Shown here one piece after another: positions 1 through 49,644 of a stretch of DNA of 49,644 bases. The position numbers were made by a program, and so were the translations under genes. The stretch is from NCBI RefSeq assembly GCF_001050375.1, contig NZ_KQ130506.1:1-49644 (forward strand). The letters are read 5' to 3'. The first letter of the stretch is position 1; each line of letters starts with the position of its first letter. Under the pieces are notes generated by a model. It was not told where the DNA came from and ran no database searches. It saw nothing but the letters and a program-made list of their open reading frames with translations. The DNA is from Catenovulum maritimum. Lineage in GTDB: Bacteria; Pseudomonadota; Gammaproteobacteria; Enterobacterales; Alteromonadaceae.

Positions 1-56
1 CAGATTAAAGACTTTAATTTAGGACTGCTTGGCAGCTAAGTTAAATCTACAGTTTA

Positions 57-174
57 TGCCTGGCGGCAATAGCATTAGGGTACCACCTGAATCCATTTCG
101 AACTCAGAAGTGAAACCTAATAGCGGCGATGGTAGTGTGGGAGTTCCCATGTGAGAGTAGCACACTGCCAGGCT
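57..174 (+). rRNA. rrf: 5S ribosomal RNA
   Basis: The sequence matches gammaproteobacterial 5S rRNA along its whole length. It opens with TGCCTGGCGGC, closes with the complementary ACTGCCAGGC, and carries the internal landmarks CGAACTCAGAAGTGAAAC and GATGGTAGTGTGGG. The two ends form the closing helix, and the length of about 118 nt suits the family. Bases 1-56 would be 23S-5S spacer, so the rest of the rRNA operon lies to the left of the window. The exact 3' end is uncertain by 1-2 nt. Confidence 0.95.
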
Positions 175-236
175 TTTCATTCCTTCTTCTGTTACAATCC
201 CCTTCATTAAAACTTAATCTACACCATTTAATCAGC

Positions 237-3804
<3,568 letters not shown>

Positions 3805-3957
3805 GAACAACTCCAACTAATGTAAATTTTTGGAAAGCATCAAACTCAATTTTTTGTCTGCAATATAATTGAGTATGTGCTAACTTGGTTCAATCTAAGC
3901 AGAACCTTGTTACTACTAAGTTATTTATATACTTTAGTGTAATAGGTAATTTGTTTT

Positions 3958-3977
3958 ATTCAAACGGGCGTTTGAAT
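3958..3977. promoter_or_regulatory. Candidate PsrA (fatty-acid regulator) operator
   Basis: ATTCAAACGGGCGTTTGAAT is a palindrome with only the central bases unpaired. It sits in the 214-bp divergent region between fadB and the lytic transglycosylase gene. Its AAAC-N4-GTTT core fits the operator of the TetR-type regulator PsrA, which controls fad genes in Pseudomonas, Shewanella and other non-enteric gammaproteobacteria. An AT-rich TATATA stretch lies between it and fadB. Control of fadBA is inferred; an effect on the neighbour slt cannot be excluded. Confidence 0.65.
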
Positions 3978-4018
3978 ATTGATTTGACAGTATTTATTTA
4001 AGTTCAAAGGATTCATTT

Positions 4019-5929
4019 TTGTTTAATAAATTTATTTTATTAGTATTAATTATTTGTTTCCCGCTCGGGGCTGTTGAACTCGAGGCACAAAGGAAGCTGT
4101 TTGTTAAAGCTGAATCAGCAGCGAGATCGGGTAAAGTTTCGACATATAATAAGATGTTAAAGCAATTAGCAGATTATCCTTTAGCACCGTATGTTGAACT
4201 CGCTTATCTAAGCAAACACCCTTATTTATCTAACAAAGAAAAAATTAGAGACTTTTTAGCTTTATATCAAGGCACGCCACTAGAATGGCCACTTAGAGCT
4301 AAGTGGCTAGAATATTTAGCTAAAAAAAATAAACCACTCCTATTTATAAACGACTTCAAGCCAACCAGTAATGCTGAGTTAAACTGCCAATTTTTACGCT
4401 CTGAGTTAGCAATTGGCGCTAAAATTAAAGATATTTCTAAGCAAGTTGAAAAGCTTTGGGTTGTTGGAAAATCTCAACCGAAAGCTTGCGACCCCTTATT
4501 CAAACAATGGAAAGATGCGGGTTTAATTGAGCAAAGTTCGATTAAAAATCGAATCAAACTGGCTGCAGATGGCGGTAGTCACTCTTTAATACCATATTTA
4601 ACTAAGCTACTTGTTTCGGATAGCGATAAAACCTGGGCTAAAAAATGGCATAGGGTGCGAAAGAACCCTGCCTATATAACCCAGATATCTCGTTTTAAAT
4701 CGACGGAAAAAGATGACATTGATATCCAATATTACGGCCTTAAACGCTTAATTTGGAGAGACCCAGATGCGGCAATTAAGCACTGGCATACATACGCAAA
4801 GCAAATCAAATTGAGTGCGGCTCAAATCGATCAAATTAAGTATACATTTGCATTAGCATTGGCAAGTAAACAGCATGAGGATGCCAAAATTTGGTTAAAG
4901 CAAGTACCTAAGCATAAAATCGATAATCAAATTGCCCACTGGCATTTAGCAACTTACCTAGTTGCGCAAGATTGGATAGAGGTTGCATCTCTTATACAGT
5001 CGTTACCGGAAAGCATTGTTAATCAGTCTATTTACCAGTACTGGTTGTCTCGCGCTCAAGATGAGATTGGAGTGAAACATACGGCTAAAGACAGATTAGG
5101 TAAATTAGCGCAGTCTCGTCACTATTATGGTTTTTTAGCTGCTGCACAAGTCAATTCTAAGCCGAAATTAAATCATCAAGGTTATCCTCTAAATCAATTA
5201 TTAGTTGATAAATTAGCTGAAGCACCTGGTGCTAAGCGTGCGTATGAATTTTTGCAATTAGAACGACACACTTCTGCTAGACGTGAATGGAATAAATTTA
5301 AGCTTGGTTTAAGTAAAGAGGAGCAAGCCGCTGCTGCTTACTTAGCTAGCCAATGGCATTGGTATGATCAGGCTTTACGAGGAATATCACAAGCTGGGTA
5401 TCATAATGATGTTGAAATTCGTTTTCCGTTTGCATTCGCGGACTCATTTAAAACTTATTCAGATAAAGCAGGGATTGATTCTACTTTAGCGATGGCGATT
5501 AGCAGGAGAGAAAGTTCATTTATGTCTGATGCAAACTCTTCCGCTGGTGCACTTGGTTTAATGCAGCTAATGCCAGGCACTGCAAAGATGTTGTATGGTA
5601 AAAGAATTAATAAATATAAACTGTTTGATGCAAACACCAATATTAAATTAGGTACTCAGTATATAGGTCAATTAATTGAGCGCTTATCAGATAGAGTGCC
5701 ACTCGCGATAGCTTCGTATAATGCAGGTTACTACAGAGTCAAAAAATGGATACCAGAAGATAAACCTCAACCGCTCGATATTTGGATTGAAACCATCCCA
5801 TATAAAGAGACAAGGGAATATGTTAAAGCGGTTTTAGCGTATCAACAAGTATACGAGTTAATGACTCAACAACCAGAATATATTTTTAATGATTTAGTTA
5901 AACAGCAAGTGGTAAAATCTGCCGGATAA
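4019..5929 (+). CDS. slt: Soluble lytic murein transglycosylase (Slt70 family)
   Basis: Periplasmic enzyme that cleaves peptidoglycan to 1,6-anhydromuropeptides. The 636-residue protein has an N-terminal signal peptide (KFILLVLIICFPLGAVE), a long alpha-superhelical region, a linker domain, and a C-terminal SLT catalytic domain. The catalytic glutamate is Glu498 in ISRRESSF, followed by GALGLMQLMPGTA, and the domain ends with IASYNAGYYRV and ETREYVKAVL. Length and order match E. coli Slt70. The start is a TTG with AAAGG eight bases upstream; no ATG in frame would keep the signal peptide. It is divergent from fadB and precedes mreBCD, so two cell-wall functions are adjacent. Confidence 0.93.
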   Translation: MFNKFILLVLIICFPLGAVELEAQRKLFVKAESAARSGKVSTYNKMLKQLADYPLAPYVELAYLSKHPYLSNKEKIRDFLALYQGTPLEWPLRAKWLEYLAKKNKPLLFINDFKPTSNAELNCQFLRSELAIGAKIKDISKQVEKLWVVGKSQPKACDPLFKQWKDAGLIEQSSIKNRIKLAADGGSHSLIPYLTKLLVSDSDKTWAKKWHRVRKNPAYITQISRFKSTEKDDIDIQYYGLKRLIWRDPDAAIKHWHTYAKQIKLSAAQIDQIKYTFALALASKQHEDAKIWLKQVPKHKIDNQIAHWHLATYLVAQDWIEVASLIQSLPESIVNQSIYQYWLSRAQDEIGVKHTAKDRLGKLAQSRHYYGFLAAAQVNSKPKLNHQGYPLNQLLVDKLAEAPGAKRAYEFLQLERHTSARREWNKFKLGLSKEEQAAAAYLASQWHWYDQALRGISQAGYHNDVEIRFPFAFADSFKTYSDKAGIDSTLAMAISRRESSFMSDANSSAGALGLMQLMPGTAKMLYGKRINKYKLFDANTNIKLGTQYIGQLIERLSDRVPLAIASYNAGYYRVKKWIPEDKPQPLDIWIETIPYKETREYVKAVLAYQQVYELMTQQPEYIFNDLVKQQVVKSAG

Positions 5930-5973
5930 TTATGAATTAGTGAGCTTGATTAGCTAATAAAGCTTAAATTATT

Positions 5974-6000
5974 AACTAATCGTGTATTTACTGATTAGTT
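5974..6000 (+). terminator. Weak hairpin after slt
   Basis: AACTAATC and GATTAGTT form an 8-bp inverted repeat around an 11-nt loop in the gap between slt and mreB. No proper T-run follows, so termination here is uncertain. Confidence 0.35.
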
Positions 6001-6063
6001 TACTTGCTGAATTCTTGCCTCATTGGTAAAGTTAGCGCAGTTTTGCCGTCTATAGTTAAATAG

Positions 6064-7122
<1,059 letters not shown>

Positions 7123-7128
7123 GGTTTA

Positions 7129-7157
7129 AAAAGTCGGCGCTTGCCGACTTTCTTGTT
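7129..7157 (+). terminator. Hairpin terminator between mreB and mreC
   Basis: AAAGTCGGC and GCCGACTTT form a perfect 9-bp stem around GCTT, followed by the T-rich TTTCTTGTTT. It begins a few bases after the mreB stop. Because mreC starts only about 20 bp later without an obvious separate promoter, it is probably a partial terminator that lowers downstream expression. Confidence 0.8.
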
Positions 7158-7171
7158 TAAAGCAATTTATT

Positions 7172-8014
7172 ATGACTCCACTATTTGGTAACGGTCCAGC
7201 ACCACAAACTCGAATTATTATTGCTGTGCTGCTATCTGTTTGTTTTATGTTTGTAGATCATAAACTCAATGGTTTTGAACAAGTTAGGGTGTATTTAAAC
7301 TCTTTAGTTAGCCCGATTCAATATGCTGCTAATTTACCGCAAAAAATGCTTTATTGGTCCAGTGAATCCCTTTCATCACGAAGTCACTTGCTCGCTGAAA
7401 ATCAAAAGTTAAAAGAATCTCATTTAGTTCTCAGTGAAAAATTGCAACGCTTGGCTATTTTACAACGTGAAAATGATCAATTAAGAGCCTTGTTGGATTC
7501 ACCTCTGCGTCAGGATATGCGCAAAATGGTCACTGAGGTTATGTCGGTAGAAAGTAATCCTAATAGTCAACAAGTCGTGATTAATCGAGGCCAGCTTAAC
7601 GGTGTATTCGAAGGGCAAGCCATTTTAGATGAAAATGGTATCGTGGGCCAAGTTGTCAGTGTGGGGTCGACCACAAGTCGAGTTTTATTGATTACAGATC
7701 ATACTCACTCTATACCCGTTAGGGTTGCACGAAATGGCGTACGAAGCCTAGCGGCAGGTTCTGGCATATACAATAGATTAACTTTAAGTTTTGTGCCGCA
7801 TTCAACAGATATCCAAGAAGGTGATTTATTGGTTAGCTCAGGCTTAGGAAATGTTTTTCCAGAAGGGTATCCAGTTGCAGAGGTGACAAAAGTGAGATTT
7901 AACGAAAGTTTACCTTTTGCTCAAATTGTCGCTAAGCCTATCGCTAAATTAGAACGTATCAGATATTTGTTATTACTATGGCCAACGGAACGTAAAGAGG
8001 TTATTAAACCATGA
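7172..8014 (+). CDS. mreC: Rod shape-determining protein MreC
   Basis: Bitopic inner-membrane protein that links MreB filaments to the periplasmic elongation machinery (PBP2, RodA). The 280 residues show an N-terminal transmembrane helix (IIIAVLLSVCFMFVDH), a coiled-coil stretch rich in Leu, Gln and Glu at about residues 75-115, and the paired beta-barrel MreC domains with NRGQLNGVFEGQAI, the conserved VLLITDHTHSIPV, and GDLLVSSGLGNVFPEGYPV. The stop overlaps the mreD start by four bases (ATGA), which suggests translational coupling. Confidence 0.96.
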   Translation: MTPLFGNGPAPQTRIIIAVLLSVCFMFVDHKLNGFEQVRVYLNSLVSPIQYAANLPQKMLYWSSESLSSRSHLLAENQKLKESHLVLSEKLQRLAILQRENDQLRALLDSPLRQDMRKMVTEVMSVESNPNSQQVVINRGQLNGVFEGQAILDENGIVGQVVSVGSTTSRVLLITDHTHSIPVRVARNGVRSLAAGSGIYNRLTLSFVPHSTDIQEGDLLVSSGLGNVFPEGYPVAEVTKVRFNESLPFAQIVAKPIAKLERIRYLLLLWPTERKEVIKP

Positions 8015-8487
8015 TAGGTTCTCGCAGCTTAATTTACTGTAGTATTTTACTTGCTATGGTGCTTGCAATCGCACCTATGCCAGCGATAACAGAAGCTTTT
8101 CGTCCTGATTGGGTATTGATTGTTTTGTTTTACTGGTCAATCGCGATGCCACATAAAATTAATGTGGGCACTGCTTGGGTTACAGGCTTGCTACTCGATG
8201 TACTCTTGGGTTCTGTGCTTGGGGTTCACGCCTTAGTTTTAGCATTCGTCAGCTATGTTGCAGCGGTCAATCATTTAACGATTCGTAATTTTTCTTTATG
8301 GCAACAAGCATTAATTGTTGGATTAATGAGTGCTTTTTATCATTTAGCGATTTATTGGGCACAACACTTTTTAACCACGGCAGAGTTTTTTCCTGGACTA
8401 ATGTGGCCAACATTAATCAATACATTGATTTGGCCTTGGGCATTTTTAATGTTGAGAAAATACCGTCGAAAATTGAGAATTCGATAA
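8011..8487 (+). CDS. mreD: Rod shape-determining protein MreD
   Basis: Small polytopic inner-membrane protein of the elongasome, 158 residues, with about five hydrophobic helices. Typical features are RPDWVLIVLFYW near residue 30 and the GLLLDVLLGSVLGVHAL segment. The start ATG overlaps the mreC stop (ATGA). Its TAA stop shares one base with the maf ATG, so mreC, mreD and maf are read from one transcript. Confidence 0.95.
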   Translation: MIGSRSLIYCSILLAMVLAIAPMPAITEAFRPDWVLIVLFYWSIAMPHKINVGTAWVTGLLLDVLLGSVLGVHALVLAFVSYVAAVNHLTIRNFSLWQQALIVGLMSAFYHLAIYWAQHFLTTAEFFPGLMWPTLINTLIWPWAFLMLRKYRRKLRIR

Positions 8488-9062
8488 TGTCACAAGCTAT
8501 TTACCTTGCTTCACAATCTCCTCGACGAAAGGAGTTACTTTCCCAACTGAATATTCAGTTTGATACACTACACGCCGAAATAGATGAAACACCGTTTGAA
8601 AATGAAGAGCCTGAATCGCATGTAAATAGATTAGCGCAATCTAAAGCAAAAGCAGGTTGGGAAAAAAGTGATAAAACTAGACCAGTTTTAGGTTCTGACA
8701 CTATAGTCGTGTTAGATAACCTGATTCTAGGTAAGCCTAAAAACCAAGCGGATGCGATCGCAACTTTGTTAAAACTCTCAGGTCAAAAGCACCAAGTGAT
8801 GACCTCTGTATCTATCGTTTTTGATAATAAACACTATCAAGAAATTGTGATTAGCCAAGTTGAATTTGCTGAGATAACAGAGAAAGAGGCCCTTGAGTAT
8901 TGGCAAACTGGTGAGCCAGCTGATAAAGCTGGAAGCTATGCGATACAAGGAATTGGAGGCCAATTCGTCAAACATATCTCAGGTAATTACTCTGCGATAG
9001 TTGGCTTGCCTCTGTATCAAACTAAACAATTACTAGCGTTATGCTTTAAGCAACTGAATTAA
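8487..9062 (+). CDS. maf: Maf nucleoside triphosphate pyrophosphatase (YhdE type, dTTP/UTP)
   Basis: Cytosolic house-cleaning enzyme that hydrolyses dTTP, UTP and modified nucleotides to monophosphates. The 191 residues start with the Maf signature SQSPRRKELL and contain the catalytic-site segments HVNRLAQSKA, GSDTIVVLD, GKPKNQADA and AGSYAIQGIGGQFV. The frame is open upstream for 63 codons inside mreD, but ATG 8487 gives the family start (MSQAIYLASQSPRR) and overlaps the mreD stop by one base. Lying next to mreBCD is the standard place for this gene in gammaproteobacteria. Confidence 0.95.
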   Translation: MSQAIYLASQSPRRKELLSQLNIQFDTLHAEIDETPFENEEPESHVNRLAQSKAKAGWEKSDKTRPVLGSDTIVVLDNLILGKPKNQADAIATLLKLSGQKHQVMTSVSIVFDNKHYQEIVISQVEFAEITEKEALEYWQTGEPADKAGSYAIQGIGGQFVKHISGNYSAIVGLPLYQTKQLLALCFKQLN

Positions 9063-9070
9063 GGAAAGAT

Positions 9071-10546
9071 ATGAGTGCGGAGTTATTAATTAATGTTACG
9101 CCTACAGAAACTCGAGTTGCTGTGGTGGAAAATGGTAGCTTGCAAGAAGTTCACATAGAGCGGCAAGCAAAGCTGGGCTTAGTTGGCAATATATATTGCG
9201 GCAAAGTGAGCCGAGTACTCCCTGGCATGCAGGCCGCATTCATAGATATAGGTTTAGATAAAGCCGCCTTTTTACATGCATCTGACATTACGGTACACGA
9301 AGCTGTAAATGCAGAGGAAGCAATCGCTAGAGAAGACTTACCGGTTAGAGATATTCGAGACTTAGTCAAAGAAGGTCAAGCTATCGTTGTCCAAGTAGTA
9401 AAAGATCCTCTAGGCACAAAAGGTGCTAGATTAACAACAGATATTACTGTCCCTTCTCGATACTTAGTTCTCATGCCAGATGCGCAACATGTTGGTGTAT
9501 CACAGCGAATTGAAACGGAAGAAGAGAGAGAAAGATTAAAAGTACTGATTAGCCAGTTCTCAGATGAGAGTGGTAGTTTTATTGTTCGAACTGCTGCAGA
9601 AGGCGTTTCGGAAACAGAATTAGAACAAGACGCAGTATTTTTAAAGCGACTCTGGCAAAAAATATCTAAACAAAAAAAACAAAGTGGCAAAATCCGCTGC
9701 TTATATGATGATTTAACGCTCGAGTTTCGTATCATCCGAGATTTTGTTGGTACTCAATTAGAAAGAGTGAGAGTCGATTCAAAACTAGCACACGAAGAGC
9801 TAAAAAGCTTTATTAAAGAATTTGTGCCCAATCTAAGCAACGCTTTAGAATACTACCCAGGTGAAAGACCTATTTTTGATTTGTTTGAAGTTGAAAATGA
9901 GATCCAACGTGCGCTTGAGAAAAAAGTGCAATTAAAATCTGGTGGATATTTAATCATAGATCAAACGGAAGCTATGACGACAATAGATATCAATACTGGT
10001 GCGTTTGTTGGTCATAGAAATTTAGAAGATACAATTTTCAATACCAATGTTGAAGCTACTCAAGCAATCGCTCGACAACTCAGGCTTAGAAACCTAGGTG
10101 GGATTATTATTATTGACTTCATTGATATGCAAAGTGAAGATCATAAACGTCGAGTGTTACACAGTTTAGAGCAAGCCCTTGCACACGATAGAACAAAATG
10201 TAATGTTCACGGTTTCTCTGCACTGGGCTTAGTTGAAATGACGCGTAAGCGTACTCGTGAAAGCTTAGAGCATGTCTTATGTGATGCTTGCCCTTCTTGC
10301 CAAGGTAGAGGCACGCTTAAAACGGTTGAAACCATTTGTTACGAAATATTACGCGAAGTCGTTCGAGTAAATCGAGCTTATGATGCGGATCGTTTTATTG
10401 TCTATGCTTCACCTGCAATATGCGAATATATTATGAGTGAAGAGTCTCAAGCGCTAGGTGAACTAGAGCTATTTATTGGTAAGCAAATAAAAGTTAAAGC
10501 TGAATCTATGTATGGCCAAGAAAAATATGATGTGGTGATGATTTAG
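9071..10546 (+). CDS. rng: Ribonuclease G
   Basis: Endoribonuclease of the RNase E/G family that matures the 16S rRNA 5' end and takes part in mRNA decay. The 491 residues nearly equal E. coli RNase G (489). The S1 domain is at about residues 37-125 (GNIYCGKVSRVLPGMQAAFI). The metal-binding catalytic aspartates are in the TTIDINTGAF and IIIDFIDM regions, with HGFSALGLVEMTRKRTRESL following. The CPSCQGRG motif is the zinc-link used for dimer and tetramer assembly. It follows maf by 8 bp, and its TAG stop shares one base with the yhdP start. Confidence 0.97.
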   Translation: MSAELLINVTPTETRVAVVENGSLQEVHIERQAKLGLVGNIYCGKVSRVLPGMQAAFIDIGLDKAAFLHASDITVHEAVNAEEAIAREDLPVRDIRDLVKEGQAIVVQVVKDPLGTKGARLTTDITVPSRYLVLMPDAQHVGVSQRIETEEERERLKVLISQFSDESGSFIVRTAAEGVSETELEQDAVFLKRLWQKISKQKKQSGKIRCLYDDLTLEFRIIRDFVGTQLERVRVDSKLAHEELKSFIKEFVPNLSNALEYYPGERPIFDLFEVENEIQRALEKKVQLKSGGYLIIDQTEAMTTIDINTGAFVGHRNLEDTIFNTNVEATQAIARQLRLRNLGGIIIIDFIDMQSEDHKRRVLHSLEQALAHDRTKCNVHGFSALGLVEMTRKRTRESLEHVLCDACPSCQGRGTLKTVETICYEILREVVRVNRAYDADRFIVYASPAICEYIMSEESQALGELELFIGKQIKVKAESMYGQEKYDVVMI

Positions 10547-13500
10547 TGGTAATTACCCGTTTAATTGCAAATGCAATTCGACATTTATGGCTGAGTGTCG
10601 CATTTATTTTAGTCTTTTTTGCACTGACTTTAAGTGCGATTCGCGTGGGTTTACCTTACGCAAATGAGTTTAAAACTGAAATTGCAACTTGGTTTGAAAA
10701 TGAGTTTGAACAGCCGATACAAATAGGTCAATTGAATGCCGATTGGCAAAATTTAGGTCCCACTATTCAATTATCTGACTTTCAATTTATCTCTTTACAA
10801 GAAAGTCAGCCACCGATTTTAATTCATATTGAAAAAGTTGATCTTGAAATCGACTTTTGGCAATCAATCACAAAGCAAGATTTTATCGTCAGTAACTTTG
10901 TACTGGATGGGGTCGATGTACTGATTGACTTAGAAAAGCTAAAAACTGCAAATTCTAGCGGTAATGAAATTGCGTTATTAGATTTATTAAATGATATCTT
11001 CTTGTCAAAATTTAAGCGCTTCGATTTACAGAATAGCCAAATAACACTGATCACTCGAGGGCAGACAGAACATATAATCAGTGTTGATAATCTAAATTGG
11101 TTTAACCAAGGTAATATGCACCAAGGGGTAGGGCAATTCAGTTTAGAAGGGCTCAAAGACGAAAAGCTAGCATTTATTCTATCTTTAAAAGATTCGGGCA
11201 AAGAAAAACTAACCGGGCAGTTCTATACTCAATCTGACGGGGTTGATTTCTCTGCTTGGCTCAAGCCTTTTTTAAGCCCAAGTGTTGAAGAAATAAAGAG
11301 TAACTTAGCGTTTGAAAGTTGGTTACATATAGAGAACAGTCAGTTGAAGTCTTGGCTTGTCGACTTTAAACCTAGCCAGCTTAGTTGGAATCATACAAAA
11401 CAGCTCCAATCTATTAATTTAGATTCAGGTCGTATTCAGGCTATTTTTGACAAAGATAAAGATAATTACCAGCTTGATCAACTTCAGTTATCTAATGGTG
11501 ATTTTAGTTATACTCCGCTATCAAGTTTATTTGAAAACAGCAAAAACAGCTGGAAGTTTAATGCTAAAGAAATAGATTTACGCCCATTACAATACATTGC
11601 TCCTCTATTTGAATTACCTGAGCTTGCAGCGCAATTTAGCAAACAAATCTATGCCACGCCCAAAATTGCTAATTTACACCTCTGGGCTGAAAAAGGTCAA
11701 AACTGGAAATTGTCTGCAGAAGTTGCACAATTAAAATGGCGTAGCTTTGGGCAATATCCTGAAATGGATGGGCTAACAGGTAAAATAATTGCTTCCCCAG
11801 ATACACTGGTGAGTGATTGGATTATCGAGCAAAAGACGATTAACTGGCCGGTTATTTTTGAGCAACCATTAGAAGTTAATGCGATCCAATTTCAATCTAT
11901 TTTTAGTTATCAATCAGAAAAAGATTGGTTGTTAAAAATCCCAAGTATTGATATTAACTTAGCCCAAACTCAGGGGAAAGCTGAGGTAATGGTCCGGCCT
12001 GATCCGGTTTCATCAACAGGTGTTGAGCTTGCTGTTTTTGCCGAAATAGGGCAAACAAAAGTTAAAGATGTGCCGTTATTCCTACCCAGGAAGTTAATGG
12101 GCGATGACACCTTCCTATATCTAGAAAAGGCATTAGTTGACGGTAATGTACAATCGGCTGAACTTTTTTGGCAAGGCAACCCAAGCGCTTATCCATTTCA
12201 ATTTAGCGAAGGCATATTTAAGTCACGCATTACCACGGAGAATGCCACTTTTGCCTTTCAGCCAAATTGGCCGGCTGTTAATGAGTTAGCTTTAGAGCTA
12301 ACTTTTTATAATGATGGCCTCTTCTTCTATAGTGAAAAAGGCAAAATGCTCGATGCGAAATTGGTCGAGCTAAACGCTCAAATTTTAGCGTTAGACTCAA
12401 AAAGTGTGACGCTTGAACTCGATGCAAACTTGACCGCGACGGGACAGGCCGCAACAGAAGTAATGCAAAAAGGTAGTCTCAAGGACTCAGTTGGCAAGAC
12501 GCTGGAACAATTAACAGTGACAGGCGATTTAACGGCTAATCTAGAGCTAAATATTCCCTTACACAATGTGAATGAGTTAAATGTTCGCGGTGACGTTTTA
12601 TTTAATGGCAATGAATTAAAAATTGAGCCAACAGGCTTTGTGTTTCAGCGAGTAAACGGGCTGCTTGAATTCGATATGGACAAGCTATCAGCTGATAAAT
12701 TGACCTTTGATTGGGGATCAGTCCCATATCAAGTCGATTTGAATGCAAAGCAAGGCGAGCAGGGCTATTTGGTTGATTTAGACTTGAGAGGAAATTGGCC
12801 TTTAGATGCAATTTTGACTCAGTCTCGTTACCTCTCTTTGGCAGACCGTGTCAAAGGAACCGCTCAAGTTAATGGTCATTTAGCGATAAAGCTACCTAAA
12901 AATGGATTTAGTTATCGATTAGACATAGCATCAGACTTACATGGCGTAAATTTAGATTTACCTCAACCCTTTAACAAATCAGCAGATATTATCCGGAATA
13001 CCAATTTTACGATATACGGAGATATGGAAAGTTCCTCGGTTGAACTTAAATCAGCAAACGACTTAAGATTTAAAGCTGTGTTACCACACGATAAAGTTGC
13101 ATTTAGCCGTGCTTATTTAGTTTTGGGTAGTGAGTTTTTATCTGAACCAGCACAAGGCTTTAATATTTCAGCCTATCTAGAGCAAGCTGATTTGAATGAG
13201 TATCTAACTTTTATCTCTGATTTAAATAAAGATTTGACCAAGCAAACACAAAGTGGACAACCGATAATAGGGATACCTCAAAGGATTAGAGGTAAAGTCG
13301 ATAGCTTAACACTGGGGCCACTGAACTGGCACAGTGTGAATTTTGATACCTCATTACAAGAAGAGTTTTGGCGAAGTTTTATTATTGCTGACGAGTTTAA
13401 AGGCAATATAAATGCGCATGAAAATCTACAGCTAGGGGGACTCGAAATTGAAGCCGAACGTCTCTGGATTAAGCTGGCGACAGATAACAAAGAAGCGGAA

Positions 13501-14493
13501 GCCGAACCGATTGAGCAAGCGTATTTAGCGGAAATTTATCAAAATTTACCGCCCATCAAGTTTAACTGCCGAGAATGTAAGCTAGATGAGAAAAACTTAG
13601 GCCAAGTAAAATTTTTAATGCTTAGAGATGCTAATGAAAAAATCCTGTTGAAAGATTTTTCATTGAAATATAGGGAGCATCAGATAAGTGCAAATGGCAG
13701 TTGGTTGATGAAGAACAAGGCAGAACATGAAACCAAAATTACAGGCCATTTATCGAGTAAAGATTTTGGCCATTGGTTAAGAGATTATCAATTATCAACC
13801 GTGATTAGAGATTCATCTGTCGACGCAAAATTCAATCTAAATTGGCCAACTTCGCCATTGAGTCTTAGTAACAAACACCTTAATGGTGATATCAATTGGA
13901 CACTAGGGCAAGGCTATTTGGCTGAGGTTTCTGATAAAGGGACTCGAATTTTATCTTTGCTAAGTATAGATTCGCTTGTGCGTAAACTTAAACTCGACTT
14001 TAGAGACGTGTTTAGTAAAGGCTTTTTTTATAATGGTATGAAAGGCGATGTAAAGCTGACCAATGGCTTAGCCTATACAAATAACACCAGAATGGATGGT
14101 GTACCGGGTAATATTGATGTATCAGGTAATGCTAACTTAGTGACTCAAGAGATCGACTATCAAGTACAGTTTTCGCCAAAAGTAACTTCAAGTTTACCTA
14201 TTATCATTGCTTGGATGGTTAACCCTGTCACAGGCATTGCAGCTCTTGCAATCGATCAGGCGCTAGAGTCGGCTGATGTAATCTCGCAAATTAAATTCTC
14301 AATTACGGGAACAATAGATAACCCTAGAGTAGTTGAAACTGGTCGAGAAAGTAAAGAAATTAAGCTGAAAAAAATTAAACAACCTGCAACTCAAGCACAA
14401 CCGAAAAAAGCGCCCCAGAGCAGTAATAATTCAGCACCACCGGCGGAAACAAAACCAGCAGAGCCAACTATAGAGCAGCCCGTTAGTGAATAA
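10546..14493 (+). CDS. yhdP: YhdP family AsmA-like protein (TIGR02099)
   Basis: Very large envelope protein of the AsmA-like group, which in E. coli bridges inner and outer membranes and moves phospholipids outward. The 1,315 residues have one N-terminal transmembrane helix (LWLSVAFILVFFALTLSAI), then a long repeating beta-rich periplasmic region. The C-terminal AsmA-type segment includes GNIDVSGNANLVTQEIDYQV and the hydrophobic stretch SLPIIIAWMVNPVTGIAALA. A Pro/Ala/Gln-rich tail of about 45 residues ends the protein. The start is GTG, overlapping the rng stop by one base. Gene order and length support the assignment; lipid transport is known for the family, not shown here. Confidence 0.93.
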   Translation: MVITRLIANAIRHLWLSVAFILVFFALTLSAIRVGLPYANEFKTEIATWFENEFEQPIQIGQLNADWQNLGPTIQLSDFQFISLQESQPPILIHIEKVDLEIDFWQSITKQDFIVSNFVLDGVDVLIDLEKLKTANSSGNEIALLDLLNDIFLSKFKRFDLQNSQITLITRGQTEHIISVDNLNWFNQGNMHQGVGQFSLEGLKDEKLAFILSLKDSGKEKLTGQFYTQSDGVDFSAWLKPFLSPSVEEIKSNLAFESWLHIENSQLKSWLVDFKPSQLSWNHTKQLQSINLDSGRIQAIFDKDKDNYQLDQLQLSNGDFSYTPLSSLFENSKNSWKFNAKEIDLRPLQYIAPLFELPELAAQFSKQIYATPKIANLHLWAEKGQNWKLSAEVAQLKWRSFGQYPEMDGLTGKIIASPDTLVSDWIIEQKTINWPVIFEQPLEVNAIQFQSIFSYQSEKDWLLKIPSIDINLAQTQGKAEVMVRPDPVSSTGVELAVFAEIGQTKVKDVPLFLPRKLMGDDTFLYLEKALVDGNVQSAELFWQGNPSAYPFQFSEGIFKSRITTENATFAFQPNWPAVNELALELTFYNDGLFFYSEKGKMLDAKLVELNAQILALDSKSVTLELDANLTATGQAATEVMQKGSLKDSVGKTLEQLTVTGDLTANLELNIPLHNVNELNVRGDVLFNGNELKIEPTGFVFQRVNGLLEFDMDKLSADKLTFDWGSVPYQVDLNAKQGEQGYLVDLDLRGNWPLDAILTQSRYLSLADRVKGTAQVNGHLAIKLPKNGFSYRLDIASDLHGVNLDLPQPFNKSADIIRNTNFTIYGDMESSSVELKSANDLRFKAVLPHDKVAFSRAYLVLGSEFLSEPAQGFNISAYLEQADLNEYLTFISDLNKDLTKQTQSGQPIIGIPQRIRGKVDSLTLGPLNWHSVNFDTSLQEEFWRSFIIADEFKGNINAHENLQLGGLEIEAERLWIKLATDNKEAEAEPIEQAYLAEIYQNLPPIKFNCRECKLDEKNLGQVKFLMLRDANEKILLKDFSLKYREHQISANGSWLMKNKAEHETKITGHLSSKDFGHWLRDYQLSTVIRDSSVDAKFNLNWPTSPLSLSNKHLNGDINWTLGQGYLAEVSDKGTRILSLLSIDSLVRKLKLDFRDVFSKGFFYNGMKGDVKLTNGLAYTNNTRMDGVPGNIDVSGNANLVTQEIDYQVQFSPKVTSSLPIIIAWMVNPVTGIAALAIDQALESADVISQIKFSITGTIDNPRVVETGRESKEIKLKKIKQPATQAQPKKAPQSSNNSAPPAETKPAEPTIEQPVSE

Positions 14494-15310
14494 TACCAAG
14501 CTAGTCGTTACGACAGTTCAAATGAATTCTAAACCCGATGTGCAAAAAAATTTAGACTTTTTGCAACGCGAATTCAATGCCTTAGCCAGATATGAAAACC
14601 ATCTTGTCGTTTTGCCTGAATGCTTTGCGTTTTTTGGCGGTAGAGATATCAGCCAAGCAAGCATAAAAGAAAACTACCTTGATGGACCTATTCAGTCATT
14701 TTTGGCAGAACAAGCTAGGTTACACAATATTTGGATTGTTGCAGGCAGTATGCCGGTTGCAATTGAACAAAATGAGCGCTTCCATGCTGCTTGTTTGGTT
14801 TTTGCACCAGACGGCAGTTGCAAAACACAGTATAATAAAATCCATCTGTTTGATGTTGAAGTAAGCGACAGTACCGGAACTTATAAAGAAAGCGCAACAA
14901 CTATGGCTGGGAATCAAGTCGTCGTGATTGATACGCCTTTTGCCAAACTCGGATTAGCCATTTGCTATGACTTGCGTTTTCCTGAATTGTTTCGACAAAT
15001 GCAGGCACTTGATGCGGATATCATTTGTGTTCCAAGCGCCTTTACGCAAGTGACAGGTGAAGCTCACTGGCAAGTATTACTTCAAGCAAGAGCCATTGAG
15101 AATCAATGTTTTATTGTTGCAGCTAATCAGTCTGGAACTCATGAAAATGGCCGAGAAACTTGGGGACATTCAATGGTCGTTGATCCCTGGGGCAATATCA
15201 TTAGCCAGCAAAATGTACAAATCGGTACATTAAGCTGTGAAATAAATTTAGATAAAATCACGCAAATTAGGCATAAAATGCCAAACTTGCTACATAGAAA
15301 ATTAAAGTGA
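14486..15310 (+). CDS. Carbon-nitrogen hydrolase, nitrilase family (Nit1/YbeM-like amidase)
   Basis: A 274-residue single-domain nitrilase-superfamily enzyme. The catalytic triad is visible: Glu45 in [12 protein letters not shown], Lys118 in YNKIHLFDV and Cys160 in [13 protein letters not shown]. The Nit1 branch, to which this most resembles, includes deaminated-glutathione amidases, a metabolite-repair activity. The same gene lies between yhdP and tldD in many Alteromonadales and Shewanella. The GTG start is inside the yhdP 3' end (8-bp overlap). The substrate is inferred from the family only. Confidence 0.9.
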
Positions 15311-16755
15311 ATCTCATGAACTCTGTACACCAACACTTATTAACTCAAAGTCAGTTAGACTTAGCTGAACTTGAAAAAACATTGGCTTTTATGCATCAGC
15401 GTAAACTTGATTATGCAGATTTATTTTTTCAAGCAAGCCAGCACGAATCTTGGGTTCTGGAAGATGGAATCGTCAGAGATGGTTCATTTAATATTGAACG
15501 CGGTGTCGGTGTTAGGGCCGTTGAAGGTGAAAAAACTGGCTTTGCTTACTCAGATGAAATTAATTTAGCGGCGTTGAATAAAGCAGCTGAAGCCGCGAGA
15601 AGTATAACTTCAAGTTCGGCGAGTTTCCAAACGCCAGTTTTAAAGCAAGTTAAAACAACACCTATATATACAGGTGCAAGCCCGTTAGGTTCTTTAACGC
15701 CAGAACAAAAAGTACAACTGTTAAAAGATATAGAGCAAGTTGCTCGAGCTGAAGACTCAAAAGTAAAGCAAGTTATCGCGAGTTTAACTGGGGTATATGA
15801 AGAAGTATTAATCGCCGCAAGTGATGGCACTTTAGCTATGGATGAAAGACCTTTAGTACGCTTAAATTGTACCGTTATCGTCGAATCTAATGGCAAACGT
15901 GAAGTGGGCAATTGTGGCGGTGGTGGCCGAACAGATTACAGCTATTTCTTCGAACCTTTAAATGGTGAACCAAGGTATCACAGTTATGCCAAAGCTGCAG
16001 TTAAGCAGGCTTTAGTTAATTTGGACGCGATTGATGCACCAGCTGGCGCTATGCCGGTTGTGCTTGGCGCGGGTTGGCCTGGTGTTTTACTGCATGAAGC
16101 TGTTGGACATGGTTTAGAAGGTGACTTTAACCGCAAAGGTTCGTCGACTTATTCTGGCGCGATTGGCCAATCTGTTGCCTCCGAGCTTTGTACCATAGTT
16201 GATGACGGCACTATGGCAAATCGTCGAGGCTCTGTCAGCGTTGATGATGAAGGCGTTGCAGGTCAATACAACGTTTTAATTGAAAAAGGTGTACTAAAAG
16301 GCTACATGCAAGATAAGCAAAATGCTCGTCTTATGGGCGTTGAACCTACAGGTAATGGTCGCCGCGAAAGTTATGCCCACTTACCTATGCCTCGCATGAC
16401 TAATACTTATATGTTGCCAGGTGAGCATTGCCCTGAAGAGATTATTGCTTCAGTTAAAAAAGGTATTTACGCACCAAACTTTGGTGGTGGTCAGGTTGAT
16501 ATAACCTCAGGAAAATTTGTGTTTTCAACTTCGGAAGCTTATTTAATTGAAGACGGTAAAGTCACCGCGCCAGTAAAAGGTGCCACATTAATTGGCAATG
16601 GCCCAGAAGCTATGGCGAAAGTTTCTATGGTTGGTAATGATCTTAAATTAGATTTAGGCGTTGGTGTCTGCGGAAAAGACGGCCAAAGCGTACCAGTCGG
16701 TGTCGGTCAACCTACATTAAAAGTTGATGAACTTGTCGTAGGTGGCACAAACTAA
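15307..16755 (+). CDS. tldD: Metalloprotease TldD
   Basis: Zinc-dependent protease subunit that pairs with TldE/PmbA to degrade unfolded small peptides and to process some peptide antibiotics and antitoxins in the cytoplasm. The 482 residues align with E. coli TldD throughout. The metal site [13 protein letters not shown] begins at His263, and the C-terminal half has [20 protein letters not shown] and [15 protein letters not shown]. The start is either GTG 15307, overlapping the previous stop as GTGA, or ATG 15316; GTG is kept because coupling runs through this whole operon. No tldE lies in the window. Confidence 0.96.
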
Positions 16756-16786
16756 CCTTATGCTTTATTACTAATACGGAAATTAA

Positions 16787-18016
16787 ATGATGAGCAAATT
16801 TATAAAACTAGCTTTAGTGACTGTTTTGTTTGGCTGTATTACGTCATGTGCAACAGTTACTGAAACGATTAATGATACAAAATTAGCGTATCAAAAAGTT
16901 AAAAATTCAACTAAAGAAAAACTGAACACTATTACAAGCAGTAAAGATAAATTGAGTTCAGAAATTAGTGAAAATAGCTTGGTTAGAATCTTTTCCGATG
17001 ATGCATCTATTATTGAAAATCGTGAAGCTAATTTTGTTAAGTGGAATAGTGGCTCTCGGCATAGAACGGATAACATTTATCGCCAGTACATTAAAAAACA
17101 CAAACTGAATATAGCCGTTGCTGATCTTGAGCTTGCGCAAAAAATGGAAATATTAAAATTATATTTCTATGAAATGCTTAAAAATCAGCATATACAGCAA
17201 TTTAAAAATAAACATAAAAAAGTCCAGTTTGATGAATTTTTAACGGACAGTGAAAATATAAATGCTATTTATGATTATAAAATGGCCTTGGCTGAATCTG
17301 AACATAATTGGAATATTAATTTACCAGGCACACAAAAACGTGTCGCTGAATTAATGTTGGCAAGCCTATTTGGTCAGCCTAGAGTTAAATATTTATCTTA
17401 TGATCCTGATGATGAAGAAATGTATATTTCGGTCAGGGCAACGACTAATAATTTTAAAGAAAAAATAAAATTTGAGGTGACTAAAGAACAAGCGCGTAAG
17501 ATCCGGAGTAATTTACGTAATCTCAAAACAGCAGTCTTTTTTAACTTTGATAATAATGCCTTAGAGTTAGTGGCCGTTCATTTTCAGTTCGGTAAAAAAA
17601 CTTATTTAACAGATATAGTCGATCAAGCATATGTACGCCAAACAAATGTGAAATTTGAGCCGGTTACAATCAGCTTGCAAGATGAAGACGTTCGCTATAC
17701 AGAAGTGATCAAAAACTTAATACCACCAAATTGGTTTTACAATTTGTCCGGCAGTAATATTGCGTATGGTCAAGGTCGTACTAAAAGCTTGGCTGAAGCT
17801 GACGCAAATAGTTTTGCGGCTCAGAGTCAGAAAATTCTGGTGTCAGGAGTAAGCCAACTTAAACAACAGAAGCAAGGGAATCATACTTCAACGCAATTCG
17901 AGTTTAGTACTCAACAAAAAGTGCAGGAAGTCGAAGTAATTAATCGTAAAATAATTAAAAGTGAAAAGAAAGACGGTATTTGGTTTGTCGCAGTTACATA
18001 TCAAATAGCAAAGTAG
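16787..18016 (+). CDS. LPP20-like lipoprotein
   Basis: Predicted lipoprotein of 409 residues. It has a short lipobox signal peptide ending FGCITSCAT, so the mature protein would begin at a cysteine near residue 21. The middle region is charged and helical, without a motif I recognise. The C-terminal ~90 residues (PPNWFYNLSGSNIAYGQGR, then LAEADANSFAAQSQ) resemble the LPP20/FlgP-type lipoprotein domain, where a WFxxP-like start is followed by an alpha-beta fold. ATG 16787 is followed at once by a second ATG; CGGA lies about 7 nt upstream. Function is unknown; an outer-membrane location is inferred from Ala-Thr after the cysteine. Confidence 0.7.
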   Translation: MMSKFIKLALVTVLFGCITSCATVTETINDTKLAYQKVKNSTKEKLNTITSSKDKLSSEISENSLVRIFSDDASIIENREANFVKWNSGSRHRTDNIYRQYIKKHKLNIAVADLELAQKMEILKLYFYEMLKNQHIQQFKNKHKKVQFDEFLTDSENINAIYDYKMALAESEHNWNINLPGTQKRVAELMLASLFGQPRVKYLSYDPDDEEMYISVRATTNNFKEKIKFEVTKEQARKIRSNLRNLKTAVFFNFDNNALELVAVHFQFGKKTYLTDIVDQAYVRQTNVKFEPVTISLQDEDVRYTEVIKNLIPPNWFYNLSGSNIAYGQGRTKSLAEADANSFAAQSQKILVSGVSQLKQQKQGNHTSTQFEFSTQQKVQEVEVINRKIIKSEKKDGIWFVAVTYQIAK

Positions 18017-18066
18017 AAAATACGTTTATTGTTAAACAGTAAATTTAAAGTTTATATAGGTATGTG

Positions 18067-19104
18067 ATGACACAAATTACAATTCAAACGCCAGATGATT
18101 GGCATTTACATTTTCGCGATGGTGATATTTTAACTGAAACGGTAGCTGCGACAGCACGTTGCTTTAGCCGTGCTATCGTAATGCCAAACTTAGTGCCACC
18201 TGTGACTAATGCTGCAATGTTGACTGAATATAAGTCGCGCATTTTAGCGGCGAAACCAGCGCAAAGTAATTTTCAGCCATTAATGACTTTATTCTTAACC
18301 AACTCTACCACAGTAGAAGACATAGCCGCTGCAAAACAAGCTGGTGCTGTGGCTTGTAAGCTTTACCCTGCTGGTGCTACAACTAACTCTGATGCTGCTG
18401 TGAGTGCGTTAGATGCTATGTTCCCAATTTTTGAAGCTATGGCTGAACAAGGCTTATTATTATTGATACATGGTGAAGTGACTCGCCATGAAATTGATAT
18501 TTTTGACCGTGAAAAAGCTTTCATTGACGAGCACATGACTAAAATCGTGGCTCGTTTGCCGCAATTAAAAATTGTTTTTGAACATATTACGACAGCAGAT
18601 GCAGCGCAATTTGTTGCTGAAGGACCAGACAATTTAGCTGCTACTATAACCCCTCAGCATTTAATGTTAAATCGTAACGATTTATTAGTCGGTGGGGTTA
18701 AGCCTCATAATTACTGTTTACCTGTGTTAAAAAGAAGCACGCATCAGCAAGCATTAAGAGACGCAGTTAAAACCGGTTCGAAAAAATTCTTCTTAGGTAC
18801 AGATTCTGCACCGCATGAAAAACACATGAAAGAATCGGCTTGTGGTTGTGCTGGGTGTTACAGTGCGTGGAGTGCATTAGAACTTTATACTCAAGTATTT
18901 GAAGAGTTAGATGCATTAGACAAGTTAGAAGGCTTTGCAAGCCATCACGGTGCTGATTTTTACGGTTTACCACGCAACGAAGGAACTGTTACTTTAGTTA
19001 AAGAAGAGTGGCAAATTCCGGCAGAAATTATTTTGCCAAACGGAAACCCTATCGTACCATTTTATGCTGGCCAAACAGTAAACTGGAAGCTTAAAGCCGA
19101 ATAG
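18067..19104 (+). CDS. pyrC: Dihydroorotase
   Basis: Zinc enzyme that cyclises carbamoyl aspartate to dihydroorotate in pyrimidine synthesis. The protein, 345 residues from this start, aligns with E. coli PyrC: DDWHLHFRDGD holds the first metal ligands, ACKLYPAGATTNSD the carbamylated lysine, LIHGEVT and VFEHITT further His ligands, and FFLGTDSAPHEKHMKE the catalytic Asp. The cysteine-rich CGCAGCYSAW segment is also typical. A GTG one codon upstream could be used instead. It stands alone, 50 bp after the lipoprotein gene. Confidence 0.96.
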   Translation: MTQITIQTPDDWHLHFRDGDILTETVAATARCFSRAIVMPNLVPPVTNAAMLTEYKSRILAAKPAQSNFQPLMTLFLTNSTTVEDIAAAKQAGAVACKLYPAGATTNSDAAVSALDAMFPIFEAMAEQGLLLLIHGEVTRHEIDIFDREKAFIDEHMTKIVARLPQLKIVFEHITTADAAQFVAEGPDNLAATITPQHLMLNRNDLLVGGVKPHNYCLPVLKRSTHQQALRDAVKTGSKKFFLGTDSAPHEKHMKESACGCAGCYSAWSALELYTQVFEELDALDKLEGFASHHGADFYGLPRNEGTVTLVKEEWQIPAEIILPNGNPIVPFYAGQTVNWKLKAE

Positions 19105-19113
19105 TTTTTCGGC
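19096..19113 (+). terminator. Hairpin overlapping pyrC stop codon
   Basis: GCCGAA and TTCGGC pair around a 6-nt loop that contains the TAG stop; CGTTT follows. It is short and could be a weak terminator or a 3'-end structure. Confidence 0.4.
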
Positions 19114-19125
19114 CGTTTAATCTTC

Positions 19126-19160
19126 TAGGGCAATGGATGAGTTTGTCATTCCATTGCCTA
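19126..19160 (+). terminator. Hairpin downstream of pyrC
   Basis: TAGGGCAATGGA and TCCATTGCCTA pair almost completely, with one bulged G, around a 12-nt loop, followed by TCTTCTC. This is the better terminator candidate for pyrC, although the T-tract is interrupted. Confidence 0.55.
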
Positions 19161-19180
19161 TCTTCTCAAGCCACTAGGTA

Positions 19181-19442
19181 GAGCTAAATCAATATAAATA
19201 GCGATAATCAGCTGGAGATAAAAGCCATTTAGGCAAGGCAAGTTGGCACTGACATAGTGGTTCTATGCCAAGCCGACTTAACGCAGAATAAATAGCTTTT
19301 AGCCCAGCCTTTCAGGAACCTCAGAGACAGCTCACTTCTGTGTTGTATCATTTTGAAAGGTGCCTACATTCCTGCAATGATACGCCTTGAATTGAACTGT
19401 CTGTGATGGCTCTGATACTCGCAATTTATATTGATTCAGCTC
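19181..19442. mobile_element. MITE-like element with 33-bp terminal inverted repeats
   Basis: A 262-bp stretch between TA dinucleotides (19179-19180 and 19443-19444). Counting the TA, its ends are inverted repeats matching at 29 of 33 positions, with the shared core TAGAGCT-R-AATCAATATAAAT. It has no ORF. Inside are a small hairpin CATAG-TGGTT-CTATG near 19253 and a wider inverted pair GTATCATT/AATGATAC around 19346-19385. TA duplication and short symmetric ends suggest a non-autonomous element moved by an IS630/Tc1-like transposase. It fills most of the gene-free interval 19105-19468; nothing else is seen there apart from the pyrC hairpins. Confidence 0.75.
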
Positions 19443-19468
19443 TATATCAGTTTAGCTGCCTTTGCACT

Positions 19469-19846
19469 TTATTTGCAATTTAGCGGAGTGGTTAAGACTT
19501 TAGTCACTTTTAAATATTCAGCTGAAGCTTGTTTTACAAGAGAAAAGTTGGCCACTTCAGACGCTTTGTGTGACTTCTCTAACTCGGCTGCTGCACGGCT
19601 CACTTCGTCTTTTACCTTTTGTAATGCCACCTCTAAAGTATAAGTTAACTCGTGTACCTGAGCACTGTCTGAAAATGTCATCTTGGTTTTAGACGTTAAT
19701 CTTCTAAGCTGCTGATCATATTGTTTCAAATTACACAATGCAGAGCTTAAATCCGTAACAGGTTTCGCTTTGAAATGGGCGACTTCGCTCGCCGAAGTAT
19801 TTAGGCTGATTAATACGCCTAGCAGAGCGGTTGTTAATTTCTTCAT
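19469..19846 (-). CDS. Small exported protein, DUF6746-like
   Basis: A 125-residue protein with a clear signal peptide (KLTTALLGVLISLNTSASE), a helical body containing VHELTYTLEVALQKV, and two cysteines (in SALCNLKQ and TPLNCK) that could form a disulphide. It resembles small periplasmic proteins annotated DUF6746, function unknown. AGAGGA lies about 8 nt before the ATG. It begins 36 bp after the DUF4198 stop on the same strand, so it is probably the last gene of the TonB-receptor operon, which hints at a metal-linked periplasmic role. Confidence 0.65.
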   Translation of the reverse strand: MKKLTTALLGVLISLNTSASEVAHFKAKPVTDLSSALCNLKQYDQQLRRLTSKTKMTFSDSAQVHELTYTLEVALQKVKDEVSRAAAELEKSHKASEVANFSLVKQASAEYLKVTKVLTTPLNCK

Positions 19847-19882
19847 TTTAATAATCCTCTGGGAACTATAGGCTGATTGGGA

Positions 19883-20752
19883 TTATTCAGGGCTAACTTC
19901 TAAAGTAGTAAATAAAGCCCAACGATCAAGCTCAATCCCTGTTTCAGTAGAGGGGCGTTTTAATTCAGCTTCTATCAAATACATACCTGCTTCAGCAAAA
20001 TTAACGGTAAATTTATGGCTGTTCTTTAAGTTAAAGGTTTGTTGGTTTCTTTCATTACGATAACGAGTATTCCCTTTTACTACCTGAACTTCGATTTCTT
20101 CATTGAGCGGTTTTCCTGAAAAATAAATTTCAAATTGCGCTGATTCACCAGCAAATAAATCATTTGGGTGGTTACTAGCAATAAGCTCTAAGCCTTTATT
20201 TAAACGGTGTGGTTTGGTTAGCGCATTTCGAGATACAAACGTATGGATACTAGGCATGTAGCGCATAGTAGAAACCACTTCGGCGCCTGATGGTAAATCT
20301 ACTTGAGATAGTTTTCCAAAGCGTCGATCTAATTTTCCGCTGGCATCTTTAAAAATGACAAAATAAACGGGTGGTTGGTTTAATACGTAATGGTGGGTAC
20401 CTGTTTGAGTTAAGGTATCAAATCCTGAACTGCGAATTTTAAGCCAATGAAAAGGTATATCTTTACGCCATACACCATCTGGCAGTATTACATCTAACGA
20501 CGCTGGGGTTGCGGTTAATTTAGACATATCTGCAATTTGAGAAGCTTGAATAAAACCGTAGTGACCCTGAAATAAATCATTCGAAATCGCCATATCTAAA
20601 GTTATGACGTGTTCTGCATTACCTGAAATGTTGGTGTGGCTCGGTAATAACCAACGGCCATGCGCTAAAGAATTAGCTGAGAAAAAGAAAGATAAGTAAC
20701 TGATTAACCATACTAAATTTTTTAGTTGTGTCATTAAGTTTGTTATTTTCAT
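19883..20752 (-). CDS. DUF4198 domain-containing periplasmic protein
   Basis: A 289-residue protein with an N-terminal signal peptide (LVWLISYLSFFFSANSLAHG). The mature part starts AHGRWLLPSHT, the usual DUF4198 opening, where His residues near the mature N-terminus could bind metal. It ends with a beta-sandwich-like segment (LFAGESAQFEIYFSGKPL, then GMYLIEAELKRP). DUF4198 proteins are often encoded beside TonB receptors and metal-uptake genes. Its ATG overlaps the DUF2271 stop by one base (TAATG), so the two are translated together. A binding role is inferred, not shown. Confidence 0.8.
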   Translation of the reverse strand: MKITNLMTQLKNLVWLISYLSFFFSANSLAHGRWLLPSHTNISGNAEHVITLDMAISNDLFQGHYGFIQASQIADMSKLTATPASLDVILPDGVWRKDIPFHWLKIRSSGFDTLTQTGTHHYVLNQPPVYFVIFKDASGKLDRRFGKLSQVDLPSGAEVVSTMRYMPSIHTFVSRNALTKPHRLNKGLELIASNHPNDLFAGESAQFEIYFSGKPLNEEIEVQVVKGNTRYRNERNQQTFNLKNSHKFTVNFAEAGMYLIEAELKRPSTETGIELDRWALFTTLEVSPE

Positions 20753-21252
20753 TATTGTTCCTGATTAAGTGTATTTATGATTATTTGGCCTAGCTCGTGT
20801 TTTCCTTGCAAAGAAAAACGTCCGTTTTTAGCAATCTGAATTGGGATTTTTAGATATTCTCTGCCACCTTCTTCGCGTGAAGCTTCAATTTTTAAATTGT
20901 AACTACCTGCAGGGATTGCATTACCTTTGCTATCTGCTGCAATCCACTTCACGTCATAACTACCTGGTTTTTTTGTCGCACCAGTGACGGCGTCAAAGCT
21001 TTGTGTCGTGCGGCCGGCTTTACGCCACCACTGACGTAAATCTTTGTACCACTCCATGTCATCAGCCCAAAGTGCTATGGTTGTGATGTACTGACGATCT
21101 TGATTTTCGAGCCAAATGGCAACGTAAGGTCTATGGTATGGGTTAACATTTAATGCTGGAATGGTGACACTTAAGTTAACTTGAGTTGCCGCCATAGACT
21201 GAATGGGTGCTATCAATATCAAAGTGAAAATGATAGCCATGCGATAAAACAT
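20752..21252 (-). CDS. DUF2271 domain-containing periplasmic protein
   Basis: Exported protein of 166 residues with signal peptide MAIIFTLILIAPIQSMAA and one DUF2271 domain: RPYVAIWLENQDRQYITTI, WYKDLRQWWRKAG, DAVTGATKKPGSYDVKW and the closing REEGGREYLKIPI. The frame is open 10 codons further upstream, but ATG 21252 has AGGAGC about 9 nt ahead and gives a normal signal peptide. It starts 4 bp after the PepSY stop. DUF2271 and PepSY proteins commonly travel together with TonB receptors; a role in periplasmic redox or flavin-linked iron release has been suggested but is not shown here. Confidence 0.82.
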   Translation of the reverse strand: MFYRMAIIFTLILIAPIQSMAATQVNLSVTIPALNVNPYHRPYVAIWLENQDRQYITTIALWADDMEWYKDLRQWWRKAGRTTQSFDAVTGATKKPGSYDVKWIAADSKGNAIPAGSYNLKIEASREEGGREYLKIPIQIAKNGRFSLQGKHELGQIIINTLNQEQ

Positions 21253-21256
21253 ATCT

Positions 21257-21862
21257 TTAAGCTCCTGATAGTTTTGGTACAAATAGGATAAAAATGAATA
21301 CTGGTGTAACCGTTCCTAATACTGTTAACGCTATACCTAATTTTCGTTTTGGCCGGTTTTGCCAAAGAATGATTAGGCCTGTAATTGAAAAAAACACCAT
21401 GAAACCAGCAGATATATCAATGAGCCAAGACCAAGCTTTACCTGCATGGCGCCCTTTATGCAGATCGTTCACGACTTGCCAAAACTGACCGTTTTGGTAA
21501 TCAATTGTTAGTTGGCCATTGTTAATGTTCACAATTACATAGGCATACCCTGCTGGGTATGGATAATCGAGTAAGATTTCATGATTATCTTGATCCCATT
21601 CAATGTTAGTCGCTGATGACAGACCATATTTAGTATCAAGCCAAATTAACAAGGCTTCAGAGATTGGTGGTTTTAATTTGTTTAGAACTGAGTTGGGCAA
21701 TTGGTCTTGTAAACTTTTTGGTTCATTGGTGGTGCTCACCCACTCTAAGTGATTGAGCGTAATACCAGTGACACTAAAAAAAATGAGCAAGCTAAATAAG
21801 GCTGTCGACATATAAATATGCAACAGCCTTGACCAATTATAAAATTGTCTTTTATTCATCAT
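21257..21862 (-). CDS. PepSY-associated transmembrane protein
   Basis: Inner-membrane protein of 201 residues. It has one N-terminal helix (MSTALFSLLIFFSVTGITL), a periplasmic PepSY-like loop (residues ~40-125, including GQLTIDYQNGQFWQVVNDLHKG), and two C-terminal helices (AGFMVFFSITGLIILW and VLGTVTPVFIFILFV). Histidines in RLLHIYMS and DLHKGRHAG lie at membrane edges, as in PepSY_TM proteins of the PiuB/FsrB type that act in ferric-siderophore reduction. It follows the TonB receptor by 89 bp, across a hairpin region, and leads DUF2271 and DUF4198. Confidence 0.82.
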   Translation of the reverse strand: MMNKRQFYNWSRLLHIYMSTALFSLLIFFSVTGITLNHLEWVSTTNEPKSLQDQLPNSVLNKLKPPISEALLIWLDTKYGLSSATNIEWDQDNHEILLDYPYPAGYAYVIVNINNGQLTIDYQNGQFWQVVNDLHKGRHAGKAWSWLIDISAGFMVFFSITGLIILWQNRPKRKLGIALTVLGTVTPVFIFILFVPKLSGA

Positions 21863-21897
21863 AAAATTAGATCTGAGTTAGCTCTAATAAAAATTAA

Positions 21898-21943
21898 TAT
21901 ACCCAAGTGGCTTTAAGAATCTTGGGTATAAGACTTGGGTATA
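21898..21943 (-). promoter_or_regulatory. Intercistronic region with alternative hairpins
   Basis: On the transcript (minus strand) the 10-nt word TATACCCAAG occurs twice, three bases apart, and its complement CTTGGGTATA follows once after a 13-nt gap. Either copy could pair with the single partner, giving two mutually exclusive stems between the receptor gene and the PepSY gene. Possible roles are partial termination or protection of the receptor mRNA 3' end. Confidence 0.55.
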
Positions 21944-21951
21944 AATTTAAA

Positions 21952-24066
21952 TTAGAACGAATAGCTAACCGTGGCTTTTATATTTCGCCCTGGTTCGTAA
22001 TCCGTTAAGGCTAAGTCCCCAAATTTAGGATGTTTTGATAGACCTGTACGTGATGATTGAGAGGCATAATATTCATCAAATAAGTTATCAACTCCAACTA
22101 CTAAAGTGAGCTGTTGCATGCTTTGCGGCTTCCAGCTTGCGGAAATGCTGTGTGTCGTAAAACCTTGTTTTGCTTTATTTTCTGAAGCGCCATTGATATC
22201 TAGAGCATTCTCTATGCTTGCTACATTCAATATGCTCCAGCCTAAGGTGAGATCTGCGCTATCAATTAGGTAGCTAAACTCAGCGGAAGCAGTATCCCCT
22301 TGAGATCTATCTAAACGTGCTTCATGAAATTTCTCATATCCAGCAGCGGCATCTAACTCACTGTCAGCATCTGAATACGAAAGACTTGCCTTGAAGTGAC
22401 TGATATCTAATGCGAGGTAAACTTCTGAACCCGTGATTTTCATATCCCCGATATTATCAGGAGTCCATTTAGCCGTTGCATAATCATAAATGTAATCATT
22501 GATTTTGGTATTGAAAAAAGTAACGCCCGTGCTTAATTTGATATCTGAACCAATTTGAGTCTGATAGGCGAGTGCTAACTCACTGTTTAAGCCTGTTTCA
22601 GCTTTGATTTCTTGATGTGGCGTATTATCTTTACCCGCTCCAGTAAATACCTCTGCGATTTCTGGTGCTTTAAATAATTCAGTTGAGCTTAGCTTCACAA
22701 CTAAGTTAGGACTTAAATAGTACTCTGCCGCTAGAGCAAAAGACGTTTGGTTGTATACTTTATCAACCATAACACTATCTAAATCTTGGCTATCGTACCT
22801 CACTCCCGGAGTAATAAATAACGCATCGGTCACTTCAATTTTATCTTGAACGAAAAGGCCAATACTTTTAAGTTCTTCAGCAGAAGAAGAAGCTTCACCT
22901 ACATAGACAGGCGTGTGATTGTATTGTGTTTTATAAAGTAAATAGTCAAAGCCATAAGTAAAGTTATGAGTTTTAGATAAAACCTCAAACGAAGTTTCAC
23001 CAATTAGGTTAAGACCTTGGTTAATAGCTTTACCAGTGACATAACCTGAGTATTCATCTTCTTCACCCCAAGCTCTCTCGTCACGCCATAACTCACTTTC
23101 ATTTTCAAACAGTGATGCTCTGATCTCAGTTGTGTTCCCAAACTGGCCAACATAAGATAAAGTGAGGGTGTCGCGAGTAAATTCAGTCGGCCAAGTTAGT
23201 GGCGTTTCTAACCCCCATAAATCTATCATGGCATCTCTAATCGCAATATCGGTCGCTAATCCCATATCTGGGCGGTAGCTATAATTGCCTTTATCTTTAT
23301 ATGTTTCGTATGAAATCGCAATGCGTTGTGAGTCGCCTAAATCGTAGCCAAATTTAAACAAGACATCACTTAAATCACCAGCGATACCTCTGACTTTACC
23401 ATCAGTATCTGGGATTAACTGACCGTTATGGTCTAAAATATTGCCGCCCCCAACTTCAAAATTATCCCTTTCTACTTTATTAAAATAAGCTAAAAAATCG
23501 ATAGAGTCGGTTAATTGACCGTAACCTGTTAATGACGCTGTAGTACCTGAATTATCACCATGGCCCAATTGAATGCGACCACCAAATTGCTGATCATCGG
23601 CTAATAAATCTTTTGCTTCTTTGGTTTCAAAGCGGACTGCGCCACCTAAACCGCCGTTGATGACAGAATTGGTTCCTATCTCAATGTCAACGGACTTTAA
23701 AATATCAGCATGAATTTGTAAGTTACCCATGTGGTGATACATGTAAGAGTTTTGGCTAGCACCATCAATTGATATTTTTAAATCTTTATCATCTAAGCTT
23801 CGAATTGTGATCGCTTGATTTAAAGAGTGCGCACCCCCTACATCAATTCCTGGAATGGTACGCAGTAAATCACTAATGTGGTCGGCTTGTTTGCTAACGA
23901 TTTCATCACCACGTAAATATAAAGAGGAGGTTTTAACTTGAGTACTCCAAACTTTCAAAACTTCTATGTCGTCTGAACTAGATTCTGCAGCGGATAATAC
24001 CGGGCTGATGAATGCGCTACTAATAGCGAGTGCAATGGCCGAAGCACGATATTGCGATAAAGACAT
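21952..24066 (-). CDS. TonB-dependent receptor, iron-regulated
   Basis: Outer-membrane receptor of 704 residues from ATG 24066, which has AGGA 8 nt upstream. A signal peptide (ASAIALAISSAFISPVLSA) is followed by a TonB-box-like segment (DIEVLKVWS), a plug domain (ISDLLRTIPGIDVGGAHSLN, then IEIGTNSVINGGLGGAV) and a 22-strand-type barrel ending in ATVSYSF with terminal Phe. An FKAP motif is present, but the NPNL motif of classical heme receptors is not, so the ligand is open: siderophore, metal complex or other. Two Fur-type half operators precede it and an AraC-family regulator is divergent, as in siderophore-receptor loci. PepSY, DUF2271 and DUF4198 genes follow. Confidence 0.92.
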   Translation of the reverse strand: MSLSQYRASAIALAISSAFISPVLSAAESSSDDIEVLKVWSTQVKTSSLYLRGDEIVSKQADHISDLLRTIPGIDVGGAHSLNQAITIRSLDDKDLKISIDGASQNSYMYHHMGNLQIHADILKSVDIEIGTNSVINGGLGGAVRFETKEAKDLLADDQQFGGRIQLGHGDNSGTTASLTGYGQLTDSIDFLAYFNKVERDNFEVGGGNILDHNGQLIPDTDGKVRGIAGDLSDVLFKFGYDLGDSQRIAISYETYKDKGNYSYRPDMGLATDIAIRDAMIDLWGLETPLTWPTEFTRDTLTLSYVGQFGNTTEIRASLFENESELWRDERAWGEEDEYSGYVTGKAINQGLNLIGETSFEVLSKTHNFTYGFDYLLYKTQYNHTPVYVGEASSSAEELKSIGLFVQDKIEVTDALFITPGVRYDSQDLDSVMVDKVYNQTSFALAAEYYLSPNLVVKLSSTELFKAPEIAEVFTGAGKDNTPHQEIKAETGLNSELALAYQTQIGSDIKLSTGVTFFNTKINDYIYDYATAKWTPDNIGDMKITGSEVYLALDISHFKASLSYSDADSELDAAAGYEKFHEARLDRSQGDTASAEFSYLIDSADLTLGWSILNVASIENALDINGASENKAKQGFTTHSISASWKPQSMQQLTLVVGVDNLFDEYYASQSSRTGLSKHPKFGDLALTDYEPGRNIKATVSYSF

Positions 24067-24091
24067 TTTATTTCCTATGATTAATTGCAAG

Positions 24092-24140
24092 TGAGAATGA
24101 TTATCAATATTATATTTAAATATTGATAATCATCTATCAA
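24092..24140. promoter_or_regulatory. Double Fur-type operator between receptor and AraC gene
   Basis: ATGATTATCAATAT (24097-24110) and ATATTGATAATCAT (24120-24133) are perfect inverted copies around a 9-bp AT spacer. Each arm with its flank resembles the Fur box GATAATGATAATCATTATC. The site lies 31 bp before the receptor ATG and about 60 bp before the AraC gene, so it could control both. Confidence 0.8.
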
Positions 24141-24194
24141 AAAGTGTTTTGCTAGATCGCCAATTTGTTATGCTAAATCGTCATGGGGATAAAA

Positions 24195-25232
24195 ATGCCA
24201 ATCAGCTCAACATTTACACAGGATGAATTACTACAGAAAGTAAAAGCGGCTGGTTTTCGACAGACTAGAGTTTGTTTTAGTGAATCAGCACAATCGGTTA
24301 AAGCACTATCTGGGCAACTTAGCTTTGAGGAGCTAGCAGCTGGATTGAGCCTTCATGTAGCGGATGCATTTGAAGTTTTAACCGGCGAAATAAACTCAAC
24401 ACTTGAGGTGGGGATTAGCATTAACTTTTTATTAGAAGGTGAAGTGCATTATGCAATTGATGGTACCGAGTTTAAATTTTCAGCTAAACCAAGCCCGCTT
24501 ACCTTTGTTAGTATTATTAATAAACCGAGTGAGTTTAAGCGATTCTTTAACAAGGGTAATAAAGTTAAGAAACTCAATGTTTTCATGACCAAAGAGTGGT
24601 TATTATCTCGCTGTAAGTGCCAACAAGATCTCGAGCAGTTAAATACTATTTTTGAACAGCAAAAGCTAGTATTTGATTGGTCAATTGATGAGGTGAGAGA
24701 AACGAGTGAGCTGAACACTAAAATGCTTATCTCTAACTTGATTAATCACCTATTTGAAGTGAATCAAAGTGATAACTTTCACTCTCAACTATTGGCTGAA
24801 CAATTAGCTTTTAGGCTCATTTCTGCTAACTACAGCAAGCTTATTAAAGAACATCAAAGGTTATCTGAGACGGCTGAAAATCCGAAAATAGAACGTAAGG
24901 AAGGACAGACTAAGTATGAGGCTAAGCTAGAGTCTCTACTTGAACAGAATTTATCCCTAACAGAACTAGAACGCTATTTAGGCTCAAGTATCAGCACCTT
25001 ACAGCGCTATTTTAAGATTCGTTATGGTATGACATTAAAGCAGTATATTCGTTGGAAAAAATTAGAATTAGCTAGAAATGCTCTGTTATTCGACAACAAA
25101 ACGATTGGCGAAGCTGCTTATATTGCAGGCTACAACCACACTTCAAATTTTGTAACCGCTTTTAAAAACCAATTTGATTTAACGCCTAAGCAACTGCGAG
25201 AAAGCTATATCGAAAATCATGAAGCATTTTGA
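24195..25232 (+). CDS. AraC-family transcriptional regulator (PchR-like)
   Basis: Regulator of 345 residues. The N-terminal ~230 residues are a ligand-sensing region of the PchR/siderophore-regulator kind (GISINFLLEGEVHYAIDG, LNVFMTKEWLLSRCKC). The C-terminal 100 residues are an AraC double helix-turn-helix: LTELERYLGSSISTLQRYF, YIRWKKLELARNALLF, IGEAAYIAGYNHTSNFVTAF. ATG 24195 is preceded by GGGGA at a good distance; ATG 24183, four codons earlier in frame, has no ribosome site. Divergence from the TonB receptor with a shared Fur operator suggests it activates that operon when the ligand is present. Confidence 0.88.
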   Translation: MPISSTFTQDELLQKVKAAGFRQTRVCFSESAQSVKALSGQLSFEELAAGLSLHVADAFEVLTGEINSTLEVGISINFLLEGEVHYAIDGTEFKFSAKPSPLTFVSIINKPSEFKRFFNKGNKVKKLNVFMTKEWLLSRCKCQQDLEQLNTIFEQQKLVFDWSIDEVRETSELNTKMLISNLINHLFEVNQSDNFHSQLLAEQLAFRLISANYSKLIKEHQRLSETAENPKIERKEGQTKYEAKLESLLEQNLSLTELERYLGSSISTLQRYFKIRYGMTLKQYIRWKKLELARNALLFDNKTIGEAAYIAGYNHTSNFVTAFKNQFDLTPKQLRESYIENHEAF

Positions 25233-25384
25233 TAATTTTACATTCAAGTATTGTGAGTCAATCTTAATGACCCATTGTTAAGTAAGAATTAAAACAGCGG
25301 AAAAGCAACAGCAATCGGCGTTACCTTTTTACCATACTCGAGCTAGCGCGGTTTGAGTTAGCCTAGTTTGAAAAATTGTCTATT

Positions 25385-25570
25385 TAACCTCAATTCGGGA
25401 TAACAACTTGCTTTCTTGAGGGCCTTTTTCCTGATAACTGCGTTGAATTCGCTAGTAATAGCCAGCTATTACGTACGCAAATTCGCCTTGTTCTAAGAAA
25501 AAATACCTTTCAAGAAATAAAAAATTAATAATACCAATAGCTTAATGGGGTTAGCTAATTTCTTATCCCG
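25385..25570. repeat. Large palindromic repeat element, interrupted by an IS
   Basis: The left terminus (25385-25406) reads TAACCTCAATTCGGGATAAC. Its inverted partner is split by the insertion sequence: CTTATCCCG ends at 25570 and AGTTAAGGTTA resumes at 26921. Inside is a long imperfect hairpin. GAATTCGC-TAGTAATAGC pairs with GCTATTACGTACGCAAATTC. Outside that, the arm near 25409-25432 (TTTCTTGAGGGCCTTTTTCC) pairs with the arm ending near 25519. No ORF is present. A shorter relative lies at 27721-27796. Bases 25233-25384, between the AraC gene and this element, show nothing I recognise. Confidence 0.7.
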
Positions 25571-25582
25571 TATATGGACTCC

Positions 25583-25814
25583 CCCCGTTTTACAATGATT
25601 TTTTACTAAAATTAAGATGCGTGCGTATATGCGGTTTTTAATTGAAGGAGCTACCTTCTAACCTTTGATGTTTTCGCACCTCTTGTCCTATTCGTATTGA
25701 TAGCTTCTAAAGCTTTCGGGATAAGTAGGTTTTCAAGAGGTTGGTCTTACCTTTTAGTTATGCATCATTGTAGAACTCGGTTTAACAACGTTTATATTAA
25801 GGTGTATCGGACAC
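25583..25814 (-). ncRNA. Candidate bridge RNA region of the IS1111 element
   Basis: A 232-bp non-coding stretch downstream of the transposase, where IS1111-group elements encode the bridge RNA that pairs with target and donor DNA. The stretch contains TCGGGATAAG (25716-25725), identical on the opposite strand to CTTATCCCGA of the reconstructed target site. A shorter match, AACTCGG at 25774-25780, also occurs in the target. The exact RNA ends and folds were not computed. Confidence 0.55.
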
Positions 25815-26855
25815 TTAGCTCTCCATTGATAAAGGAATCGATTGATAGCTTTGCCCTGAACGCAATAGTGCCCATGCCGTTCTGATCGTTTTATTTACTA
25901 ACGCAATACAAGCTCGCTTAACTCCAGCCCTTTTGACTAAATCAATTAGCCATTGTTGCTTTTGGCTTTTTGGCTTATCGGGAAGGCTAGTAATATAGGA
26001 TAATGCACCAAGGTAAAGCACGGAACGTAATTTCTTATCGCCTCCCTTTTTGTCAATTCCAACCATAATAGTTTTTCCTCCACTACTATGCTGCTTTGGT
26101 GTTGCTCCTATATACACTGATGCTTGTCTACCATTTTTAAATCCTTGTCCATTACCTAAACTACAAAATAAACCTGCGGCTCCAATTTCTGCGACGCCTT
26201 CAAGCTTCATCAATCGCCTACAAGGCTCAGATTGTGTGACTTGTCGCTGTAATAATTTATCTATCGTCTTGTATTGTTTCTCGGTTTCCAGCCACTGTAT
26301 TTGCAGTACGCCAAGTAATACTTTAACGATATTGGGTAATGTTTCATTGTCAGGAGAAATATATTCTTCCATACCTAAACGCAAAGACTTTTTACCTGTA
26401 TTTAGTTTCACACCGTATTCGTATAGTAAGGCATAGATATGATTACCTATTTGAGTTAACGATTTATCTAAAAAGCGTCTTGATGTTTGAAGCGATTGCA
26501 AGTTTTGTTGTTCAATCGTCATCACTTGGCAAAAAGTCATATTGGGTTGACGAACAGCGACAGCAATTCCGATAGTGTCATTGGCATCTGTTTTTTGTTT
26601 ACCAATAAATGGTTTTACTTTTTTGGGCGGCATACCTCGTACAATATGACCATATGCTTGCGAAAAACGCCCCCAATGATGAAAGCTACCACAGCCCTCC
26701 ATGGCAACGATGCATGGTTTACTATTGGCAATGATCTCTTTTGCCTTTTTAGGAGAAACCGCTTTGTTAAAGAAAATTTCACCTGTTGGGCTGACTTTAC
26801 TTATTTGAATAACACGCTTTGCAAGATCGAGTGAGATAACGTTATGATGATACAT
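25815..26855 (-). CDS. IS110/IS1111-family transposase
   Basis: Transposase of 346 residues, apparently intact. The N-terminal RuvC-like DEDD domain shows SLDLAKRV (first Asp), VAMEGCGSFHHW (Glu) and GKQKTDANDTIGIA (Asp pair). The C-terminal Tnp20 domain has LEGVAEIGAAGLFCSLG, ASVYIGATPKQHSSGGK with the candidate catalytic serine, and GDKKLRSVLYLGAL. AAAGGAG lies 8 nt before the ATG. IS110 enzymes insert DNA through an RNA-guided recombination that uses the DEDD aspartates and the serine. The gene sits between zapA and the AraC gene, inside the palindromic repeat. Confidence 0.95.
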   Translation of the reverse strand: MYHHNVISLDLAKRVIQISKVSPTGEIFFNKAVSPKKAKEIIANSKPCIVAMEGCGSFHHWGRFSQAYGHIVRGMPPKKVKPFIGKQKTDANDTIGIAVAVRQPNMTFCQVMTIEQQNLQSLQTSRRFLDKSLTQIGNHIYALLYEYGVKLNTGKKSLRLGMEEYISPDNETLPNIVKVLLGVLQIQWLETEKQYKTIDKLLQRQVTQSEPCRRLMKLEGVAEIGAAGLFCSLGNGQGFKNGRQASVYIGATPKQHSSGGKTIMVGIDKKGGDKKLRSVLYLGALSYITSLPDKPKSQKQQWLIDLVKRAGVKRACIALVNKTIRTAWALLRSGQSYQSIPLSMES

Positions 26856-26918
26856 GTATGGGCTCCTTTGGTTTGGTGACTACCACGCTACTTCAGTAGG
26901 GTGGTGGAGTCCATACAT

Positions 26919-26931
26919 CGAGTTAAGGTTA
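26919..26931. repeat. Right fragment of the IS-split palindromic repeat
   Basis: CGAGTTAAGGTTA completes the inverted terminus of the element at 25385-25570: its reverse complement TAACCTTAACTCG aligns with TAACCTCAATTCG on the left. It ends 8 bp before the zapA stop. Confidence 0.65.
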
Positions 26932-26938
26932 TTTAGGG

Positions 26939-27220
26939 TTATAAGACTTTAGATATTTTTTCAGACAATTGCTCTATTTTGACTAGATTATCGAGTTCTT
27001 CATTTTGTTGTTTTTGCTTGTTTTCGTTTAACTCGTAACACAGGTTTAATGCGGCAATGAGAGCGACATTAATTGGGTTTGCATTAGGGGTTTTTGCTTG
27101 CATCTCAGTTAGCTTTTTATTTAAGATTTCAGCAGATTCAAGCAGAGCATCTTCTTGCCCAGCAGGGCAAGCGACGGTCAGTTTTCTATCTAATAATGTG
27201 ATATCTAATTGTTGGCTCAT
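26939..27220 (-). CDS. zapA: Cell division protein ZapA
   Basis: Small FtsZ-binding protein that bundles protofilaments and stabilises the Z-ring. The 93 residues start with SQQLDITLLDRKLTVACPAG, typical for ZapA (a beta-hairpin followed by EDALLESAEILNKKL), then NVALIAALNLCYEL and a C-terminal coiled coil for tetramer formation. The ATG overlaps the stop of the preceding ZapB-like gene (ATGA). An IS1111 element inserted just after the gene. Confidence 0.93.
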   Translation of the reverse strand: MSQQLDITLLDRKLTVACPAGQEDALLESAEILNKKLTEMQAKTPNANPINVALIAALNLCYELNENKQKQQNEELDNLVKIEQLSEKISKVL

Positions 27221-27462
27221 GCGGTTGCTTGTTCAAGACGAGATAAAAGTTGGTTAATTTGATTAATTGAATCGTTATGCTTTTCTTCTTGCTCTAACAT
27301 TTCTAATTGAATTGTTTCATTTTCGTCGATTAAAGTTGCGATCTTCTGTTCTAGCTCTGCCTTTTCAGATTTAGCTTGATTGAGTTCTTGTGATAGGGTT
27401 TGGTTCTTTTCAATTAAGCTTTCTACAAGTTGTTCTAACTTTGGTAATACTGTGTTTAGCAT
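27217..27462 (-). CDS. ZapB-like coiled-coil protein (TIGR02449 family)
   Basis: An 81-residue protein from ATG 27462, almost wholly coiled coil: heptads of Leu, Ile and Gln/Glu from LPKLEQLVESLIEKNQTL to INQLLSRLEQA. It fits TIGR02449, a small family usually encoded just upstream of zapA in Alteromonadales and related orders, and likely a Z-ring accessory like ZapB. CGGAA precedes the ATG; a start 10 codons earlier is possible but less likely. Translation is coupled to zapA by a 4-bp overlap. Confidence 0.82.
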   Translation of the reverse strand: MLNTVLPKLEQLVESLIEKNQTLSQELNQAKSEKAELEQKIATLIDENETIQLEMLEQEEKHNDSINQINQLLSRLEQATA

Positions 27463-27534
27463 GATAATTCCGAGGCAAAGATCTGAAGACAAAATAGGAG
27501 CGCTAATTTACTCAAAAACGATATGGAATACTAG

Positions 27535-27637
27535 GGTGTGTTGGCGTTTTATGTGCACTCACTACATTTCAATCGCTATACTTTGCCTAAATCTCAAACA
27601 AACTGCTGCAAAATTGCACTCAAAAGATCATCACACC
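27535..27637. mobile_element. Small MITE-like insertion flanked by CTAG
   Basis: A 103-bp stretch flanked by CTAG on both sides (27531-27534, 27638-27641). The outermost six bases are perfect inverted repeats (GGTGTG/CACACC), giving a 10-bp inverted repeat with the flanks. CTAG fits the YTAR target duplication of the IS5 family, so this may be a tiny non-autonomous derivative. It lies in the 385-bp gene-free interval 27463-27847, together with the palindromic repeat copy at 27721-27796. Confidence 0.45.
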
Positions 27638-27720
27638 CTAGGGGGCAAGCACTTTTGATGGATATTTTTCGTGAGTTTATTGGTTTAATAATTATTTTTG
27701 CTAACGACTATTATTAAGTG

Positions 27721-27796
27721 AGCTTAACTCGGAATAACAACTTGCTTTGATGAGGGAATTCTTCCTGATAATTTCTTATCCAGAGTTAAAGTTAAC
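27721..27796. repeat. Short copy of the palindromic repeat
   Basis: AACTCGGAATAACAACTTGC and the following TTCCTGATAA closely match 25393-25435, and the end AATTTCTTATCCAGAGTTAA matches the other terminus of the longer element. This copy keeps both ends and lacks the central ~120 bp hairpin. It shows what the IS-interrupted site at 25562-26931 looked like before insertion. Confidence 0.65.
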
Positions 27797-27847
27797 TTGG
27801 TTCAAATAGAACTGATTAGCCTATTTGAACACAAGCTTAAGTATATT

Positions 27848-28312
27848 CTACTTGCCAAGATTAAAGTCTAGGCGAACTTCTAATCCTGATTGTATAACGG
27901 CTTCACCATTCACTATTCTAGGTTTATAAATCCATTTACTCAATGCTTGTTGAGCTTGATGATCAAATACACCATCGGGCACAGAGTCTATTACTTTTAT
28001 ATTAATGGTTTTGCCTGTTGGGCTTATATCAAAGCTCATACTAACCCAACCTTCTATGCCACCTCTTGCTGCGCTTGCAGGGTATCTAGGCGCAAATCTA
28101 GCGATAGGAGTTGCATCCGTTGCTACTTTTCTTGCCTGTGACACATTTTTCATCTTAGCTTGCTGATTATTCGCAGATTGAACCTCTGCTGTTTGTGCAT
28201 CTGAAACTCTGATAGGGGAGTTTGAAGATGCAGTTGTTGTACACGCCGTCAGCCAAAAGGCTATTACAGTTAGAGTCGTTAAGGGAATTATTTTCATCAT
28301 CTGTCTATTCAT
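27848..28312 (-). CDS. Lipoprotein with TonB C-terminal domain
   Basis: A 154-residue protein. The N-terminus has a lipobox signal (TLTVIAFWLTACTTT), then a low-complexity linker (residues ~30-65), then a TonB_C domain: PIARFAPRYPASAARGGIEG, GWVSMSFDISPTGKTINIKV, and WIYKPRIVNGEAV. Normal TonB is anchored by an N-terminal helix in the inner membrane with a Pro-rich linker; here the anchor is a lipid and no Pro-rich region is seen. Thr after the cysteine predicts an outer-membrane site. It is divergent from the heme-receptor gene and shares its Fur-type operators. The start could be 28312 or one of the Met codons at 28300 and 28297. Confidence 0.8.
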   Translation of the reverse strand: MNRQMMKIIPLTTLTVIAFWLTACTTTASSNSPIRVSDAQTAEVQSANNQQAKMKNVSQARKVATDATPIARFAPRYPASAARGGIEGWVSMSFDISPTGKTINIKVIDSVPDGVFDHQAQQALSKWIYKPRIVNGEAVIQSGLEVRLDFNLGK

Positions 28313-28385
28313 TAGTGCAAATAAAACAAATGTAGCAAGAAAGACATAAACAAACCAGCTAACTTAAATACCGGGTAATAATATT

Positions 28386-28470
28386 GCAACTGATAAGTAT
28401 TATCATTTGTATCTAATGGGTTGTTTGTGTATTATAGTTGCAATTGAAAACTATTCTCATTTGTATTTAA
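28386..28470. promoter_or_regulatory. Tandem Fur-type operator of the heme cluster
   Basis: A 31-bp unit occurs twice as a direct repeat (28386-28416 and 28440-28470), identical at 26 of 31 positions. The first contains the perfect palindrome TGATAAGTATTATCA (28391-28405). The second has the degenerate TGAAAACTATTCTCA (28445-28459) and touches the hmuR start codon. Both resemble the core of the Fur box and probably repress the heme operon and the divergent lipoprotein gene in iron-rich conditions. Confidence 0.75.
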
Positions 28471-30600
28471 GTGAAATTTAAAAAATCCCTAATCTCAGCT
28501 TCTGTATTTTTTACCTGCACTAGCCTAGTTCAAGCTGCAGACACACTAAAAAGTCACCAAGAGTTGCGGAAAAACCAGCAGCATCACACAGAGACTATTG
28601 TTGTAACCGGCACTCGTACACCCAAATTACTTTCGAATTCACCCGTTAAAGTGGATGTAATTGACGCGATTCAAATGAAAGTGCTGACAAGCAGCACAGT
28701 TGCTAAAGCGCTTAACTTTATTCCTGGTGTTGTTGTTACTCGAAATGCGAAAGATGGATATAACATCCAGATGCAAGGGTTTGATGGCGACAATGTCTTG
28801 GTTTTAGTTGACGGCCAACCTCTTATTTCGCCAACTGGTTCCGCTGTCGATTTAGATCAAATCAGCGCGCATGATATCGAGCAAGTTGAGGTCATTAGAG
28901 GGGCAGCGTCGGTTATGTACGGCAGTGCTGCCATGGGCGGTGTGATAAATATTATTACCAAGCAAATGGACAGTGACAGTTTTGAACCTTATAGCAAGAT
29001 AGACTTAGAAGTCGGTCGTTATCTAGGAAACGAAATTGAAAAAAATAAACTGGCTAAACAAGTCAGGTTAACGACTAATTTTGAGCTGCATAACTGGATA
29101 AATAGAGCGAGTTTGCTCGTCAAAGAAACACCTGGGTTTGATCTTGAACCTGAAAATGTACAACAAAATGCCGGTCAATTAGATAAAACATTTTTTAATT
29201 TTGCTAGCAACGGCAAAATTTCAGGCATCAAAACCTCAGTTAAATATCAATTTTTTAGTGAAGAAAAGGCAAGAGCAACCGGTAGCGTACCTGGCTCTAG
29301 CCCAATACAATTACTTTATTACACCTCGGACGTTGACCAGCATCAAATCGATTTTTCTATGGGTCAGGATGTGTTCGATAAAACTAGTCACAGGATCGCA
29401 GATACAAGTTGGCAGTTAAATGCACGAATGATGCGCCACGATGAAATTAGCGGCTCGGCAACTAAACGAGACGCCAACATCGAGTTGTATGAATTAAATG
29501 CTCAGCATGTCTGGAAGTACTCTGATTTAGCCTTCTCCTTTACTAACCCGCTCGCTTTGTTTAGCCAAGCTACTAATAAAGACATTAACTTAAACGGCGA
29601 AGCCGAGATAGTCGCAGGTGGCGTATTGCACCAAGATAAATTATCTCAAGTTAATTTAGTTTCAGGTAAGTATGAAATTGAGCCTTCTTCTCGTGAAAGT
29701 ATCGAAGGCTTCCTTCAAGCTAACTGGATTAATGATGAATATCAGGCATTAGTTGGTATTCGTACTCAGCTTGATTCTGAATTTGGTTTTCATAGCGCCG
29801 TTAGAGCAAGTGGTATGTGGGATTGGTCGCAAGACGATAATAAGCTGCAATGGCGTTTTGGTTTAGGCCAAGGCTATAGAGTGCCAAATTTAAAAGAACT
29901 GAAATATGAATTTGATCACTCGGCATTAGGCTACATGGTACTGGGAAATCCAGATTTAAAACCAGAAAATTCTTGGTCAGCCAACTCTACTTGGGATTTT
30001 CAGACCGAAGTTAACTCTGGTCTGTTAGCCGGTGGTCAGCTTAAATCTGAGTTGAACCTGCATTATTCAAAAGCAAATAACTTTATCGAATCTTTTAACG
30101 ACCCAATCCTTTCTAGCGATCAAGGCTTAGACATTTCGGTTTATAACAATATTGACCGCGCAACTATGCAAGGGGTCGATACTAGCTTTGAACTGAGATT
30201 TGACACTTGGTACAGCCAAGTTAGCTACAGCTATTTAGATGCTAGAGACGGCAATCACACACGTTTGAAGCATCGACCATATCATCAAGTTAAGGCTAAT
30301 TTGGGCTATAGCCAAATTAACTGGGACTTAGACGCCGTTTTATATCTGGTTTATCAAAGCAACGAACACTTTGACAAGACTATTTTTATAAATGGTCAAG
30401 AAACCGCAGTTAATCAATTAGATAACGAGTGGTTAACGGTCGACTTTAAGCTTAATCAACAAATTAACAAATTCATTGGCTGGCGATTTGGCGTTGAAAA
30501 TATTTTTGATACGCACCAAAGCCCAGTTGAACCAACACTTTTCGATGCCAGAGATAATACCAGTCGGTATGTTTACTTCGGCATGGATTTTACTTTTTAA
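28471..30600 (+). CDS. hmuR: TonB-dependent heme receptor, HmuR-like
   Basis: Outer-membrane receptor of 709 residues with a GTG start. A signal peptide (ISASVFFTCTSLVQAAD) is followed by the TonB box ETIVVTGTR at about residue 41, a plug domain (VLVLVDGQPLI, IEQVEVIRGAASVMYGSAAM), and a barrel ending in Phe (FGMDFTF). The YRVPNLKEL and GNPDLKPENSW motifs correspond to the FRAP and NPNL signatures of heme receptors and are close to HmuR of Porphyromonas and Bacteroides. An HmuY-family gene follows after 46 bp and HmuS-like chelatases further on, which supports heme as the ligand. Tandem Fur-type sites lie directly upstream. Confidence 0.9.
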   Translation: MKFKKSLISASVFFTCTSLVQAADTLKSHQELRKNQQHHTETIVVTGTRTPKLLSNSPVKVDVIDAIQMKVLTSSTVAKALNFIPGVVVTRNAKDGYNIQMQGFDGDNVLVLVDGQPLISPTGSAVDLDQISAHDIEQVEVIRGAASVMYGSAAMGGVINIITKQMDSDSFEPYSKIDLEVGRYLGNEIEKNKLAKQVRLTTNFELHNWINRASLLVKETPGFDLEPENVQQNAGQLDKTFFNFASNGKISGIKTSVKYQFFSEEKARATGSVPGSSPIQLLYYTSDVDQHQIDFSMGQDVFDKTSHRIADTSWQLNARMMRHDEISGSATKRDANIELYELNAQHVWKYSDLAFSFTNPLALFSQATNKDINLNGEAEIVAGGVLHQDKLSQVNLVSGKYEIEPSSRESIEGFLQANWINDEYQALVGIRTQLDSEFGFHSAVRASGMWDWSQDDNKLQWRFGLGQGYRVPNLKELKYEFDHSALGYMVLGNPDLKPENSWSANSTWDFQTEVNSGLLAGGQLKSELNLHYSKANNFIESFNDPILSSDQGLDISVYNNIDRATMQGVDTSFELRFDTWYSQVSYSYLDARDGNHTRLKHRPYHQVKANLGYSQINWDLDAVLYLVYQSNEHFDKTIFINGQETAVNQLDNEWLTVDFKLNQQINKFIGWRFGVENIFDTHQSPVEPTLFDARDNTSRYVYFGMDFTF

Positions 30601-30646
30601 CCCATTTAATAACCAAATTTAATTACCCATCGTTTTTGGAGAGAAT

Positions 30647-31765
30647 ATGACTTTTAACACTAATTTATCACTTTCTGTATTAGCAGCTTTAGCCTTAACA
30701 GCTTGTGGTGGTAGCTCAGATTCAGAAAACGTAACTGATAATAATGATAAACCAGCCGTTGATACTATCTACGGTCCATTATCAACAGGTGCTTTTCCGA
30801 ACCGTGTTTTTGCGTACTTCGATTTAGAAACTATGACTCAAATAACTTTAACGGATGAAGAAGCAGCAACCAATACGGACTGGGACATAGCTTTTAAAGG
30901 TACAGATGTTTATCTGAACTACAACAATACTCAGGCACCGGTTAGCTTATATTTCACCGGCAATAATGCTGACTTTTTTGATGCTGCTGGAACTCGAATT
31001 GACTCAGCGTTTGTTAATGCCACTGCTGAATCTGAGTTAGCCGATTTTGACGCCGTTTCAACTGCGTCAATCCCAACAGCAGCAGATGCTTTTATTGTTG
31101 ATAGCAACGAAAAAATTATTAATGGTAGCGGCGGTTTTTATACTTATAACACGACGAGCCATCAAGTATCGGCTAACCAAGACAATTTCTTTATTGTAAA
31201 TTCAGATGACACTATCACTAAATTTAGAGTGACAGATATAACAACATCTGGATTCGTTATAACAAACTTAACGCTTAAATTTGCCAATCAAGGTTTAAGT
31301 GCCGATGCGTTTGATACCACAGAAACTGAAGTTATGCTGGATGCGACAGATGCATGTAATAATTACTCAGGTGTTTATATTGATTTTGATGACTCTAGTT
31401 ACCTCGTAAGCTCAACAGATGCTTGGGATATTAGCCTGCCATGTGGCACAGCGGGTGCTGACTTTGAAATAGATATCGCCGATGATGCAACTGCAAGACG
31501 CGATTTTGACAACCTTTTTACCGGCATACCTCGTGATTCGATTGTGCATTACAACTTCCAGCCGAATGAAGTCACTGAGTTCGCATTTAAAGCTTTACCT
31601 TGGTACACCTATGCACCTGAAGGTGGTATTGCGCACGGTATTTACTCTCAATTTGGGGTTTATTTAATTAAAACCTCAAGTGCTACGTACAAGTTCCAAA
31701 TTACAAGTTACTACGACAGCCAAGGTGGTTCTGGCAATTACTCATTCCGAGCTGCTGCTCTTTAA
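30647..31765 (+). CDS. hmuY: HmuY-family heme-binding lipoprotein
   Basis: Lipoprotein of 372 residues; the lipobox LALTACGGSS puts the acylated cysteine near residue 20. Two HmuY-type units can be seen: one around TDWDIAFKGTDVYLN (residues ~80-95) and one around DAWDISLPCGTAG (residues ~260-272), ending with YYDSQGGSGNYSFR, the usual C-terminal signature of the family. HmuY proteins bind heme at the cell surface and hand it to HmuR. GGAGA lies 4 nt before the ATG. Which residues coordinate heme here cannot be read from sequence alone. Confidence 0.85.
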   Translation: MTFNTNLSLSVLAALALTACGGSSDSENVTDNNDKPAVDTIYGPLSTGAFPNRVFAYFDLETMTQITLTDEEAATNTDWDIAFKGTDVYLNYNNTQAPVSLYFTGNNADFFDAAGTRIDSAFVNATAESELADFDAVSTASIPTAADAFIVDSNEKIINGSGGFYTYNTTSHQVSANQDNFFIVNSDDTITKFRVTDITTSGFVITNLTLKFANQGLSADAFDTTETEVMLDATDACNNYSGVYIDFDDSSYLVSSTDAWDISLPCGTAGADFEIDIADDATARRDFDNLFTGIPRDSIVHYNFQPNEVTEFAFKALPWYTYAPEGGIAHGIYSQFGVYLIKTSSATYKFQITSYYDSQGGSGNYSFRAAAL

Positions 31766-31770
31766 CATTT

Positions 31771-31812
31771 AATGGGTAATGGTAGTTATCATTACCCATT
31801 TCTTATTCTTGT
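31771..31812 (+). terminator. Terminator-like hairpin after hmuY
   Basis: AATGGGTAATG and CATTACCCATT form a perfect 11-bp stem around an 8-nt loop, followed by TCTTATTCTTG. Because the channel gene starts 19 bp later without an obvious new promoter, it probably trims expression so that receptor and lipoprotein exceed the inner-membrane and chelatase parts. Confidence 0.75.
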
Positions 31813-31830
31813 TTATGTCGGTAGGATTTT

Positions 31831-32457
31831 ATGATTTCTCAAATCGAACAACTCATGTATCAGTTGTCAGACTTTTTTATGGCACCTGTGTTACTGCTTA
31901 TCTCCTTGTTGTTTATTTACGCTTTATTTGCAACGGGCTGCTACATAATGCAGAGTATACAGCGCAAACAAAACCGCGCTAATTTCTTTCAATTTACCCA
32001 TACCAAACTGGGTGAAAAAACGGATTTAAATCTTGCAGGGTATCCATTAGCACAATTAGCGAATGCGCATAATGCTGTGACTAAAGATCAACTTGATGTG
32101 AGCGCTTTAGAGGAGCTAGAAGGCGTTAGAAATGTCAGTCGCCTTGCGCCTATGTTAGGTTTAATTGCGACTATGGTTCCTATGGGGCCTGCGCTAAAAA
32201 GTTTAGCTGACGGCAATATTCAAGGGATCAGTGAAAACCTAATTGTCGCTTTCTCAGCGGTTGTTTTTGGGTTGGTTATTGCCTCAATCACCTTTTGGAT
32301 TGCGAGCGTTAAGAAGCGTTGGTTAGCGCAAGAATTAGTTGCATTAAGCCCGCTATTAGCTGAAAACCAAAATGACAAGGTTAAAGCGAACTGTCAAGAA
32401 AATAATGTGAAAGGGACATCAGCAACTGAACTTGGAGCACAAAATGCGGCTGCTTGA
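31831..32457 (+). CDS. MotA/TolQ/ExbB proton-channel family protein (HmuU-like)
   Basis: Inner-membrane protein of 208 residues with an N-terminal helix (APVLLLISLLFIYALFATGC), a cytoplasmic loop (~45-110) and a paired-helix channel core (RLAPMLGLIATMVPMGPAL, then ENLIVAFSAVVFGLVIASITFWI). The GLIATMVPMGPAL segment is the ExbB/MotA/TolQ signature. A member of this family together with a DUF2149 protein is a standard part of Bacteroidetes hmu loci. TAGGA precedes the ATG by 5 nt, and the 3' end overlaps the DUF2149 gene by 14 bp. Confidence 0.88.
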   Translation: MISQIEQLMYQLSDFFMAPVLLLISLLFIYALFATGCYIMQSIQRKQNRANFFQFTHTKLGEKTDLNLAGYPLAQLANAHNAVTKDQLDVSALEELEGVRNVSRLAPMLGLIATMVPMGPALKSLADGNIQGISENLIVAFSAVVFGLVIASITFWIASVKKRWLAQELVALSPLLAENQNDKVKANCQENNVKGTSATELGAQNAAA

Positions 32458-32749
32458 TGAAGATGAAGGTATTAACCCTGCTTTATCCGTCGTTAACTTG
32501 GTCGATGTTTTTTTAGTTCTTGTGGCAGCTTTGCTAATTGCGGTAGCGCAAAACCCACTTAATCCTTTCATGGCGGAAGATGTGACTGTGATTAAGAATG
32601 AAGGCAAAGACAATATGGAGATAATTGTCAAAAAAGGGAACAAAATAGAAAGCTTTAAAAGCCAAGGTGAGACAGGTAGTGGTTCTGGTAAAAAGGCCGG
32701 TACAGCTTATGAAATGGCAGACGGCTCTATTATTTACGTTAAAGAGTAA
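32444..32749 (+). CDS. DUF2149 protein, ExbD-like partner
   Basis: A 101-residue protein with one transmembrane helix (LVDVFLVLVAALLIAVAQ) preceded by LLDEDEGINPALSVVN and followed by a short periplasmic domain rich in Lys and Gly. The single Asp at the start of the helix recalls ExbD and TolR, whose membrane Asp carries protons. ATG 32444 has GGAG 6 nt ahead; a TTG four codons earlier is less likely. The overlap with the channel gene suggests tight coupling. In hmu loci this protein is found beside the chelatase HmuS. Confidence 0.85.
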   Translation: MRLLDEDEGINPALSVVNLVDVFLVLVAALLIAVAQNPLNPFMAEDVTVIKNEGKDNMEIIVKKGNKIESFKSQGETGSGSGKKAGTAYEMADGSIIYVKE

Positions 32750-32784
32750 AGTCATTTACTACTGGAAAACAATCCCCTTTGCAC

Positions 32785-32826
32785 AAGGTCGAATTATCTC
32801 GACCTTCCCATTTTAGGTCGAGATAA
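32785..32826 (+). promoter_or_regulatory. Mutually exclusive hairpins before the first chelatase gene
   Basis: AAGGTCGA (32785-32792) can pair with TCGACCTT (32799-32806). Alternatively TTATCTCGACC (32794-32804) can form a perfect 11-bp stem with GGTCGAGATAA (32816-32826). The two stems share the TCGACC strand, so only one can form. The arrangement in the 100-bp gap before hmuS recalls an attenuator, but no leader peptide or long T-run is visible. Confidence 0.5.
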
Positions 32827-32849
32827 CCGACTTTACTGAGCAAATTTAC

Positions 32850-35800
32850 ATGAAAAAGATAACCAAACTAATCCCAATGTTAGCGATTGCAATGGTTAGT
32901 TTACTCGCTATATTTCAATCGCTGGCGAATACGCCAACTTCAAGCGTTGAGCCGAAAATTCATCAAGCATCCAATTCGATAAAACCCCAGATTTTGTTAC
33001 TCGGATCCTCGCATGCGGCTAAAGCAAAGAGTGACTTATTAGAGAAGCTGGCTGCAGGCAAAAATTTTGAATTCGTGATTACCACAACGACAAAATTAGC
33101 CGACGACGAACTTAAAGCCATTTGGAAAAATGCCAGCTTAGTCATGATGGATGGTATTAACCCAGCCTTGTCTAAGTTTATGTTTGCTAAGTATCAGGCT
33201 TGGTTAACGCAAATGCCTAATGTGCCCGTTATTTCACTTGGTGATTTAGACAACCAAAGCATGAACCAAGGTTTAGCGCCGCAAGATCATCAAACGATTG
33301 GTGCTTATTTTAAAAATGCAGGGCGAAACAATTATGCCAGCATGATGGATTACATTGCTTATCGGTTTATTGAGTTTAAGCCCAGTGTTATGGTAGCTAA
33401 TCCGAATATAGTGCCAAATATAGGTGTTTATCACCCCGACTATAAAACGCTAGTGACCAAGGATGAAGCTGATTTTTATACTTGGCTAAACCAACGCCAG
33501 CTAGTAAAGCTTGCTGAAAATGAAACCGCCAAGCAACCTACAGTAGCGATTGCTATGCATCGTAGTGTTGTGGATTATGAGCAGCAGCAAATTGTCGATG
33601 CCATGATCCAAGGATTAGAAGCTAAAGGCGCAAAAGCATTTGGTTTTTTCTTTGAAGGGGAAGATGAAAATTTAACCTACCCTGAATTATTACTAGACGA
33701 TAATAATCAAGCTAGAGTTGATTTACTGATTAATTACCGTGCTTTGCACTATGTTGAAAAGCGTCGTCAGGAATTTACTCAAATTGGTGTTCCTGTAATA
33801 CACGCTATGAATTATACCGAGGGCAGTGAGGCAGATTTTAAAGCGGATAATGCGGGTATTTCACCTTCATTAACGCCTTTCTTTTTAGTGATGCCAGAAG
33901 ACACAGGCAGCACAGATCCAACCATAATCGCGGCTAGCCCAAAAGAAGGCGAAAACGCGGGAAACAAAGTGGTTATTCCTTATCAAATGAATGCCCTAGT
34001 TGAGCGCGCCTATAATCATGCACGCTTAGCCCATATTGATAATAGTGATAAAAAGATTGCGACTTTTATCTGGAATTACCCTCCAGGCGAGAAAAATATC
34101 GGCGCGGCTTTTTTAGATGTGCCTAGCTCTATTGAGCAAATTGCCAAAGCTATGATTCAGCAAGGTTATCAAATTAAATTTCCGCATCAAGGCATGGGTG
34201 ATAAAGGTCAATTAAGAGATTGGTTGATCGAATCAGCTGGTTTATTACTACGTCCTTATTATCGTGATGAAGATGCAGAAGGATTAATTGATAAAGGGTT
34301 AGCAGATTACTTGCCGCTCAGTACCTATTTAGCTTGGTTTAATCAATTACCGCAAGATGTCAGAACCCCTATTGTCGAACGTTGGGGAGCGCCGGAAAAA
34401 AGCGCTATGTTACGCCAAGCCACGATAAACGGCGAAAAAGTCGATGCTTACGTTATTCCGCGTATGGATTTAGGTAACATGATAATCATGCCGCAAGGTT
34501 TACGTGGCGATAACGCAAAAGAAAGCGCAGCTTTGTATCACGACACTAAAGAGCCCGCAAATCATTCGTATTTAGCTATCTACTTATATGCCCGCCAGCA
34601 GTTTGGTGCTAATGCTTTTGTCCATTTAGGCACTCATGGTTCACAGGAGTGGTTATCGGGTAAAGAGCGAGGTTTATCAGTTTATGATGCACCTAATCTA
34701 GTGATTGGCAACTTACCGGTTTTCTACCCATATATAATTGATAATGTGGGCGAAGCTATGCAAGCTAAGCGCCGCGGCCGTGCAACTATGATTAGCCATT
34801 TAACGCCTGGGTTTGCCAAGGCTGGTTTATATGCCGAAGTAGCGGTATTAAATGAAAAATTAGCCAACTACATGATGTTAGAGGCGGGTCAAACCAAAGC
34901 CAATACCGAAGCCGAAATTATCAAGCTGGCGATTGAGCTCGATATGCTTAAAGATTTATCTGCTAATTCAGGCGAATCTATCGACGAAGCAGAGCTTAAA
35001 GCTAACTTCGCGAATTATGTTGCAGCCATGCAAGATCATTTAAATAGTCTGGCACAGATGAGCCAACCGTTAGGTGTTCATACCTTTGGTGTGCTCCCTA
35101 AAGATGCCCATTTATATACCACTATGTTGCAAATGCTAGGTGACGAATATCTTGCTCGTGCAGCGGTTTATGAAAAGGAGAATGGCCTTGTTTATCAAAT
35201 GTCTGCCGAGCAGCAAAGTGACGCGGATAAAGAGATGGCAAGATTAGGGGTTGCTGAATTAGCTAGTTTAGAAGGTTTCCAATTACTAAAAGCATTTTTA
35301 TCTGCTGAAAAGTCAGGCCAAAAACTAGCCGATTTAACCCCTGAGTTAGAGGCAGACCTCAAACAAGCAAAAGTGTATTGGGATAATTTTCAAGCCATCA
35401 GTGAAATAGAAAGTCTATTATCAGCGCTTGATGGTCAGTATATTCCAGTTAGCCATGGCGGCGACCCTATTCGCAACCCGGATGCCGCACCAACTGGGCG
35501 TAATCTAATTGGTTTTAACCCTGCTAAAGTGCCGAGCAAAGAAGCTTACGCTGCTGGTGTTAGCTTAATGAATCAAACCATAGACGCCTATGTCGCCAAG
35601 CATGGTCGCTATCCAGAAAAGTTAGCTTTCTCATTATGGTCACTCGAAACCATGCGTCATCAAGGCGCGTTAGAGGCGCAAATCCTTCATGCACTTGGTT
35701 TAAAGCCTGTATGGAACCGCCAAGGCAATGTTAGCGGCACTGAGGTTATCGAATATAAAGATTTAGGACGCCCGCGTATCGACGTAGTTATTTCTGCAAC

Positions 35801-37049
35801 TGGCTTATATCGAGATGCTTTTCCTAATGTGATGCTATGGTTAGCTGAAGCGATAGATACAGTAGCTAAGATGAAAGAAGAAAATAACTTTGTTTATCGT
35901 AATGCAAGCCAATTAAAACAAAGCTTAATCGCAGAAGGTAAAACGGAAGAAGATGCTGATTACTTGTCGTCAGTTCGTATTTTCTCGAACGAAACGGGTA
36001 ATTATGGTACTGGTTTAGCTGGCGCCAGCTTAGCGTCAGGTACATGGGAAGATGATAGTAAACTTGCCGATTTATACACACGCCGTATGGGATTTGCCTT
36101 TGGTAAAGATGAAACTCGCTGGAGTGAAAATATGGGCGAAACCGATCTTTATAGCAAGGTATTGTCGGGTACTGAAGGTGTTATCTTTTCACGCTCAACT
36201 AATCTATACGCCATGATGACGAATGATGACCCATTCCAGTATTTTGGTGGTATTGGTTTAGCTGTGCGTAATTTAGATGGCAAAACACCTGAAATGTATG
36301 TGTCTAACTTGCGTAAAAAAGATCAAGTTAAAACCCAGACCCTAGCCGAATTTGTCAATCAAGAATTACGTTCACGCTACTTCCACCCGCGTTGGATTAA
36401 AGCCATGCAAGATTCTGGATACGCAGGCGCGACTGCTATTTTAGACAGGGTTAATAACCTTTGGGGTTGGGAAGTGATGACTCCAGAAGCGATCCGTGAT
36501 GACCAATGGCAAGAATTTTTTGAAATTTATGTGGATGATAAATATCAAATGAATATGCGTGAGTTTTTCCAAAATAATAACGCTGAAAGCTTAGCGCAAA
36601 TCATCGAGCGAATGTTAGAAGCCGAACGTAAAGACTATTGGCAAACAGATGATGAGACAGTTAAAAAGCTAGTTGAAACTTATGCTGAGTTAGCCGTGCA
36701 GTTTGATGTGGCGACTAACAACGATAAATTCAATGAATATATGGATCAAAAACTAACTGGATTTGGCCAACAACCTTTGTCAGAGCAATTGGCAGCACTG
36801 GATTTAGCGGCTGCTGTACCTGCGGCTAACAGCCAAGCTGAATCAGAGCAAGTACAAGGCCAAAAGCTAGAAAAGCAAAATCAGAAAAATATTGAGATTG
36901 ATCATTCATTCTTATATCAGTCGTTATTTGTCATGCTACTCATCATGCTTATTGGCGGTTACTACCAAGTTCGTAGTGCTAAAGCGGGTAAGCATCACAG
37001 CCATAAAGTAATTCAGTTTGCCCAACACAAGCAAAACAAAGCCGCTTAA
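32850..37049 (+). CDS. hmuS: Periplasmic CobN-like chelatase, HmuS-like, copy 1
   Basis: A 1,399-residue protein with a signal peptide (IPMLAIAMVSLLAIFQSLA) and a C-terminal helix (QSLFVMLLIMLIGGYYQV, ~1354-1375) followed by a short basic tail, so the bulk should lie in the periplasm. CobN/Mg-chelatase H-type motifs are clear: NYPPGEKNIGAAFLDV near 405, VHLGTHGSQEWLSGKERG near 590, GGDPIRNPDAAPTGRN near 868, RPRIDVVISATGLYRDAFPN near 980. Cytosolic CobN inserts cobalt with CobS and CobT ATPases; none is seen here. HmuS proteins of this class have been described as heme dechelatases that remove iron and leave the porphyrin intact. A juxtamembrane VQGQKLEKQ is shared with copy 2. Confidence 0.88.
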   Translation: MKKITKLIPMLAIAMVSLLAIFQSLANTPTSSVEPKIHQASNSIKPQILLLGSSHAAKAKSDLLEKLAAGKNFEFVITTTTKLADDELKAIWKNASLVMMDGINPALSKFMFAKYQAWLTQMPNVPVISLGDLDNQSMNQGLAPQDHQTIGAYFKNAGRNNYASMMDYIAYRFIEFKPSVMVANPNIVPNIGVYHPDYKTLVTKDEADFYTWLNQRQLVKLAENETAKQPTVAIAMHRSVVDYEQQQIVDAMIQGLEAKGAKAFGFFFEGEDENLTYPELLLDDNNQARVDLLINYRALHYVEKRRQEFTQIGVPVIHAMNYTEGSEADFKADNAGISPSLTPFFLVMPEDTGSTDPTIIAASPKEGENAGNKVVIPYQMNALVERAYNHARLAHIDNSDKKIATFIWNYPPGEKNIGAAFLDVPSSIEQIAKAMIQQGYQIKFPHQGMGDKGQLRDWLIESAGLLLRPYYRDEDAEGLIDKGLADYLPLSTYLAWFNQLPQDVRTPIVERWGAPEKSAMLRQATINGEKVDAYVIPRMDLGNMIIMPQGLRGDNAKESAALYHDTKEPANHSYLAIYLYARQQFGANAFVHLGTHGSQEWLSGKERGLSVYDAPNLVIGNLPVFYPYIIDNVGEAMQAKRRGRATMISHLTPGFAKAGLYAEVAVLNEKLANYMMLEAGQTKANTEAEIIKLAIELDMLKDLSANSGESIDEAELKANFANYVAAMQDHLNSLAQMSQPLGVHTFGVLPKDAHLYTTMLQMLGDEYLARAAVYEKENGLVYQMSAEQQSDADKEMARLGVAELASLEGFQLLKAFLSAEKSGQKLADLTPELEADLKQAKVYWDNFQAISEIESLLSALDGQYIPVSHGGDPIRNPDAAPTGRNLIGFNPAKVPSKEAYAAGVSLMNQTIDAYVAKHGRYPEKLAFSLWSLETMRHQGALEAQILHALGLKPVWNRQGNVSGTEVIEYKDLGRPRIDVVISATGLYRDAFPNVMLWLAEAIDTVAKMKEENNFVYRNASQLKQSLIAEGKTEEDADYLSSVRIFSNETGNYGTGLAGASLASGTWEDDSKLADLYTRRMGFAFGKDETRWSENMGETDLYSKVLSGTEGVIFSRSTNLYAMMTNDDPFQYFGGIGLAVRNLDGKTPEMYVSNLRKKDQVKTQTLAEFVNQELRSRYFHPRWIKAMQDSGYAGATAILDRVNNLWGWEVMTPEAIRDDQWQEFFEIYVDDKYQMNMREFFQNNNAESLAQIIERMLEAERKDYWQTDDETVKKLVETYAELAVQFDVATNNDKFNEYMDQKLTGFGQQPLSEQLAALDLAAAVPAANSQAESEQVQGQKLEKQNQKNIEIDHSFLYQSLFVMLLIMLIGGYYQVRSAKAGKHHSHKVIQFAQHKQNKAA

Positions 37050-37055
37050 CTTAGC

Positions 37056-37086
37056 AACTCAGTCCAATAATCTTTTGGGCTGAGTT
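37056..37086 (+). terminator. Hairpin between the two chelatase genes
   Basis: AACTCAGTCCAA and TTGGGCTGAGTT pair over 12 positions (one G-T) around a 7-nt loop, just after the copy 1 stop; TACTTGG follows, without a T-run. It may be a weak terminator or an mRNA-stabilising stem. Confidence 0.5.
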
Positions 37087-37190
37087 TACTTGGTTGCCAG
37101 AGCTTTGATTCAGACTCTACTCTAACTCGATACTCTACCCCAATTTAATTGACCTTATATCTATAGACACCTAATCCATAAGAGATAAAT

Positions 37191-40100
37191 ATGAAAATAA
37201 TCACCCGATTTAGTTTAATGCTGGTGGCATTATGCTGCTGGTCATTAACCGTAAAGGCGAATGAAGCCGCTGATATCTTATTTGTGAGTGCAGCACATTC
37301 TAATAAAGCCAAGGTTGGATTATTGCATAAAGCTGCATTAAATAACCCAAGCGCAGTATGGAATATTAAGCAGAAAAACGCCAAAGACCTGACTGATATG
37401 GCAGCAGCACAAAGCCTATTTAGCCAATATGATTTAGTCGTGCTAGATGCTGTGTCGCCTCGAGAAGCGAGTAAAACATACCAAGCTTTTATCACCAGCA
37501 TTGCCAACACAGAAACCAAATTTATCGCATTTAATTGGCTTGATAATCAAGCTGCGCAAAAGGGAATAAGCGAAGCACAGCAGCAAACCTTACAAAGCTA
37601 TTGGAAAAATGCAGGCCTAGCTAATTTAAATAACATGCTGAGTTATATTGCCTATAATTTATTAGGGCATCGTAATCCGAGCTCGGCCACTGTTCCTGAG
37701 CCTATTATATTCCCAACTCAGGGTATTTATCACCCTAACCAAGCTAAGCTGATTAGTGAAAGTTTAGCTGAATATCAACAATGGTCTGCGCCAAAAGCAA
37801 ATCAAGCCAAGATTGCGCTCCTGATGCAACGAGCCTTGATTGAAACCGAACAAACTCAGTTAATAGACACCACTATTGCCCTATTGGAAGCTAAAGGTGC
37901 TTATGTTGTACCTTTCTTTTTTGAGCTAAGCCCTGTTAGTGGCGACTATAGTCATTTACTCCAAAGCGAAGTAAAGCAAGGTGGCACCCTAGTTGGTAAG
38001 CAAACAGAAGTTGATCTCATTATTAACTTTAGGAATATTCATTGGGCGAACAAACGTAAGCTCGAATTTGAGCAATTTGGCGTACCTGTTATGCAGGCAA
38101 TGACATATTATTCCGGCGACCAACAAGCTTGGGAAGCTGATATGCAAGGCGTTGCGCCAGGTATGATGGCATTTACACTCGTTTTACCCGAAACCGCAGG
38201 TGTGGTTGATCCTATGGTTGTAGCGGCAACGGATCGAAAAACACAAACCACAGAAATTATTAGCTATCAATTAGAGCACTTGGTCAACAAGGCGGTTAAT
38301 GTCGCTAATTTGAAATATAAAGCGAACCAAGATAAAAAGCTGACTGTATTTGTTTGGGGCGATAAAGATGTTGGTGCTTCATTTATGAATATTCCAGCGA
38401 GCATTGAAGCTATCAGTCAAAGACTCGCAGCCGAAGGTTATCAAACTGGTGAACGCGATGCCCAATACATCACAGCAAATATCAAAAAAATTCTGGACCC
38501 ATTTTATCGTGATTTTGAGTTAACTGAGTTGCTTGAACAAGACCTAGCGGAACTCATGCCAATAGATGAGTATTTAGCATGGTTTAACAGCTTACCTGCT
38601 GAATTAACCAAGGAAATCCGTGATCACTGGGGAGAGCCCAAAGAAAACTTTATGGCGGTGGAAAAAAACGGTAAAGACTATTTCATTTTGCCAAGAATTA
38701 GAAACGGCAATATGTTGGTTATGCGTCAGCCTTCGCGCTCAGATAACAAAAACGACGAAAACCAAATTTATCATCAGGGACTCGTTCCTATGAATCATTT
38801 TTACCTCGCAGCCTATTTTTATGCCAGACAATATTGGCAGTCTGATGCCATAGTGCATCTAGGTACGCATGGCTCGCAAGAATATTTAGGCGGTAAAGAG
38901 CGCGGTCTTTCAATTTATGATCAAGGTAATCTTGCCGTTTGGGATACGCCTGTCGTCTACCCTTTCATTGTGGATGATGTCGGTGAAGCTATGCAAACAA
39001 AGCGACGCGGTAGAGCAACGGTTATCTCTCACATGACGCCTCCCTTTGCCGCCGCAGGTTTACACGGTGACATGAGTGATTTACATGAACTGATGCATCA
39101 ATACAAAGCGTTAGACCAAGGCGGTGTTAAGCAGAAAACAGCTAAACTAATTGCAGAAAAGTGTATTGAAATTAATATATGTAACGACATAGGTTGGAAT
39201 CAAACTCAAATCGAAACCGCTTTATCTTCGACTACTGAGTGGAGTGACTTTTTTAGTCTCTTACATAGCCACATGGAATCTTTGGCAACTGCAAACCAGC
39301 CACTGGGTTTACATACCTTTGGCGCATTGGCTGAGCAAGACTTAGTTATTTCTACCCTAGTGCAGATGTTAGGCCGTGACTTCACCGGTTTAGCAACCGA
39401 GTTTGAACATCAAAATTATTTGAATCAAGATGAAACCAGACATGCTGAGCATGGCGATGAAGAACATAGCCATAGCTATCACAACACAAGTCATAAACAT
39501 GATGAAGACTCAGATCATGAGCACTCAGATCATGAACACGCAACCCAAGCGCATCAAGGTGATGAATTAAAAAGCTTATCTGTCAAAAAATTAGCGGGAT
39601 ATTTAACCGCATTAAATTACATTATTAAAGACGGAGATAACAAAGCAAACAGACCGATAGCGTTTGATGATTTAGATGAAGCCTTACAAACTCAAATAAA
39701 TCGCGGCATTAAGCTATATCAAAACATGGCTGGGATCCGTGAACTCGATAGCATGGTTGATTTTTTACAAGCTAAATATATTCCAGTTAAAACCGGTGGC
39801 GACCCGATCCGTCATCCTGAATCATTGGCGACCGGTTATAACCTATATGGTTTTGACCCATCAAGAGTGCCAACGCCTGCGGCTTATCAACAAGGGCAAG
39901 AGTTAGTTGAAGAAATGATAGCTAACTATCAGAAAAAGCATAATACCTATCCAGATAAAATGGCATTTTCGCTTTGGTCAATTGAAACTATGCGCCATTA
40001 CGGTGTCCTTGAATCGCAAATCTTATACGCCATGGGGGTTAAACCTAAATGGACACCAGATGGTAGAGTGATAGGCACAGAAGTTATCCCTTATAGCGAA

Positions 40101-41417
40101 TTAAAACGCCCAAGAGTTGATGTGGTTATGTCTGCAACTGGGTTATACCGAGATGCGTTTCCAAATGTGATGCAACTTTTAGCCAAAGCGGTTAAACAAG
40201 TCGCTGAGTTAAAACAAGAGAGCAATTCTATCTGGGATAATTTTGTTCAAATCAACAGCGAAAAAGTGAAGCAGAGCTTAATTGAACAGGGCGTTGCAGC
40301 CGATGAAGCTGAATACTTATCAAGTATTCGTATGTTTTCAAATCAATCAGGTGATTATGGTTCAGGTGTAGATGACTCAACTTGGGCGAGTGATACTTGG
40401 GAGAGCGATAAAAAAATCTCCGATAATTACTTAGGCAAAATGGGCTATTTCTTTGGCCCAGATAGCTCTCGTTGGGGAGAAAAAGCCGTCAATGCGCAAG
40501 GGGAAGACGTACAGCTATACGCTAAGCAATTGTCTGGGACAGACCTTGCCATGTTTGCCCGATCTTCTAACTTGTTTGGCATGTTAAGTACAGATGACCC
40601 GTTTGAATACTTTGGTGCATTAAGCCTAGCGGTACGCAATATAGACGGTAAAAGTCCAGATATGGTTGTGGCTAACTTACGTGATGCAAATAATGCAAAA
40701 GCAGAAGATGCCGCTTTGTTTATGGCCAAAGAATTGAGAACACGGAATTTCCATCCTCGTTGGATTGCTGAAATGCAAAAAGAAGGCTATTCAGGCGCAG
40801 TATCTATGGCGTCTAGAATCGATAACTTTTTTGGTTGGCAGGTGGTTGATCCTAATTTAGTCAGAAATGATCAGTGGGATGAATTTATGGATGTTTACCT
40901 AAAAGATAAATTGAACCTAGGGTTAGATGAATGGTTTGAAGAAGTTAATCCAACAGCACTCGCTAGAATGATGGAGCGCATGTTAGAAGCCGAACGAAAA
41001 GATTACTGGCAAGCAGATCCTGAGCGTTTGAAGCAACTGGTTGAAAAATATGTCGACTTTGTCAATCAATATGACTTGATAGTGTTAAATGACGCACTTA
41101 GAGAGCATGTTGATGAATTAGCCAAGGGATTTGGTTCACAAGCTTTACAAGCCGCTAAAACGGCAGAGGATATGGCAGCTCAAGCTATGGCTCAAAAAGC
41201 GAAAAATCAGACTCAATTGGCTCAAGAACCTGCGTTAAATGATAGTGCCAAACAGCAAGTTGAAGGACAAAAGCTGGAAAAACAAACAGAGCAAAGCCAG
41301 ACTGAAGATAACGATTTTATTTGGCAATGCTTAGCGATTATTGCTTTGATTATGTTACTTGGTGCGATTTACCAAACTAGGCAATCTAAGCAAGCAAACA
41401 AGAAGTTTGCAAACTGA
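37191..41417 (+). CDS. hmuS: Periplasmic CobN-like chelatase, HmuS-like, copy 2 with His-rich insertion
   Basis: A 1,408-residue paralogue of the preceding protein with the same build: signal peptide (FSLMLVALCCWSLTVKANE), CobN core and C-terminal helix (CLAIIALIMLLGAIYQTR, ~1377-1397). Core motifs are VHLGTHGSQEYLGGKERG near 555, GGDPIRHPESLATGYN near 868 and RPRVDVVMSATGLYRDAFPN. Two differences stand out. The NYPPGE motif of copy 1 is replaced by VWGDKDVGASFMN. Residues ~750-793 form a His/Asp/Glu-rich insertion (HEHSDHEHATQAH) that looks able to bind metal, absent from copy 1. VEGQKLEKQ precedes the anchor. The two proteins may act as a hetero-pair or on different substrates. Confidence 0.87.
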   Translation: MKIITRFSLMLVALCCWSLTVKANEAADILFVSAAHSNKAKVGLLHKAALNNPSAVWNIKQKNAKDLTDMAAAQSLFSQYDLVVLDAVSPREASKTYQAFITSIANTETKFIAFNWLDNQAAQKGISEAQQQTLQSYWKNAGLANLNNMLSYIAYNLLGHRNPSSATVPEPIIFPTQGIYHPNQAKLISESLAEYQQWSAPKANQAKIALLMQRALIETEQTQLIDTTIALLEAKGAYVVPFFFELSPVSGDYSHLLQSEVKQGGTLVGKQTEVDLIINFRNIHWANKRKLEFEQFGVPVMQAMTYYSGDQQAWEADMQGVAPGMMAFTLVLPETAGVVDPMVVAATDRKTQTTEIISYQLEHLVNKAVNVANLKYKANQDKKLTVFVWGDKDVGASFMNIPASIEAISQRLAAEGYQTGERDAQYITANIKKILDPFYRDFELTELLEQDLAELMPIDEYLAWFNSLPAELTKEIRDHWGEPKENFMAVEKNGKDYFILPRIRNGNMLVMRQPSRSDNKNDENQIYHQGLVPMNHFYLAAYFYARQYWQSDAIVHLGTHGSQEYLGGKERGLSIYDQGNLAVWDTPVVYPFIVDDVGEAMQTKRRGRATVISHMTPPFAAAGLHGDMSDLHELMHQYKALDQGGVKQKTAKLIAEKCIEINICNDIGWNQTQIETALSSTTEWSDFFSLLHSHMESLATANQPLGLHTFGALAEQDLVISTLVQMLGRDFTGLATEFEHQNYLNQDETRHAEHGDEEHSHSYHNTSHKHDEDSDHEHSDHEHATQAHQGDELKSLSVKKLAGYLTALNYIIKDGDNKANRPIAFDDLDEALQTQINRGIKLYQNMAGIRELDSMVDFLQAKYIPVKTGGDPIRHPESLATGYNLYGFDPSRVPTPAAYQQGQELVEEMIANYQKKHNTYPDKMAFSLWSIETMRHYGVLESQILYAMGVKPKWTPDGRVIGTEVIPYSELKRPRVDVVMSATGLYRDAFPNVMQLLAKAVKQVAELKQESNSIWDNFVQINSEKVKQSLIEQGVAADEAEYLSSIRMFSNQSGDYGSGVDDSTWASDTWESDKKISDNYLGKMGYFFGPDSSRWGEKAVNAQGEDVQLYAKQLSGTDLAMFARSSNLFGMLSTDDPFEYFGALSLAVRNIDGKSPDMVVANLRDANNAKAEDAALFMAKELRTRNFHPRWIAEMQKEGYSGAVSMASRIDNFFGWQVVDPNLVRNDQWDEFMDVYLKDKLNLGLDEWFEEVNPTALARMMERMLEAERKDYWQADPERLKQLVEKYVDFVNQYDLIVLNDALREHVDELAKGFGSQALQAAKTAEDMAAQAMAQKAKNQTQLAQEPALNDSAKQQVEGQKLEKQTEQSQTEDNDFIWQCLAIIALIMLLGAIYQTRQSKQANKKFAN

Positions 41418-41480
41418 GTTCAGCTAAATGTAAGCACCAAGCAAACCAAAGCGAAAAATAATGCAGCTTAATCTGCTAGT

Positions 41481-41532
41481 ATAGAGCTAAAGTCCTAAAC
41501 GTAAGTGGTTAAATGTTTAGGCTTAGCTCTAT
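41481..41532 (+). repeat. 52-bp palindrome after the heme operon
   Basis: ATAGAGCTAAAGTCCTAAAC and GTTTAGGCTTAGCTCTAT are near-perfect inverted copies around a 14-nt loop. It could end the heme operon transcript, but there is no T-run. Its outer ten bases TAGAGCTAAA equal the terminus of the MITE-like element at 19181, so it may be a relict of the same family. Confidence 0.55.
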
Positions 41533-41603
41533 TATGCGTTTGAATTGAGCTTTATGCTAAGCTAGGCCCAAATTTAAAGTCGTAATTTTCTACACGTAAA
41601 AAA

Positions 41604-42059
41604 ATGGATAAGATAAAGTTTTTAGACATAATCAACTCAACACCTTTGGTGTCGATTGATTTAATTATTGAAGATCAAAATGAGCGTTATTTACTTGGGC
41701 AAAGAGCGAATAAACCCGCTCAAGGTTTTTGGTTTGTACCAGGTGGTAGGATACGTAAAAATGAAACCCTGCAGCTTGCTTTTGAGCGCATCGTTACAAC
41801 CGAATTAGGTGCTAGCTGCATTGAAAGCTTAAACTTTGACGATGCCAAATTATTAGGGGCATATGACCATATTTACTCAGATAACTTTGCAAACGAAGCT
41901 GATGTGAATACTCACTATGTTGCGCTTGGTTATAAATTGAGTGTGACCGAAGCAATTCATTTTGATAAAGATAATCAGCATTCGGAGCTGAGCTGGTGGT
42001 CTAAATCTGAGTTAATGGCAAGTGAGCTAGTACACCAGAATACCAAGAACTACTTCTAA
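41604..42059 (+). CDS. gmm: GDP-mannose mannosyl hydrolase (Nudix family)
   Basis: A 151-residue enzyme that hydrolyses GDP-mannose to GDP and mannose. It opens with NSTPLVSIDLIIEDQNERYLLGQRANKPAQG in pattern with the family, and the Nudix helix is the modified form typical of GDPMH: VPGGRIRKNETLQLAFERIV, then TELG. The later DHIYSDNF and THYVALGYKL also match. Loss of the usual Nudix glutamates is normal for this group. It is a single gene after the heme operon and converges with the EamA gene; a part in capsule or polysaccharide sugar-nucleotide balance is likely. Confidence 0.9.
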   Translation: MDKIKFLDIINSTPLVSIDLIIEDQNERYLLGQRANKPAQGFWFVPGGRIRKNETLQLAFERIVTTELGASCIESLNFDDAKLLGAYDHIYSDNFANEADVNTHYVALGYKLSVTEAIHFDKDNQHSELSWWSKSELMASELVHQNTKNYF

Positions 42060-42066
42060 TTTTAAA

Positions 42067-42094
42067 GCTTGGTCTTTTAGTGAAAACACCAAGC
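42067..42094. terminator. Bidirectional terminator
   Basis: GCTTGGT and ACCAAGC pair, followed inward by TTTT/AAAA around AGTG. T-rich and A-rich flanks on both sides suit termination from either direction. It lies between the convergent gmm and EamA genes. Confidence 0.75.
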
Positions 42095-42107
42095 GTAAAA
42101 TAGCCCA

Positions 42108-43022
42108 CTAACTCGTTACCGGTTTAGTGCGGCTTTTTAGCTTACCTGCAGCAATAACTAAAACGATTCCCCCTAAAACCAATACTGACGCAATAATTAG
42201 CCGAGTTGTAAGTTGTTCAGAAGCAAAAGTGACCCCACCTAAGGTTGCTAAAATGGGGACTAATAATTGTAATACCCCTGCTTGAGTGATACTGATGTTT
42301 TTAATGGCTAAATACCAAATCGCATATCCTAACCCAGAAGCAATAGCGCCGGATGTAACCGCGTAAACTAAGCCGAGAGTATCCATTTCGATTTGTTTAA
42401 AACTAATTAGGGCCAGTATTACAACTAGGGGGAAGGTTCGAATAAAGTTATAGCTAGTATCGCTGAGTGGATTCACTGAATTTTTGCCTTTTAAGGTATA
42501 AATTCCCCAAGCTATGCCAGAGATAAGCATTAACACAAAGGCTAAAAAATTAGGCGTAGCGACGCTTGGTATGACTAAGTAGGTTAAACCAGAAAAAGAC
42601 ACTACAACCCCAAGCCACTCATGTAAATTTAATTTTTTTCCAGATAAGTAGCTGGCGGTTATCATAGTTAATTGCACCGCACCGAATAAAATTAAAGCGC
42701 CAGTGCCAGTATCCAATAATAGATAAGCGTATGAAAAAGTAACGGCATATAAAAACAGCATTAAACTGGCAAGCCAACTACCTTTAGCTTCAGCTGCTTT
42801 TATTGGCTTGGTCTCAGTTAACGAACTTTTACTGGCAAATAACTTTGTCATTAATAACAGAATACTTAATACCAGAGTGGCCGAAACCAACCTAACTAGG
42901 GTAAAACCAGCTGCATCTGCATGCTGTTCGCCAAGTGCTAAACGACATAAAATTGAGTTTCCAGCAAATGCAATTAGGGCTAAACTGGTTATTAGAAAAG
43001 TTTTAATGGTTAATAAATTCAC
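42108..43022 (-). CDS. EamA/DMT-family transporter
   Basis: Inner-membrane protein of 304 residues with about ten hydrophobic helices in two EamA repeats. The first starts FAGNSILCRLALGEQHADAAGFTLVR, where R-x-x-SATLVL follows; the second ends ILATLGGVTFASEQLTTRLI, the usual drug/metabolite-transporter signature. The substrate is unknown. The start is GTG 43022, only 23 bp from the divergent UDG-family gene, so promoters must overlap one or both coding regions or one start is misplaced. Confidence 0.88.
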   Translation of the reverse strand: MNLLTIKTFLITSLALIAFAGNSILCRLALGEQHADAAGFTLVRLVSATLVLSILLLMTKLFASKSSLTETKPIKAAEAKGSWLASLMLFLYAVTFSYAYLLLDTGTGALILFGAVQLTMITASYLSGKKLNLHEWLGVVVSFSGLTYLVIPSVATPNFLAFVLMLISGIAWGIYTLKGKNSVNPLSDTSYNFIRTFPLVVILALISFKQIEMDTLGLVYAVTSGAIASGLGYAIWYLAIKNISITQAGVLQLLVPILATLGGVTFASEQLTTRLIIASVLVLGGIVLVIAAGKLKSRTKPVTS

Positions 43023-43045
43023 TTTTACTCATTATTTGGTGTTGT

Positions 43046-43627
43046 TTGGATAAATTATTACAAGATATTCGCAACTGTCAGTTGTGCGCAAAAAGCTTGC
43101 AGCATAAACCTAGACCTGTGGTACAAGCAAATCCTTCCGCCAAAATACTAATTATTGGCCAAGCGCCGGGTGCTAGGGTTCAAGAGTCAGGCATTCCTTT
43201 TGACGATGCGAGTGGTAATCGGCTCAGAGATTGGATGGGAATCGACAAACAGACTTTTTACGATTCAAGTCAATTAGCCATTATGCCAATGGGATTTTGT
43301 TATCCTGGCAAAGGGAAATCTGGCGATTTACCGCCTAGACCCGAATGTGCACCTAAATGGCATCAGTTATTGTTAACTCAAATGCCCAATATCCAGCTTA
43401 CTTTATTTATAGGCCAATATGCGCAAAAATATTACCTCGGAGACAAGCATTTAAGTTTAACCGAAAGAGTCAAAAACTGGCAGGCTTATCAAACCCAATA
43501 TCCAATTCCATATTTTGTGTTACCCCATCCGTCACCGCGCAACCAGATCTGGTTAAAGAAAAACCCTTGGTTTGAATTAGAAGTGGTTGAAAACTTACGC
43601 ACAAATATAACAGCGATTTTAGGTTAA
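43046..43627 (+). CDS. Uracil-DNA glycosylase family protein
   Basis: A 193-residue protein of the UDG superfamily. Motif A is IIGQAPGARVQESGIPFDD and motif B is LPHPSPRNQIW. The N-terminal CQLCA recalls the first half of an iron-sulphur site, but the full set of cysteines of family 4 and 5 enzymes is not evident. It belongs to the small group typified by short UDG-like proteins of proteobacteria; base-excision activity is inferred. No ATG lies near the expected start, so TTG 43046 (LDKLLQDIRNCQLC) is proposed; ATT codons slightly upstream are possible. Confidence 0.8.
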   Translation: MDKLLQDIRNCQLCAKSLQHKPRPVVQANPSAKILIIGQAPGARVQESGIPFDDASGNRLRDWMGIDKQTFYDSSQLAIMPMGFCYPGKGKSGDLPPRPECAPKWHQLLLTQMPNIQLTLFIGQYAQKYYLGDKHLSLTERVKNWQAYQTQYPIPYFVLPHPSPRNQIWLKKNPWFELEVVENLRTNITAILG

Positions 43628-43732
43628 GTCCTTAATCTAATTAGTTGTATCACACTGTGGCTGGTATCATTTGTTATCATGTGGCGACTATCAAATCGGT
43701 AATGGATTTCTGCTATCTTTAGGCAATTAAAA

Positions 43733-44869
43733 ATGAATAAAAATAAAAAAATACTCATAGTTGGAGCTGGTATTGCGGGTATTAGCTTATATCGCAAGTT
43801 AAGAGCCTTTGGCTTTTCACCTGATATCATAGAGCAGGCAGACTCTTGGCGACAAGATGGCGCGGCTATTTGTTTGCCCGCTAATGCCGTGTTAGAGCTA
43901 GACAAGCTTGGTCTTAAAGATGAATTACTCAACTCGGCTCATCAAGTTTTCGACATTGAATACGCTTTAGCTGATGGCAGAGAATTGGCATCGGCTTCGC
44001 TAAAGCAATCACCTTGTGATAAAGCGCCATTTGTTGCTTTAATGCGTGGTAAATTAATGGAAATTCTTAGAGCTGGAATTGACTTAGCCGAAGTTAAATT
44101 CTCCACTCAAATCGATTCAATCTCTCAGAGCAGTGAACAAGTATTGGTTAACTTTAATCATGGCGGCACAGCACAATATGATTTAGTGATAGCGGCGGAT
44201 GGGATTAACTCTAAAACTCGAGGGCTGGTTTTTCCAAATTCTGAATTGAATTATTCAGGTGTGACTAACTGGCGCTTTACCGCGCAAATATCGACAAAAA
44301 ATTTACACCCTGTTTATTATGTGGGGAGCGACTCCGCCTTTATGATTTATCCTATTGCGGATGATAAAGTATATTGTTATGCGCAAATTTTCGATAAAGA
44401 TAAATCGTATTTTAACCAAGCAGCGCATGAAGCGATTCAAACACTGTTTAAGCATTATTGTCAGCCAGTACAGCAAGCGATTGCTCAGCTAAATAGGCAA
44501 GATATAGTCGTAGGTGAGTTGAAGTCGGTTAGCCAAGTTAAGGCCGTACAGCAGAAGGTGTTATTAATTGGAGACGCGTTACACGGGTGTCCGCCTAGTC
44601 TGCAGCAGGGTGTTGGGTTAGCTTTGGAAGATGTTAATTGTATCTCTGAGTTATTAGCTCAAATGCCGATCGAGCAAGCTCTAGTTCAGTTTGAATCCAA
44701 TCGACTTACCCGAATTAAGTGGGTAGTGGATGAATCTAATAAAATTATTAAATTAGCAGGAATCGGTCGATTTGCGATCGGTCGCTTTTTACGTAATTTA
44801 AAAATTAAAAAAGGCGGACCGGCCAACGTTATAGGTTGGAAAAAGTTATTATCTGAGAAAGCCTATTAG
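43733..44869 (+). CDS. FAD-dependent monooxygenase
   Basis: A 378-residue flavoprotein of the PHBH/UbiH-like group A monooxygenases. The N-terminal Rossmann motif is ILIVGAGIAGISLYRKL. The mid-protein DLVIAADGINSKTRGLV is the conserved DG motif, and VLLIGDALHGCPPSLQQGVG is the second FAD site (GD motif), followed by ALEDVNCISELLAQ. Such enzymes hydroxylate aromatic or other small substrates with NAD(P)H; the substrate here is not known. It has its own upstream gap of 105 bp and no clear operon partner. Confidence 0.88.
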   Translation: MNKNKKILIVGAGIAGISLYRKLRAFGFSPDIIEQADSWRQDGAAICLPANAVLELDKLGLKDELLNSAHQVFDIEYALADGRELASASLKQSPCDKAPFVALMRGKLMEILRAGIDLAEVKFSTQIDSISQSSEQVLVNFNHGGTAQYDLVIAADGINSKTRGLVFPNSELNYSGVTNWRFTAQISTKNLHPVYYVGSDSAFMIYPIADDKVYCYAQIFDKDKSYFNQAAHEAIQTLFKHYCQPVQQAIAQLNRQDIVVGELKSVSQVKAVQQKVLLIGDALHGCPPSLQQGVGLALEDVNCISELLAQMPIEQALVQFESNRLTRIKWVVDESNKIIKLAGIGRFAIGRFLRNLKIKKGGPANVIGWKKLLSEKAY

Positions 44870-44952
44870 TTTGATTTAAGCAAATTGGTTAAATTCAGAT
44901 TCTCTTGTTATGCTTGATTTTCCAGAGTTTAATCAATTTAAATGGCGTTATT

Positions 44953-45177
44953 ATGGCTAGGTTTGATGAATATAAAGTAATGCACGTGGTTGAAGGCGGC
45001 TGTGGCACCTTGTTATTTGGCTCGAGCGGACTTCCGCTTAAAAGGTTGGAATCAACCCTAAATCAAGAGGCTGCAGATGGTTGGGAACTGGTATTTCAAG
45101 TGATAGAAAATAAAAGGTTTTGGTTATTTTGGAGTCGAGAATCCGTGATTGTAACCTTAGGGCGAAAACGTGGTTAA
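44953..45177 (+). CDS. DUF4177-like small protein
   Basis: A 74-residue protein from ATG 44953. It has the DUF4177 pattern: FDEYKVMHV at the start, then LNQEAADGWELVFQVIENKRFWLFW, and a basic C-terminus LGRKRG. The frame is open 16 codons upstream but that part lacks family resemblance. Function is unknown. Its end overlaps the yidD start by 8 bp. Confidence 0.72.
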   Translation: MARFDEYKVMHVVEGGCGTLLFGSSGLPLKRLESTLNQEAADGWELVFQVIENKRFWLFWSRESVIVTLGRKRG

Positions 45178-45394
45178 ACGCGCTATTTTAGCTGCCATTC
45201 GCCGCTATCAAGTGAATGGGGGGTCAAAGCATTACTTTGGTTTAGCCTGCAATTTTTCGCCTACCTGTTCAGAATATACGGCCCAAGCGATTGAAAAATA
45301 TGGTGTGCTTAGCGGTGTTAAACTGGGCATAAAGCGAATTTGTCGCTGTAACCAAAGCGATTGCCCAAGCACATCTTATGATCCGTTAAACTAG
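45170..45394 (+). CDS. yidD: YidD-family membrane protein insertion efficiency factor
   Basis: A 74-residue protein with GTG start. It has the YidD core CNFSPTCSEYTAQAIEKYGV, followed by IKRICRCN and the C-terminal YDPL. YidD is a small amphipathic protein thought to help YidC insert membrane proteins. It is normally found between rnpA and yidC; here it follows a DUF4177 gene, so it is probably a second, displaced copy. The usual GG before YDP is changed to PSTS. Confidence 0.82.
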   Translation: MVKRAILAAIRRYQVNGGSKHYFGLACNFSPTCSEYTAQAIEKYGVLSGVKLGIKRICRCNQSDCPSTSYDPLN

Positions 45395-45419
45395 CACTTC
45401 ACTGATTGGTAATAGATTT

Positions 45420-45812
45420 ATGGATGAGCAATTTTTAAAAGATGAAGAAGAAGCTTTAAGACAACAAATTGCCGAGCTCTCGCCAAACCAAAAAAAACTT
45501 TATTACCGGCTCGAAGTAAAAAGGATAAAAGACCCAGATACTTACGCGGCACTTAATTACTTCTTTATTGTCGGCTTGCATCATTTTTATCTAGGTAAAA
45601 ATCTAAATGCTGTGATCGATATTGCATTATTAGTGATTGGACTGTTGACCATTACGAGTTATGGTTGGGTTTTGCTTGCAGCGGTTAGCTTATACGAATG
45701 CTTCCAATTATTTAATAGCCAGAAAATACTGCATCAATATAATAATCAAGTGATGCGTTCAACCTTAGCTGAAGTCAGTAAAATGACTCAAGCCGATTTA
45801 AATCAGATTTAA
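45420..45812 (+). CDS. TM2-like small membrane protein
   Basis: A 130-residue protein. A charged N-terminal helix (residues 1-40) is followed by two transmembrane stretches, ALNYFFIVGLHHFYLGK and ALLVIGLLTITSYGWVLLAAV, then a polar C-terminus. The first helix with GLHHFYLGK is the TM2-domain signature. Function is unknown. It follows yidD by 25 bp and may be in the same transcript. Confidence 0.72.
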   Translation: MDEQFLKDEEEALRQQIAELSPNQKKLYYRLEVKRIKDPDTYAALNYFFIVGLHHFYLGKNLNAVIDIALLVIGLLTITSYGWVLLAAVSLYECFQLFNSQKILHQYNNQVMRSTLAEVSKMTQADLNQI

Positions 45813-45860
45813 TCAAGATAGATTTTATTTTTACCCTATGAATTACCCAGGTTACCTATT

Positions 45861-47312
45861 TTGTATTTAACAATATTAACGACACCATTGTATTTATTTT
45901 CGCGGTTAAGCAAATTAACCACAGTGCTATTTTTATTCATCCTGTTTTTATTGGGAAGTACGGCCAATGCTATGACAAATTCAAACAATCAATCGACCGT
46001 TTCTATGCCTATTGAGGTGAGTTTGGAATTTGTTGAAGCCAAGCTGAATGACGCACTGCCGGATCTACTCGCAGATATCAATGAGCCCAATCGAATTTGC
46101 GTTAAAAATAAATTCATTAAATTAAGATGTGACCTTAATGGCTGGGTTAAGCGTAATGGTGAGATTAAACTTGCTGGATTTAATGATGCTTTACATTTTT
46201 CTATACCGATAAAAGCACAAGTATCGGCGAAAGCAGGGATTAGCGAAACAGTTAATGCTGCTGCAACCGTTTATATTATTGCGAAACCTAAACTAAATGC
46301 TGATTGGTCTTTGTCGGTAGAGGTTAACCCAGATTATAAATGGGATAAAAAGCCAAGTTTGGAACTATTTGGCCTGATTAAAATTAGTTTTGCTAAGCAG
46401 GTCGATCCTCAAATTCGAGCTAAGATGAATGAGTTTGTCGCTGAGATCCCCGAAATGTTAGCGAATTTAAAATTAAGGCGACAGGTCGAATTGGCTTGGC
46501 AAAAAATTCAAGAACCAGTGGAAATAAATGATAATCCAAAGCTGAACTTATTGTTTAGTCCTAATTTAATTGGTTACTCCGGTCTAGCAATAACTCAGCA
46601 AGCGATAAAAACGACAATTAATGTTTCTGGGCATACCGATGTTTTCTTAGGTGAAGTAGAAGCTCAGCATAAAGCGCCATTATTGGATATTAGTGAAACT
46701 AAGCCGCTTAACCAAGGAAGCTTTTCACTTGGCTTGCCTTTAGTTATTCCATACCAAGAGATGCTGGATGCAATTAATCAAAAGTTACCAAATGGATATG
46801 AAAAGAAGTTAGATAATGAAGGCAAATTAAAAGTTTATAACCCGGATATACAAAGCAGCGCTAATGGCTTATTGGCGATAAAACTTACGCTTGAATATGA
46901 CAACCGCTCTCGATTTTTAAGATGGATTGATGTTTTTAATTGGTTTAGTTTTAAAGGGACAATTGCTTTTGAAGGTAAGCCTAGCCTAAATAAGTTAGAC
47001 CGAAGTATCACGCTAGATAGTTTGGAATATCAGGCCAATACGGATAACTCTATTTTAGATGGTTTGGTTTCGGTTGCGCGTATTGAAATGATCCGAGAAT
47101 ACATAAAACAAAAAGCTAGATATTCATTTGGCGATAAAGTGGATGAAGGGATTGCAAAGGTCAACAAAGCGCTAAATAAACCAACAGATAAAGATGTTAA
47201 GGTACTGGCATTGCTAGAAAATATCAGTGTAGATAACTTAGTGGTGAATCAAGATAGTTTAGTGGTGGATACACGCTTGTCTGGATTAGTGAGTGTTAAA
47301 GTTGAGCCGTAA
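45861..47312 (+). CDS. DUF4403 family exported protein
   Basis: A 483-residue protein that begins with a TTG start and a long hydrophobic leader (LTTVLFLFILFLLGSTANAM), so it is exported or anchored. The body matches DUF4403: PIEVSLEFVEAKLNDALPD, RCDLNGWVKRNGEIKL, an internal repeat of beta-rich sections (LGLPLVIPYQEMLDAINQKL), and ISVDNLVVNQDSLVVDTRLS at the end. DUF4403 proteins resemble lipid-binding TULIP-type folds, but their role is undefined. The TTG has AGG about 9 nt upstream; no ATG would keep the signal. Confidence 0.78.
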   Translation: MYLTILTTPLYLFSRLSKLTTVLFLFILFLLGSTANAMTNSNNQSTVSMPIEVSLEFVEAKLNDALPDLLADINEPNRICVKNKFIKLRCDLNGWVKRNGEIKLAGFNDALHFSIPIKAQVSAKAGISETVNAAATVYIIAKPKLNADWSLSVEVNPDYKWDKKPSLELFGLIKISFAKQVDPQIRAKMNEFVAEIPEMLANLKLRRQVELAWQKIQEPVEINDNPKLNLLFSPNLIGYSGLAITQQAIKTTINVSGHTDVFLGEVEAQHKAPLLDISETKPLNQGSFSLGLPLVIPYQEMLDAINQKLPNGYEKKLDNEGKLKVYNPDIQSSANGLLAIKLTLEYDNRSRFLRWIDVFNWFSFKGTIAFEGKPSLNKLDRSITLDSLEYQANTDNSILDGLVSVARIEMIREYIKQKARYSFGDKVDEGIAKVNKALNKPTDKDVKVLALLENISVDNLVVNQDSLVVDTRLSGLVSVKVEP

Positions 47313-47445
47313 ATTTCAAAGTGGATGGACGGCTATGAATTAGCGATTGTACTGATCAATATCTGTAGCTTATATTTTACTGTTATTGAATAATAGGTTC
47401 ATTTTTCACCTGACAGGCAGCTATGAGTGAGAAGCAGATCTTAAT

Positions 47446-47465
47446 TAGCTTTTAGTTGAAAGCTA
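47446..47465. other. Small hairpin between DUF4403 gene and intI
   Basis: TAGCTTT and AAAGCTA pair around TAGTTG in the 204-bp gap between the convergent DUF4403 and integrase genes. No T-run follows, so its function is unclear. Confidence 0.3.
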
Positions 47466-47516
47466 GCTCTCGGATCCAAAGCAAGCACCTAGTTTTCTAT
47501 TAGAATTTTGACTATT

Positions 47517-48479
47517 TTAGTACGCCAGATCCAGCGGGCTGCGAGCATAGCCAAATTTAGAACCAATAACATGCGTGTAAATTTCAGTTGTTTTTACATC
47601 ATTATGACCAAGCAGTTCCTGAACTGTCCTAATGTCAGCGCCAGAACGCAGTAACTCAGTTGCAAATGAATGCCTGAAAGTATGAGCTGTCACGCGTTTA
47701 TCTATAGCTGATTTTTTGACTGCCTGTCTGAGTTGTTTTCGAAATGCGGTTTCGTGAATATGATGACGACAAATATAGCCATCTTGTGGATGCATGCAGC
47801 GAACACTCGATGGGAAGATGTATTGCCAAGCGGTATCTTTGGCTGCAGACTTGTACTTATTGATCAAACTGATTGGCATAGAGGCAAGACCAAAGCCGTC
47901 TTTTAGATCTTGTTGATGTAACTGCTTAGCGTTTTCGATTTGGGCTTGTAACGGGACAATTAAATTTTCAGGCAACATTGTACAACGATCTTTATTTCCC
48001 TTACCACGGAAGATAAAAAGACTTTTATTTTGAAAATCAATGTCTTTAACCCTTAGTCTTAGTGCTTCACTTATTCTTAAACCTGCACCAAATAGTAGAC
48101 TGGCTATGATTTGATATTTGCCTGACAGGTTAGTAATGATTGACATCGCTTCTTGGGTACTCAGTACCGTTGGGATGGTTTTTTGCCGTTTAGTAAACGA
48201 ATATGCAAGCTCAGTAATTTCTTTTTTAATGACATATCTATACATGAATATTATTGCACACAGCGCTTGATTTTGAGTCGCTGCACTGACTTGCCGATTG
48301 ACAGCAAGATGATTTAAAAAGCGCTCAATTTCTGAATTCCCCATATCCTTTGGGTGTTTATAATCGCTAAAGCGAATAAAGGTACGAACCCAATGTAGAT
48401 AAGATTTTTCAGTTGTATAACTGTAATGCTTGGTTCTGAGCTCAGTTCTAATTGACTCGATAAATTGAGATTTAGCCAT
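47517..48479 (-). CDS. intI: Integron integrase IntI
   Basis: Tyrosine recombinase of 320 residues that inserts and excises gene cassettes at attI and attC. The catalytic residues are in GLRISEALRLRV (Arg), HTFRHSFATELL (His-x-x-Arg), LLGHNDV and EIYTHV (Tyr). The extra IntI domain that separates integron integrases from XerCD is present: DLKDGFGLASMPISLINKY, then WQYIFPSS and RHHIHETAF. The start is ATG 48479 with TTGGAGGA 8 nt upstream, and the promoter carries a LexA box. Cassettes lie on the opposite side, to the right, in the standard divergent layout. Confidence 0.95.
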   Translation of the reverse strand: MAKSQFIESIRTELRTKHYSYTTEKSYLHWVRTFIRFSDYKHPKDMGNSEIERFLNHLAVNRQVSAATQNQALCAIIFMYRYVIKKEITELAYSFTKRQKTIPTVLSTQEAMSIITNLSGKYQIIASLLFGAGLRISEALRLRVKDIDFQNKSLFIFRGKGNKDRCTMLPENLIVPLQAQIENAKQLHQQDLKDGFGLASMPISLINKYKSAAKDTAWQYIFPSSVRCMHPQDGYICRHHIHETAFRKQLRQAVKKSAIDKRVTAHTFRHSFATELLRSGADIRTVQELLGHNDVKTTEIYTHVIGSKFGYARSPLDLAY

Positions 48480-48502
48480 CAATAAATCCTCCAACCTGAT
48501 TG

Positions 48503-48546
48503 CTGGTTATTTATACAGTTATAATGGCAAGATGCCAAAAACTCAA
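48503..48546 (-). promoter_or_regulatory. intI promoter with LexA box
   Basis: Read on the minus strand: TTGAGT (-35, 48541-48546), 17-bp spacer, TATAAC (-10, 48518-48523), then CTGTATAAATAACCAG (48503-48518), a 16-bp LexA box of the form CTG-N10-CAG that touches the -10. Such sites place integrase under SOS control. It is 24 bp upstream of the intI ATG. Confidence 0.8.
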
Positions 48547-48820
48547 ATTATTTCTCGCTTTGTTTTTAACAAGGTATTGGTTTCCTGAAGATAATAGTAA
48601 TTAACAATATGATTTTATTTGTTTTTTATAATAGTGAATTTACATAACGACCCTATATTTGACTCGCTTTGACGATTGGCTTGGTTTCTAGCCTAAAATT
48701 GTTGTTGCACTTTAGTTAATTTAAGCTTAAGTTTATGAAATTATTAATTTAAAACTTATTGGAATGGCGTTGTTATACTTAATGTTGAAAAGTTCTATAC
48801 GCACTTCTAATGATTAAGCT

Positions 48821-48827
48821 GTTATGT
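48821..48827 (+). other. Candidate attI recombination point
   Basis: GTTATGT resembles the core GTTRRRY recognised by IntI and lies 22 bp before the first cassette ORF, so the attI site would span the bases just to its left. GTTATAC at 48772-48778 is an alternative. The rest of the gene-free interval 48480-48848 holds the intI promoter and otherwise only AT-rich sequence; a cassette promoter could be within it but is not clear. Confidence 0.45.
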
Positions 48828-49195
48828 TTTCATGGATGAATCAGAGTTATGATTAAAAAAATTGGCTTTTTTATAATGGGAATTCTCTTTATGGGAATTT
48901 ACATACCCTTATCATTAAAAGTATTTTCTGGCTCAGAACAAAATATCCATTATGCACAAAATGGACTTATGTTTGGTAGTTATACTTTAATAGGTTCTTT
49001 CATATTCATGACTATTTTATTACTTATAATTTGTAACTATCTTATCGATAAAATATTTATAAAAACTAGTAAAAAATAATATTGTTCTTGTTAACATTTA
49101 AAACATAACAAGTCACTCAAAAGGACAAATAACAGTTGGTTTTTGCTCCTTCGTCGCTTATTTTAACCAACTATTATTTGCCTCTTAGTGAGGCG
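48822..49195 (+). mobile_element. Integron gene cassette 1
   Basis: Runs from the candidate attI cut (G then TTATGT) to the G of the R' core GTTAGGT in the attC site, about 374 bp, holding one ORF in the usual orientation away from intI. Confidence 0.65.
48849..49079 (+). CDS. Cassette-encoded small membrane protein, unknown
   Basis: A 76-residue protein with two hydrophobic helices, GFFIMGILFMGIYIPLSLKVF and FGSYTLIGSFIFMTILLLII, joined by a short polar loop (SGSEQNIHYAQN), and a basic tail KTSKK. I do not recognise a family. The gene is very AT-rich compared with the housekeeping genes, as integron cassettes often are. Translation from ATG 48849 is likely; the ribosome site is weak (CAGAG). 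Confidence 0.65.
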   Translation: MIKKIGFFIMGILFMGIYIPLSLKVFSGSEQNIHYAQNGLMFGSYTLIGSFIFMTILLLIICNYLIDKIFIKTSKK

Positions 49196-49201
49196 TTAGG
49201 T
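49103..49201 (+). repeat. attC recombination site of cassette 1
   Basis: A 99-bp imperfect palindrome from R'' (ACATAAC, 49103-49109) to R' (GTTAGGT, 49195-49201). The left arm, through CACTCAAAAGGACAAATAAC and AGTTGG, pairs with the right arm CCAACTATTATTTGCCTCTT and AGTGAGGC. Unpaired bases in the left arm would be the extrahelical bases that direct strand choice by IntI. The terminal loop is about 25 nt. Cleavage is expected after G49195. Confidence 0.9.
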
Positions 49202-49210
49202 GCAATATTC

Positions 49211-49636
49211 ATGCTTCGGTATATTTTACAACTATTCTTACTCATAACTGTTGCATTACCCTGTCAAGCAATCGCATCGGATCACAGCCCAGACGGAACT
49301 TGGCGACTTGAAATTAATAATTTAAATAATTCAACCATCAGTGTTGCTCACATTAAGTTTACTAAAAAAGTTTCACGTTCCTGCATTGAAGGTGATTGGA
49401 AAAAAATTAAGTTTGTTTCGGTAACTGCATCAGATGAAAATTTTTTCCCTATTACCCAAGAGATATCTTATAAAATCAGCGAAGGTATATTGATTATTGG
49501 TCGCAATGGAAGGTGTGATTCATATTTACACCTAACGGGTAATTTTATCGGCAATGGCACAAGAGGTGAGTACAGGACCTTTGGGCTTAGTCATAATAAG
49601 TTGCTGGGAAAATTCTTAATCAATAACATCAAGTAA
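49211..49636 (+). CDS. Cassette-encoded exported protein, unknown
   Basis: A 141-residue protein, complete within the window, with a signal peptide (YILQLFLLITVALPCQAIAS) and a beta-rich mature part (GTWRLEINNLNNSTISVAHI, YKISEGILIIGRNGRC). Cys residues in RSCIEGDW and NGRCDSY could form a disulphide. I recognise no family. ATG 49211 is 10 nt from the attC end, the normal position for a cassette ORF; the frame is open back into the attC site but that part is not counted. The last bases TTGCACCT match the start of a following attC (ACCTAAC expected), cut off by the window edge. Confidence 0.7.
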   Translation: MLRYILQLFLLITVALPCQAIASDHSPDGTWRLEINNLNNSTISVAHIKFTKKVSRSCIEGDWKKIKFVSVTASDENFFPITQEISYKISEGILIIGRNGRCDSYLHLTGNFIGNGTRGEYRTFGLSHNKLLGKFLINNIK

Positions 49637-49644
49637 TTGCACCT

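Follow-up and report, generated by a model that had tools for sequence, protein, structure and literature searches.

Two HmuS-related CobN-like proteins share an operon with an ExbB-like/DUF2149 pair behind Fur-like boxes in Catenovulum maritimum

Introduction

The complete six-gene hmu operon has been described as restricted to the Bacteroidetes, although HmuS-, HmuU- and HmuV-like proteins have been counted in Proteobacteria in the same work (PMC10100974). What, then, do two neighbouring CobN-like proteins beside an ExbB-like gene act on in a gammaproteobacterium, and what powers them? We address this question for a locus in a 49,644-nucleotide stretch of the Catenovulum maritimum genome (the whole of which we call the window) and for related loci in other genomes, which together constitute a natural experiment on the role of the ExbB-like/DUF2149 pair.

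Results

Content of the operon

Six intact genes on the + strand form one operon (28471–41417). A TonB-dependent receptor (28471–30600; listed start GTG; Pfam plug 5e-25, barrel 1e-21) is followed by a HmuY-family lipoprotein, probably with two HmuY-like repeats (30647–31765; PF14064, 6e-9), an ExbB-like (HmuU-like) proton-channel subunit (31831–32457; PF01618, 4e-8) and a HmuV-like DUF2149 protein whose single transmembrane helix may be ExbD-like and for which PF09919 is the sole Pfam match, with none to the ExbD family PF02472 (32444–32749; 9e-29). The last two genes encode CobN/HmuS-like proteins that are 40.9% identical: S1, of a hemoglobin-receptor-linked clade (32850–37049; 1,399 amino acids; PF02514, 1019 bits), and S2, of a HmuY-linked clade (37191–41417; 1,408 amino acids; PF02514, 959 bits). 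A first-pass annotation had described these six genes in this order on one strand, with two non-identical CobN-like proteins of about 1,400 residues, and its description holds throughout, each gene having a Pfam match. The identical gene order recurs in another genus (locus L188, genome G445) and is therefore no assembly accident.

S1 and S2 adjoin HmuS in phylogeny but differ at its active site

In a tree of 125 proteins, S1 and S2 lie within a 102-member branch (support 0.966) that adjoins HmuS, with CobW-linked CobN and BchH separate. The S1 clade has 40 members (support 0.998) and the S2 clade 45 (support 0.714, with a 41-member core at 1.0). The phylogeny proposed earlier as a check thus does not group either protein with cobalt-inserting CobN. 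Their closest solved relative is HmuS (PDB 9d26; 409.6 and 420.1 bits), which is also the top fold match of the S2 body model, by a small margin; identity to one Bacteroides HmuS (L178) is about 26%. Both proteins have a hydrophobic segment at the N-terminal and the C-terminal end, so that they are probably periplasmic and anchored in the inner membrane at both ends, a topology that backs the location first assigned to them. Judged by sequence, S1 and S2 are exported, membrane-anchored proteins of the BtuS type, with PF02514, two hydrophobic ends and a position apart from CobN and ChlH/BchH; the original proposal of this third CobN type is Rodionov 2003, as cited in PMC6460266.

The column of HmuS His538 [HFG(T/A)HG] is histidine in 125 of 125 aligned proteins, and so is not diagnostic of HmuS; its counterparts, both in the motif HLGTHG, are S1 His596 (34635–34637, + strand) and S2 His560 (38868–38870, + strand). 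HmuS position 1209 (LSLDHxxEFMGG) is histidine in all five HmuS proteins, whereas it is aspartate in 40/40 S1, 45/45 S2 and also 6/6 cobalt-inserting CobN proteins. Alignment to PDB 9d26 and column counts place Asp1126-Asp1127 of S1 (36225–36230, + strand) and Asp1135-Asp1136 of S2 (40593–40598, + strand) where HmuS has Asp1208-His1209. The second catalytic histidine of HmuS is thus replaced by aspartate, as in CobN, and the chemistry of S1 and S2 may therefore differ. The host's own family also includes HmuS-type genes that encode the LSLDH motif (L205–L207).

The site-1 heme motif of HmuS, His254-Gly-Arg, is not found at that place in the alignment of S1 and S2, the nearest conserved histidine lying two residues further on. 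At the site-1 pair Met79-Gly80, in a poorly conserved region, S1 has isoleucine and S2 valine by eye. The Met-rich domain IV insertion of HmuS is likewise missing: S1 has no insertion there, and that of S2 is His-rich instead (residues 745–795; 39423–39575, + strand). Residues 725–862 of S2 hold 13 histidines, against a clade S1 median of 1 over the same stretch, and the loop is predicted to be disordered (pLDDT <50, model residues 376–426). There is no room among the six genes for HmuT, in whose place the HmuS loci examined have a protein of 198–237 amino acids. Without HmuT, His1209, His254-Gly-Arg or the Met-rich insertion, the locus cannot be equated with the Bacteroidetes hmu locus, as had been supposed.

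Fur-like boxes precede the operon

Two Fur-like boxes lie upstream of the receptor gene, at 28387–28409 (box 1) and 28441–28463 (box 2). They match an extended 23-mer, CAAATGATAATNATTATCATTTG, at 20/22 and 18/22, and 0/500 shuffles reached either score, a test that is partly circular because this consensus was composed after sight of box 1 and of related loci. Against the E. coli Fur 19-mer consensus, box 1 scores 14/19 (13/500 shuffles equally good) and box 2 only 12/19 (257/500), so box 2 rests on the family-specific 23-mer. At ≥16/22 the 23-mer occurs upstream of 27/38 S1 and 28/44 S2 loci, whereas the remaining intergenic regions of those loci contain it in 3/38 and 6/44 cases and shuffled sequence in none; leaving out the loci that shaped the consensus (L055, L057 and L058) gives 25/36 and 27/43. 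The E. coli 19-mer is matched upstream of 20/38 S1 and 22/44 S2 loci (shuffled, 2/38 and 5/44) and in 8/175 and 8/164 control gaps, respectively. The 23-mer is not enriched at HmuS loci (0/5) or at more distant loci (4/15 versus 4/18), and no Zur-like box at threshold is present in the 38 S1 and 44 S2 loci. The tandem Fur-type sites noted earlier are thus recovered, with an enrichment in related loci that extends to the E. coli 19-mer, and the operon is apparently under Fur control, as predicted from these boxes.

Receptors of related loci point to heme

The window receptor reaches the cut-off of neither the heme receptor model TIGR01785 (155.7 bits; cut-off 316.85) nor the B12 receptor model TIGR01779 (131.8 bits; cut-off 599.7), and all 34 receptors of its type match both heme and B12 models at E <1e-30. 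Receptors adjoining S1-clade genes, scanned at 32 of 39 S1 loci (30 transcribed divergently and 2 codirectionally), match TIGR01786 in 32/32 cases at E <1e-93 and TIGR01785 in 31/32. Where S2-clade loci have no HmuY gene called, five of the six scanned receptors, plus that of L070, exceed both heme cut-offs, in a scan that left out L111, L116, L124 and L125. The lipobox Cys20 of the HmuY-family lipoprotein is kept in 27/27 homologues, and two PF14064 stretches are present in those from L188 and L152. The heme context suggested for the locus is consistent with this lipoprotein and with the heme/hemoglobin-type receptors of related loci.

What the chelatases may act on

Removal of iron from heme is the best reading of the locus because of the kinship with HmuS, the HmuY-like lipoprotein, the Fur-like boxes and the receptors of related loci, and on balance we favour, with modest confidence, a Fur-repressed operon for scavenging heme iron. 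Under iron shortage the receptor and the HmuY-like lipoprotein would bring heme into the periplasm, where S1 and S2 would bind it and extract the iron like HmuS, relying on one conserved histidine and two adjacent aspartates where HmuS uses two histidines; the disordered His-rich loop of S2 may capture substrate or freed iron. Several points count against heme iron: the aspartate at HmuS position 1209, the sub-cut-off heme score of the window receptor, the lack of an above-cut-off FeoB for uptake of freed iron in the 4.5-Mb assembly (best 58.7 of 315.7 bits), four S2 loci without motor genes, the unenriched 23-mer at HmuS loci, and a B. fragilis double mutant of both CobN-like genes that still releases protoporphyrin (PMC6460266).

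It is unlikely, though worth weighing, that both proteins act on another tetrapyrrole or metal (a corrinoid, or a zinc- or magnesium-porphyrin), or that one does so and the other acts on heme. The CobN-like Asp-Asp pair, a His-rich loop present in S2 and absent from S1, and a receptor matching heme and B12 models would fit this, as would related systems beside nickel genes in Runella and near nikR in Azospirillum, the Zur site described for P. aeruginosa PA1922–PA1925 (PMC8456098) and the cobalamin riboswitch at some Bacteroides hmu-like operons (PMC10100974). The boxes here are however Fur-like, with no Zur-like counterpart at threshold in the S1 and S2 loci; neither the window nor any of 11 related loci has a cobalamin riboswitch (control CobN loci, 1/2 positive), and hemoglobin-type receptors prevail across the wider clades. 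That S1 and S2 serve as standard CobN subunits, inserting cobalt for vitamin B12, is very improbable: the best NCBIfam model of both is a CobN model, but their scores (1220.8 and 1198.3 bits) fall under its cut-off of 1248, and their clades, their hydrophobic ends and the lack of CobT in the genome, of CobW among the neighbours scanned and of a riboswitch already contradict it. The whole 4.5-Mb assembly has no CobT (PF06213), PF01126 heme oxygenase or HemS (PF05171); the partner absences reported for the window thus extend, for CobT, heme oxygenase and above-cut-off FeoB, to the genome. Of the interpretation as first drawn, then, the periplasmic location, Fur-like boxes, heme context, failure to find cobalamin-type partners and rarity of the pair are supported, and identity with the Bacteroidetes hmu locus is not.

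The ExbB-like/DUF2149 pair

DUF2149 and ExbB-like genes are present at 39/39 S1, 40/44 S2 and 5/5 HmuS loci, and at 0/6 CobN and 0/6 BchH loci, an association absent from the first-pass annotation. In all four genomes whose S2 locus has no linked pair, DUF2149 lies elsewhere, next to ExbB, and the 16–20 kb taken there contain no called chelatase. Across 75 loci, the distances of the two motor proteins follow those of the chelatase (partial r 0.80 and 0.68) rather than the receptor (0.13 and 0.03). Within clades, ExbB tracks the chelatase more than the receptor (S1, 0.56 versus 0.31; S2, 0.71 versus 0.55). DUF2149 Asp21 is conserved in 94/95 homologues and aligns with E. coli ExbD Asp25 (hhalign, 19 columns, E 0.0044, probability only 7.9%).

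These patterns lead us to propose, tentatively, that periplasmic class I chelatases have in this pair a motor of their own, driven by the proton-motive force, which takes the role that CobS/CobT or ChlI/ChlD ATPases play in the cytosol. Such a small proton channel would most likely serve both chelatases rather than TonB, and might power a whole metal-stripping family with different metals: heme iron in the present case, with Fur as regulator, and nickel or zinc, perhaps, in related systems. If this is true, the motor would bear on how HmuS is energized and reset, and the pair would be a factor missing from its in vitro reaction.

A serious competitor, which we also hold at less than even, is that the pair is the receptor's TonB motor and that the chelatases need none. 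This has been proposed for HmuU/HmuV of B. thetaiotaomicron (PMC10100974), and purified HmuS, with which iron removal from intact heme was shown in 2025, is active without a motor, if for only one to two turnovers in vitro (PMC12583661). The DUF2149 helix may resemble that of ExbD, and within each clade DUF2149 tracks the receptor slightly better than it does the chelatase (S1, 0.48 versus 0.38; S2, 0.48 versus 0.37). Yet the Catenovulum genome has three ordinary ExbD genes, and two lineages (L070 and L111, the 2 distinct cases among 138 loci) keep a complete TonB-ExbB-ExbD beside ExbB-DUF2149-S2. Moreover, DUF2149 is above cut-off in 20/369 genomes of the class, and in 20/20 of these a PF02514 gene lies no more than about 4 kb away on that contig. 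Both families also match in Methanosarcina acetivorans, an archaeon not known to have an outer membrane.

Origin of the S1–S2 pair

Adjacent CobN-like pairs occur in at least 2 of 73 family genomes with a match; in this neighbourhood survey the tandem arrangement is as unusual as had been claimed. Tandem duplication is not its source; S1 belongs to a separate clade, in which the chelatase typically comes with a hemoglobin-type receptor and a motor of its own. As read from sequence comparisons, the pair is old and mosaic. S1 may be an ancient second chelatase type that moved into an S2-type operon, and we propose that for this reason both chelatases now share one motor, perhaps with a division of labour between them.

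The chances are nearly even that the two have no joint function, S1 being a passenger of recombination between S1-type and S2-type loci and one copy redundant and being lost. The rarity of adjacent pairs agrees with this, as do a Marinifaba operon with S1 alone, many other genomes with S2 alone, and a receptor tree that conflicts with the S2 tree. The pair is nevertheless kept in two genera (S1 84.2% and S2 60.0% identical), with catalytic motifs intact in 4/4 proteins.

Comparison with known systems

CobN of the CobN–CobS/CobT cobaltochelatase shares the fold, PF02514 and Asp-Asp at the place of HmuS Asp1208-His1209 (5/6 CobN; Asn-Asp in 1/6), but that enzyme is described as ATPase-driven (PMC7689651), and CobN loci adjoin cobalamin genes, with riboswitches at 1/2. 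The Geobacter lovleyi pSZ77 cluster CobN-ExbB-ExbD-TonB, as described in PMC3403914, also combines TonB-system genes with a CobN-like gene that lacks CobS/CobT, but has one chelatase, and that paper reads it as a transport system for siderophores, B12 or corrinoids. P. aeruginosa PA1922–PA1925, as described in PMC8456098, combines a TonB receptor, a CobN-like, an ExbD-like and an unknown protein in one metal-controlled cluster, which differs in having a Zur site and in being assigned to zinc. Two CobN-like proteins in one genome are already known from B. fragilis, where BtuS1 and BtuS2 belong to two different operons, of which one is hmu-like (PMC6460266), whereas here they are neighbours with one motor pair. 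Closest is hmuYRSTUV of B. thetaiotaomicron (PDB 9d26, 9p4s), which has HmuY, the TonB-dependent receptor, ExbB-like HmuU and DUF2149 HmuV in common with the present operon, and whose HmuS is, like S1 and S2, a large chelatase-like protein of class I with an anchor at each end and the His538 motif, and gives the best sequence and fold match. Here the order is R-Y-U-V-S1-S2, with two chelatases and a gammaproteobacterial host, and the operon shows that a proteobacterial lineage carries an active-site pair unlike that of HmuS.

Gene content and recurrence of the operon

The + strand of the window carries six intact genes between positions 28471 and 41417, encoding a receptor, an HmuY-family lipoprotein, an ExbB-like protein, a DUF2149 protein and the large CobN-like proteins S1 and S2. 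This bears out the gene set, strand and order described in the first-pass annotation, and the tandem Fur-type sites that it placed upstream correspond to two candidate Fur-like boxes 5' of the operon. The identical six-gene order is present in another genus (locus L188, genome G445), where S1 and S2 are 84.2% and 60.0% identical to the window proteins. The operon is real and recurrent, and its predicted function is most likely the removal of iron from heme in the periplasm. The host genome has no FeoB above cut-off, and among the literature matches listed none shows a proteobacterial operon in which an HmuS-type gene is paired.

The neighbouring features noted here are on the - strand. Divergent from the operon, 27848-28312 encodes a small protein that resembles a lipoprotein and carries a TonB C-terminal domain. 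The operon is flanked by an IS110-type transposase gene (25815-26855) and, on the other side, a phage-type integrase gene (47517-48494). The stretch 19883-24090 holds another TonB-dependent receptor, with a DUF4198 protein close by. Within the operon, the gap that follows the HmuY gene and precedes the ExbB-like gene contains a terminator-like hairpin with a T tail (31771-31800), which could reduce expression of the downstream genes. A strong hairpin (-29.8 kcal/mol, z -5.7) lies between the DUF2149 and S1 genes (32750-32849); the first 140 of the 272 bases in the corresponding L188 gap fold into no hairpin as strong (z -1.1).

S1 and S2 are relatives of HmuS

S1 and S2 each match PF02514 along the full length of the model. 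The best solved relative of both is the heme dechelatase HmuS (409.6 bits for S1, ahead of CobN 7c6o at 371.4 and ChlH at 344.7; 420.1 bits for S2, ahead of ChlH at 336.2 and CobN at 326.5 and 308.3). The S2 body, modelled over 961 residues at a mean pLDDT of 74.7, gives the same first rank by a small margin, with query-normalized TM-scores of 0.76-0.77 for HmuS, 0.73 for CobN and 0.69-0.73 for ChlH.

We collected 136 chelatase-like proteins, of which 125 were left once identical ones had been removed, and placed them in a midpoint-rooted FastTree phylogeny. S1 belongs to a clade of 40 members (support 0.998) and S2 to one of 45 (0.714, with a 41-member core at 1.0). Both fall in a 102-member branch (0.966) that adjoins HmuS (joint branch 0.874), whereas CobW-linked CobN and BchH stand apart, in comparison sets of only 5 HmuS, 6 CobN and 6 BchH sequences. 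Two of the 19 other proteins in the tree (L185 and L209) cluster with CobN.

The phylogenetic check proposed in the first-pass annotation places S1 and S2 beside HmuS and not with cobalamin CobN. That they are cobalamin CobN proteins is ruled out by the tree, by the membrane topology of the proteins, by the lack of CobT and by the lack of a cobalamin riboswitch in the window and 11 related loci, in a search that recovered two riboswitches at one of two control CobN loci. Nor are they a recent tandem duplication, because they are 40.9% identical and belong to two separate clades.

The ExbB-like and DUF2149 proteins accompany the chelatase

ExbB-like and DUF2149 genes occur together at 39/39 S1, 40/44 S2 and 5/5 HmuS loci, and at none of six CobN or six BchH loci; DUF2149 is present at 14 of 18 other loci. 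Among 369 genomes of the class, 20 have DUF2149 above cut-off; in every one of these, the listed coordinates put a PF02514 gene no more than about 4 kb away on that contig. The pair is missing from four S2 loci (L108, L109, L110 and L115), whose genomes all encode DUF2149 elsewhere, beside an ExbB-like gene and with no chelatase in the stretches examined (that of G1119 being read from the identical G540 stretch). In genome G1121 an additional, second pair adjoins an HmuS-like gene. Two distinct loci out of 138 (L070, judged from its length to be on one contig with L121, and L111) have a full TonB-ExbB-ExbD set followed directly by ExbB-DUF2149-S2. The genome that carries the window also encodes three ordinary ExbD proteins. 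An apparent ExbB-DUF2149 fusion in L140 is an out-of-frame open-frame artefact.

In Mantel tests over 75 loci, which take the nearest receptor (the downstream one in a few loci) and leave species kinship uncorrected, distances for the pair follow those of the chelatase (partial r 0.80 for ExbB, 0.68 for DUF2149) more than those of the receptor (0.13 and 0.03). Within each clade, ExbB tracks the chelatase more and DUF2149 the receptor more. A published account (PMC10100974) ascribes HmuU/HmuV to TonB. The alternative, in which the ExbB-like/DUF2149 pair would power the chelatase, fits the linkage patterns and the absence of CobT. This motor question is the main interest of the operon, alongside a second type of active site and the pairing of chelatases.

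Origin of the S1-S2 pair

The window S1 forms one group (support 1.0) with those of L188 and Marinifaba L152, and this group lies within the S1 proteins from loci that have a hemoglobin receptor; L152 itself reads receptor-HmuY-ExbB-DUF2149-S1, without an adjacent S2. The window S2 clusters with Colwellia-type S2 (0.99), the receptor with those of L188, L194 and L195 (1.0), ExbB with L188 (0.908) and HmuY with L105, L130 and L147 (0.965). The operon is therefore a mosaic in which an S1 gene was inserted into an S2-type operon, with exchange or loss afterwards.

The tandem pair had been called unusual, and the neighbourhood survey agrees. Of 395 family genomes examined, 73 have a PF02514 match, and adjacent S1-S2 pairs occur in at least 2 of these, a lower bound since at most the best two candidates per genome were scored in the large searches. 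None occurs in 78 named loci, from a scan with two peptide patterns that confirmed 277 of 296 stretches and, as only the best 80 were retained, over-represents S1 and S2. Double matches among the named loci are either split genes (L124, L133 and L177) or, in L175, copies separated by about 6 kb. L188 is tallied once under each clade.

In Catenovulum agarivorans YM01 (L133, L065) the S2 gene is split, its two open frames encoding 507 and 850 aa. L175, from a Sulfurovum MAG, has one ExbB-DUF2149 pair called, ahead of the first of its two CobN-like genes. The idea that a two-domain HmuY matches two chelatases was dropped because S2-only operons carry the same long HmuY.

Substrate and regulation

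A receptor gene usually adjoins S1-clade genes, mostly divergently. The TIGR01786 hemoglobin/heme model matched 32/32 of the S1-clade receptors supplied (E < 1e-93), representing 32 of 39 loci and omitting five whose receptor was not cleanly picked (L138, L153, L156, L169 and L181) and the HmuY-linked L152 and L188. Of the S2-clade loci in which no HmuY gene was called, six were scanned; in five of them the receptor is above both heme cut-offs, as it is in L070. Against the heme and B12 models, window-type receptors score weakly and similarly, with matches to both in 34/34, so heme as the substrate of the window operon itself rests on HmuY, kinship and the Fur-like boxes.

Fur-like boxes are enriched upstream in the S1 and S2 clades, with no enrichment at HmuS or more distant loci; the extended 23-mer form was drawn up after viewing the window's box and those of L055, L057 and L058. 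The Fur 19-mer, Zur and NikR sites were sought with consensus strings. Zur control of S1 and S2 loci is rejected (upstream boxes in 0/38 and 0/44), as is NikR control (0/38 and 1/44, the latter against 3/44 in shuffled sequence). Among the HmuS loci 1/5 has a Zur-like site (18/22), upstream of the HmuS-type gene of L205, at a threshold also reached in 1/5 control regions.

CobN-like relatives in other settings

On a Runella slithyformis plasmid (L184), ExbB-DUF2149-CobN-like genes and a TonB receptor gene lie within a hyp hydrogenase-maturation cluster, a setting that points to nickel. An Azospirillum brasilense plasmid (L187) has nikR close to a CobN-like-ExbB-DUF2149 cluster, with a DHP motif and His at the HmuS 1209 position. 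L186, on a Cupriavidus campinensis plasmid, has a CobN-family gene that falls on the S1/S2 side of the tree and, about 1.1 kb away, another that belongs to the CobN clade; DUF2149 was not found at this locus. A further CobN-like group (L062, L066, L067 and L204; 1481-1600 aa, HLGRHS or HVGRHS motif) has ExbB-like genes and, by tblastn, no DUF2149. The G445 copy of this type contains an in-frame TGA.

Comparison with HmuS and the hmu locus

His538 (HmuS numbering) is invariant in 125/125 proteins. Position 1209 is His in HmuS (5/5) and Asp in S1 (40/40), S2 (45/45) and CobN (6/6). Position 1212, Glu in HmuS, is Gln in all 40 S1 proteins, and in S2 is Glu in 35/45 and Gln in 10/45. At the site of the Met-rich insertion of HmuS, S1 has no insertion and S2 has a stretch with 13 His (23 in its L188 counterpart), a loop predicted to be disordered. 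As a general S2 feature the His-rich loop holds only partly (2-23 His, median 7, n = 45).

The Met-rich insertion and the HGR heme motif of HmuS are both absent from S1 and S2, which, judged by their sequences, are not HmuS proper. The first-pass annotation equated the operon with the hmu locus of Bacteroidetes. Its gene set is indeed related, but besides these two features the gene order leaves no space for HmuT, and Asp replaces His1209; the operon is kin to hmu yet distinct from it.
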